Assembly: GCF_010183535.1 (NCBI RefSeq)
Contig: NC_071333.1
Location: 1,426,001 to 1,490,000, forward strand
DNA: 64,000 bases
Source: Caenorhabditis remanei
Taxonomy: Eukaryota > Nematoda > Chromadorea > Rhabditida > Rhabditidae
Direction of reading: 5' to 3'
Numbering within the stretch: position 1 is the first letter of the stretch; each line of letters starts with the position of its first letter. The notes below the pieces were generated by a model. That model was not told where the DNA came from. It did not search any database and saw only the letters and a program-made list of their open reading frames with translations. Of this stretch, positions 1 through 64,000 are shown piece after piece. The translations under genes were made by a program, and so were the position numbers.

Positions 1-3000
1 TAACTTTATTTGACAAGGACCCAACTCGAGTGTTGGCAACTCCAAAAGGAGCCCAACACTGCCAGTTGGCTTACCTATCATCTAAACAATGTTATTAATT
101 ACCTATTTATAATGATATAATCCTAAAAATTAACTTTATTTGACAAGGACCCAACTCGAGTGTTGGCAACTCCAAAAGGAGCCCAACACTGCCAGTTGGC
201 TTACCTATCATCTAAACAAAGTTAATAATTACCTATTTATAATGATATAATCCTAAAAATTAACTTTATTTGACAAGGACCCAACTCGAGTGTTGGCAAC
301 TCCAAAAGGAGCCCAACACTGCCAGTTGGCTTACCTATCAAGTAAACAATGTTAATAATTACCTATTTATAATGATATAATCCTAAAAATTAACTTTATT
401 TGACAAGGACCCAACTCGAGTGTTGGCAACTCCAATAGGAGCCCAACACTGCCAGTTGGCTTACCTATCAAGTAAACAATGTTAATAATTACCTATTTAT
501 AATGATATAATCCTAAAAATTAACTTTATTTGACAAGGACCCAACTCGAGTGTTGGCAACTCCAAAAGGAGCCCAACACTGCCAGTTGGCTTACCTATCA
601 AGTAAACAATGTTAATAATTACCTATTTATAATGATATAATACTAAAAATTAACTTTATTTGACAAGGACCCAACTCGAGTGTTGGCAACTCCAAAAGGA
701 GCCCAACACTGCCAGTTGGCTTACCTATCATCTAAACAAAGTTAATAATTACCTATTTATAATGATATAATCCTAAAAATTAACTTTATTTGACAAGGAC
801 CCAACTCGAGTGTTGGCAACTCCAAAAGGAGCCCAACACTGCCAGTTGGCTTACCTATCATCTAAACAATGTTATTAATTACCTATTTATAATGATATAA
901 TCCTAAAAATTAACTTTATTTGACAAGGACCCAACTCGAGTGTTGGCAACTCCAAAAGGAGCCCAACACTGCCAGTTGGCTTACCTATCATCTGAACAAA
1001 GTTAATAATTACCTATTTATAATGATATAATCCTAAAAATTAACTTTATTTGACAAGGACCCAACTCGAGTGTTGGCAACTCCAAAAGGAGCCCAACACT
1101 GCCAGTTGGCTTACCTATCAAGTAAACAAAGTTAATAATTACCTATTTATAATGATATAATACTAAAAATTAACTTTATTTGACAAGCACCCAACTCGAG
1201 TGTTGGCAACTCCAAAAGGAGCCCAACACTGCCAGTTGGCTTACCTATCAAGTAAACAATGTTAATAATTACCTATTTATAATGATATAATACTAAAAAT
1301 TAACTTTATTTGACAAGGCACCCAACTCGAGTGTTGGCAACTCCAAAAGGAGCCCAACACTGCCAGTTGGCTTACCTATCAAGTAAACAATGTTAATAAT
1401 TACCTATTTATAATGATATAATCCTAAAAATTAACTTTATTTGACAAGGACCCAACTCGAGTGTTGGCAACTCCAAAAGGAGCCCAACACTGCCAGTTGG
1501 CTTACCTATCATCAAACAATGTTAATAATTACCTATTTATAATGATATAATACTAAAAATTAACTTTATTTGACAAGGACCCAACTCGAGTGTTGGCAAC
1601 TCCAAAAGGAGCCCAACACTGCCAGTTGGCTTACCTATCAAGTAAACAAAGTTAATAATTACCTATTTATAATGATATAATCCTAAAAATTAACTTTATT
1701 TGACAAGGACCCAACTCGAGTGTTGGCAACTCCAAAAGGAGCCCAACACTGCCAGTTGGCTTACCTATCAAGTAAACAATGTTAATAATTACCTATTTAT
1801 AATGATATAATCCTAAAAATTAACTTTATTTGACAAGCACCCAACTCGAGTGTTGGCAACTCCAAAAGGAGCCCAACACTGCCAGTTGGCTTACCTATCA
1901 TCAAACAAAGTTAATAATTACCTATTTATAATGATATAATCCTAAAAATTAACTTTATTTGACAAGACCCAACTCGAGTGTTGGCAACTCCAAAAGGAGC
2001 CCAACACTGCCAGTTGGCTTACCTATCAAGTAAACAATGTTAATAATTACCTATTTATAATGATATAATCCTAAAAATTAACTTTATTTGACAAGGCACC
2101 CAACTCGAGTGTTGGCAACTCCAAAAGGAGCCCAACACTGCCAGTTGGCTTACCTATCAAGTAAACAATGTTAATAATTACCTATTTATAATGATATAAT
2201 ACTAAAAATTAACTTTATTTGACAAGGACCCAACTCGAGTGTTGGCAACTCCAAAAGGAGCCCAACACTGCCAGTTGGCTTACCTATCAAGTAAACAAAG
2301 TTAATAATTACCTATTTATAATGATATAATCCTAAAAATTAACTTTATTTGACAAAGACCCAACTCGAGTGTTGGCTACTCCAAAAGGAGCCCAACACTG
2401 CCAGTTGGCATACCTATCAAGTAAACAATGTTAATAATTACCTATTTATAATGATATAATCCTAAAAATTAACTTTATTTGACAAGCACCCAACTCGAGT
2501 GTTGGCAACTCCAAAAGGAGCCCAACACTGCCAGTTGGCTTACCTATCATCAAAACAAAGTTAATAATTACCTATTTATAATGATATAATACTAAAAATT
2601 AACTTTATTTGACAAGGACCCAACTCGAGTGTTGGCAACTCCAAAAGGAGCCCAACACTGCCAGTTGGCTTACCTATCAAGTAAACAAGTTAATAATTAC
2701 CTATTTATAATGATATAATCCTAAAAATTAACTTTATTTGACAAGCACCCAACTCGAGTGTTGGCAACTCCAAAAGGAGCCCAACACTGCCAGTTGGCTT
2801 ACCTATCAAGTAAACAATGTTAATAATTACCTATTTATAATGATATAATCCTAAAAATTAACTTTATTTGACAAGGCACCCAACTCGAGTGTTGGCAACT
2901 CCAAAAGGAGCCCAACACTGCCAGTTGGCTTACCTATCAAGTAAACAAAGTTAATAATTACCTATTTATAATGATATAATCCTAAAAATTAACTTTATTT

Positions 3001-6000
3001 GACAAGCACCCAACTCGAGTGTTGGCAACTCCAAAAGGAGCCCAACACTGCCAGTTGGCTTACCTATCAAGTAAACAATGTTAATAATTACCTATTTATA
3101 ATGATATAATCCTAAAAATTAACTTTATTTGACAAGGACCCAACTCGAGTGTTGGCAACTCCAAAAGGAGCCCAACACTGCCAGTTGGCTTACCTATCAA
3201 GTAAAACAATGTTAATAATTACCTATTTATAATGATATAATCCTAAAAATTAACTTTATTTGACAAGCACCCAACTCGAGTGTTGGCAACTCCAAAAGGA
3301 GCCCAACACTGCCAGTTGGCTTACCTATCAAGTAAACAATGTTAATAATTACCTATTTATAATGATATAATCCTAAAAATTAACTTTATTTGACAAGCAC
3401 CCAACTCGAGTGTTGGCAACTCCAAAAGGAGCCCAACACTGCCAGTTGGCTTACCTATCAAGTAAACAATGTTAATAATTACCTATTTATAATGATATAA
3501 TCCTAAAAATTAACTTTATTTGACAAGGCACCCAACTCGAGTGTTGGCAACTCCAAAAGGAGCCCAACACTGCCAGTTGGCTTACCTATCAAGTAAACAA
3601 TGTTAATAATTACCTATTTATAATGATATAATCCTAAAAATTAACTTTATTTGACAAGGACCCAACTCGAGTGTTGGCAACTCCAAAAGGAGCCCAACAC
3701 TGCCAGTTGGCTTACCTATCAAGTAAACAATGTTAATAATTACCTATTTATAATGATATAATCCTAAAAATTAACTTTATTTGACAAGCACCCAACTCGA
3801 GTGTTGGCAACTCCAAAAGGAGCCCAACACTGCCAGTTGGCTTACCTATCAAGTAAACAATGTTAATAATTACCTATTTATAATGATATAATCCTAAAAA
3901 TTAACTTTATTTGACAAGCACCCAACTCGAGTGTTGGCAACTCCAAAAGGAGCCCAACACTGCCAGTTGGCTTACCTATCAAGTAAACAATGTTAATAAT
4001 TACCTATTTATAATGATATAATCCTAAAAATTAACTTTATTTGACAAGGACCCAACTCGAGTGTTGGCAACTCCAAAAGGAGCCCAACACTGCCAGTTGG
4101 CTTACCTATCAAGTAAACAATGTTAATAATTACCTATTTATAATGATATAATCCTAAAAATTAACTTTATTTGACAAGGACCCAACTCGAGTGTTGGCAA
4201 CTCCAAAAGGAGCCCAACACTGCCAGTTGGCTTACCTATCAAGTAAACAATGTTAATAATTACCTATTTATAATGATATAATCCTAAAAATTAACTTTAT
4301 TTGACAAGCACCCAACTCGAGTGTTGGCAACTCCAAAAGGAGCCCAACACTGCCAGTTGGCTTACCTATCAAGTAAACAATGTTAATAATTACCTATTTA
4401 AAATGATATAATCCTAAAAATTAACTTTATTTGACAAGGACCCAACTCGAGTGTTGGCAACTCCAAAAGGAGCTCAACACTGCCAGTTGGCTTACCTATC
4501 AAGTAAACAAAGTTAATAATTACCTATTTATAATGATATAATCCTAAAAATTAACTTTATTTGACAAGCACCCAACTCGAGTGTTGGCAACTCCAAAAGG
4601 AGCCCAACACTGCCAGTTGGCTTACCTATCATCAAAACAAAGTTAATAATTACCTATTTATAATGATATAATCCTAAAAATTAACTTTATTTGACAAGGA
4701 CCCAACTCGAGTGTTGGCAACTCCAAAAGGAGCCCAACACTGCCAGTTGGCTTACCTATCAAGTAAACAATGTTAATAATTACCTATTTATAATGATATA
4801 ATACTAAAAATAAACTTTATTTGACAAGCACCCAACTCGAGTGTTGGCAACTCCAAAAGGAGCCCAACACTGCCAGTTGGCTTACCTATCAAGTAAACAA
4901 TGTTAATAATTACCTATTTATAATGATATAATCCTAAAAATTAACTTTATTTGACAAGGACCCAACTCGAGCGTTGGCAACTCCAAAAGGAGCCCAACAC
5001 TGCCAGTTGGCTTACCTATCATCTAAACAAAGTTAATAATTACCTATTTATAATGATATATTACTAAAAATTAACTTTATTTGACAAGGACCCAACTCGA
5101 GTGTTGGCAACTCCAAAAGGAGCCCAACACTGCCAGTTGGCTTACCTATCAAGTAAACAATGTTAATAATTACCTATTTATAATGATATAATACTAAAAT
5201 AACTTTATTTGACAAGCACCCAACTCGAGTGTTGGCAACTCCAAAAGGAGCCCAACACTGCCAGTTGGCTTACCTATCAAGTAAACAATGTTAATAATTA
5301 CCTATTTATAATGATATAATCCTAAAAATTAACTTTATTTGACAAGGACCCAACTCGAGCGTTGGCAACTCCAAAAGGAGCCCAACACTGCCAGTTGGCT
5401 TACCTATCAAGTAAACAATGTTAATAATTACCTATTTATAATGATATATTACTAAAAATTAATTTTATTTGACAAGGACCCAACTCGAGTGTTGGCAACT
5501 CCAAAAGGAGCCCAACACTGCCAGTTGGCTTACCTATCAAGTAAACAATGTTAATAATTACCTATTTATAATGATATATTACTAAAAATTAACTTTATTT
5601 GACAAGGACCCAACTCGAGTGTTGGCAACTCCAAAAGGAGCCCAACACTGCCAGTTGGCTTACCTATCAAGTAAACAATGTTAATAATTACCTATTTATA
5701 ATGATATATTACTAAAAATTAACTTTATTTGACAAGGACCCAACTCGAGTGTTGGCAACTCCAAAAGGAGCCCAACACTGCCAGTTGGCTTACCTATCAA
5801 GTAAACAATGTTAATAATTACCTATTTAAAATGATATAATCCTAAAAATTAACTTTATTTGACAAGGACCCAACTCGAGTGTTGGCAACTCCAAAAGGAG
5901 CCCAACACTGCCAGTTGGCTTACCTATCAAGTAAACAAAGTTAATAATTACCTATTTATAATGATATAATCCTAAAAATTAACTTTATTTGACAAGGACC

Positions 6001-7265
6001 CAACTCGAGTGTTGGCAACTCCAAAAGGAGCCCAACACTGCCAGTTGGCTTACCTATCAAGTAAACAATGTTAATAATTACCTATTTATAATGATATAAT
6101 CCTAAAAATTAACTTTATTTGACAAGGACCCAACTCGAGTGTTGGCAACTCCAAAAGGAGCCCAACACTGCCAGTTGGCTTACCTATCAAGTAAACAATG
6201 TTAATAATTACCTATTTATAATGATATAATCCTAAAAATTAACTTTATTTGACAAGGACCCAACTCGAGTGTTGGCAACTCCAAAAGGAGCCCAACACTG
6301 CCAGTTGGCTTACCTATCAAGTAAACAAAGTTAATAATTACCTATTTATAATGATATAATCCTAAAAATTAACTTTATTTGACAAGCACCCAACTCGAGT
6401 GTTGGCAACTCCAAAAGGAGCCCAACACTGCCAGTTGGCTTACCTATCAAGTAAACAATGTTAATAATTACCTATTTATAATGATATAATCCTAAAAATT
6501 AACTTTATTTGACAAGGACCCAACTCGAGTGTTGGCAACTCCAAAAGGAGCCCAACACTGCCAGTTGGCTTACCTATCAAGTAAACAATGTTAATAATTA
6601 CCTATTTATAATGATATAATCCTAAAAATTAACTTTATTTGACAAGGACCCAACTCGAGTGTTGGCAACTCCAAAGGAGCCCAACACTGCCAGTTGGCTT
6701 ACCTATCAAGTAAACAAAGTTAATAATTACCTATTTATAATGATATAATCCTAAAAATTAACTTTATTTGACAAGGACCCAACTCGAGTGTTGGCAACTC
6801 CAAAAGGAGCCCAACACTGCCAGTTGGCTTACCTATCAAGTAAACAATGTTAATAATTACCTATTTATAATGATATATTACTAAAAATTAACTTTATTTG
6901 ACAAGGACCCAACTCGAGTGTTGGCAACTCCAAAAGGAGCCCAACACTGCCAGTTGGCTTACCTATCAAGTAAACAATGTTAATAATTACCTATTTAAAA
7001 TGATATAATCCTAAAAATTAACTTTATTTGACAAGGACCCAACTCGAGTGTTGGCAACTCCAAAAGGAGCCCAACACTGCCAGTTGGCTTACCTATCAAG
7101 TAAACAAAGTTAATAATTACCTATTTATAATGATATAATCCTAAAAATTAACTTTATTTGACAAGGACCCAACTCAAGTGTTGGCAACTCCAAAAGGAGC
7201 CCAACACTGCCAGTTGGCTTACCTATCAAGTAAACAATGTTAATAATTACCTATTTATAATGATA
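1..7265 (+). repeat. 130-bp satellite array, forward (about 56 monomers)
   Basis: The sequence repeats every 130 bp with few changes. Each monomer has two parts. The first is an approx. 75-bp module starting TTGACAAGG and ending CTTACCTATCAA, which folds into a three-tier hairpin. In the first monomer the arms are CCAACT (21-26) with AGTTGG (64-69), AGTGTTGG (29-36) with CCAACACT (53-60), and CTCC (40-43) with GGAG (48-51) around an AAAA loop. The second is an AT-rich spacer. Variation is concentrated at a few diagnostic sites: CATCTAAACAAAG or CAAGTAAACAATG, AAGGAC or AAGCAC, and ATCCT, ATACT or ATTACT. No coding potential is seen. Confidence 0.98.
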
Positions 7266-9126
7266 TAACCTATTCTCCGTAAGACTCGAACATCACCCCT
7301 GTATGTAGGGGCGTAGAGCCCACAGGAAAGATAGGGTTTACACAGTTTGTGTGCATGTACTATGGGTCTTTGGTAACCCATATGCAAAATTTTGGCACCC
7401 ACATACCGGTCCCTGGGTTACTGTAGGTGCTCAAAGGTTAAAAACTTAATTTTTTTCTTTTGAGTCGTAAAAGCTCAATTTTTCTAGTGTAGTTTATAGA
7501 CGTTTATTATAGTTGTTCCACAAAGTCTCAAAAAATTTCAAAAAAATTTTGTCGAGCTATTCGCAAAAAACTAATTTTTTGGAGCATTTTTTCTGTATTT
7601 TTTAAATTTTCGGTTCTTAAATCAAAAAACACCCTTGGCAAACTTTACTTAAAATAAAAGTCTTTTGATGAGTTTACAAATAAATGTTATTTGAATGCAT
7701 TTTAAGTCTGTGCGAAGGTCGAAAAGTGCCCATGTGAAGTACTGAAATTTTCAAAATTGAAGATAAATCGATTTTCTTTATTAAAATGACTAGATCATTG
7801 TTTTTTGAACATTTTTTGTATTACACTTTCTTTACCAACTTCACTGTATCCTGCTAAAATTTTGAGTTTCTGTCAAAAAAAAAATTTTTCAGGATTTTTT
7901 TTTTCATGTTAAGCGTCAATGATAATGATAGTTTTGTTTGTTCAAACGTTTGGAAATTGCATTGATAATGTTTTTTTGTTTACTCTTAGACCATTGCATG
8001 AGCTGGGAAGTGTATTTCCTTTTTGTTAAGTAGAGGCTCCTCTTTTTCTGTAACAATGGAATAACCCCGAGTGAAACGCGAGATTGTCGACGATATTTTG
8101 AGAGAAGATAGACCTTACTGAGACTAAAAAGAAACTATATGTTTCACGTGTAACAGCTCCGTTTCCATAAAGTTGCACACACTTTTTTTGTATGTCGATT
8201 TTTTTTGATTGAGTCACTTTGAGATATTGTAACTTTGTTCACTTCGAAGGATTTTTTTAAATTCAAAGTGATATAAGAAGGTGATGACGAAGGCTACTAA
8301 AAAGCTGTTTACACCAATTTTCCAAAACTGAAACCTGGAAAGATACGAGTCATAACGTGTAAATTAACATTACTCGTAAAATCAGAAAGTGATCATTTTT
8401 GAAAAACGTCTTGCCTTGAGTGATGTGCACATACATCTGTAAATATAAAACTTAGTTTTTATTTTGAAGACTTTTGGACCTAAACGCAAGGTTGCAAAAT
8501 AGGGAAAAACTATTTTTGAAAAAATGTTGAAAAAAGTGATTATTTGACAGAAACTCAAAATTTTAGCAGGATACAGTGAAGTTGGTAAAGAAAGTGTAAT
8601 ACAAAAAATGTTCAAAAAACAATGATCTAGTCATTTTGATAAAGAAAATCGACTAATCTTCTATTTTGAAAATTTCAGTACTTTACATGGGCACTTTTGG
8701 ACCTTCGCACAGACTTAAAAATCATTCAAATAACATTTATTTGTAAACTCATCAAAAGACTTTTATTTTAAATAAAGTTTGCCGAGGGTGTTTTTTGTTT
8801 TAAGAACCGAAAATTTTTAAAATACAGAAAAAATGCTCCAAAAAATTAGTTTTTTGCGAATAACTCGACAAAACTTTTTTGAAATTTTTTGAAACTTTGT
8901 GGAACAACTATAATAAACGTCTATGAACTACACTAAAAAAAATTGGGCTTCTTCGACTCAAGAGAAAAAATTTAAGTTTTGCACCTTTGAGCACCTACAG
9001 TAACCCAGGGACCGGTAAGTGGGCACCAAAATTTTGCATATGGGTTACCAAAGACCCATAGTACATGGTAATATATAAATCTGTTCCTATGGCACATGTT
9101 GCTCAAGTCTTACAGAGAACACGTTA
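7266..9126. mobile_element. Fold-back element C with arms of about 630 bp
   Basis: This is a single 1.86-kb insert in the satellite. Its two halves are inverted copies: about 7266-7895 matches the reverse complement of about 8500-9126, including the segments reading TACTATGGGTCTTTGG near 7360 and CCAAAGACCCATAGTA near 9050. About 600 bp of AT-rich DNA lies between the arms. The ends read TAACCTATTCTC and, on the opposite strand, TAACGTGTTCTC. Flanking satellite is consistent with duplication of a TA at 7264-7265 and 9127-9128. No transposase is visible; short minus-strand ORFs inside are AT-rich and unconvincing. Structure suggests a non-autonomous fold-back DNA transposon; the family is not identified. 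Confidence 0.8.
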
Positions 9127-12100
9127 TATAATCCTAAAAATTAACTTTATTTGACAAAGACCCAACTCGAGTGTTGGCAACTCCAAAAGGAGCCCAACAC
9201 TGCCAGTTGGCTTACCTATCAAGTAAACAATGTTAATAATTACCTATTTATAATGATATAATCCTAAAAATTAACTTTATTTGACAAGGACCCAACTCGA
9301 GTGTTGGCAACTCCAAAAGGAGCCCAACACTGCCAGTTGGCTTACCTATCAAGTAAACAAAGTTAATAATTACCTATTTATAATGATATAATCCTAAAAA
9401 TTAACTTTATTTGACAAGCACCCAACTCGAGTGTTGGCAACTCCAAAAGGAGCCCAACACTGCCAGTTGGCTTACCTATCAAGTAAACAATGTTAATAAT
9501 TACCTATTTATAATGATATAATCCTAAAAATTAACTTTATTTGACAAGGACCCAACTCGAGTGTTGGCAACTCCAAAAGGAGCCCAACACTGCCAGTTGG
9601 CTTACCTATCAAGTAAACAATGTTAATAATTACCTATTTATAATGATATAATCCTAAAAATTAACTTTATTTGACAAGCACCCAACTCGAGTGTTGGCAA
9701 CTCCAAAAGGAGCCCAACACTGCCAGTTGGCTTACCTATCAAGTAAACAATGTTAATAATTACCTATTTATAATGATATAATCCTAAAAATTAACTTTAT
9801 TTGACAAGGACCCAACTCGAGTGTTGGCAACTCCAAAAGGAGCCCAACACTGCCAGTTGGCTTACCTATCAAGTAAACAATGTTAATAATTACCTATTTA
9901 TAATGATATAATCCTAAAAATTAACTTTATTTGACAAGGACCCAACTCGAGTGTTGGCAACTCCAAAAGGAGCCCAACACTGCCAGTTGGCTTACCTATC
10001 AAGTAAACAATGTTAATAATTACCTATTTAAAATGATATAATCCTAAAAATTAACTTTATTTGACAAGGACCCAACTCGAGTGTTGGCAACTCCAAAAGG
10101 AGCTCAACACTGCCAGTTGGCTTACCTATCAAGTAAACAAAGTTAATAATTACCTATTTATAATGATATAATCCTAAAAATTAACTTTATTTGACAAGCA
10201 CCCAACTCGAGTGTTGGCAACTCCAAAAGGAGCCCAACACTGCCAGTTGGCTTACCTATCATCAAAACAAAGTTAATAATTACCTATTTATAATGATATA
10301 ATCCTAAAAATTAACTTTATTTGACAAGGACCCAACTCGAGTGTTGGCAACTCCAAAAGGAGCCCAACACTGCCAGTTGGCTTACCAATCAAGTAAACAA
10401 TGTTAATAATTACCTATTTATAATGATATAATACTAAAAATAAACTTTATTTGACAAGCACCCAACTCGAGTGTTGGCAACTCCAAAAGGAGCCCAACAC
10501 TGCCAGTTGGCTTACCTATCAAGTAAACAATGTTAATAATTACCTATTTATAATGATATATTACTAAAAATTAATTTTATTTGACAAGGACCCAACTCGA
10601 GTGTTGGCAACTCCAAAAGGAGCCCAACACTGCCAGTTGGCTTACCAATCAAGTAAACAATGTTAATAATTACCTATTTATAATGATATAATCCTAAAAA
10701 TTAACTTTATTTGACAAGGACCCAACTCGAGCGTTGGCAACTCCAAAAGGAGCCCAACACTGCCAGTTGGCTTACCTATCAAGTAAACAATGTTAATAAT
10801 TACCTATTTATAATGATATATTACTAAAAATTAATTTTATTTGACAAGGACCCAACTCGAGTGTTGGCAACTCCAAAAGGAGCCCAACACTGCCAGTTGG
10901 CTTACCTATCAAGTAAACAAAGTTAATAATTACCTATTTATAATGATATAATCCTAAAAATGAACTTTATTTGACAAGGACCCAACTCGAGTGTTGGCAA
11001 CTCCAATAGGAGCCCAACACTGCCAGTTGGCTTACCTATCATCAAAACAAAGTTAATAATTACCTATTTATAATGATATAATCCTAAAAATTAACTTTAT
11101 TTGACAAGGACCCAACTCGAGTGTTGGCAACTCCAAAAGGAGCCCAACACTGCCAGTTGGCTTACCTATCAAGTAAACAATGTTAATAATTACCTATTTA
11201 TAATGATATAATACTAAAAATAAACTTTATTTGACAAGCACCCAACTCGAGTGTTGGCAACTCCAAAAGGAGCCCAACACTGCCAGTTGGCTTACCTATC
11301 AAGTAAACAATGTTAATAATTACCTATTTATAATGATATAATCCTAAAAATTAACTTTATTTGACAAGGACCCAACTCGAGCGTTGGCAACTCCAAAAGG
11401 AGCCCAACACTGCCAGTTGGCTTACCTATCATCTAAACAAAGTTAATAATTACCTATTTATAATGATATATTACTAAAAATTAACTTTATTTGACAAGGA
11501 CCCAACTCGAGTGTTGGCAACTCCAAAAGGAGCCCAACACTGCCAGTTGGCTTACCTATCAAGTAAACAATGTTAATAATTACCTATTTATAATGATATA
11601 TTACTAAAAATAAACTTTATTTGACAAGGACCCAACTCGAGTGTTGGCAACTCCAAAAGGAGCCCAACACTGCCAGTTGGCTTACCTATCAAGTAAACAA
11701 TGTTAATAATTACCTATTTATAATGATATAATCCTAAAAATTAACTTTATTTGACAAGGACCCAACTCGAGTGTTGGCAACTCCAAAAGGAGCCCAACAC
11801 TGCCAGTTGGCTTACCTATCAAGTAAACAATGTTAATAATTACCTATTTATAATGATATAATCCTAAAAATTAACTTTATTTGACAAGGACCCAACTCGA
11901 GCGTTGGCAACTCCAAAAGGAGCCCAACACTGCCAGTTGGCTTACCTATCAAGTAAACAATGTTAATAATTACCTATTTATAATGATATATTACTAAAAA
12001 TTAATTTTATTTGACAAGGACCCAACTCGAGTGTTGGCAACTCCAAAAGGAGCCCAACACTGCCAGTTGGCTTACCTATCAAGTAAACAAAGTTAATAAT

Positions 12101-15100
12101 TACCTATTTATAATGATATAATCCTAAAAATGAACTTTATTTGACAAGGACCCAACTCGAGTGTTGGCAACTCCAATAGGAGCCCAACACTGCCAGTTGG
12201 CTTACCTATCATCAAAACAAAGTTAATAATTACCTATTTATAATGATATAATCCTAAAAATTAACTTTATTTGACAAGGACCCAACTCGAGTGTTGGCAA
12301 CTCCAAAAGGAGCCCAACACTGCCAGTTGGCTTACCTATCAAGTAAACAATGTTAATAATTACCTATTTATAATGATATAATCCTAAAAATTAACTTTAT
12401 TTGACAAGGACCCAACTCGAGCGTTGGCAACTCCAAAAGGAGCCCAACACTGCCAGTTGGCTTACCTATCAAGTAAACAATGTTAATAATTACCTATTTA
12501 TAATGATATATTACTAAAAATTAATTTTATTTGACAAGGACCCAACTCGAGTGTTGGCAACTCCAAAAGGAGCCCAACACTGCCAGTTGGCTTACCTATC
12601 AAGTAAACAAAGTTAATAATTACCTATTTATAATGATATAATCCTAAAAATGAACTTTATTTGACAAGGACCCAACTCGAGTGTTGGCAACTCCAATAGG
12701 AGCCCAACACTGCCAGTTGGCTTACCTATCATCAAAACAAAGTTAATAATTACCTATTTATAATGATATAATCCTAAAAATTAACTTTATTTGACAAGGA
12801 CCCAACTCGAGTGTTGGCAACTCCAAAAGGAGCCCAACACTGCCAGTTGGCTTACCTATCAAGTAAACAATGTTAATAATTACCTATTTATAATGATATA
12901 ATACTAAAAATAAACTTTATTTGACAAGCACCCAACTCGAGTGTTGGCAACTCCAAAAGGAGCCCAACACTGCCAGTTGGCTTACCTATCAAGTAAACAA
13001 TGTTAATAATTACCTATTTATAATGATATAATCCTAAAAATTAACTTTATTTGACAAGGACCCAACTCGAGCGTTGGCAACTCCAAAAGGAGCCCAACAC
13101 TGCCAGTTGGCTTACCTATCATCTAAACAAAGTTAATAATTACCTATTTATAATGATATATTACTAAAAATTAACTTTATTTGACAAGGACCCAACTCGA
13201 GTGTTGGCAACTCCAAAAGGAGCCCAACACTGCCATTTGGCTTACCTATCAAGTAAACAATGTTAATAATTACCTATTTATAATGATATATTACTAAAAA
13301 TTAACTTTATTTGACAAGGACCCAACTCGAGTGTTGGCAACTCCAAAAGGAGCCCAACACTGCCATTTGGCTTACCTATCATCTAAACAAAGTTAATAAT
13401 TACCTATTTATAATGATATATTACTAAAAATTAATTTTATTTGACAAGGACCCAACTCGAGTGTTGGCAACTCCAAAAGGAGCCCAACACTGCCATTTGG
13501 CTTACCTATCAAGTAAACAATGTTAATAATTACCTATTTATAATGATATAATCCTAAAAATTAACTTTATTTGACAAGGACCCAACTCGAGTGTTGGCAA
13601 CTCCAAAAGGAGCCCAACACTGCCAGTTGGCTTACCTATCATCTAAACAAAGTTAATAATTACCTATTTATAATGATATATTACTAAAAATTAACTTTAT
13701 TTGACAAGGACCCAACTCGAGTGTTGGCAACTCCAAAAGGAGCCCAACACTGCCATTTGGCTTACCTATCAAGTAAACAAAGTTAATAATTACCTATTTA
13801 TAATGATATATTACTAAAAATTAACTTTATTTGACAAGGACCCAACTCGAGTGTTGGCAACTCCAAAAGGAGCCCAACACTGCCATTTGGCTTACCTATC
13901 AAGTAAACAATGTTAATAATTACCTATTTATAATGATATATTACTAAAAATTAATTTTATTTGACAAGGACCCAACTCGAGTGTTGGCAACTCCAAAAGG
14001 AGCCCAACACTGCCATTTGGCTTACCTATCAAGTAAACAATGTTAATAATTACCTATTTATAATGATATATTACTAAAAATTAATTTTATTTGACAAGGA
14101 CCCAACTCGAGTGTTGGCAACTCCAAAAGGAGCCCAACACTGCCAGTTGGCTTACCTATCAAGTAAACAATGTTAATAATTACCTATTTATAATGATATA
14201 TTACTAAAAATTAATTTTATTTGACAAGGACCCAACTCGAGTGTTGGCAACTCCAATAGGAGCCCAACACTGCCAGTTGGCTTACCTATCAAGTAAACAA
14301 TGTTAATAATTACCTATTTATAATGATATATTACTAAAAATTAATTTTATTTGACAAGGACCCAACTCGAGTGTTGGCAACTCCAAAAGGAGCCCAACAC
14401 TGCCAGTTGGCTTACCTATCAAGTAAACAATGTTAATAATTACCTATTTATAATGATATATTACTAAAAATTAATTTTATTTGACAAGGACCCAACTCGA
14501 GCGTTGGCAACTCCAATAGGAGCCCAACACTGCCAGTTGGCTTACCTATCAAGTAAACAATGTTAATAATTACCTATTTATAATGATATATTACTAAAAA
14601 TTAATTTTATTTGACAAGGACCCAACTCGAGCGTTGGCAACTCCAATAGGAGCCCAACACTGCCAGTTGGCTTACCTATCAAGTAAACAATGTTAATAAT
14701 TACCTATTTATAATGATATATTACTAAAAATTAATTTTATTTGACAAGGACCCAACTCGAGTGTTGGCAACTCCAAAAGGAGCCCAACACTGCCAGTTGG
14801 CTTACCTATCATCTAAACAAAGTTAATAATTACCTATTTATAATGATATAATCCTAAAAATTAACTTTATTTGACAAGGACCCAACTCGAGCGTTGGCAA
14901 CTCCAAAAGGAGCCCAACACTGCCAGTTGGCTTACCTATCAAGTAAACAATGTTAATAATTACCTATTTATAATGATATATTACTAAAAATTAATTTTAT
15001 TTGACAAGGACCCAACTCGAGTGTTGGCAACTCCAAAAGGAGCCCAACACTGCCAGTTGGCTTACCTATCAAGTAAACAAAGTTAATAATTACCTATTTA

Positions 15101-15592
15101 TAATGATATAATCCTAAGAATTAACTTTATTTGACAAGGACCCAACTCGAGTGTTGGCAACTCCAAAAGGAGCCCAACACTGCCAGTTGGCTTACCTATC
15201 ATCTAAACAAAGTTAATAATTACCTATTTATAATGATATAATCCTAAGAATTAACTTTATTTGACAAGGACCCAACTCGAGTGTTGGCAACTCCAAAAGG
15301 AGCCCAACACTGCCAGTTGGCTTACCTATCATCAAAACAAAGTTAATAATTACCTATTTATAATGATATAATCCTAAGAATTAACTTTATTTGACAAGGA
15401 CCCAACTCGAGTGTTGGCAACTCCAAAAGGAGCCCAACACTGCCAGTTGGCTTACCTATCATCTAAACAAAGTTAATAATTACCTATTTATAATGATATA
15501 ATCCTAAAAATGAACTTTATTTGACAAGCACCCAACTCGAGTGTTGGCAACTCCAAAAGGAGCCCAACACTGCCAGTTGGCTTACCCATCAA
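9127..15592 (+). repeat. 130-bp satellite array, forward, with higher-order repeats
   Basis: About 50 monomers in the same orientation as the first array. Diagnostic variants recur at monomer multiples. The rare TGAACTTTAT start, followed by a CCAATAGG loop variant, occurs at 10961, 12131 and 12651, that is 1170 bp (9 monomers) and 520 bp (4 monomers) apart. A CCATTTGG variant in the right arm of the hairpin is confined to a patch around 13235-14030. This is the pattern of local higher-order amplification. No genes are seen. Confidence 0.97.
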
Positions 15593-16129
15593 TACAGAAC
15601 ATCGCTCTCTACATGTTTATAAAAAACTAACGCCGGAACTTAGAAAGAGAATAAAAATAAAATGGGGCAAGATAAAGAAGGTGCAAAACTGTCTGGAGAA
15701 AATGAGAGACAAATTAGAACCACCTACTTGTAGGCGTGGATAAAGGAAGTATGACTTATTACTGGCCACTAACAGGTATGGGGGGGGGGCCTAATGACTG
15801 GGTCATCTCGGATGTCCCAAGAAGATATGGTGTATGTGAAGACGAGACAATAGACCGACAAAGACAATCTGTCAATTAGTTGACATGCCGACATTGGATG
15901 ATGACATGTGTTGTTTGTTTGACCGTGGGAATAAGTAACAAGAGGGGGGGGGGGTCGGGGTCTCTGGGAAGCATAATTAAGGAAAAGGGCTGCAAGGGTG
16001 ATTAAGAATATTCATACTTGTCAAATCACGGGCCGGCCCGGGCCCGCAGGGCCCGGAGAAAAAATTATTTTTGAAAAATAGAATTGAAATTATTGGAAAT
16101 TAATTTTTGAATCAATTAGAATATATCAG
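15593..16129 (+). mobile_element. Element A, copy 1
   Basis: This approx. 537-bp non-satellite insert matches the reverse complement of 43357-43892 and 47211-47745. It contains G homopolymers near 15780 and 15945, a GC-rich block rich in GGGCC/GGCCC near 16030, and AT-rich sequence at the far end. It begins right after the satellite module end CCCATCAA and stops right before the next module start TTGACAAGG, so it replaces the AT spacer between two hairpin modules. I see no terminal inverted repeats and no convincing protein. It may be a captured fragment amplified with the array or a non-autonomous element. Confidence 0.8.
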
Positions 16130-19100
16130 TTGACAAGGACCCAACTCGAGTGTTGGCAACTCCAAAAGGAGCCCAACACTGCCAGTTGGCTTACCTATCA
16201 ACTAAACAATGTTAATAATTACCTATTTATAATGATATATTACTAAAAATTAATTTTATTTGACAAGGACCCAACTCGAGTGTTGGCAACTCCAAAAGGA
16301 GCCCAACACTGCCAGTTGGCTTACCTATCAACTAAACAAAGTTAATAATTACCTATTTATAATGATATATTACTAAAAATTAATTTTATTTGACAAGGAC
16401 CCAACTCGAGTGTTGGCAACTCCAAAAGGAGCCCAACACTGCCAGTTGGCTTACCTATCATCTAAACAAAGTTAATAATTACCTATTTATAATGATATAT
16501 TACTAAAAATTAACTTTATTTGACAAGGACCCAACTCGAGTGTTGGCAACTCCAAAAGGAGCCCAACACTGCCAGTTGGCTTACCTATCAAGTAAACAAA
16601 GTTAATAATTACCTATTTATAATGATATAATCCTAAAAATTAACTTTATTTGACAAGCACCCAACTCGAGTGTTGGCAACTCCAAAAGGAGCCCAACACT
16701 GCCAGTTGGCTTACCTATCAACTAAACAAAGTTAATAATTACCTATTTATAATGATAAAATCCTAAAAATTAACTTTATTTGACAAGGACCCAACTCGAG
16801 TGTTGGCAACTCCAAAAGGAGCCCAACACTGCCAGTTGGCTTACCTATCATCTAAACAAAGTTAATAATTACCTATTTATAATGATATAATCCTAAAAAT
16901 TAACTTTATTTGACAAGCACCCAACTCGAGTGTTGGCAACTCCAAAAGGAGCCCAACACTGCCAGTTGGCTTACCTATCAACTAAACAAAGTTAATAATT
17001 ACCTATTTATAATGATATAATCCTAAAAATTAACTTTATTTGACAAGCACCCAACTCGAGTGTTGGCAACTCCAAAAGGAGCCCAACACTGCCAGTTGGC
17101 TTACCTATCAAGTAAAAAATGTTAATAATTACCTATTTATAATGATATAATCCTAAAAATTAACTTTATTTGACAAGCACCCAACTCGAGTGTTGGCAAC
17201 TCCAAAAGGAGCCCAACACTGCCAGTTGGCTTACCTATCAAGTAAACAAAGTTAATAATTACCTATTTATAATGATATAATCCTAAAAATTAACTTTATT
17301 TGACAAGGACCCAACTCGAGTGTTGGCAACTCCAAAAGGAGCCCAACACTGCCAGTTGGCTTACCTATCAAGTAAACAAAGTTAATAATTACCTATTTAT
17401 AATGATATAATCCTAAAAATTAACTTTATTTGACAAGGACCCAACTCGAGTGTAGGCAACTCCAAAAGGAGCCCAACACTGCCAGTTGGCTTACCTATCA
17501 AGTAAACAAAGTTAATAATTACCTATTTATAATGATATAATCCTAAAAATTAACTTTATTTGACAAGGACCCAACTCGAGTGTTGGCAACTCCAAAAGGA
17601 GCCCAACACTGCCAGTTGGCTTACCTATCAAGTAAACAATGTTATTAATTACCTATTTATAATGATATAATACTAAAAATTAACTTTATTTGACAAGGAC
17701 CCAACTCGAGTGTTGGCAACTCCAAAAGGAGCCCAACACTGCCAGTTGGCTTACCTATCAAGTAAACAATGTTAATAATTACCTATTTATAATGATATAT
17801 TACTAAAAATTAATTTTATTTGACAAGGACCCAACTCGAGTGTTGGCAACTCCAAAAGGAGCCCAACACTGCCAGTTGGCTTACCTATCAAGTAAACAAT
17901 GTTAATAATTACCTATTTATAATGATATAATCCTAAAAATTAACTTTATTTGACAAGGACCCAACTCGAGTGTTGGCAACTCCAAAAGGAGCCCAACACT
18001 GCCAGTTGGCTTACCTATCAAGTAAACAATGTTAATAATTACCTATTTATAATGATATAATCCTAAAAATTAACTTTATTTGACAAGGACCCAACTCGAG
18101 TGTTGGCAACTCCAAAAGGAGCCCAACACTGCCAGTTGGCTTACCTATCAAGTAAACAATGTTAATAATTACCTATTTATAATGATATAATCCTAAAAAT
18201 TAACTTTATTTGACAAGGACCCAACTCGAGTGTTGGCAACTCCAAAAGGAGCCCAACACTGCCAGTTGGCTTACCTATCAAGTAAACAATGTTAATAATT
18301 ACCTATTTATAATGATATAATCCTAAAAATTAACTTTATTTGACAAGGACCCAACTCGAGTGTTGGCAACTCCAAAAGGAGCCCAACACTGCCAGTTGGC
18401 TTACCTATCAAGTAAACAATGTTAATAATTACCTATTTATAATGATATAATCCTAAAAATTAACTTTATTTGACAAGGACCCAACTCGAGTGTTGGCAAC
18501 TCCAAAAGGAGCCCAACACTGCCAGTTGGCTTACCTATCAAGTAAACAATGTTAATAATTACCTATTTATAATGATATAATCCTAAAAATTAACTTTATT
18601 TGACAAGGACCCAACTCGAGTGTTGGCAACTCCAAAAGGAGCCCAACACTGCCAGTTGGCTTACCTATCAAGTAAACAATGTTAATAATTACCTATTTAT
18701 AATGATATATTACTAAAAATTAATTTTATTTGACAAGGACCCAACTCGAGTGTTGGCAACTCCAAAAGGAGCCCAACACTGCCAGTTGGCTTACCTATCA
18801 AGTAAACAATGTTAATAATTACCTTTTTCTAATGATATAATCCTAAAAATTAACTTTATTTGACAAGGACCCAACTCGAGTGTTGGCAACTCCAAAAGGA
18901 GCCCAACACTGCCAGTTGGCTTACCTATCATCTAAACAAAGTTAATAATTACCTATTTATAATGATATAATCCTAAAAATTAACTTTATTTGACAAGGAC
19001 CCAACTCGAGTGTTGGCAACTCCAAAAGGAGCCCAACACTGCCAGTTGGCTTACCTATCAAGTAAACAATGTTATTAATTACCTATTTATAATGATATAA

Positions 19101-21965
19101 TACTAAAAATTAACTTTATTTGACAAGGACCCAACTCGAGTGTTGGCAACTCCAAAAGGAGCCCAACACTGCCAGTTGGCTTACCTATCAAGTAAACAAT
19201 GTTAATAATTACCTATTTATAATGATATAATCCTAAAAATTAACTTTATTTGACAAGGACCCAACTCGAGTGTTGGCAACTCCAAAAGGAGCCCAACACT
19301 GCCAGTTGGCTTACCTATCATCTAAACAAAGTTAATAATTACCTATTTATAATGATATAATACTAAAATACAATTTTATTTGACAAGGACCCAACTCGAG
19401 TGTTGGCAACTCCAAAAGGAGCCCAACACTGCCAGTTGGCTTACCTATCATCTAAACAAAGTTAATAATTACCTATTTATAATGATATAATACTAAAAAT
19501 TAACTTTATTTGACAAGCACCCAACTCGAGTGTTGGCAACTCCAAAAGGAGCCCAACACTGCCAGTTGGCTTACCTATCAAGTAAACAATGTTATTAATT
19601 ACCTATTTATAATGATATAATACTAAAAATTAACTTTATTTGACAAGGACCCAACTCGAGTGTTGGCAACTCCAAAAGGAGCCCAACACTGCCAGTTGGC
19701 TTACCTATCATCTAAACAAAGTTAATAATTACCTATTTATAATGATATAATACTAAAATACAATTTTATTTGACAAGGACCCAACTCGAGTGTTGGCAAC
19801 TCTAAAAGGAGCCCAACACTGCCAGTTGGCTTACCTATCAAGTAAACAAAGTTAATAATTACCTATTTATAATGATATAATCCTAAAAATTAATTTTATT
19901 TGACAAGGACCCAACTCGAGTGTTGGCAACTCCAAAAGGAGCCCAACACTGCCAGTTGGCTTACCTATCATCTAAACAAAGTTAATAATTACCTATTTAT
20001 AATGATATAATACTAAAAATTAACTTTATTTGACAAGCACCCAACTCGAGTGTTGGCAACTCCAAAAGGAGCCCAACACTGCCAGTTGGCTTACCTATCA
20101 TCTAAACAAAGTTAATAATTACCTATTTATAATGATATAATCCTAAAAATTAACTTTATTTGACAAGGACCCAACTCGAGTGTTGGCAACTCCAAAAGGA
20201 GCCCAACACTGCCAGTTGGCTTACCTATCAAGTAAACAATGTTATTAATTACCTATTTATAATGATATAATACTAAAAATTAACTTTATTTGACAAGGAC
20301 CCAACTCGAGTGTTGGCAACTCCAAAAGGAGCCCAACACTGCCAGTTGGCTTACCTATCAAGTAAACAATGTTAATAATTACCTATTTATAATGATATAA
20401 TCCTAAAAATTAACTTTATTTGACAAGGACCCAACTCGAGTGTTGGCAACTCCAAAAGGAGCCCAACACTGCCAGTTGGCTTACCTATCAAGTAAACAAT
20501 GTTAATAATTACCTATTTATAATGATAAAATACTAAAAATTAACTTTATTTGACAAGGACCCAACTCGAGTGTTGGCAACTCCAAAAGGAGCCCAACACT
20601 GCCAGTTGGCTTACCTATCATCTAAACAAAGTTAATAATTACCTATTTATAATGATATAATCCTAAAAATTAACTTTATTTGACAAGGACCCAACTCGAG
20701 TGTTGGCAACTCCAAAAGGAGCCCAACACTGCCAGTTGGCTTACCTATCAAGTAAACAATGTTAATAATTACCTATTTATAATGATATAATCCTAAAAAT
20801 TAACTTTATTTGACAAGGACCCAACTCGAGTGTTGGCAACTCCAAAAGGAGCCCAACACTGCCAGTTGGCTTACCTATCATCTAAACAAAGTTAATAATT
20901 ACCTATTTATAATGATATAATCCTAAAAATTAACTTTATTTGACAAGGACCCAACTCGAGTGTTGGCAACTCCAAAAGGAGCCCAACACTGCCAGTTGGC
21001 TTACCTATCAAGTAAACAATGTTAATAATTACCTATTTATAATGATATAATCCTAAAAATTAACTTTATTTGACAAGGACCCAACTCGAGTGTTGGCAAC
21101 TCCAAAAGGAGCCCAACACTGCCAGTTGGCTTACCTATCAAGTAAACAATGTTAATAATTACCTATTTATAATGATATAATCCTAAAAATTAACTTTATT
21201 TGACAAGGACCCAACTCGAGTGTTGGCAACTCCAAAAGGAGCCCAACACTGCCAGTTGGCTTACCTATCAAGTAAACAATGTTAATAATTACCTATTTAT
21301 AATGATAAAATACTAAAAATTAACTTTATTTGACAAGGACCCAACTCGAGTGTTGGCAACTCCAAAAGGAGCCCAACACTGCCAGTTGGCTTACCTATCA
21401 TCTAAACAAAGTTAATAATTACCTATTTATAATGATATAATCCTAAAAATTAACTTTATTTGACAAGGACCCAACTCGAGTGTTGGCAACTCCAAAAGGA
21501 GCCCAACACTGCCAGTTGGCTTACCTATCAAGTAAACAATGTTAATAATTACCTATTTATAATGATATAATCCTAAAAATTAACTTTATTTGACAAGGAC
21601 CCAACTCGAGTGTTGGCAACTCCAAAAGGAGCCCAACACTGCCAGTTGGCTTACCTATCAAGTAAACAATGTTAATAATTACCTATTTATAATGATATAA
21701 TCCTAAAAATTAACTTTATTTGACAAGGACCCAACTCGAGTGTTGGCAACTCCAAAAGGAGCCCAACACTGCCAGTTGGCTTACCTATCAAGTAAACAAT
21801 GTTAATAATTACCTATTTATAATGATATATTACTAAAAATTAATTTTATTTGACAAGGACCCAACTCGAGTGTTGGCAACTCCAAAAGGAGCCCAACACT
21901 GCCAGTTGGCTTACCTATCAAGTAAACAATGTTAATAATTACCTATTTATAATGATATAATCCTA
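16130..21965 (+). repeat. 130-bp satellite array, forward, abutting the gene island
   Basis: About 45 monomers in the same orientation as upstream. The array stops inside the AT spacer after ATAATCCTA at 21965, where unrelated sequence begins. Rare spacer variants (for example TACTAAAATACAATTTTATT near 19365 and 19750) recur, which again indicates block duplication. No genes are seen. Confidence 0.97.
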
Positions 21966-22122
21966 TGTTGACAGTCTCCTGGTCCCCGAATCAGGTCCCT
22001 GTCCCACTCCAAACTAAAATGTAATTTGTATCACTAAATTATTCTAATTTAGTTTATACTTATTACGTATTTTACTTTCTGTTAATTAACTCCCTTCTTC
22101 CCTGTCCCTTTAACCCCATTTC

Positions 22123-22453
22123 AGGCGGAAGTAATATTCCACAATTCAAGTTGCCGCCATTTAGTCGTGTCTGCGTCTCTCCAGTCAAAGGCGCACGCTG
22201 TTTCCGACGTCCGCTGGTCTCGCCACGCGCACACCTGCTAAACGACTGTGACCGTACTCGACCGACTCCCCTCGCTTGGCCTAAAGCCATTTTTAATTTG
22301 GTGTTCCTTTTTAGTGTTGTTTTTCTTCTCTCTCTAAGAGAGTTATTATTGTGTTTTGTAAGAGAAGTTGTTAGAGAGCGTCCTGTAGCCCCTCGAGAGC
22401 CCCCGATACGTGTATCGGGCGCTTACAGAGTCGCTACTATGTTCCCTCGATAA
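22123..22453 (+). other. Possible 3' terminal exon, doubtful
   Basis: After an acceptor-like CCATTTCAG (22114-22122) an open frame runs to a stop at 22453. It begins with residues reading GGSNIPQFKLPPFS and includes a hydrophobic stretch (IFNLVFLFSVVFLL, about 22290-22330). An AATAAA follows at 22544-22549. There is no ATG near the start. Upstream sequence reaches satellite within 160 bp, so any 5' exons are missing. The first residues faintly recall the LP-K-LPxF segment of retroelement Gag proteins, but nothing after them does. It could be a truncated gene remnant or chance. Confidence 0.2.
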
Positions 22454-23340
22454 CTCTTTTCCCCTTAATTCGTATTGTATTGTAAAAGGCAGAACCGAAT
22501 AGGTTTTTAATGCAGTTCCTCGCGGGACATGCTTTTTCCCTATAATAAATGGTTCTTGTAAATACTTGAGTTGTCAGCACATCGGGCACTTCCTTTAAAT
22601 CCACTGAACCACCTATTGGAAGTATAAATTGGGCTCATGTTCCCACCCTACTCGGCACATTACCGGCGGCCTTCTGGAGACAGAAGGGGTGGCCACATTT
22701 GGTGCATCTTGACCAGGTTTTCTCCGCTAGACCGGAAAATTTCGAGTTATCGATTTTTCCCCTCGACACGGACGAATCAGTCGGTTTGCCCATATTTTGT
22801 CCGAGAAAATCGATTTTTCGATTTTTTATGTGCTGCGATTCTCGTGTTTTTCCTTGAAAATACATTAGAACGGCGAAAACTTCTTTGCATTTCGCAATTT
22901 CGGCCCTTTTTTGTTGCTTTTTTCCCGCGAAATTCCGCTTCCCTTTTTTGAATTTGGCGCCATTTAAGGCCCCACCTTTAAATTTGGGAGGCAATTGCGC
23001 TCTAGTGCGAAGCGCTGCGCCGCGGTGCGGCTTTAGGCCTTCCCACTTTTGCGCGAATTTCAGCGCGATTTTTGCATCATTCCCTCGCTTTTCGGCACCG
23101 TTTTCGCGATTTTTCGCAAAAACCAGCTAGAAAATCGACGGAAAAGGCCCGAAAACACTCGGACACTCGAGAAATTCGGATTTTTCCCCTCGAAACTCGC
23201 AGTTTGTCTGAAAAATCGAATTTTCCCCGGAAAATTCTAATTTTTCGGCATTCCGCTCAGTTTCCCGGCGAAATTTCCCAATTCCACTCGATTTCTTCGC
23301 ACATCAACCTCGGATTCGCTCTCCTCGAGGATTTCGCAAC
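22454..23340. other. Gene-free stretch with TCGATTTTTC-type sequence
   Basis: I see no supported gene. The segment holds an AATAAA at 22544-22549 and many short runs of the TCGATTTTTC and TTTTCGCGATTTTTC kind. A GC-rich piece at about 22995-23040 looks like ordinary nematode intergenic or promoter-proximal DNA. Open frames on both strands here use non-ATG starts and low-complexity codons. Confidence 0.5.
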
Positions 23341-23349
23341 GGATTTTTC

Positions 23350-24250
23350 TGAAAATTGGTTGGAAATCGATCGGAACGCCCTCGCATCGACTCAAATGGA
23401 TGGCTCGAGCTTCGCGGGCATCAGTCGTTATTGCCCGGTCCCGCTTCCCTCGGTTTTCTCCCCAATTCCCCCGTTTTTCGAATTTCGAAATATTGCGAAA
23501 TATTTCGAAAATTCCGAAAAACCCGGAAACGGGCAAGGAATCGATCAGAAGTTCTACGGATCGGGTACTCTGATTGCCTCGTGCTCATTTGCGTCAGTTG
23601 TCATCGCCCTCTCCCGCTTCCCTCGTTTTTCTCCCCAATTCCCCATTTTTTCGGATTTCGAAATATTTCGAAAATTCCGAAAAAACCGGAAGCGGGCAAG
23701 AAATCGATCAGAAGTTCTACGGATTGGGTACTCTGACTGCATCGTGCTTCGTCGCTTCGTCTGCTGCTGTTTTGGTCCACTTCCCTCGCTTTTTTCTCGA
23801 GATTACGACTGGATTTCGTGATTCCGACACGCTTTGAGGTTTCGTTTCTGGTTCTTATCCCTCGTGCTACGTTGGCGAACGGTGTTGCCCCCTTCTTGCT
23901 GTGTTTTAACACGGATTCGTCCGTTTGCGGAAAGGTGTAATACTTCTAGCTAACAGATCACATCGGAGACGTTCGAGTAACGAACTAGAGGCGTTTCGCA
24001 TGTCCCGAACCACTCGGAAACTGAGAAAAAATCGATCAGAAGTTTCGCGACTGGATTGGATGGCTCCCTCGTGCCCTGTGGCTTCGGATGTCGTTTGCTG
24101 GTCAACTTCCCTCGGTTTTCTCGGGACTACGAACGGTTCTCGCGATTCCGACACCCCTCGAAGCAATTCGAGGCGTTTCGCTCGCCCCGAACCATTCGGA
24201 AACTGGGAAAAATCGATCAGAAGTCTCGTGTGATGTCCGATGTCGTTTCG
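23350..24250 (+). repeat. Imperfect tandem repeat with TCGATCAGAAGT core
   Basis: The core TCGATCAGAAGT occurs at 23541, 23704, 24032 and 24213, with a weaker copy near 23367. Spacings of 163 and 181 bp separate the first and last pairs. Each unit contains runs such as TTCGAAATATTTCG and CCGGAA before the core, and usually a TTCCCTCG(G)TTTTCTC segment. The repeat keeps a 249-codon plus-strand frame open at 23072-23821. I treat that frame as a repeat artefact because it lacks complexity and splice signals. Confidence 0.75.
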
Positions 24251-24437
24251 TACTGGATTTCGAGCGGGATTGTTCTCGTTTTGGGTGCTTCTCCCTCGGG
24301 ATGAAGCCACTTGGCTATAGTTCTCCGTTCTTATTTTTTGTGTTAAGTTGGTGAAAGGTACTGCCGCTTCTTGCTGTGTTTTAACACAGATTCGTCTGTT
24401 TGCGGGAGGGTGTGGTACTGGAAGCTGACTGATCGCA
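23850..24437 (+). repeat. Direct repeat about 475 bp apart
   Basis: Two diverged copies of an approx. 90-bp segment occur at about 23850-23955 and 24330-24437. Both contain TTCTTGCTGTGTTTTAACAC (23893 and 24368) followed by GATTCGTC and GTTTGCGG. They bracket part of the TCGATCAGAAGT repeats, so the left part of the island has grown by duplication. Confidence 0.7.
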
Positions 24438-24707
24438 TTAAAGACGGTCGTTGAATAAGTCAAGGTCCCTTCATGCCAGCTTGCTGGATCGGAGGGAGTC
24501 TCTTTGCGGATCTGAGCGTCTATTGTAGTCACGTCTTTCCGAATAGTTTTTGATATCGCCCTCTCCCCTCGCCGGATATTCTCAGAATTCTTATGAATTC
24601 TGTACTTCCGAAGGGGATCGGTGGTCAATTACAGCATTCGGACTGATACCCTACAATCGATTCCTCAGATCTAAGACGTTGTCTGGATGTCTGAGAACCC
24701 GGAACCT

Positions 24708-24737
24708 CCGCTAAGCAGCCGCAAGGCAGCGAAGCGG
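24708..24737 (+). other. Nested hairpin with GCAA tetraloop
   Basis: Outer arms CCGCT and AGCGG enclose GCC-GCAA-GGC. GCAA is a stable GNRA loop in RNA. The 8-mer CCGCAAGG recurs at 26501, 27111 and 28069 on the same strand. Confidence 0.5.
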
Positions 24738-26493
24738 TCGGGAAGCCGAGTTTTTAGATTAAAGGATGATATGAAAAACTGGGGGTCCTCGACCTCGTGT
24801 ATGATTTTGATGTTTCGGATGCTCCTTTTGAAGGATTATCGGTAGTTGTCTCCAGCTCTTCGGAGCGCGAGCAATCCCGATAACCGATTCCCTGCCGAGC
24901 GGTCAGCAGTTTTTACTGCGTACGACCCCTCTCGTGGGACAAGGATCCATCGGAATGTTGATGTTTACATGGGATCTTGGGTCGGTTTGGTTTTGTTCAG
25001 CTCACTAAGCTTCATCGGTATAATTCCGACCCGCCGAACGTGTTGAATTAAGTACCGAGCAGGCTGGCCCCCTCGTGTGAAGCCCGACTGGTTCACCAGA
25101 TACGGTTTTGAGCTTATCGGCTCGTGTTATTGACTAGCGAAAGAGATGCCAGGCAAGAGACGATCAGACTCCTCCCTCCGGAGGGCAGTCCCTGTCCCGC
25201 CTCAGGTGCTCCATTTTCTGCGTTAGTTAGGGACTGTAAGCTCTGTGTCCCACCCGTTTCCCCCTAGCGGCTCCCATCCACTAACCGTGGTCGTCTTGCC
25301 GGCAAGGGTCTCTGGTCGGCATATGAATACAGAAACCTCGAGTAAGGTACGCCACGAATCAGTGCGTATGCCACTTTCGTAACCGGCCCCTCGAGTTAAC
25401 ACGCCCCAATGAGATTTCATTAGACGTTCCGTGAGCTGTTCTTGCCTTATCGTATGATTTGGTAGTCGTTTGAGAACAGTTAGCGGAATACGTACTGTAT
25501 CTGGCCCATCATCGGGACTCAGAAATTTCGTAAGCCGTCAGTAGATAGCAAGCGAGCCTTCGGATAGTCTTCTTTTGCTCCGGTTTAGAGCTTGACAGGA
25601 AATGGCGATATTTCCTCGACCTCACGACCCTCGCAATTTTGGAAGTTCGACCAATGGTGTTAATGCGAGCCTCGGCGATTCGATCTCCCTCGATGTATTT
25701 CGAGTCTTTCGAATCCCCCTCACCTCGATAACACACCTAGTCAATTCTTCTAGTGTTTCATCCGATTCGCTCCCTCGCTTTCAGACTTCCAGGTAGAAAG
25801 TCGATTTAGTTCATCGATTGTTCGAACACCCACTGGTTTAGTAGCAGGATTCTGAAGGGTTAAGGCTGATGCCTACTTTCGAAAACATCAACGCAAGCGT
25901 TGCATTGTGAGTAGATCCGAAGCGATCGAGCAGTCGGTACCCTCTGTTTACCTGATATGATAACTAGCGGCCTATTAGATAACATCGACTCACTAATATC
26001 CACTCTCTATCCCAAGAAGACGCTATTATCGCAGAAAAATCTGAGTAATTTCGCACTTGTCTTCTGTGTTAGAACCTCCAATGGAAAGGAACTACGCCTA
26101 AGCTCGCCGGTTCGACAGACGCTTTTCAAGCATCTGAACTCGCCGATCCTCAGACGACCATTCCCTCCGGCGGAGCATTTGGTGCTAGCGAGTCATCCGT
26201 TCAATTTGATTCGGAGAGCTATGCATTGAATGGGTTCCAGATCGTTCGGTCTCACCGAGGAACGTTGAATTTCGTATCGAGATCGGAGCCCCATATGGGC
26301 CTACTCCCCTCGGATACATGCAATTTGAATTTCAACCGACTCTGTACACATCGATACGAAATCTGACCTAACTGCCAGAAGACTTAGTTGAAGAGTGTAT
26401 ATGCTCTTCGGCGACCGACATATTCAGTAGCGTGTTAACATGAACTGAAACAGTCAGCCCGGTTATTCTGGCTTGTTGGCCCGCTCCCCCTCG

Positions 26494-26515
26494 TAACCGG
26501 CCGCAAGGTTGGTTA
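26494..26515 (+). other. Hairpin with GCAA loop
   Basis: TAACCGGCC pairs with GGTTGGTTA, two of the pairs being G-U in RNA, around a GCAA loop. The G-U pairs would form only in plus-strand RNA, not in a DNA cruciform. Confidence 0.5.
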
Positions 26516-28044
26516 TTCGGTGATCGTCCCCAATGAGCTATAGGATAGTCGGCTGTGTTAGTGCGAGAGAGTGTCTTTCGTATGCTCTTCTGGTTACAGG
26601 ATTTGAGGAGGATACTCCCTATGGAGCATCCTCTGGCCCCCCGGAGCGTGGATTACGCTCTGGGGAGAGTTTCTAGTATTGAATCACGTTCAGAGATGAT
26701 CGTAGTCAGCGATTCGGTGTAGCCTTCGCCGAAGCATATCCCTCGATTTCGAGTGAGACCCTTCAGAGCGGAGATACACTCGAATCCTCTGGCCCCCCGG
26801 AGCATGGGTTCTAGGACCCACTGCTCCAGGGCGCCATTGATTATGAGACCCTCGGGACCAGATTGGTGCTATCAGATCCGCCTATTGGAAGATGTGTATG
26901 AAGTATGGAATCAGAGTTTCGATTCTGAATCCTAGATATTCAATCATACATAACACGGAACTCTGAGTATCTCGTGAAAAATGTTCATTATCGAGAGTAG
27001 TTCGACCGAAATAGACTTACATTCTCCCCCAGTGGGCGAGTGTGGGCACGTTTCCCTCGAACTGCAAAGGAATTCTTGTAGCACAGATTCTGTGTTAGAA
27101 TCTCGCTGTCCCGCAAGGGATTTGGTATACTCTAGACCGGATTTTCGGCAGTTTTCGCGTCAGGTCGCGTGGCTTTTGTACCTTTTTGGTACATTACTGA
27201 CTGTGGACACTTCCTCGAAATCTGAAGGTTGTCTAACAACCGTTGTCGACAGTATTAACAATCTGGAAATCCACTCGATAACCACATCTGGATGAGAGAA
27301 AGAGAATAAACTAAGTGGTGCTTTAGTTTGCGGTATAGGCAGATGACAGCGATAAGCCGGAGTTGTATGACCCCTCCTTCTCCCTCGATTCTCTTAGTGG
27401 CCGTAGGTAGTCGTTTTTGATTACGGACCCTCTCTGTCATTCGAGTCTTCGTTTTGTTCTGAGTAGGACTTGAGGTTGAAGCTTTCGGTTTAGCCGTTTT
27501 GGAGCGATTTTAAGCGGATCGGTAGATTAACGGGCCGGCCGCCTGGCAAGCGGAGGGCCTTATTAGGCTACCAATACCTCGTCTCTATCACGAACTACAC
27601 TGAAAGTAGATCCTCGAGACTTACTAAGAACCGATGAGAATGACAGTCGTTTAAGAGAGACCGTAATCAGCTTACGAATACACTATATTGTCAAACTAAT
27701 TACATGACGGAATCCGTTATGATTCCAAAGCCTCTTTGCTTTCAGAGTGGTGGTCTCGATCGCCACATAGAAAGCTCTCGCTTAGCTTTGAGATGGTTTA
27801 GTATCGTGTTGCGGCGAAACTTCTCGCGTAGAGCTCTACCAGTGATGTCTGAGAAGGTGACTCCTTCAACTGATGCCGCTGACTATCTCTCGTCATCTCG
27901 AACCTTTTCGCCTTTGTATACGCAAGTAGTTTCTTTTTTGAATTCTAACTTATTTTGCCCGTGTAACTCCGTGACAGTTTCTCGTCATTGTTCCATCCGA
28001 GCATAGTTGAATCAGTTATGTTTCAGCGACCCTCGAGATCGACG

Positions 28045-28754
28045 ATGTCGGCTAACGGATCTGACCCGCCGCAAGGCTTCAATCAGCCCTCGGAGCATCC
28101 ACAGCGTGAGATTCACCAGAATTCGAGCTAGAAATTACAGATGATGGTGTTTTAGGTGTGACAATGAGCCGTGCCGACTACGATATGTTGATTTCCGGTC
28201 TGAGACTGGTTATGGTGTCCATGAGACACTTTGAGATGCAGCTTCAAGCCAGCTCTCGTATTCAGGACTCTCTGTTCAAGTTATTGAATGGAAAGTTCAA
28301 GGCCGACCTCGGAGCGGAGATTAGCGACCTCGTAGCCAAACGCCTCAAAGATTCCGATCTTGGAACCGCCAAAAAAGAGAAGGACCCTCGCATTGCGCGA
28401 AAACGCTACTCTAATTACGCGGTACCCAGTCACACCTAAATATCCCAGCGTCACCTAATGTTTCAGAAGATCTCGAAGATCATGGATCGAATCCGTGGCG
28501 ACGTGGCCAACGGAGAATTGAGTACTCGAGGCATCCGAAAACGTATCAAGATTTTCCAGTCTATTACTTACGGAGACTCCTCGGAGTCGTCTGATTCGTC
28601 GGAAGATTCGGATGGTCAGGACTCCGATCCGGATACTCCCCCATCCACCTCTAACGGCGAAGAAGACGATTCAGATGACGACGCCGGCACAGGTTTCCAA
28701 TTCGCCCCAGATCAGTCTGGCGCAGTTGCCCCTTCTGCTTGCAACGTCTACTGA
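28045..28754 (+). CDS. Three-exon helical protein with acidic serine-rich tail, 204 aa
   Basis: Function unknown. My model joins 28045-28105, 28156-28421 and 28467-28754 across introns of 50 and 45 bp (GTGAGA...TTTTAG and GTACCC...TTTCAG), and the reading phase is kept at both junctions. The ATG follows a TTTCAG acceptor at 28021-28026 by 18 nt, with no partner donor visible, which suggests spliced-leader addition. An AATAAA lies at 28947-28952. The protein starts with a short Pro/Gln-rich head (MSANGSDPPQ), continues with a helical region (about residues 24-130) with lysine/arginine clusters, and ends in a disordered tail dense in S, D and E (about 145-192). The same plan is seen at 31886 and 37962. 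An alternative start at 28164 would give 181 aa. Confidence 0.72.
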
Positions 28755-28946
28755 ATCCGTTCCGTAGACTCCAATCTTGTTACAACCTCGCTTCCAAGAT
28801 CCTTCAATTTTTCCCACCACCCTCGCGACAGCATTTTTTCCGCCTCACTGGACATTTTCACCTCTTCACGCGTTCAACGACGTCTTGATCCGCCTAATTC
28901 CTCGTCCAATTCTCACTCACCTTAACGTGTCTATTAAATTTTTCTT

Positions 28947-28952
28947 AATAAA
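28947..28952 (+). terminator. AATAAA polyadenylation signal
   Basis: AATAAA lies 193 nt after the stop at 28754, followed by a T-rich stretch. It is the natural 3' end for the 28045 gene. Confidence 0.7.
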
Positions 28953-29600
28953 ACTTGTTCTTTGAACCAGTTCAATTTCGTCTTCCACGTTGGGGTTATA
29001 TCTGGTTTTAACCAGCTCTATTTGTGATAATCGATGAACATGTTAGGCTCATTTTAGGCGTTTCGAACACACGAATGAGTCACTCGAACCGTTACGACAG
29101 ATGCCAGATTCTGTACATCTAGAAGAGCCCGTTGACCTCGTGTTATTCGTCCCTCGTATTATTAGCCAACTCCTCGTGAGAAGAGACGGCTCTGATACGA
29201 ATTCTGATGAAATTTCACCCGGCCGCCTCGGAAACTTGATAAGTTACTTCGCTGGTGATTCGTTAGGCATAGGCTAAGGTCTTCTGATCGCAGCCGACCC
29301 CTCGAATTCCGAGTCCAGTAATATGTCATGCTCGTTAGAACCACGGAAACTCTGATATCTTCTCGAATGACGGATTTCGGATGATAATGAAATCGGAGTG
29401 AAGGATGCGCCGCCCTCGTAACAGTTCGGATGCATCAGCCTCTAGACTCCCTTGGACTATAAATTTTTACGCAATTCCGTTTTGAATCATTGAGATTTTG
29501 TGGTCTTTCACTATTTTTTCAAAGTGAACTGTCGTTAATCAGATCGTATCATTTCATTGATTTATCACAGAAACGTGTAAAAACCGTTGTATTAAGTTAC
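28953..29600. other. Intergenic region, no supported gene
   Basis: Contains several CCTCG/CCCTCG copies (for example near 29151, 29289 and 29412) and an AT-richer final 150 bp that leads into the next gene. I see no coding exon with acceptor and donor signals. Confidence 0.5.
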
Positions 29601-29607
29601 CTACAGA

Positions 29608-30219
29608 ATGCCTCTGTCGGACAGTGCTCCCTTCGATTTCCCAGCGATCGGATTCAGTCTTCACTCGATCAATGCCCACGGTACTCCGTATCTGTCGGTA
29701 CGAGTCGACTACGACCCGCTCAATTTCGAGTCCTTCTCGGAGGACGCGATTAAGTGGTATCAATGGGTTGATGATAAGTTCGTTCTTTATCATATCAACC
29801 CACCTCGTCCACCTCCTGGATGCCCCGAAGGCCCACATTCACATGTGAGAAAGCACTATTCGACTCAGCCTCGTTTTGTATTTTAGGACGGAGGATTCTT
29901 CGTAAAAGTCGAATTCGCGACTTGGCTGCGGAACTCGGTTCCCGTGGATTGTCCGCGCTGCCAATGCAACCCGTGGTACGATACTCCTCTCTACGATCAT
30001 TCTGATCCACTGGAGTGTCAAGCCCTCGCGTTCGCAGCGGTAATCGCCGATGGTCTTCGTGAAGGAAAAATGATGGAGGATATTAAAATTGAGGCTCATC
30101 TCTTTGAGCTGCCCTCGACTAGTCGTACCCAAAATTATTGGCCCTCGGAACCCACCCGCGCGGAGACCCTGTCTGGATTATCGTCTCTGAGAAGAGCATT
30201 TTCAACCTGGAATCTCTAG
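29608..30219 (+). CDS. Two-exon cysteine-containing protein, 189 aa
   Basis: Not recognised. Exons 29608-29844 and 29887-30219 join in phase 0 across a 42-bp intron (GTGAGA...TTTTAG). Without splicing the first frame would stop at once. The ATG lies one base after CTACAG, consistent with a trans-splice acceptor. The first exon encodes an aromatic, Pro-rich region (WYQWVDD, then PPRPPPG). The second begins DGGFFVKVEF and has a CPRCQC cluster with another Cys about 20 residues on, possibly a small metal site. Segments GGFF and PL-x-CQALAFAAVIAD resemble NGGFF and SPLDQWVAYHVAI in the 30924 protein, so the two may be distant paralogues. No AATAAA is visible within 200 nt downstream. Confidence 0.7.
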
Positions 30220-30890
30220 AAGCCCTCGTTTGAGCTTCTTTGGCCGTTCTACTAACTACTTGTACGTTTTTAGCACTGTCGCTTGGTAGATTTCAGCCTG
30301 GAAAGGCTTTTCCTTCAAGGAAAATGGCCATGTAGGTCAGAATTGCGAAATTTGAGAGTTTCGAAAAAGTACGCATAATTTTTTCTTAGCTAGTTTCGAG
30401 CCAGCAGGCAGCTGACGCACTTTGCGTGTTACTTGTGCGCACTTCCGGTGTAGTCGTTTAAGATGAGCAAGCTCATTTACATCGGTCGTGTTTCAGGTTC
30501 CTCGTCTCAATTCTCGCATATTCTCACCTCGTTGTTGTTTTTTGTTGAAGTTTGCTAACTGAAAATTCCGTTGGACCGGAACAGCTCCGTTACGTAATGA
30601 TGAGATGATGGTAACGCCCCCGTGATTTCTTTCCGTTACTATGAAAGATTCGTTTTTCAGAGTAACTGCCGATGCAAAATAGCGTTTCGTCACCGCCGGA
30701 ACGAGATCCCTCGGGATTTCGTAAAAGAAGTCACAAATTATTAGATATAATTGTCGTTATATGAGATAAAAGTTCCCACGAAATGCCCCCTTTATGTGTT
30801 CATTGATCCCCAGCGTGTTTTTGCATGTCGGTATCTTTGTTCTGTTCGCTTTACATAGACCGGTGTTTCGCGGCTAAACTTTTATTTCAG
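30220..30890. other. Intergenic region with a palindrome and a repeated motif
   Basis: No supported gene. An odd-centred palindrome (TTTTCCTT, C, AAGGAAAA) lies at 30308-30324. A segment with AGCAGGCAGCT (about 30402) and GCACTTCCGGTGT (about 30438) has a diverged counterpart at 34318-34410. A TTTATTTCAG acceptor at 30881-30890 ends the stretch. Confidence 0.5.
30308..30324. other. Odd-centred palindrome, 8-bp arms
   Basis: TTTTCCTT, then C, then AAGGAAAA, about 90 nt after the stop of the 29608 gene. It could act at the RNA 3' end. Confidence 0.55.
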
Positions 30891-30923
30891 GTAACAGCAC
30901 TTTTTGGCCAATCATCAGCGAGC

Positions 30924-31719
30924 ATGGATCAACTCGGTAGACATCCCTCGTGTTTGAGAAAGGAGGAAACTTGCAAAAGTATCCAAATAGATCGAATCGG
31001 GCGATTATATTGATTTCTTCCAGATTCTCGCTCCCTCGATGGGACTTCTCGCGCTGAGAAATCAGATCAGAAGTCAGTTAGTTTCGTTGGCGCTCCGAAT
31101 TTCGATGTCAATCGCCCTCGGGCATCAGAGATTGTGAATTCTAGCAAAAATGATTACAGACACCCCAAAAAAACGATGGTTGGCCAGAAAAAAGCAGACA
31201 GTTTAATCTAATGATGCCTCTAGTTTTCAGATTCGGATAGATCGAATGCCAATGGAAGTGATGGTTCGAGCATACGCCTTCGCATCACGCAATCGTGTGT
31301 GGTCAACCTGGATTCTCGTCGAAGTTGAGAGTGGTCGAGAGCATAGTGTCCGGGCTTTCGAGTTGAACGGCGGATTTTTCCTCCAGAAGACTCCGGAAGC
31401 TCTTGGAACACGTATCCCTCGGGATATGTCACCATTGGACCAGTGGGTAGCCTATCACGTAGCCATTTTGGATTATGTTGATGTAAATGCTCCTCGCCCT
31501 CGATACTCCACTTCACGACTGTCTTCGTTGAGTTTGGTTCGTGAAAACGATATGAACTGCGGATGCCTACCCTCGTTACTGTCACAACATGAATCGTTCG
31601 GACTGTCTGATTTCTGTCAAATCCGTCAAACCGCCCAAAAAGCGATGCTCTTGGTACATCACAAGCTCCAAACGAGAACCCTCGAAAGGATGTTTTCACT
31701 CAAATGGAAGCCGTCATAA
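30924..31719 (+). CDS. Three-exon protein of unknown function, 217 or 232 aa
   Basis: Not recognised. Exon 1 is 30924-30978 and the first intron 30979-31023 (45 bp, GTATCC...CTTCCAG). Exon 2 starts at 31024 and ends either at 31178 (52-bp intron, weak GTTGGC donor) or at 31133 (97-bp intron, better GTGAAT donor). Both choices join exon 3 (31231-31719) in phase 0 after TAGTTTTCAG. A lone TTTATTTCAG at 30881-30890 lies 33 nt before the ATG. The N-terminal part is basic and Ser-rich. Exon 3 encodes a mixed domain with NGGFF and SPLDQWVAYHVAI. AATAAA is at 31755-31760 and the next gene starts 166 nt after this stop, an operon-like distance. The protein could also begin at the ATG at 31246 (157 aa). 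Confidence 0.6.
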
Positions 31720-31754
31720 ATTGCAGAAAGACTGATCGTTCATTTTTACCTCGT

Positions 31755-31760
31755 AATAAA
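31755..31760 (+). terminator. AATAAA polyadenylation signal
   Basis: Lies 35 nt after the stop of the 30924 gene and 126 nt before the ATG of the next gene, a spacing typical between cistrons of nematode operons. Confidence 0.7.
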
Positions 31761-31885
31761 GTTGTGTCCTCCACTACTCATTTATGCTTGTAATTCAGTA
31801 ACTCGGTGTTTACCCCGTTCGATATCTGTTTCGTAAACGACTCAGTGAATTAATCATTATTTTTGTATTGATTTAGCATAAACAG

Positions 31886-33875
31886 ATGAGTGCAGCTAAC
31901 ACTACTGACGACCAGGAGCGAGTGAACAATCAAGTCCCTCGCAATCAGCTTCCGCCGATCGCCTTGATCCAATGCCCCCCGATAAGTGAGCAACGTATAA
32001 ACGAGCCCCTTGAGATCGGCAAAGGTAAAAACAGATCGATAATGAGTGGAGAGTGACTAGGTTTCTTTTCCAGAACCCTCGCCCGCACCACCGGTCTTCG
32101 GACTCGGATTGCCCCGCGTGGAGCCCGGAACAGAAGCCGAAAGAGAGCTCCTCGATTATGGTTAGTGCTATTCAGTGCGCTGGATTGCGGCTAAATCATC
32201 TCTTTTTCAGGGGATAGCTCAGGAGAGGAGAACCAGATCCTCGATGAGGCCGGAAATTCGTACTCAAACGAGGACGACCTCCCGCCGCCAAACGAGCAGA
32301 TTCAATTCGGTCCGTCACCGTTCTATGTTGATACCAACTTGAACATGGACGACGTCGATCCCTCGCAGGATTCATCAGATAAGGACCAGGACGTAAGTCC
32401 AGTGTCTGCATCCGGTGATGAGACCGACGGAAAGATGCCAGAGACCGCAGCTCAACTCCTCGAAACTACCCACGAATCAGAGACGATTCCCACGATTTTG
32501 GCAATGCTGAAAAAGATCTCGGATCAGCTCCATACCATCTCGACAGCTTCAGTCACCCATGATGACCTCGGCAAATACGTGACCAAGAAAGATCTCGAAG
32601 TGCTGGCGACAAAGAACGACCTCGAGGCCCTCGCAAAGAAAGCAGATCTGACTGATCGTATTCCTTCCCTCGATCAATGGACCGATATGATTGAGAGATT
32701 GGCCCCGATCGCAACTCTCCAGGGTATTTCCAAAAATATGGGTATCTTCCTGGAGCAGCTGACTCGGATCGCGATCGATCAACGCCGTCTCTCCAGAAGT
32801 CAAGGAAAAGGAAATGAGAAAGTTGAGCTGCTTTTGAAGCAAGGTTCCCTCGATTGGAAAAAGTTCGAAAGCACCTCGTTGAAAATCACCAGAGTCTACG
32901 ATTCACTGAGAAGCTATATTGCACGGAAAGTGTCATCGATGGAAACGGCCACGGAGGTCAGAGATCTGAAAATCCAGATGGCTGGAATCAAGAAGGATCA
33001 GGATAGCTTCAAGCAAATCCTCGAACCAGGCGCAGACCACGATGATTCAGTCCTGATAGCCCTCGATGAGATCGAAGCGATCGGTAATTCCTCGGACCGT
33101 GCGCACAATCGAAAGGTTGCTGAAATTGAGGAGCGAAAGCTTCATGAGGCCCGAAAAACCGTACGTAGTGTGAATTTCTTAGATCATTTCTTAATTCAGC
33201 AATGTTCAGAGTACCACAATATGTTTTTACTGTCGTGGAGCTCATGACGCAGCCCAGTGTGATGTCCACCTCGATCTGCAATCGAAACGTCTGGCGCTGA
33301 TTACTCAGCAAAGATGTATCATCTGCGGAAAGAACGACTGCGATGGCTCGCCAGAACTCTGCAAAGCGAAACACCGCCTCTGCGTCAGATGTGATCCGTC
33401 CATGCCCTCCAAAGAACGAGAGCATCACCCTCTTTTGTGTCCCTCCCGCCACCAGAAGCATCCGTCTTCCTCGGCCGGAGAAACCTCGAAAGTGGGAAAT
33501 CGCTCGGAATCTGATCCAAAAGATGACTCCTCGTACTTCGGCGCCAACATGGACAAATATCTTGACCATTCTCGGCCTCGCCAAGAAGGTCGATATCACG
33601 TGCAGAGAAAGTATGTCGACTTTAAAGAGAATGGTTTCTTCTCGGACTCCGGTTCCGATGAAGAGAAGGCCTCGTCGAGTCACCGAGCACTAGCCCCCTC
33701 GTCCAGCAAAGGATCCGGCGGTGAACCCTCGAAGAGATATGGTGGAACCAAGTGGCAGCGTCGTGGCGCCAAGCACAGAAGCAGTGGAAAGCGCGACGAT
33801 GCGAAGAGACCGAAACTCGCCCCAGTGGCAAAGTCGGAAACCTCGATAAAGAAGGAGCCAGAAGCTGCCGAATAA
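31886..33875 (+). CDS. Four-exon coiled-coil protein with Gag-like CCHC zinc knuckles, 613 aa
   Basis: Exons 31886-32024, 32074-32160, 32211-33160 and 33210-33875 join in correct phase across introns of 49, 50 and 49 bp (acceptors TTTCCAG, TTTTTCAG, TGTTCAG). The ATG directly follows AAACAG, a likely trans-splice site. Residues 1-160 are Pro-rich then acidic; about 165-330 are helical, including a heptad-like KKDLEVLATKNDLEALAKK repeat (about 201-221). Exon 4 opens with CFYCRGAHDAAQC (C397, C400, H404, C409) and continues with CIIC (428-431), C436, C443, C450, C453, H464/H465 and C469. A knuckle, an R-L linker and a second Cys cluster recall Gag proteins of BEL/Pao-like retroelements. No protease or polymerase follows. 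The tail is Ser-rich and basic (KRDDAKRPK). It may bind RNA or DNA; domesticated Gag is inference. Confidence 0.8.
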
Positions 33876-33953
33876 TGAATTGTCCCTCGAGATTTATATA
33901 ACTGTTAAACAATTTTTGTTGTTTTTCTATCAATTTTTTGTTACGGGTTTTCT

Positions 33954-33959
33954 AATAAA
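33954..33959 (+). terminator. AATAAA polyadenylation signal
   Basis: Lies 79 nt after the stop of the zinc-knuckle gene in a T-rich context. Another TTTCAG acceptor follows about 75 nt later. Confidence 0.75.
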
Positions 33960-34062
33960 TCCCAGTCGTTGTTGATCTCGAGCGATTTCATTCTCGGCTT
34001 TGATATGAGTTCCAACTCATGATTATTTCTGTTTCAGTGCTCTTTTATTTCCTCGCCTCCTG

Positions 34063-34146
34063 ATGTCCAAACACGAACTGAATGCCACGTATCAGGGAGG
34101 TGCCAGCCAATTCGCTGGACCCCCCTTCTTCTATAGTTATGAATAG
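34063..34146 (+). CDS. Possible 27-aa ORF behind a splice acceptor
   Basis: An isolated CTGTTTCAG acceptor (34029-34037) is followed 25 nt later by an ATG opening a 27-codon frame (MSKHELNATYQGG...) that ends in TAG at 34144-34146. The distance from the preceding AATAAA is operon-like. I could not find a good donor that would extend it into a longer gene. It may be the first exon of a decayed or undetected gene, a small peptide, or chance. Confidence 0.25.
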   Translation: MSKHELNATYQGGASQFAGPPFFYSYE

Positions 34147-34155
34147 AAGTTAAAC

Positions 34156-34172
34156 ATCATACTCAGTATGAT
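34156..34172. other. Odd-centred palindrome, 8-bp arms
   Basis: ATCATACT, then C, then AGTATGAT, just after the possible short ORF at 34063-34146. Confidence 0.6.
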
Positions 34173-35828
34173 CTTCTGATCGTTCTGAGGCTAAAAGGAG
34201 ATTCTTCCGTCCCTATGACCTCGAGTCCGGGTAAAATGATAAACCTCGTATGTCAGTCACAGAATTCAGTGCTCCAGGTTCTCTGGACACTAATTTGGTG
34301 CAATTTGGGTTGATAATTAGCAGGCAGCTAACGCCGTATTCCGATTTTGGACTAGTTCCAGCGCCCTCGGGCATGTCATACCTATTTTTGGTGCACTTCG
34401 GTGTTTGTGACTCATAATCGGGTACAATCTTCCCTTCCGATTGAAAATTAATTCAATTGGTAAATCCCTAAACCTGTAATCAAAGCGATGATACTAGGTG
34501 GCTCCTTGTTTAAGCCTAGATTCAGGGTTATCCGGGTCGGTGATCACTGTGATCTTAAAAACCGGTCCAATCCCTCGGGATAAATACTTAATTTCCGGAT
34601 CTATGATGCTAAAGCTAGAAAAGGAATGAGGATATAGATGATAATTTGTGTTCAGAATCTTCACAGATAGTTCAAATCGCAACTTAGCGATCAAGTTAAT
34701 GCATTGGAATTCTTCTCTAAAATTTCCTATAAATTTCAACGGAATACGAATCCATCTGGTGCATTTTGACTTGGTATAGCTCAGTGTATTTGGTGCGTCA
34801 GATACGTTGTTACTATACATGACTGTCTAAGATCTAAGTTTGTTCTGCGAGTGAAAGTATCCTACGCCGGCCGCACGCATTGCAATATCTAGACCATGTG
34901 AGTTCCTCGGATACGATTCCACTCCCCCCACCGCTTCAGCTCAATCGATAATCGCTCCCTCGGGATTCGAGAGACGTTTGGTCTTCAGCGCCGGGCGATC
35001 TGTTATCAAGCCGACAACTCGGTCTAAGAATTTCCTCGGTAAACATCCTCCGGGACTATACTAACAGAAATTCGCGATATTTTAATTTAGCGCCCGCCCG
35101 CAAAAATTCGGTTGAATCAAGTTCTTTGCTAAAACCGGAGCGTATTGACACAGGTTTCGCAAGAGCGGAATTTGAAGCTCTGTCATTACGTGGATCATTC
35201 ACCTCGCGTACTTACTGGCTCACAAGTGTACCGTCGAACGATGTCAGTGCCCTCGGGACGTGCTTCTTCGACAACTACACCTCGTTTACTTCTATACGTC
35301 TTTTGACGACTTCAGGAACGTCAAGCGACTGAACTGAAAGTGCCTCTTGTACCGAGATTTCATCTCAATTTCGTTCATCAATGTATTTTCTTCCCCCCGT
35401 TAGGGCAATGGAGTTAATCGTTCATGAGCGGCGGTCTGATTGACTTAAAAAATGTCCGCCAGCGGAATATCTCGATTGTTCCAAGGTGCTCGTTTTTGAG
35501 CCATGACGATGGCAAAGGTGCTCGTCACCTCCTTGATAAGTGATATCATCTCGTAGTCATCTACAGATGAAACCTCAGTTCTTTCTAATGCTGCCTGATC
35601 GAACTGCAGCGTATCACGAAAAGCAAGGAACCGTCTCTACCTAAAGGATTCTTTCCTTTTAACTTCATGCATCGATGAAAATTCAGCTGAATTTACCGTC
35701 CATGCGTGGTCATATCCCCTCGAAGATGCATTCGCCGACTGAGACGTCACAGAAAGCTACCTACTTTGAGACCTATATGACACAACGAGGTTATACGTAA
35801 ATTATTAGTGCGTGTACCCCTCGTATTC

Positions 35829-35847
35829 CACGTTCATTATGAACGTG
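35829..35847. other. Odd-centred palindrome, 9-bp arms
   Basis: CACGTTCAT, then T, then ATGAACGTG. A second inverted repeat, CCACGT-TACT-ACGTGG, follows at 35875-35890. Possible binding sites for a dimeric protein, or hairpins. Confidence 0.6.
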
Positions 35848-37961
35848 ACCTCTTACGTGTACTAATAAACTTGTCCACGTTACTACGTGGCTAAAGTGAG
35901 ATGGGCGGTTTTGAGCCCCAGTGTTCAGTTCGTGTTTTCACATCTTTACCCTTCGCTCTTAAAAACCCCCGTCTTAATTTGGTTGGACGTCCTGTTTATC
36001 GGTGCTAATATCTGTAAACCATGCTCTTCGCAGCCCATCTTTAGACCGATCGTTTGAGGCAAATTGCTTTCGAGCTACCCGTGTCGAACTCTCCGTCTCT
36101 AATGGGTTACTCCTTAGAAGCGGTCATGAATTCCAGCAAGATTGAACGGTCTTCCGGAATCCCATCGCCACGATCTAGGAGTGAAAATTCATTAATATGT
36201 CCTCGGATATATTTAATTTTGAGCATCATTCGGGTACTTCTGATTTCCATCGAATTCCTCGTCAACTGACGATATTTGGTGCAGATGTACTAAGTACAGA
36301 TAAGCAACTGTCTCGAAAACAAGACAGTCCGATTAAAACAGTTACCTCGTCTATTACAAGTCTGCACGTATTGAGAAAAAGCCCTTCCTGAATTCGAGAT
36401 TCATGAACGGGGGTAAAATGTGATGAAATCAACTCTATGCGATGAGTAAGATGTAGACTCGATACGATCGCTCGAGCCGTCTGGGGCGAGATCGTACTAC
36501 TTTTTAGCGTGTTAAATCGGAAAAATGTTCACCATGTGCATAGAATACGAGAATCTAAGCATCGGATGCTTCAGAATTCAACCGATTCACTGGGAAAAGT
36601 GGGAGCTTATGGAAGAAAGCGGCATCTTAGCCAGATGGAGAGCTCCATATGTTTTAAAAAGTCCACATCGGATTCAATTTTCGCGAATGCTTTCCGCCAG
36701 TTGATGAGTGGGTCGAGTCCCTCCATCGTTTCACATATCCGAGTCTTTACTATGGTACAAGTATTAGAAACACGTACAATTTCATCTCATGTCTCTAGTA
36801 CAATCCTCGTGGTGATACCGTTAACCTCGAAAGATTGCTTAAAAGGGCGACTTCGGTCGTTGGTCAAGGAGGACATGTTCTCGACTTCTCTAGGGATCGA
36901 TACACGTTATCCCAGCCATAAATCCTGTCTCCCGCGTGTCTATGATACAGCCGTGATTGAATGAGCCGATAATCGTGTTACCGCTAGAGAGGGTTTGTAT
37001 AAACCGATAAGCCTCGGACAAAGCCTAGTTTCCCTGTCTAGAATCTACTATGACCTTGATCGGGAGTTGGAATAATTGAGAGATACCCGACTTTCCCCAC
37101 CGAGTAGTAGTGCCCTACCGAAGGGTTCCGAAGTTCCTATTAGCAGATCCAGTTTCATCTGACGGACTACTTCAGGTAAATTCGTAGTGTTATGTTTGAA
37201 GACCTCCGTGTTGTGGTGAGAAGCCACCAGACACTGGAGAACACGCCCCTCGTGATACAGTAAGTGCGATACTGCTGAGAACTCTGTAGTCATGTAATCC
37301 ACAAGTGCCGGAGCCAACGCGGGCCCTCGTCCACCTCTGTGTTGCACATAGTCGACAGTAGTCTATCATGATTTGAACGGGTACTCGTTTGGTGAACGAT
37401 ATCCCAGAGCCAATTCAGAACTCTCATCTGAAAAGGTCCCCTCTCGTATCTCAGAGTTGCGAGGCTCTGAACGTGTCTAGCTGACGGTACAGCGAAAACA
37501 ACACCCCAGCCACTTCATTTCTCGGATTCTAGTATTCAGTCTGTGTCGACTCTTCGGAAGGCGAAGGTTTTTCAACTTCCGGAGTGATGGTCGATGAGTC
37601 GATGAGCTGTGATGAGATATACGTTGTATAACATCCATTTAGGATGAACTAAGTTAGAGTTAGACGTAATTATAACTTGGTATTCGTCCTACCAAGGCAA
37701 CGTCTCGGAGCTCACCTGACTCGTCCTCCTACTGAGCACAGCTGACGCTACAATTTTAGTTTTGTTGTGTAGCCTGGTTTCAGCTTCGAATGTGCAGTTC
37801 GTGGATGGACGTCAGGACTCGCCCGAACAGGAGCGGACTTCATAGCGTTTTGTTTCTCTGTTTTTAATCTTTTTATAGTCCCGCTGTCCGGTCTCAATTC
37901 TCTTAAAGAATAATTTATTTTCAGTTTCTCATCTTTCAACACCTCGTGTGAACAATCAACC

Positions 37962-38561
37962 ATGTCTGGTACCGGACAACAACACTCGCGGATCGACCCC
38001 TCGTCAACATCTGGAGGAACCGCCGCAAACAACAACGTGATTCAACGTCAACCCTCGGAGAACTTCAAGAAGGCTCAGAAGAAAGTCAAGACCGCGATCA
38101 CTCGTGCAAGTTCTGCCGGCGTCAAAGCTGTGGCAGAAGCACAACCTTTCATTGACGACACTTCGGTCGTCCATGACGCTATCGAGCTCAAGACTATCAA
38201 CGACTTACGAAAGAAGTTGATCGTCATCAAAGCAATGATCGAGACTGATAATCACTTCCACGATTTCGTCTCCAAAGTCCAGGAAGTCCTGTCCAACAAG
38301 GAACGTCACCGTCTACGCGAAGCGGCAAAGGCTCATCTCAATCTGAAGCCTCGGACCAACACCTTGCCGGTTCTCAGGACGACCATATTGGCATTGCAAG
38401 AAGCGCTCGAAAGCAGAAGTACCGCTATGACGAAGAGGTATCCTCTACGGAAGCCGCGGATATCTCGGAGTTAGTGGAAACTTCACCCCAGGAGGATGAG
38501 ATTGTATCCGACGAGGACGATTTGAATGATCCCTCGTTATCAGATACTTCTCAAGAAGTCA
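37962..38561 (+). CDS. Partial gene with frame break, cut by the assembly gap
   Basis: Not recognised. The ATG at 37962 lies 39 nt after a TTATTTTCAG acceptor. The first frame encodes a Ser/Gln-rich head (MSGTGQQHSR), then a helical, Lys-rich region (about residues 35-160), and stops at 38474. A second frame, one base back, is open from about 38252 to the gap. From 38430 it encodes an acidic tail (EEVSSTEAADISEL, then EDEIVSDEDD), very like the 28045 protein plan. No acceptable intron joins the two: the donors are poor and the phases wrong. A missing base near 38430 would join them, which fits the deletion-prone sequence on the other side of the gap. The 3' end is missing. Confidence 0.6.
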
Positions 38562-38661
38562 NNNNNNNNNNNNNNNNNNNNNNNNNNNNNNNNNNNNNNN
38601 NNNNNNNNNNNNNNNNNNNNNNNNNNNNNNNNNNNNNNNNNNNNNNNNNNNNNNNNNNNNN
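38562..38661. other. Assembly gap of 100 N
   Basis: Exactly 100 N separate the island from the reverse-oriented satellite. A round 100 usually marks a scaffold join of unknown size, so the neighbourhood and relative orientation of the two sides are not proven by sequence. Confidence 0.99.
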
Positions 38662-41600
38662 CTTTGGAGTTGCCAACACTCGAGTTGGGTCTTGTCAATA
38701 AAGTTAATTTTTAGGATTATATCATTTAAATAGGTAATTATTAACATTGTTTACTTGATAGGTAAGCCAACTGGCAGTGTTGGGCTCCTTTTGGAGTTGC
38801 CAACACTCGAGTTGGGTGCTTGTCAAATAAAGTTAATTTTTAGGATTATATCATTATAAATAGGTAATTATTAACATTGTTTACTTGATAGGTAAGCCAA
38901 CTGGCAGTGTTGGGCTCCTTTGGAGTTGCCAACACTCGAGTTGGGTCCTTGTCAAATAAAGTTAATTTTAGGATTATATCATTATAAATGGTAATTAACA
39001 TTGTTTACTTGATAGGTAAGCCAACTGGCAGTGTTGGGCTCCTTTTGGAGTTGCCAACACTCGAGTTGGGTCCTTGTCAAATAAAGTTAATTTTTAGGAT
39101 TATATCATTATAAATAGGAATTATTACACATTGTTTAACTTGATAGGTAAGCCAACTGGCAGTGTTGGGCTCCTTTTGGAGTTGCCAACACTCGAGTTGG
39201 GTGCTTGTCAAATAAAGTTAAATTTTTAGGATTATATCATTATAAATAGGTAATTATTAACATTGTTTTACTTGATAGGTAAGCCAACTGGCAGTGTTGG
39301 GCTCCTTTTGGAGTTGCCAACACTCGAGTTGGGTCCTTGTCAAATAAAGTTATTTTTAGGATTATATCATTATAAATAGGTAATTATTAACATTGTTTAC
39401 TTGATAGGTAAGCCAACTGGCAGTGTTGGGCTCCTTTTGGAGTTGCCAACACTCGAGTTGGTTGCTTGTCAAATAAAGTTAATTTTTAGGATTATATCAT
39501 TATAAATAGGTAATTAATTACTTTGTTTAGATTGATAGGTAGCCAACTGGCAGTGTTGGGCTCCTTTGGAGTTGCCAACACTCGAGTTGGGTGCTTGTCA
39601 AATAAAGTTAATTTTTCAGGATTATATCATTATAAAATAAGGTAATTATTAACATTGTTTACTTGATAGGTAAGCCAACTGGCAGTGTTGGGCTCCTTTT
39701 GGAGTTGCCAACACTCGAGTTGGGTGCTTGTCAAATAAAGTTAATTTTTAGGATTATATCATTATAAATAGGTAATTATTAACTTTGTTTACTTGATAGG
39801 TAAGCCAACTGGCAGTGTTGGGCTCCTTTTGGAGTTGCCAACACTCGAGTTGGGTCCTTGTCAAATAAAGTTAATTTTTAGTATTATATCATTTAATAGG
39901 TAATTAATTAACTTTGTTTTGATGATAGGTAAGCCAACTGGCAGTGTTGGGCTCCTTTTGGAGTTGCCAACACTCGAGTTGGGTGCTTGTCAAATAAAGT
40001 TAATTTTAGGATTATATCATTATAAATAGGTAATTATTAACATTGTTTACTTGATAGGTATGCAACTGGCAGTGTTGGGCTCCTTTTGGAGTAGCCAACA
40101 CTCGAGTTGGGTCTTTGTCAAATAAGTTACTTTTTAGGATTATATCATTATAATAGGTAATTATTAACTTTGTTTACTTGATAGGTAAGCCAACTGGCAG
40201 TGTTGGGCTCCTTTTGGAGTTGCCAACACTCGAGTTGGGTCCTTGTCAAATAAAGTTAATTTTTAGTATATAATCATTTTAAATAGGTAATTATTACATT
40301 GTTTTACTTGATAGGTAAGCCAACTGGCAGTGTTGGGCTCCTTTTGGAGTTGCCAACACTCGAGTTGGGTGCTTGTCAAATAAAGTTAATTTTAGGATTA
40401 TATCATTTTAAATAGGTAATTATTAACATTGTTTACTTGATAGGTAAGCCAACTGGCAGTGTTGGGCTCCTTTGGAGTGCCAACAACTCGAGTTGGGTCT
40501 TTGTCAAATAAAGTTAATTTTTAGGATTATATCATTTAAATAGGTAATTATTAACTTTGTTTTGATGATAGGTAAGCCAACTGGCAGTGTTGGGCTCCTT
40601 TTGGAGTTGCCAACACTCGAGTTGGGTGCTTGTCAAATAAAGTTAATTTTAGGATTATATCATTATAAATAGGTAATTATTAACATTGTTTACTTGATAG
40701 GTATGCCAACTGGCAGTGTTGGGCTCCTTTTGGAAGTAGCCCAACACTCGAGTTGGGTCTTTGTCAAATAAAAGTAATTTTTAGGATTATATCATTATAA
40801 ATAGGTAATTATTAACTTTGTTTACTTGATAGGTAAGCCAACTGGCAGTGTTGGGCTCCTTTTGGAGTTGCCAACACTCGAGTTGGGTCCTTGTCAAATA
40901 AAGTTAATTTTTAGTATTATATCATTTTAAATAGGTAATTATTAACTTTGTTTTGATGATAGGTAAGCCAACTGGCAGTGTTGGGCTCCTTTTGGAGTTG
41001 CCAACACTCGAGTTGGGGTCCTTGTCAAATAAAGTTAATTTTTAGGATTATATCATTATAAATAGGTAATTATTAACATTGTTTACTTGATAGGTAAGCC
41101 AACTGGCAGTGTTGGGCTCCTTTTGGAGTTGCCAACACTCGAGTTGGGTGCTTGTCAAATAAAGTTAATTTTTAGTATTATATCATTATAAATAGGTAAT
41201 TATTAACTTTGTTTACTTGATAGGTAAGCCAACTGGCAGTGTTGGGCTCCTTTTGGAGTTGCCAACACTCGAGTTGGGTGCTTGTCAATAAAGTTGATTT
41301 TAGTATTATATCATTATAAATAGGTAATTATTAACTTTGTTTACTTGATAGGTAAGCCAACTGGCAGTGTTGGGCTCCTTTTGGAGTTGCCAACACTCGA
41401 GTTGGTCCTTGTCAAATAAAGTTAATTTTTAGGATTATATCAGTATAAATAGGTAATTATTAACTTTGTTTAGATGATAGGTAAGCCAACTGGCAGTGTT
41501 GGGCTCCTTTTGGAGTTGCCAACACTCGAGTTGGGTCCTTGTCAAATAAAGTTAATTTTTAGGATTATATCATTATAAATAGGTAATTATAACATTGTTT

Positions 41601-43356
41601 AGATGATAGGTAAGCCAACTGGCAGTGTTGGGCTCCTTTTGGAGTTGCCAACACTCGAGTTGGGTCCTTGTCAAATAAAAGTTAATTTTTAGGATTATAT
41701 CATTATAAATAGGTAATTATTAACTTTGTTAGATGATAGGTAAGCCAACTGGCAGTGTTGGGCTCCTTTTGGAGTTGCCAACACTCGAGTTGGGTCCTTG
41801 TCAAATAAAGTTAATTTTTAGTATTATATCATTATAATAGGTAATTATTAACATTGTTTACTGATAGGTAAGCCAACTGGCAGTGTTGGGCTCCTTTTGG
41901 AGTTGCCAACACTCGAGTTGGGTCCTTGTCAAATAAAGTTAATTTTTAGGAATTATATCATTATAAATAGGTAATTATTAACATTGTTTACTTGATAGGT
42001 AAGCCAACTGGCAGTGTTGGGCTCCTATTGGAGTTGCCAACACTCGAGTTGGGTCCTTGTCAAATAAAGTTAATTTTTAGGATTATATCATTATAAATAG
42101 GTAATTATTAACATTGTTTACTTGATAGGTAAGCCAACTGGCAGTGTTGGGCTCCTTTTGGAGTTGCCAACACTCGAGTTGGGTCCTTGTCAAATAAAGT
42201 TAATTTTTAGGATTATATCATTATAAATAGGTAATTATTAACTTTGTTTAGATGATAGGTAAGCCAACTGGCAGTGTTGGGCTCCTTTTGGAGTTGCCAA
42301 CACTCGAGTTGGGTCCTTGTCAAATAAAGTTAATTTTAGGATTATATCATTATAAATAGGTAATTAATAACATTGTTTAGATGATAGGTAAGCCAACTGG
42401 CAGTGTTGGGCTCCTTTTGGAGTTGCCAACACTCGAGTTGGGTCCTTGTCAAATAAAGTTAATTTTTAGGATTATATCATTATAAATAGGTAATTATTAA
42501 CTTTGTTTAGATGATAGGTAAGCCAACTGGCAGTGTTGGGCTCCTTTTGGAGTTGCCAACACTCGAGTTGGGTCCTTGTCAAATAAAGTTAATTTTTAGT
42601 ATTATATCATTATAAATAGGTAATTATTAACATTGTTTACTGATAGGTAAGCCAACTGGCAGTGTTGGGCTCCTTTGGAGTTGCCAACACTCGAGTTGGG
42701 TCCTTGTCAAATAAAGTTAATTTTTAGGATTATATCATTATAAATAGGTAATTATAACATTGTTTACTTGATAGGTAAGCCAACTGGCAGTGTTGGGCTC
42801 CTTTTGGAGTTGCCAACACTCGAGTTGGGTGCTTGTCAAATAAAGTTAATTTTTAGGATTTATCATTATAAATAGGTAATTATTAACTTTGTTTAGATGA
42901 TAGGTAAGCCAACTGGCAGTGTTGGGCTCCTTTTGGAGTTGCCAACACTCGAGTTGGGTCCTTGTCAAATAAGTTAATTTTTAGTATTATATCATTATAA
43001 ATAGGTAATTATTAACTTTGTTTAGATGATAGGTAAGCCAACTGGCAGTGTTGGGCTCCTTTTGGAGTTGCCAACACTCGAGTTGGGTCCTTGTCAAATA
43101 AAGTTAATTTTTAGGATTATATCATTATAAATAGGTAATTATTAACATTGTTTACTTGATAGGTAAGCCAACTGGCAGTGTTGGGCTCCTTTTGGAGTTG
43201 CCAACACTCGAGTTGGGTCCTTGTCAAATAAGTTAATTTTTAGGATTATATCATTATAAATAGGTAATTATTAACATTGTTTACTTGATAGGTAAGCCAA
43301 CTGGCAGTGTTGGGCTCCTTTTGGAGGTTGCCAACACTCGAGTTGGGTCCTTGTCA
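38662..43356 (-). repeat. 130-bp satellite array, reverse, indel-rich
   Basis: About 36 monomers in reverse orientation. Unlike the other arrays, many units here carry single-base losses or gains, mostly in homopolymers. Examples are CTCCTTTGGAG for CTCCTTTTGGAG near 38918, ATCATTTAAATAGG near 38722 and lost bases near 38985-39000. The noise declines towards 43 kb. This is most simply uncorrected long-read error next to a contig end. No genes are seen. Confidence 0.95.
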
Positions 43357-43892
43357 GCTGATATATTCTAATTGATTCAAAAATTAATTTCCAATAATTT
43401 CAATTCTATTTTTCAAAAATAATTTTTTCTCCGGGCCCTGCGGGCCCGGGCCCGGCCCGTGATTTGACAAGTATGAATATTCTTAATCACCCTTGCAGCC
43501 CTTTTCCTTAATTATGCTTCCCAGAGACCCCGACCCCCCCCCCCTCTTGTTACTTATTCCCACGGTCAAACAAACAACACATGTCATCATCCAATGTCGG
43601 CATGTCAACTAATTGACAGATTGTCTTTGTCGGTCTATTGTCTCGTCTTCACATACACCATATCTTCTTGGGACATCCGAGATGACCCAGTCATTAGGCC
43701 CCCCCCATACCTGTTAGTGGCCAGTAATAAGTCATACTTCCTTTATCCACGCCTACAAGTAGGTGGTTCTAATTGTCTCTCATTTTCTCCAGACAGTTTT
43801 GCACCTTCTTTATCTTGCCCCATTTTATTTTTATTCTCTTTCTAAGTTCCGGCGTTAGTTTTTTATAAACATGTAGAGAGCGATGTTCTGTA
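43357..43892 (-). mobile_element. Element A, copy 2
   Basis: Reverse-complement copy of 15593-16129, again set between a module start (TTGTCA on this strand) and a module end (TTGATGGG), in place of the AT spacer. It differs from copy 3 in homopolymer lengths and a few substitutions. The 83-codon frame at 43594-43845 is disrupted at its 3' part by a one-base difference from the 91-codon frame of copy 3, so I do not call a gene. Confidence 0.85.
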
Positions 43893-46800
43893 TTGATGGG
43901 TAAGCCAACCGGTAGTGTTGGGCTCCTTTTGGAGTTGCCAACACTCGAGTTGGATCCTTGTCAAATAAAGTTAATTTTTAGTATTATATCATTATAAATA
44001 GGTAATTATTAACTTTGTTTAGTTGATAGGTAAGCCAACTGGCAGTGTTGGGCTCCTTTTGGAGTTGCCAACACTCGAGTTGGGTGCTTGTCAAATAAAA
44101 TTAATTTTTAGTATTATATCATTATAAATAGGTAATTATTAACATTGTTTACTTGATAGGTAAGCCAACTGGCAGTGTTGGGCTCCTTTTGGAGTTGCCA
44201 ACACTCGAGTTGGGTGCTTGTCAAATAAAGTTCATTTTTAGGATTATATCATTATAAATAGGTAATTATTAACTTTGTTTAGATGATAGGTAAGCCAACT
44301 GGCAGTGTTGGGCTCCTTTTGGAGTTGCCAACACTCGAGTTGGGTGCTTGTCAAATAAAGTTAATTTTTAGGATTTTATCATTATAAATAGGTAATTATT
44401 AACTTTGTTTAGTTGATAGGTAAGCCAACTGGCAGTGTTGGGCTCCTTTTGGAGTTGCCAACACTCGAGTTGGGTGCTTGTCAAATAAAGTTAATTTTTA
44501 GTATTATATCATTATAAATAGGTAATTATTAACTTGTTTAGATGATAGGTAAGCCAACTGGCAGTGTTGGGCTCCTTTTGGAGTTGCCAACACTCGAGTT
44601 GGGTGCTTGTCAAATAAAGTTAATTTTTAGGATTTATCATTATAAATAGGTAATTATTAACTTTGTTTAGTTGATAGGTAAGCCAACTGGCAGTGTTGGG
44701 CTCCTTTTGGAGTTGCCAACACTCGAGTTGGGTGCTTGTCAAATAAAGTTAATTTTTAGGATTATATCATTATAAATAGGTAATTATTAACTTTGTTTAG
44801 ATGATAGGTAAGCCAACTGGCAGTGTTGGGCTCCTTTTGGAGTTGCCAACACTCGAGTTGGGTGCTTGTCAAATAAAATTAATTTTTAGGATTATATCAT
44901 TATAAATAGGTAATTATTAACTTTGTTTAGATGATAGGTAAGCCAACTGGCAGTGTTGGGCTCCTTTTAGAGTTGCCAACACTCGAGTTGGGTCCTTGTC
45001 AAATAAAATTGTATTTTAGTATTATATCATTATAAATAGGTAATTATTAACATTGTTTACTTGATAGGTAAGCCAACTGGCAGTGTTGGGCTCCTTTTGG
45101 AGTTGCCAACACTCGAGTTGGGTCCTTGTCAAATAAAATTAATTTTTAGGATTATATCATTATAAATAGGTAATTATTAACTTTGTTTAGATGATAGGTA
45201 AGCCAACTGGCAGTGTTGGGCTCCTTTTGGAGTTGCCAACACTCGAGTTGGGTGCTTGTCAAATAAAGTTAATTTTTAGTATTATATCATTATAAATAGG
45301 TAATTATTAACTTTGTTTAGATGATAGGTAAGCCAACTGGCAGTGTTGGGCTCCTTTTGGAGTTGCCAACACTCGAGTTGGGTCCTTGTCAAATAAAATT
45401 AATTTTTAGGATTATATCATTATAAATAGGTAATTATTAACTTTGTTTACTTGATAGGTAAGCCAACTGGCAGTGTTGGGCTCCTTTTAGAGTTGCCAAC
45501 ACTCGAGTTGGGTCCTTGTCAAATAAAATTGTATTTTAGTATTATATCATTATAAATAGGTAATTATTAACTTTGTTTAGATGATAGGTAAGCCAACTGG
45601 CAGTGTTGGGCTCCTTTTGGAGTTGCCAACACTCGAGTTGGGTCCTTGTCAAATAAAGTTAATTTTTAGGATTATATCATTATAAATAGGTAATTATTAA
45701 CATTGTTTACTTGATAGGTAAGCCAACTGGCAGTGTTGGGCTCCTTTTGGAGTTGCCAACACTCGAGTTGGGTCCTTGTCAAATAAAGTTAATTTTTAGT
45801 ATTATATCATTATAAATAGGTAATTAATAACATTGTTTACTTGATAGGTAAGCCAACTGGCAGTGTTGGGCTCCTTTTGGAGTTGCCAACACTCGAGTTG
45901 GGTCCTTGTCAAATAAAGTTAATTTTTAGGATTATATCATTATAAATAGGTAATTATTAACTTGTTTAGATGATAGGTAAGCCAACTGGCAGTGTTGGGC
46001 TCCTTTTGGAGTTGCCAACACTCGAGTTGGGTCCTTGTCAAATAAAGTTAATTTTTAGGATTATATCATTATAAATAGGTAATTATTAACATTGTTTACT
46101 TGATAGGTAAGCCAACTGGCAGTGTTGGGCTCCTTTTGGAGTTGCCAACACTCGAGTTGGGTCCTTGTCAAATAAAGTTAATTTTTAGGATTATATCATT
46201 ATAAATAGGTAATTATTAACATTGTTTACTTGATAGGTAAGCCAACTGGCAGTGTTGGGCTCCTTTTGGAGTTGCCAACACTCGAGTTGGGTCCTTGTCA
46301 AATAAAGTTAATTTTTAGTATTATATCATTATAAATAGGTAATTAATAACATTGTTTACTTGATAGGTAAGCCAACTGGCAGTGTTGGGCTCCTTTTGGA
46401 GTTGCCAACACTCGAGTTGGGTCTTTGTCAAATAAAGTTAATTTTTAGGATTATATCATTATAAATAGGTAATTATTAACTTTGTTTACTTGATAGGTAA
46501 GCCAACTAGCAGTGTTGGGCTCCTTTTGGAGTTGCCAACACTCGAGTTGGGTCCTTGTCAAATAAAGTTAATTTTTAGGATTATATCATTATAAATAGGT
46601 AATTATTAACTTTGTTTACTTGATAGGTAAGCCAACTGGCAGTGTCGGGCTCCTTTTGGAGTTGCCAACGCTCGAGTTGGGTCCTTGTCAAATAAAGTTA
46701 ATTTTTAGGATTATATCATTATAAATAGGTAATTATTAACTTTGTTTACTTGATAGGTAAGCCAACTGGCAGTGTCGGGCTCCTTTTGGAGTTGCCAACG

Positions 46801-47210
46801 CTCGAGTTGGGTCCTTGTCAAATAAAGTTAATTTTTAGGATTATATCATTATAAATAGGTAATTATTAACATTGTTTACTTGATAGGTAAGCCAACTGGC
46901 AGTGTTGGGCTCCTTTTGGAGTTGCCAACACTCGAGTTGGGTCCTTGTCAAATAAAGTTAATTTTTAGTATTATATCATTATAAATAGGTAATTAATAAC
47001 ATTGTTTACTTGATAGGTAAGCCAACTGGCAGTGTTGGGCTCCTTTTGGAGTTGCCAACACTCGAGTTGGGTCCTTGTCAAATAAAATTAATTTTTAGTA
47101 ATATATCATTATAAATAGGTAATTATTAACATTGTTTACTTGATAGGTAAGCCAACTGGCAGTGTTGGGCTCCTTTTGGAGTTGCCAACACTCGAGTTGG
47201 GTCCTTGTCA
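43893..47210 (-). repeat. 130-bp satellite array, reverse
   Basis: About 25 monomers in reverse orientation. Most are clean. Two neighbouring units near 46645 and 46765 share a double variant (GTCGGG and AACGCT) in the hairpin arms, evidence of unit duplication. No genes are seen. Confidence 0.96.
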
Positions 47211-47745
47211 ACTGATATATTCTAATTGATTCAAAAATTAATTTCCAATAATTTCAATTCTATTTTTCAAAAATAATTTTTTCTCCGGGCCCTGCGGGCC
47301 CGGGCCGGCCCGTGATTTGACAAGTATGAATATTCTTAATCACCCTTGCAGCCCTTTTCCTTAATTATGCTTCCCACAGACCCCGACCCCCCCCCCTCTT
47401 GTTACTTATTCCCACGGTCAAACAAACAACACATGTCATCATCCAATGTCGGCATGTCAACTAATTGACAGATTGTCTTTGTCGGTCTATTGTCTCGTCT
47501 TCACATACACCATATCTTCTTGGGACATCCGAGATGACCCAGTCATTAGGCCCCGCCCATACCTGTTAGTGGCCAGTAATAAGTCATACTTCCTTTATCC
47601 ACGCCTACAAGTAGGTGGTTCTAATTTGTCTCTCATTTTCTCCAGACAGTTTTGCACCTTCTTTATCTTGCCCCATTTTATTTTTATTCTCTTTCTAAGT
47701 TCCGGCGTTAGTTTTTTATAAACATGTAGAGAACGATGTTCTGTA
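47211..47745 (-). mobile_element. Element A, copy 3
   Basis: Third copy, nearly identical to copy 2 and in the same orientation relative to the satellite. The boundaries with the hairpin modules are the same. The constant junctions in all three copies mean either one insertion later spread by array amplification or a fixed integration point. Confidence 0.85.
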
Positions 47746-48407
47746 TTGATGGGTAAGCCAACTGGCAGTGTTGGGCTCCTTTTGGAGTTGCCAACACTCG
47801 AGTTGGGTGCTTGTCAAATAAAGTTAATTTTTAGGATTATATCATTATAAATAGGTAATTATTAACTTTGTTTAGTTGATAGGTAAGCCAACTGGCAGTG
47901 TTGGGCTCCTTTTGGAGTTGCCAACACTCGAGTTGGGTGCTTGTCAAATAAAGTTAATTTTTAGGATTTTATCATTATAAATAGGTAATTATTAACTTTG
48001 TTTAGATGATAGGTAAGCCAACTGGCAGTGTTGGGCTCCTTTTGGAGTTGCCAACACTCGAGTTGGGTGCTTGTCAAATAAAGTTAATTTTTAGGATTTT
48101 ATCATTATAAATAGGTAATTATTAACTTTGTTTACTTGATAGGTAAGCCAACTGGCAGTGTTGGGCTCCTTTTGGAGTTGCCAACGCTCGAGTTGGGTCC
48201 TTGTCAAATAAAGTTAATTTTTAGGATTATATCATTATAAATAGGTAATTATTAACTTTGTTTACTTGATAGGTAAGCCAACTGGCAGTGTTGGGCTCCT
48301 TTTGGAGTTGCCAACACTCGAGTTGGGTCCTTGTCAAATAAAATTGTATTTTAGTATTATATCATTATAAATAGGTAATTAATAACATTGTTTACTTGAT
48401 AGGTAAG
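47746..48407 (-). repeat. 130-bp satellite, reverse, five monomers
   Basis: Five monomers between element A copy 3 and element B copy 1. The order of spacer variants matches 50160-50826 apart from one monomer, placing it in the approx. 2.42-kb duplication. Confidence 0.95.
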
Positions 48408-48612
48408 CCCAAGGCTGTCAAAAAGGCCGTGGGGCGATTTTATATCTCAGTTCCCAGCCATGGAAAATTTTCGCTTCTTCAGGCGGCCTTGTAGAGGACC
48501 AAAAGATTAGTCGATATGCAAAAATTCAGCCCATTTGGTTAATCCGCGGCCGCGACGGCCCTGAAAGCCGAGGGCCGCGGCCGGCCGCGGCCGGCCGTGC
48601 GACAGCCTTGGG
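48408..48612. mobile_element. Element B, copy 1, with 12-bp terminal inverted repeats
   Basis: The 205-bp insert starts CCCAAGGCTGTC and ends GACAGCCTTGGG, a perfect 12-bp terminal inverted repeat. It is flanked by TAAG at 48404-48407 and 48613-48616, whereas the uninterrupted satellite has one TAAG at that point, so a 4-bp target duplication is likely (a 3-bp TAA reading is possible). Its right half is rich in GGCCGCGG-type palindromes. No coding capacity. It resembles a small non-autonomous DNA transposon (MITE); superfamily not assigned. Confidence 0.85.
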
Positions 48613-50826
48613 TAAGCCAACTGGCAGTGTTGGGCTCCTTTTGGAGTTGCCAACACTCGAGTTGGGTCCTTGTCAAATAAAATTAATTTTTAGTAATATA
48701 TCATTATAAATAGGTAATTATTAACATTGTTTACTTGATAGGTAAGCCAACTGGCAGTGTTGGGCTCCTTTTGGAGTTGCCAACACTCGAGTTGGGTCCT
48801 TGTCAAATAAAATTAATTTTTAGTAATATATCATTATAAATAGGTAATTATTAACATTGTTTACTTGATAGGTAAGCCAACTGGCAGTGTTGGGCTCCTT
48901 TTGGAGTTGCCAACACTCGAGTTGGGTCCTTGTCAAATAAAGTTAATTTTTAGGATTATATCATTATAAATAGGTAATTATTAACTTTGTTTTGATGATA
49001 GGTAAGCCAACTGGCAGTGTTGGGCTCCTATTGGAGTTGCCAACACTCGAGTTGGGTCCTTGTCAAATAAAGTTCATTTTTAGGATTATATCATCATAAA
49101 TAGGTAATTATTAACTTTGTTTACTTGATAGGTAAGCCAACTGGCAGTGTTGGGCTCCTTTTGGAGTTGCCAACACTCGAGTTGGGTCCTTGTCAAATAA
49201 AGTTAATTTTTAGTAATATATCATTATAAATAGGTAATTATTAACTTTGTTTAGATGATAGGTAAGCCAACTGGCAGTGTTGGGCTCCTTTTGGAGTTGC
49301 CAACACTCGAGTTGGGTCCTTGTCAAATAAATTAATTTTTAGTAATATATCATTATAAATAGGTAATTATTAACATTGTTTACTTGATAGGTAAGCCAAC
49401 TGGCAGTGTTGGGCTCCTTTTGGAGTTGCCAACGCTCGAGTTGGGTCCTTGTCAAATAAAGTTAATTTTTAGGATTATATCATTAAAAATAGGTAATTAT
49501 TAACTTTGTTTACTTGATAGGTAAGCCAACTGGCAGTGTTGGGCTCCTTTTGGAGTTGCCAACGCTCGAGTTGGGTCCTTGTCAAATAAAGTTAATTTTT
49601 AGGATTATATCATTATAAATAGGTAATTATTAACTTTGTTTACTTGATAGGTAAGCCAACTGGCAGTGTTGGGCTCTTTTTTGGAGTTGCCAACACTCGA
49701 GTTGGGTCCTTGTCAAATAAAGTTAATTTTTAGGATTATATCATTATAAATAGGTAATTATTAACTTTGTTTAGATGATAGGTAAGCCAACTGGCAGTGT
49801 TGGGCTCCTTTTGGAGTTGCCAACACTCGAGTTGGGTCCTTGTCAAATAAAATTGTATTTTAGGATTATATCATTATAAATAGGTAATTATTAACTTTGT
49901 TTAGATGATAGGTAAGCCAACTGGCAGTGTTGGGCTCCTTTTGGAGTTGCCAACACTCGAGTTGGGTCCTTGTCAAATAAAATTGTATTTTAGGATTATA
50001 TCATTATAAATAGGTAATTATTAACTTTGTTTACTTGATAGGTAAGCCAACTGGCAGTGTTGGGCTCCTTTTGGAGTTGCCAACACTCGAGTTGGGTCCT
50101 TGTCAAATAAAGTTAATTTTTAGGATTATATCATTATAAATAGGTAATTATTAACTTTGTTTAGTTGATAGGTAAGCCAACTGGCAGTGTTGGGCTCCTT
50201 TTGGAGTTGCCAACACTCGAGTTGGGTGCTTGTCAAATAAAGTTAATTTTTAGGATTTTATCATTATAAATAGGTAATTATTAACTTTGTTTAGATGATA
50301 GGTAAGCCAACTGGCAGTGTTGGGCTCCTTTTGGAGTTGCCAACACTCGAGTTGGGTGCTTGTCAAATAAAGTTAATTTTTAGGATTTTATCATTATAAA
50401 TAGGTAATTATTAACTTTGTTTAGTTGATAGGTAAGCCAACTGGCAGTGTTGGGCTCCTTTTGGAGTTGCCAACACTCGAGTTGGGTGCTTGTCAAATAA
50501 AGTTAATTTTTAGGATTATATCATTATAAATAGGTAATTATTAACTTTGTTTACTTGATAGGTAAGCCAACTGGCAGTGTTGGGCTCCTTTTGGAGTTGC
50601 CAACGCTCGAGTTGGGTCCTTGTCAAATAAAGTTAATTTTTAGGATTATATCATTATAAATAGGTAATTATTAACTTTGTTTACTTGATAGGTAAGCCAA
50701 CTGGCAGTGTTGGGCTCCTTTTGGAGTTGCCAACACTCGAGTTGGGTCCTTGTCAAATAAAATTGTATTTTAGTATTATATCATTATAAATAGGTAATTA
50801 ATAACATTGTTTACTTGATAGGTAAG
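48613..50826 (-). repeat. 130-bp satellite array, reverse, between the two B elements
   Basis: About 17 monomers. The first part repeats after the second element B with the same order of variants (two TAGTAATATA spacers, then a GTTTTGATGAT spacer, a CCTATTGG loop and a GTTCATTTTTAG spacer). Confidence 0.95.
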
Positions 50827-51031
50827 CCCAAGGCTGTCAAAAAGGCCGTGGGGCGATTTTATATCTCAGTTCCCAGCCATGGAAAATTTTCGCTTCTTCA
50901 GGCGGCCTTGTAGAGGACCAAAAGATTAGTCGATATGCAAAAATTCAGCCCATTTGGTTAATCCGCGGCCGCGACGGCCCTGAAAGCCGAGGGCCGCGGC
51001 CGGCCGCGGCCGGCCGTGCGACAGCCTTGGG
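50827..51031. mobile_element. Element B, copy 2
   Basis: Appears identical to 48408-48612, including the 12-bp terminal repeats and TAAG flanks (50823-50826 and 51032-51035). The copies are 2419 bp apart within a duplicated satellite block, so this is a duplicate and not an independent insertion. Confidence 0.85.
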
Positions 51032-54000
51032 TAAGCCAACTGGCAGTGTTGGGCTCCTTTTGGAGTTGCCAACACTCGAGTTGGGTCCTTGTCAAATAAA
51101 ATTAATTTTTAGTAATATATCATTATAAATAGGTAATTATTAACATTGTTTACTTGATAGGTAAGCCAACTGGCAGTGTTGGGCTCCTTTTGGAGTTGCC
51201 AACACTCGAGTTGGGTCCTTGTCAAATAAAATTAATTTTTAGTAATATATCATTATAAATAGGTAATTATTAACATTGTTTACTTGATAGGTAAGCCAAC
51301 TGGCAGTGTTGGGCTCCTTTTGGAGTTGCCAACACTCGAGTTGGGTCCTTGTCAAATAAAGTTAATTTTTAGGATTATATCATTATAAATAGGTAATTAT
51401 TAACTTTGTTTTGATGATAGGTAAGCCAACTGGCAGTGTTGGGCTCCTATTGGAGTTGCCAACACTCGAGTTGGGTCCTTGTCAAATAAAGTTCATTTTT
51501 AGGATTATATCATTATAAATAGGTAATTATTAACTTTGTTTACTTGATAGGTAAGCCAACTGGCAGTGTTGGGCTCCTTTTGGAGTTGCCAACACTCGAG
51601 TTGGGTCCTTGTCAAATAAAGTTAATTTTTAGTAATATATCATTATAAATAGGTAATTATTAACTTTGTTTAGATGATAGGTAAGCCAACTGGCAGTGTT
51701 GGGCTCCTTTTGGAGTTGCCAACACTCGAGTTGGGTCCTTGTCAAATAAAATTAATTTTTAGTAATATATCATTATAAATAGGTAATTATTAACATTGTT
51801 TACTTGATAGGTAAGCCAACTGGCAGTGTTGGGCTCCTTTTGGAGTTGCCAACGCTCGAGTTGGGTCCTTGTCAAATAAAGTTAATTTTTAGGATTATAT
51901 CATTAAAAATAGGTAATTATTAACTTTGTTTACTTGATAGGTAAGCCAACTGGCAGTGTTGGGCTCCTTTTGGAGTTGCCAACGCTCGAGTTGGGTCCTT
52001 GTCAAATAAAGTTAATTTTTAGGATTATATCATTATAAATAGGTAATTATTAACTTTGTTTACTTGATAGGTAAGCCAACTGGCAGTGTTGGGCTCCTTT
52101 TGGAGTTGCCAACACTCGAGTTGGGTCCTTGTCAAATAAAGTTAATTTTTAGGATTATATCATTATAAATAGGTAATTATTAACTTTGTTTAGATGATAG
52201 GTAAGCCAACTGGCAGTGTTGGGCTCCTTTTGGAGTTGCCAACACTCGAGTTGGGTCCTTGTCAAATAAAATTGTATTTTAGGATTATATCATTATAAAT
52301 AGGTAATTATTAACTTTGTTTAGATGATAGGTAAGCCAACTGGCAGTGTTGGGCTCCTTTTGGAGTTGCCAACACTCGAGTTGGGTCCTTGTCAAATAAA
52401 ATTGTATTTTAGGATTATATCATTATAAATAGGTAATTATTAACTTTGTTTAGATGATAGGTAAGCCAACTGGCAGTGTTGGGCTCCTTTTGGAGTTGCC
52501 AACACTCGAGTTGGGTCCTTGTCAAATAAAATTGTATTTTAGGATTATATCATTATAAATAGGTAATTATTAACTTTGTTTAGATGATAGGTAAGCCAAC
52601 TGGCAGTGTTGGGCTCCTTTTGGAGTTGCCAACACTCGAGTTGGGTCCTTGTCAAATAAAATTGTATTTTAGGATTATATCATTATAAATAGGTAATTAT
52701 TAACTTTGTTTAGATGATAGGTAAGCCAACTGGCAGTGTTGGGCTCCTTTTGGAGTTGCCAACACTCGAGTTGGATCCTTGTCAAATAAAGTTAATTTTT
52801 AGTATTATATCATTATAAATAGGAAATTATTAACATTGTTTAGTTGATAGGTAAGCCAACTGGCAGTGTTGGGCTCCTTTTGGAGTTGCCAACACTCGAG
52901 TTGGGTCCTTGTCAAATAAAGTTAATTTTTAGGATTATATCATTTTAAATAGGTAATTATTAACTTTGTTTACTTGATAGGTAAGCCAACTGGCAGTGTT
53001 GGGCTCCTTTTGGAGTTGCCAACACTCGAGTTGGGTCCTTGTCAAATAAAGTTAATTTTTAGTATTATATCATTATAAATAGGTAATTAATAACATTGTT
53101 TACTTGATAGGTAAGCCAACTGGCAGTGTTGGGCTCCTTTTGGAGTTGCCAACACTCGAGTTGGGTCCTTGTCAAATAAAGTTAATTTTTAGTATTATAT
53201 CATTATAAATAGGTAATTAATAACATTGTTTACTTGATAGGTAAGCCAACTGGCAGTGTTGGGCTCCTTTTGGAGTTGCCAACGCTCGAGTTGGGTCCTT
53301 GTCAAATAAAGTTAATTTTTAGTATTATATCATTATAAATAGGTAATTATTAACTTTGTTTAGATGATAGGTAAGCCAACTGGCAGTGTTGGGCTCCTTT
53401 TGGAGTTGCCAACACTCGAGTTGGGTCCTTGTCAAATAAAGTTAATTTTTAGGATTATATCATTTTAAATAGGTAATTATTAACTTTGTTTACTTGATAG
53501 GTAAGCCAACTGGCAGTGTTGGGCTCCTTTTGGAGTTGCCAACACTCGAGTTGGGTCCTTGTCAAATAAAGTTAATTTTTAGTATTATATCATTATAAAT
53601 AGGTAATTAATAACATTGTTTACTTGATAGGTAAGCCAACTGGCAGTGTTGGGCTCCTTTTGGAGTTGCCAACACTCGAGTTGGGTCCTTGTCAAATAAA
53701 GTTAATTTTTAGTATTATATCATTATAAATAGGTAATTAATAACATTGTTTACTTGATAGGTAAGCCAACTGGCAGTGTTGGGCTCCTTTTGGAGTTGCC
53801 AACACTCGAGTTGGGTCCTTGTCAAATAAAGTTAATTTTTAGTATTATATCATTATAAATAGGTAATTAATAACATTGTTTACTTGATAGGTAAGCCAAC
53901 TGGCAGTGTTGGGCTCCTTTTGGAGTTGCCAACACTCGAGTTGGGTGCTTGTCAAATAAAGTTAATTTTTAGTATTATATCATTATAAATAGGTAATTAT

Positions 54001-57000
54001 TAACTTTGTTTAGATGATAGGTAAGCCAACTGGCAGTGTTGGGCTCCTTTTGGACTTGCCAACACTCGAGTTGGGTCCTTGTCAAATAAAATTAATTTTT
54101 AGTATTATATCATCATAAATAGGTAATTATTAACATTGTTTACTTGATAGGTAAGCCAACTGGCAGTGTTGGGCTCCTTTTGGAGTTGCCAACACTCGAG
54201 TTGGGTGCTTGTCAAATAAAGTTAATTTTTAGGATTATATCATTATAAATAGGTAATTATTAACTTTGTTTACTTGATAGGTAAGCCAACTGGCAGTGTT
54301 GGGCTCCTTTTGGAGTTGCCAACACTCGAGTTGGGTGCTTGTCAAATAAAGTTCATTTTTAGGATTATATCATTATAAATAGGTAATTATTAACTTTGTT
54401 TACTTGATAGGTAAGCCAACTGGCAGTGTTGGGCTCCTTTTGGAGTTGCCAACACTCGAGTTGAGTCCTTGTCAAATAAAATTGTATTTTAGTATTATAT
54501 CATTATAAATAGGTAATTATTAACTTTGTTTAGATGATAGGTAAGCCAACTGGCAGTGTTGGGCTCCTTTTGGAGTTGCCAACACTCGAGTTGGGTGCTT
54601 GTCAAATAAAGTTAATTTTTAGGATTATATCATTATAAATAGGTAATTATTAACTTTGTTTAGATGATAGGTAAGCCAACTGGCAGTGTTGGGCTCCTTT
54701 TGGAGTTGCCAACACTCGAGTTGGGTCCTTGTCAAATAAAGTTAATTTTTAGGATTATATCATTATAAATAGGTAATTATTAACTTTGTTTACTTGATAG
54801 GTAAGCCAACTGGCAGTGTTGGGCTCCTTTTGGAGTTGCCAACACTCGAGTTGGGTCCTTGTCAAATAAAATTGTATTTTAGTATTATATCATTATAAAT
54901 AGGTAATTATTAACTTTGTTTACTTGATAGGTAAGCCAACTGGCAGTGTTGGGCTCCTTTTGGAGTTGCCAACACTCGAGTTGGGTCCTTGTCAAATAAA
55001 GTTAATTTTTAGGATTATATCATTATAAATAGGTAATTATTAACATTGTTTACTTGATAGGTAAGCCAACTGGCAGTGTTGGGCTCCTTTTGGAGTTGCC
55101 AACACTCGAGTTGGGTCCTTGTCAAATAAAGTTAATTTTTAGGATTATATCATTATAAATAGGTAATTATTAACATTGTTTACTTGATAGGTAAGCCAAC
55201 TGGCAGTGTTGGGCTCCTTTTGGAGTTGCCAACACTCGAGTTGGGTCCTTGTCAAATAAAGTTAATTTTTAGGATTATATCATTATAAATAGGTAATTAT
55301 TAACATTGTTTAGATGATAGGTAAGCCAACTGGCAGTGTTGGGCTCCTTTTGGACTTGCCAACACTCGAGTTGGGTGCTTGTCAAATAAAGTTAATTTTT
55401 AGGATTATATCATTATAAATAGGTAATTATTAACATTGTTTACTTGATAGGTAAGCCAACTGGCAGTGTTGGGCTCCTTTTGGAGTTGCCAACACTCGAG
55501 TTGCGTCCTTGTCAAATAAAGTTAATTTTTAGGATTATATCATTATAAATAGGTAATTATTAACATTGTTTACTTGATAGGTAAGCCAACTGGCAGTGTT
55601 GGGCTCCTTTTGGAGTTGCCAACACTCGAGTTGGGTGCTTGTCAAATAAAGTTAATTTTTAGGATTATATCATTATAAATAGGTAATTATTAACTTTGTT
55701 TACTTGATAGGTAAGCCAACTGGCAGTGTTGGGCTCCTTTTGGAGTTGCCAACACTCGAGTTGGGTGCTTGTCAAATAAAGTTAATTTTTAGGATTATAT
55801 CATTATAAATAGGTAATTATTAACTTTGTTTACTTGATAGGTAAGCCAACTGGCAGTGTTGGGCTCCTTTTGGACTTGCCAACACTCGAGTTGGGTGCTT
55901 GTCAAATAAAGTTCATTTTTAGGATTATATCATTATAAATAGGTAATTATTAACTTTGTTTACTTGATAGGTAAGCCAACTGGCAGTGTTGGGCTCCTTT
56001 TGGAGTTGCCAACACTCGAGTTGGGTCCTTGTCAAATAAAATTGTATTTTAGTATTATATCATTATAAATAGGTAATTATTAACTTTGTTTAGATGATAG
56101 GTAAGCCAACTGGCAGTGTTGGGCTCCTTTTGGACTTGCCAACACTCGAGTTGGGTGCTTGTCAAATAAAGTTAATTTTTAGGATTATATCATTATAAAT
56201 AGGTAATTATTAACATTGTTTAGATGATAGGTAAGCCAACTGGCAGTGTTGGGCTCCTTTTGGACTTGCCAACACTCGAGTTGGGTCCTTGTCAAATAAA
56301 ATTAATTTTTAGTAATATATCATTATAAATAGGTAATTATTAACTTTGTTTACTTGATAGGTAAGCCAACTGGCAGTGTTGGGCTCCTTTTGGAGTTGCC
56401 AACACTCGAGTTGGGTCCTTGTCAAATAAAATTGTATTTTAGTATTATATCATTATAAATAGGTGATTATTAACTTTGTTTAGATGATAGGTAAGCCAAC
56501 TGGCAGTGTTGGGCTCCTTTTGGAGTTGCCAACACTCGAGTTGGGTGCTTGTCAAATAAAGTTCATTTTTAGGATTATATCATTATAAATAGGTAATTAT
56601 TAACTTTGTTTACTTGATAGGTAAGCCAACTGGCAGTGTTGGGCTCCTTTTGGAGTTGCCAACACTCGAGTTGGGTCCTTGTCAAATAAAATTGTATTTT
56701 AGTATTATATCATTATAAATAGGTAATTATTAACTTTGTTTACTTGATAGGTAAGCCAACTGGCAGTGTTGGGCTCCTTTTGGAGTTGCCAACACTCGAG
56801 TTGGGTCCTTGTCAAATATAATTGTATTTTAGTATTATATCATTATAAATAGGTAATTATTAACTTTGTTTAGATGATAGGTAAGCCAACTGGCAGTGTT
56901 GGGCTCCTTTTGGAGTTGCCAACACTCGAGTTGGGTGCTTGTCAAATAAAATTAATTTTTAGGATTATATCATTATAAATAGGTAATTATTAACATTGTT

Positions 57001-60000
57001 TAGATGATAGGTAAGCCAACTGGCAGTGTTGGGCTCCTTTTGGACTTGCCAACACTCGAGTTGGGTGCTTGTCAAATAAAATTGTATTTTAGTATTATAT
57101 CATTATAAATAGGTAATTATTAACTTTGTTTAGATGATAGGTAAGCCAACTGGCAGTGTTGGGCTCCTTTTGGACTTGCCAACACTCGAGTTGGGTGCTT
57201 GTCAAATAAAATTAATTTTTAGGATTATATCATTATAAATAGGTAATTATTAACTTTGTTTACTTGATAGGTAAGCCAACTGGCAGTGTTGGGCTCCTTT
57301 TGGAGTTGCCAACACTCGAGTTGGGTCCTTGTCAAATAAAATTGTATTTTAGTATTATATCATTATAAATAGGTAATTATTAACTTTGTTTAGATGATAG
57401 GTAAGCCAACTGGCAGTGTTGGGCTCCTTTTGGAGTTGCCAACACTCGAGTTGGGTGCTTGTCAAATAAAATTAATTTTTAGGATTATATCATTATAAAT
57501 AGGTAATTATTAACTTTGTTTACTTGATAGGTAAGCCAACTGGCAGTGTTGGGCTCCTTTTGGAGTTGCCAACACTCGAGTTGGGTCCTTGTCAAATAAA
57601 ATTAATTTTTAGTAATATATCATTATAAATAGGTAATTATTAACTTTGTTCAGATGATAGGTAAGCCAACTGGCAGTGTTGGGCTCCTTTTGGAGTTGCC
57701 AACACTCGAGTTGGGTCCTTGTCAAATAAAATTAATTTTTAGTATTATATCATTATAAATAGGTAATTATTAACTTTGTTCAGATGATAGGTAAGCCAAC
57801 TGGCAGTGTTGGGCTCCTTTTGGAGTTGCCAACACTCGAGTTGGGTCCTTGTCAAATAAAATTAATTTTTAGTATTATATCATTATAAATAGGTAATTAT
57901 TAACTTTGTTCAGATGATAGGTAAGCCAACTGGCAGTGTTGGGCTCCTTTTGGAGTTGCCAACACTCGAGTTGGGTCCTTGTCAAATAAAATTAATTTTT
58001 AGTAATATATCATTATAAATAGGTAATTATTAACATTGTTTACTTGATAGGTAAGCCAACTGGCAGTGTTGGGCTCCTTTTGGAGTTGCCAACACTCGAG
58101 TTGGGTCCTTGTCAAATAAAATTGATTTTTAGTATTATATCATTATAAATAGGTAATTATTAACATTGTTTACTTGATAGGTAAGCCAACTGGCAGTGTT
58201 GGGCTCCTTTTGGAGTTGCCAACACTCGAGTTGGGTGCTTGTCAAATAAAGTTCATTTTTAGTAATATATCATTATAAATAGGTAATTATTAACATTGTT
58301 TACTTGATAGGTAAGCCAACTGGCAGTGTTGGGCTCCTTTTGGAGTTGCCAACACTCGAGTTGGGTCCTTGTCAATAAAAATTAATTTTTAGTATTATAT
58401 CATTATAAATAGGTAATTATTAACTTTGTTTAGATGATAGGTAAGCCAACTGGCAGTGTTGGGCTCCTTTTGGAGTTGCCAACACTCGAGTTGGGTGCTT
58501 GTCAAATAAAATTAATTTTTAGTAATATATCATTATAAATAGGTAATTATTAACATTGTTTACTTGATAGGTAAGCCAACTGGCAGTGTTGGGCTCCTTT
58601 TGGAGTTGCCAACACTCGAGTTGGGTGCTTGTCAAATAAAGTTCATTTTTAGGATTATATCATTATAAATAGGTAATTATTAACATTGTTTACTTGATAG
58701 GTAAGCCAACTGGCAGTGTTGGGCTCCTTTTGGAGTTGCCAACACTCGAGTTGGGTCCTTGTCAAATAAAGTTAATTTTTAGGATTATATCATTATAAAT
58801 AGGTAATTATTAACATTGTTTACTTGATAGGTAAGCCAACTGGCAGTGTTGGGCTCCTTTTGGAGTTGCCAACACTCGAGTTGGGTGCTTGTCAAATAAA
58901 GTTAATTTTTAGGATTATATCATTATAAATAGGTAATTATTAACATTGTTTACTTGATAGGTAAGCCAACTGGCAGTGTTGGGCTCCTTTTGGAGTTGCC
59001 AACACTCGAGTTGGGTCCTTGTCAAATACAGTTAATTTTTAGTATTATATTATTATAAATAGGTAATTATTAACTTTGTTTACTTGATAGGTAAGCCAAC
59101 TGGCAGTGTTGGGCTCCTTTTGGAGTTGCCAACACTCGAGTTGGGTCCTTGTCAAATAAAGTTAATTTTTAGTATTATATTATTATAAATAGGTAATTAT
59201 TAACATTGTTTACTTGATAGGTAAGCCAACTGGCAGTGTTAGCCTCCTTTTGGAGTTGCCAACACTCGAGTTGGGTGCTTGTCAAATAAAGTTCATTTTT
59301 AGGATTATATCATTATAAATAGGTAATTATTAACTTTGTTTAGATGATAGGTAAGCCAACTGGCAGTGTTGGGCTCCTTTTGGAGTTGCCAACACTCGAG
59401 TTGGGTCCTTGTCAAATAAAGTTAATTTTTAGGATTATATTATTATAAATAGGTAATTATTAACTTTGTTTACTTGATAGGTAAGCCAACTGGCAGTGTT
59501 AGCCTCCTTTTGGAGTTGCCAACACTCGAGTTGGGTCCTTGTCAAATAAAGTTAATTTTTAGTATTATATTATTATAAATAGGTAATTATTAACTTTGTT
59601 TACTTGATAGGTAAGCCAACTGGCAGTGTTGGGCTCCTTTTGGAGTTGCCAACACTCGAGTTGGGTCCTTGTCAAATAAAGTTAATTTTTAGGATTATAT
59701 CATTATAAATAGGTAATTATTAACTTTGTTTACTTGATAGGTAAGCCAACTGGCAGTGTTAGCCTCCTTTTGGAGTTGCCAACACTCGAGTTGGGTGCTT
59801 GTCAAATAAAGTTCATTTTTAGGATTATATCATTATAAATAGGTAATTATTAACTTTGTTTAGATGATAGGTAAGCCAACTGGCAGTGTTGGGCTCCTTT
59901 TGGAGTTGCCAACACTCGAGTTGGGTCCTTGTCAAATAAAGTTAATTTTTAGGATTATATCATTATAAATAGGTAATTATTAACTTTGTTTACTTGATAG

Positions 60001-62230
60001 GTAAGCCAACTGGCAGTGTTGGGCTCCTTTTGGAGTTGCCAACACTCGAGTTGGGTCCTTGTCAAATAAAGTTAATTTTTAGGATTATATCATTATAAAT
60101 AGGTAATTATTAACATTGTTTACTTGATAGGTAAGCCAACTGGCAGTGTTGGGCTCCTTTTGGAGTTGCCAACACTCGAGTTGGGTCCTTGTCAAATAAA
60201 GTTAATTTTTAGGATTATATCATTATAAATAGGTAATTATTAACTTTGTTTAGATGATAGGTAAGCCAACTGGCAGTGTTGGGCTCCTTTTGGAGTTGCC
60301 AACACTCGAGTTGGGTCCTTGTCAAATAAAGTTAATTTTTAGTATTATATCATTATAAATAGGTAATTATTAACATTGTTTACTTGATAGGTAAGCCAAC
60401 TGGCAGTGTTGGGCTCCTTTTGGAGTTGCCAACACTCGAGTTGGGTCCTTGTCAAATAAAGTTAATTTTTAGTATTATATCATTATAAATAGGTAATTAT
60501 TAACATTGTTTACTTGATAGGTAAGCCAACTGGCAGTGTTGGGCTCCTTTTGGAGTTGCCAACACTCGAGTTGGGTCCTTGTCAAATAAAGTTAATTTTT
60601 AGTATTATATTATTATAAATAGGTAATTAATAACATTGTTTACTTGATAGGTAAGCCAACTGGCAGTGTTAGCCTCCTTTTGGAGTTGCCAACACTAGAG
60701 TTGGGTGCTTGTCAAATAAAGTTCATATTTAGGATTATATCATTATAAATAGGTAATTATTAACTTTGTTTAGATGATAGGTAAGCCAACTGGCAGTGTT
60801 GGGCTCCTTTTGGAGTTGCCAACACTCGAGTTGGGTCCTTGTCAAATAAAGTTAATTTTTAGTATTATATTATTATAAATAGGTAATTAATAACATTGTT
60901 TACTTGATAGGTAAGCCAACTGGCAGTGTTGGGCTCCTTTTGGAGTTGCCAACACTCGAGTTGGGTGCTTGTCAAATAAAGTTCATTTTTAGGATTATAT
61001 CATTATAAATAGGTAATTATTAACATTGTTTACTTGATAGGTAAGCCAACTGGCAGTGTTGGGCTCCTTTTGGAGTTGCCAACACTCGAGTTGGGTCCTT
61101 GTCAAATAAAGTTAATTTTTAGTATTATATTATTATAAATAGGTAATTAATAACATTGTTTACTTGATAGGTAAGCCAACTGGCAGTGTTAGCCTCCTTT
61201 TGGAGTTGCCAACACTCGAGTTGGGTGCTTGTCAAATAAAGTTCATATTTAGGATTATATCATTATAAATAGGTAATTATTAACTTTGTTTAGATGATAG
61301 GTAAGCCAACTGGCAGTGTTGGGCTCCTTTTGGAGTTGCCAACACTCGAGTTGGGTCCTTGTCAAATAAAGTTAATTTTTAGGATTATATCATTATAAAT
61401 AGGTAATTATTAACATTGTTTACTTGATAGGTAAGCCAACTGGCAGTGTTGGGCTCCTTTTGGAGTTGCCAACACTCGAGTTGGGTCCTTGTCAAATAAA
61501 GTTAATTTTTAGGATTATATCATTATAAATAGGTAATTATTAACATTGTTTACTTGATAGGTAAGCCAACTGGCAGTGTTGGGCTCCTTTTGGAGTTGCC
61601 AACACTCGAGTTGGGTGCTTGTCAAATAAAGTTCATTTTTAGGATTATATCATTATAAATAGGTAATTATTAACTTTGTTTTGATGATAGGTAAGCCAAC
61701 TGGCAGTGTTGGGCTCCTTTTGGAGTTGCCAACACTCGAGTTGGGTCCTTGTCAAATAAAGTTAATTTTTAGTATTATATCATTATAAATAGGTAATTAT
61801 TAACATTGTTTACTTGATAGGTAAGCCAACTGGCAGTGTTGGGCTCCTTTTGGAGTTGCCAACACTCGAGTTGGGTCCTTGTCAAATAAAGTTAATTTTT
61901 AGTATTATATCATTATAAATAGGTAATTATTAACATTGTTTACTTGATAGGTAAGCCAACTGGCAGTGTTGGGCTCCTTTTGGAGTTGCCAACACTCGAG
62001 TTGGGTGCTTGTCAAATAAAGTTCATTTTTAGGATTATATCATTATAAATAGGTAATTATTAACTTTGTTTTGATGATAGGTAAGCCAACTGGCAGTGTT
62101 GGGCTCCTTTTGGAGTTGCCAACACTCGAGTTGGGTGCTTGTCAAATAAAGTTCATTTTTAGGATTATATCATTATAAATAGGTAAATATTAACTTTGTT
62201 TTGATGATAGGTAAGCCAACTGGCAGTGTT
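51032..62230 (-). repeat. 130-bp satellite array, reverse, longest uninterrupted block
   Basis: About 86 monomers. Variant groups recur: TTAGCCTCC in the hairpin at about 59240, 59500, 59760, 60670 and 61190; TTGGACTTGCC at about 54050, 55350, 55870, 56130, 56260 and 57050. The array stops at 62230 inside a hairpin module, after GGCAGTGTT. No genes are seen. Confidence 0.97.
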
Positions 62231-64000
62231 AAACAAAGTTAATAATTACCTATTTATAATGATATAATCCTAAAAATGAACTTTATTTGACAAGCACCCA
62301 ACTCGAGTGTTGGCAACTCCAAAAGGAGCCCAACACTGCCAGTTGGCTTACCTATCAAGTAAACAATGTTAATAATTACCTATTTATAATGATATAATCC
62401 TAAAAATGAACTTTATTTGACAAGCACCCAACTCGAGTGTTGGCAACTCCAAAAGGAGCCCAACACTGCCAGTTGGCTTACCTATCATCTAAACAAAGTT
62501 AATAATTACCTATTTATAATGATATAATACTAAAAATTGACTTTATTTGACAAGGACCCAACTCGAGTGTTGGCAACTCCAAAAGGAGTCCAACACTGCC
62601 AGTTGGCTTACCTATCATCTAAACAAAGTTAATAATTACCTATTTATAATGATATAATACTAAAAATTAACTTTTTTTGACAAGGACCCAACTCGAGTGT
62701 TGGCAACTCCAAAAGGAGTCCAACACTGCCAGTTGGCTTACCTATCAAGTAAACAATGTTAATAATTACCTATTTATAATGATATAATCCTAAAAATGAA
62801 CTTTATTTGACAAGCACCCAACTCGAGTGTTGGCAACTCCAAAAGGAGCCCAACACTGCCAGTTGGCTTACCTATCAAGTAAACAATGTTAATAATTACC
62901 TATTTATAATGATATAATCCTAAAAATGAACTTTATTTGACAAGCACCCAACTCGAGTGTTGGCAACTCCAAAAGGAGCCCAACACTGCCAGTTGGCTTA
63001 CCTATCATCTAAACAAAGTTAATAATTACCTATTTATAATGATATAATACTAAAAATTGACTTTATTTGACAAGGACCCAACTCGAGTGTTGGCAACTCC
63101 AAAAGGAGTCCAACACTGCCAGTTGGCTTACCTATCATCTAAACAAAGTTAATAATTACCTATTTATAATGATATAATACTAAAAATTAACTTTTTTTGA
63201 CAAGGACCCAACTCGAGTGTTGGCAACTCCAAAAGGAGCCCAACACTGCCAGTTGGCTTACCTATCAAGTAAACAATGTTAATAATTACCTATTTATAAT
63301 GATATATTCCTAAAAATGAACTTTATTTGACAAGGACCCAACTCGAGTGTTGGCAATTCCAATAGGAGCCCAACACTGCCAGTTGGCTTACCTATCATCT
63401 AAACAAAGTTAATAATTACCTATTTATAATGATATAATACTAAAAATTGACTTTATTTGACAAGGACCCAACTCGAGTGTTGGCAACTCCAAAAGGAGTC
63501 CAACACTGCCAGTTGGCTTACCTATCATCTAAACAAAGTTAATAATTACCTATTTATAATGATATAATACTAAAAATTAACTTTTTTTGACAAGGACCCA
63601 ACTCGAGTGTTGGCAACTCCAAAAGGAGTCCAACACTGCCAGTTGGCTTACCTATCATCTAAACAAAGTTAATAATTACCTATTTATATTGATATAATAC
63701 TAAAAATGAACTTTATTTGACAAGCACCCAACTCGAGTGTTGGCAATTCCAATAGGAGCCCAACACTGCCAGTTGGCTTACCTATCATCTAAACAAAGTT
63801 AATAATTACCTATTTATAATGATATAATCCTAAAAATGAACTTTATTTGACAAGGACCCAACTCGAGTGTTGGCAACTCCAAAAGGAGCCCAACACTGCC
63901 AGTTGGCTTACCTATCATCTAAACAAAGTTAATAATTACCTATTTATAATGATATAATCCTAAAAATGAACTTTATTTGACAAGGACCCAACTCGAGTGT
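62231..64000 (+). repeat. 130-bp satellite array, forward again
   Basis: About 13.6 monomers in forward orientation, starting abruptly in the spacer (AAACAAAGTT). This sub-array favours TGAACTTTATT, GGAGTCCAACAC and CTTTTTTTGACA variants, and the group recurs with a period of about 520 bp (four monomers). It runs off the window end. Confidence 0.96.

What the first reader, a model, noticed from the sequence alone, without database searches (positions are those of the whole stretch)
22269..38536. CCCTCG is strongly enriched on one strand of the island, in coding and non-coding DNA alike
By hand I count about 67 CCCTCG on the plus strand of the 16.3-kb span and no CGAGGG. A hexamer is expected about four times per strand at even base composition. 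About 24 copies fall in inferred exons, split over all three codon phases (Pro-Ser, Pro-Arg and Ala/Ser-Leu readings); the rest are in intergenic DNA at similar density. CCTCG adds about 60 more. Codon bias, a protein repeat, tandem duplication or the satellite cannot explain this. It implies an oriented DNA or nascent-RNA code, comparable in logic to Chi sites, uptake sequences or nematode PATC tracts. Possible roles are germline licensing, elimination or retention marking, or polarity of transcription. Those roles are inference.
Basis: partly seen in the sequence, partly recalled or inferred. Interest (0 to 1): 0.88.

Follow-up and report, generated by a model that had tools for sequence, protein, structure and literature searches.

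The report
Retrotransposon lineages with private strand-specific motifs
The odd one-sided CCCTCG signal belongs to a giant worm jumping gene, and several related jumping-gene lineages in the same genome carry a different short word of their own on the coding strand, as if each lineage labels its own RNA.

Summary
The count is right: 67 CCCTCG on + and 0 on - in 22269-38536; second-order Markov expectation 10.5. The island is not host DNA. It is the 5' ~16.6 kb of a young BEL/Pao LTR retrotransposon in satellite. Four related families (A-D) carry CCCTCG in sense orientation through the parts fetched, coding and non-coding, beyond codon expectation (A pol 26 against 3.0). In pol, sites are conserved beyond background between A and D (38 of 47 against 20.4), not between A and a sister lineage with another motif (3 of 18 against 4.2); elsewhere places often turn over. 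It is absent from 19 of 20 other BEL/Pao pol pieces. Five other lineages carry their own word, each confirmed in held-out sequence: ACCGCG, ACCGCT, TCCCGC(CG), TCCCAC, CCGCGG. L057 of the same clade, one Ty3-type and one Maverick-like piece showed none; 11 of 22 pol pieces had no significant hexamer. Best explanation, inferred: dispersed self-recognition sites on genomic RNA, read by an element-encoded protein, most likely Gag.

The parts
21966..38561 (+). 5' part (about 16.6 kb) of a giant BEL/Pao-type LTR retrotransposon (family A) that carries the CCCTCG motif
   Evidence: Multi-copy relatives; LTR and 5-bp target-site evidence; gag-pol in the relative L039
21966..22697 (+). 5' LTR, 732 bp, TGTTGACAG...GTGGCCACA, with 3 CCCTCG and 0 CGAGGG
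22698..22715 (+). Primer-binding-site-like stretch directly after the LTR (TTTGGTGCATCTTGACC); the tRNA was not identified
22269..38536 (+). 67 CCCTCG sites (positions listed), none on the other strand
22716..28100 (+). Long 5' region with no gene recognised (a 249-aa mechanical ORF at 23072-23821 was not examined); carries the motif
28110..28751 (+). Two adjoining open frames, no Pfam match above cut-off
29596..30216 (+). Two adjoining open frames of an accessory gene; like frames in family D (L003), compared by eye
31207..31716 (+). Accessory open frame (170 aa); like frame in family D (L003), compared by eye
32195..33872 (+). Accessory gene: one frame, then a cysteine/histidine-rich zinc-knuckle-like frame; no Pfam match above cut-off; homologous frames in family D (L042), 55% and 45% aa identity
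37962..38561 (+). Start of gag (MSGTGQQ...), cut by the assembly gap
   Evidence: matching protein in L039
38562..38661 (.). 100 N, scaffold gap inside the element
9126..21965 (+). 130-bp satellite into which the element is inserted (5' flank ends in TCCTA, matching the bases after the 3' LTR at C6:1417283)

Best explanation
The feature is a lineage-specific, sense-strand sequence code of BEL/Pao LTR retrotransposons. Shown: several lineages each carry their own short C-rich motif, about two to four times per kb along the parts examined, in one orientation; for CCCTCG it is in coding and non-coding DNA, exceeds codon expectation, and is conserved in pol only between lineages that share it. Inferred: because only one strand is marked, it is read on RNA (or on one cDNA strand). 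The likeliest reader is Gag or its zinc knuckles, and the likeliest purpose is to recognise and compact the element's own very long genomic RNA for particle assembly, setting it apart from RNA of the many other BEL/Pao copies (139 Pao-peptidase matches in this genome, fragments included).
For: One-strand enrichment in A, B, C and D, first-ranked hexamer in 5 of 5 sequence sets (bins). Codon-shuffle excess: A pol 26 against 3.0, D pol 17 against 3.0, A gag 8 against 1.7, B gag 7 against 1.6; above all 1000 shuffles in 8 of 12 frames. Constraint in pol only where the motif is shared: A to D 38/47 against 20.4 (z 5.2), A to C 15/18 against 7.5 (z 3.6), A to L060 3/18 against 4.2 (z -0.7). Private motifs in other lineages, held-out counts sense/antisense against expectation: L060 ACCGCG 33/0 against 2.9, L061 ACCGCT 23/0 against 2.6, L054 TCCCGC 19/0 against 2.2, L048 TCCCAC 16/0 against 3.3; L050 CCGCGG 6 in 2 kb. 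Exactness: TCCCGCCG 22/0, its 24 one-mismatch neighbours together 3 sense and 1 antisense. Nearly diagonal cross-table. Non-autonomous family B, with a gag only 34% identical to A's, no C-terminal knuckles and no match to A pol residues 263-1499, keeps the motif at similar density (15 CCTCG in gag against A's 17, 3 shared): this suggests sites that must be kept for recognition in trans. A regular expression found C-terminal Gag zinc knuckles in the 6 lineages with that part in hand and intact (A, D, L060, L061, L054, L048).
Against: No binding or expression data. The A/D-type motif is predicted to be slightly less accessible than same-composition hexamers (0.056 against 0.086); other lineages are mixed, so there is no sign of a loop context. 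In the aligned island DNA, sites shared with three C copies (5/17, 8/19, 8/19) and with B (30/36 against 74%) are not significantly above background; A and D share 0 of 3 CCCTCG in gag and 0 of 7 CCTCG in the frame at 33195. L057, inside the motif clade, showed no clear C-rich motif in 4.5 kb, and 11 of 22 pol pieces had no significant hexamer, the C-type L059 among them. In the D pol piece ACCTCG, not CCCTCG, ranked first. Knuckles of A and L060 are very similar although the motifs differ, so if Gag reads the motif few residues must set specificity.
Confidence: 0.5

Rival explanations
1. The motif is read on nascent or nuclear RNA by an element-encoded accessory protein (for example the cysteine-rich product at 33195-33872) for nuclear export of unspliced RNA or to block small-RNA silencing, like CERV of Cer1 or Rev-type systems, not for packaging.
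For: Strandedness fits RNA. A and D carry accessory frames with cysteine clusters. Cer1 of C. elegans needs its CERV protein for gRNA export (PMC10309623, passages seen).
Against: In the fetched pieces of L048, L061 and L054, which carry private motifs, there were only one to three further frames of 200 aa or more beside the large gag- and pol-like frames; their nature was not examined, so this is weak.
Confidence: 0.2
2. DNA-level anti-silencing or chromatin marking by an element-encoded DNA-binding protein, as for VANC21 and its YAGTATTAY sites in Arabidopsis VANDAL21.
For: VANC21 motifs are also dense, lineage-specific and in one orientation, and differ between related families (PMC5735166, passages seen). 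The CCGCGG of L050 is a palindrome.
Against: VANC21 sites sit mainly in non-coding regions and tandem repeats. Here they also fill coding DNA in all phases without tandem duplication, and 67 against 0 orientation has no obvious reason on duplex DNA. All 11 CCGCGG copies are followed by A or T.
Confidence: 0.12
3. A host RNA-binding protein or small RNA is exploited, for example a poly(C)-binding KH protein or an Argonaute guide with the complementary seed.
For: The six motifs are C-rich. CCCTCG is followed by A more often than expected (73 of 204), as for Argonaute targets (recall).
Against: Six different motifs in one genome would need several host readers. Elements would not be expected to accumulate targets of silencing RNAs. 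The A preference is not seen for L060, where T is commonest (20 of 40 ACCGCG are ACCGCGT, 10 ACCGCGA).
Confidence: 0.1
4. A mutational or copying bias (reverse transcriptase, primer incorporation, gene conversion) creates the motif without selection.
For: Sites turn over at similar density in part of the element.
Against: Differing orthologous sites look like ordinary point changes. I know of no ordinary mutation process that makes an exact oriented 8-mer with almost no one-mismatch variants. Sites are conserved above background in pol.
Confidence: 0.05

Closest known systems
BEL/Pao LTR retrotransposons (Belpaoviridae)
   Same: LTRs TG...CA, 5-bp target-site duplications, Pol with Pao peptidase A17, RT, integrase zinc domain (below its cut-off) and DUF5641, Gag with DUF1759 (just below its cut-off) and zinc knuckles
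   Different: Very long 5' region with accessory frames (about 15 kb between 5' LTR and gag), and lineage-specific sense-strand motifs, which I know from no description of the family (recall plus the searches named in the full report)
VANC / VANDAL anti-silencing motif system of Arabidopsis
   Same: Short motif, high density, one orientation, private to a transposon lineage, differs between related lineages (passages)
   Different: Duplex DNA binding shown by EMSA, sites mainly in non-coding regions and tandem repeats; here coding and non-coding, no tandem repeats, LTR retrotransposon, reader unknown
Multiple dispersed packaging signals of RNA viruses and hepatitis B virus
   Same: Many dispersed recognition sites that promote packaging of one RNA (highlights of PMC6281560 as shown in the listing; paper not opened)
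   Different: Those are structured and degenerate (recall); here the word is nearly exact and no loop context was found
Cer1 / CERV of C. elegans
   Same: Nematode LTR retrotransposon with an extra protein acting on its own genomic RNA (passages)
   Different: Gypsy/Ty3-related (title of PMC3315495); no such repeated motif is mentioned in the 12 of 23 passages shown
Chi sites, uptake sequences, PATC
   Same: Oriented or dense short words (recall)
   Different: Those are genome-wide host features (recall); close pairs of CCCTCG are not enriched genome-wide and the dense places found are elements

Membership tests
BEL/Pao LTR retrotransposon | Direct LTRs with TG...CA ends | tested here: met
   direct LTRs in 4 of 4 family-B copies; the window shows the 5' LTR only
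BEL/Pao LTR retrotransposon | Short target-site duplication | tested here: met
   5-bp repeats GCAGC, GGTTA, ATGTC, ATAGG at 4 of 4 B copies; TCCTA beside the window LTR and after the 3' LTR at C6:1417283
BEL/Pao LTR retrotransposon | Pol with Pao peptidase A17 / RT / integrase | tested here: met
   in the relative L039 (A type; integrase zinc domain 21.2 bits, below the 25.5 cut-off), and by PF05380 match at the D copy on C3. The window copy is cut by the gap before pol; B lacks RT-IN
BEL/Pao LTR retrotransposon | tRNA primer binding site after the 5' LTR | tested here: inconclusive
   TTTGGTGCATC... follows the LTR in the window and in B copies; no tRNA was matched
VANC/VANDAL-type motif system | Dense, lineage-private motif in one orientation | tested here: met
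VANC/VANDAL-type motif system | Motifs in non-coding tandem repeats | tested here: not met
   coding and non-coding, spacing random-like; Tandem Repeats Finder lists only one short array (23482-23519) inside the island
VANC/VANDAL-type motif system | Element-encoded protein binds the duplex motif and reverses silencing | not testable with these tools
   No binding or chromatin data
Dispersed packaging signals | Many copies of the motif over the sense RNA | tested here: met
Dispersed packaging signals | Motif presented in a stem-loop | tested here: inconclusive
   Predicted accessibility lower in A/D, higher in L061 and L054, not different in L060 and L048
Dispersed packaging signals | Bound by the coat/Gag protein | not testable with these tools
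   No binding data
Genome-wide uptake or Chi-like sequence | Enriched across the host genome | tested here: not met
   close pairs only: 109/105 against reversed control 133/144

The most novel reading that the evidence does not exclude
A clade of nematode BEL/Pao retrotransposons uses an evolving sequence code: lineages mark their whole genomic RNA with a private, near-exact sense-strand word (core CC-N-C: CCTCG, CCGCG, CCGCGG, CCGCT, CCCGCCG, CCCAC) that their own protein reads to tell self RNA from the RNA of rival retroelements in the same cell. Word and reader co-evolve, and non-autonomous relatives must keep the word to be mobilised.
Probability: 0.5. Interest if true: 0.93.

Novelty: new variant of a known kind. 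Interest (0 to 1): 0.86.

Why it matters
How LTR retrotransposons pick their own genomic RNA out of a cell full of related RNAs is an open question; known signals are mostly structured sites near the 5' end (recall). Here the recognition words appear to be readable straight from sequence, differ between lineages in one genome, and come with a natural switch pair (A/D with CCTCG, L060 with ACCGCG, pol 75% identical). That makes reader, specificity and self/non-self directly testable, and it gives a way to spot functional cis-signals and helper/passenger pairs among transposons from sequence alone.

Tried and rejected
Rejected: chance or composition; codon bias; tandem duplication; satellite; host-wide motif (close pairs only); a known RNA family or tRNA in the island (0 matches). 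A scan of IMG/VR for BEL relatives in other organisms matched 37 stretches, none confirmed, so no second species was tested. A database search with the cysteine-rich frame 33195-33872 gave 1 protein, from a 1.2-kb contig, not informative. Pfam scans of 8 window frames gave no match above cut-off. RNA accessibility gave mixed results. Significant hexamers in L062 and L064 (P 0.04 and 0.03) were not followed up and may be chance; the null rests on 100 shuffles per piece and 22 pieces were tested. L057 was followed up and showed no C-rich word (top hexamer GACAAC 11/2). One Ty3-type piece of 1.8 kb and one Maverick-like piece, so named by eye, are thin negative controls. One search was a useless alignment (second row of one residue).
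Full report
Observation. In 22269-38536 there are 67 CCCTCG on the plus strand and none on the minus strand; CCTCG is 124 against 9; outside the island the window has 0 CCCTCG and 3 CGAGGG. A second-order Markov model of the island expects 10.5 (Poisson tail about 2e-31), and CCCTCG is the top hexamer by that score and by strand asymmetry. The word is sharp: only the base before CCTCG is loose (C 67, A 25, T 24, G 8), and each other one-mismatch hexamer has at most 10 copies. Spacing is random-like and positions modulo 3 are even. Close pairs of the word are not enriched genome-wide: 109/105 against 133/144 for the reversed control.

What the island is. A DNA search of the whole genome (130.5 Mb, 186 contigs; the species is named by no tool; the size and six large contigs resemble Caenorhabditis remanei, from recall) found 62 matches, 24 of 147 candidates being scored. 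Window 21966-22697 is an LTR (TGTTGACAG...GTGGCCACA), found in direct orientation at both ends of four ~12-kb copies on C4 (family B), each with its own 5-bp target-site duplication; their LTR pairs differ by 0, 0, 1 and 1 bases. A copy on C5 (L039) continues through gag and an unbroken 1950-aa pol frame with Pao peptidase A17, RT, DUF5641 and a weak integrase zinc-domain match. So the 'island' is the 5' part of a giant BEL/Pao element with accessory frames ahead of gag (28-34 kb), cut by a 100-N gap at 38562. Its 5' flank ends in TCCTA, and a 3' LTR at C6:1417283, 1 mismatch in 727 aligned bases plus 10 gap columns, is followed by TCCTA in the same satellite: most likely the two ends of one recent insertion, set apart by scaffolding (inference).

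The motif belongs to the element. In kilobase bins it fills the elements and stops near the edges seen in B, C and A; the edges of D were not fetched. CCCTCG is the first hexamer by Markov score and by asymmetry in 5 of 5 sequence sets: A 5' part 67/0, A gag-pol 32/1, B 49/0, C 18/1, D 77/3. Orientation follows the element, not the chromosome. Shuffling synonymous codons gives 3.0 +- 1.7 in A pol against 26 observed and 3.0 +- 1.6 in D pol against 17. The observed count is above the mean in 12 of 12 frames tested and above all 1000 shuffles in 8 of 12; the other four are D gag, the B pol-like frame, the frame at 33195 and the 377-aa D frame.

Selection. Between A and D pol, 38 of 47 CCTCG are kept, where other 5-mers of four G/C predict 20.4 (z 5.2); A to C (L059) 15 of 18 against 7.5 (z 3.6). 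Between A and L060, whose pol is 75% identical but whose motif differs, 3 of 18 are kept against 4.2 (z -0.7). Elsewhere the picture is mixed. In the aligned island DNA, A to D keeps 30 of 63 against 29% background (P 0.001), but A to three C copies 5/17, 8/19 and 8/19, not significantly above background, with similar numbers of sites on both sides, and A to B 30/36 against 74% (P 0.14). In coding frames other than pol, A and D share 7 of 9 CCTCG in the frame at 32195, 4 of 10 in gag (0 of 3 CCCTCG), and 0 of 7 in the frame at 33195 although both have 7. So density is kept while many places turn over.

Other lineages have other words. A Pfam search listed 139 BEL/Pao A17 matches; I fetched 2.5-kb pol pieces at 20 of them. 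Only 1 of 20 (L059, a C-type copy) shows CCCTCG (6/0); 19 of 20 have 0 or 1. Codon-shuffle testing of the top hexamer was significant (P up to 0.05, 100 null shuffles each) in 11 of 22 pieces, A and D included, and not in 11 of 22, L059 among them; in D the top word was ACCTCG. For four lineages I fetched further parts of the element and counted the word found in the pol piece in that held-out part: ACCGCG (L060) 33/0 against 2.9; ACCGCT (L061) 23/0 against 2.6; TCCCGC (L054) 19/0 against 2.2; TCCCAC (L048) 16/0 against 3.3. The first 4 kb of L068 has none and may lie outside the element. A fifth, CCGCGG (L050), gave 6 in 2 held-out kb, 11 in 4.5 kb against 0.6; it is a palindrome but 11 of 11 are followed by A or T. 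L054's word is an exact octamer TCCCGCCG, 22/0, its 24 one-mismatch neighbours together 3 sense and 1 antisense. Working out phases from the positions and the frames, 8 of 10 of its pol sites read Pro-Ala, so part of the count in pol could owe to protein sequence; but the codon shuffle holds the protein fixed and still expects 0.9 TCCCGC against 6, and its 7 gag-region sites use all three phases. It occurs 5 times each in the near relatives L052 and L056 (10 together). L060 also uses ACCACG 16/2 and ACCTCG 14/1, and L048 also shows ATCTAC 20/1. The six words against 14 sequence sets give a nearly diagonal table; the largest off-diagonal sense counts are TCCCAC 7/3 in A, 7/3 in B and 7/0 in L054, then ACCGCG 5/1 in D and CCGCGG 5/5 in L060. 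L057, inside the same clade, shows no C-rich word in 4.5 kb; a Maverick-like piece and a 1.8-kb Ty3-type piece show none. On an RT-region tree of 22 rows (midpoint root), the lineages with a confirmed word lie in one supported group of 15 (100/99), which also holds L049, L051, L053, L057 and L062 without a confirmed one.

How it may work. Shown: a private, oriented, near-exact word per lineage in the lineages named, and for CCCTCG selection at nucleotide level in pol. Inferred: reading on single-stranded sense RNA, since duplex readers seldom need one orientation everywhere; an element-encoded reader, since the word differs between lineages in one host. Family B is informative: its gag is 34% identical to A's over 660 residues and lacks the C-terminal zinc knuckles, its pol pieces match A pol only at residues 22-262 and from 1500 on, yet its LTRs are 94-95% identical to the window LTR, it moved recently, and its gag holds 15 CCTCG against A's 17 with 3 shared. 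It looks like a non-autonomous passenger that has to keep the word (inference). Structure prediction did not place the word in loops.

Literature. VANC21/VANDAL21 is the nearest pattern: passages of PMC5735166 describe YAGTATTAY sites at high density in the same orientation, mainly in non-coding regions and often in tandem repeats, with other words in related families. PMC10309623 (passages) describes CERV of Cer1 acting in gRNA export. PMC6281560 was seen only in the listing. Searches whose listings (titles and abstract starts) showed no description of such a motif in LTR retrotransposons; these cover open-licence PMC papers only, so absence from print is not established.

Noticed in passing
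window 38562-38661 and C6:1417283 (L026): The 5' LTR in the window and a 3' LTR about 30 kb upstream look like the two ends of one insertion (matching TCCTA, 1 mismatch in 727), so the scaffold order around the gap is probably wrong; the satellite lies in opposite orientations on the two sides of the island.
   Followed up: partly
C4:1.69, 5.37, 6.33, 10.68 Mb (L010-L017, L022-L025, L032, L036-L038, L041): Four young ~12-kb elements (family B) with A-type LTRs; the copy at 6.33 Mb, the one read in full, has a diverged gag without C-terminal knuckles and no RT-integrase.
   Followed up: partly
window 22698, 26178, 34294, 34387, 34789, 36275: TTTGGTGC, the start of the primer-binding-site-like stretch, recurs 6 times on the plus strand and 0 on the minus strand of the island.
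   Followed up: no
window 23530-24240: GATCAGAAGT and neighbouring words recur in a degenerate repeat of the 5' non-coding region.
   Followed up: no
L042 3435-4565 and 4783-6066: Two family-D frames of 377 and 428 aa without a Pfam match at E 0.01, the first with several cysteine pairs.
   Followed up: no
L039 (minus strand), end of pol: The C-terminal tail of pol carries degenerate peptide repeats (DLDVGRSGTS and the like) of unknown role.
   Followed up: no
L045 (C5:21555001-21562541): Frames that look like a Maverick/Polinton element (named by eye, not scanned) adjoin the C copy on C5.
   Followed up: no
window 48573-48597 and 50992-51016: GGCCGCGGCC short tandem repeats lie in the satellite arrays.
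   Followed up: no
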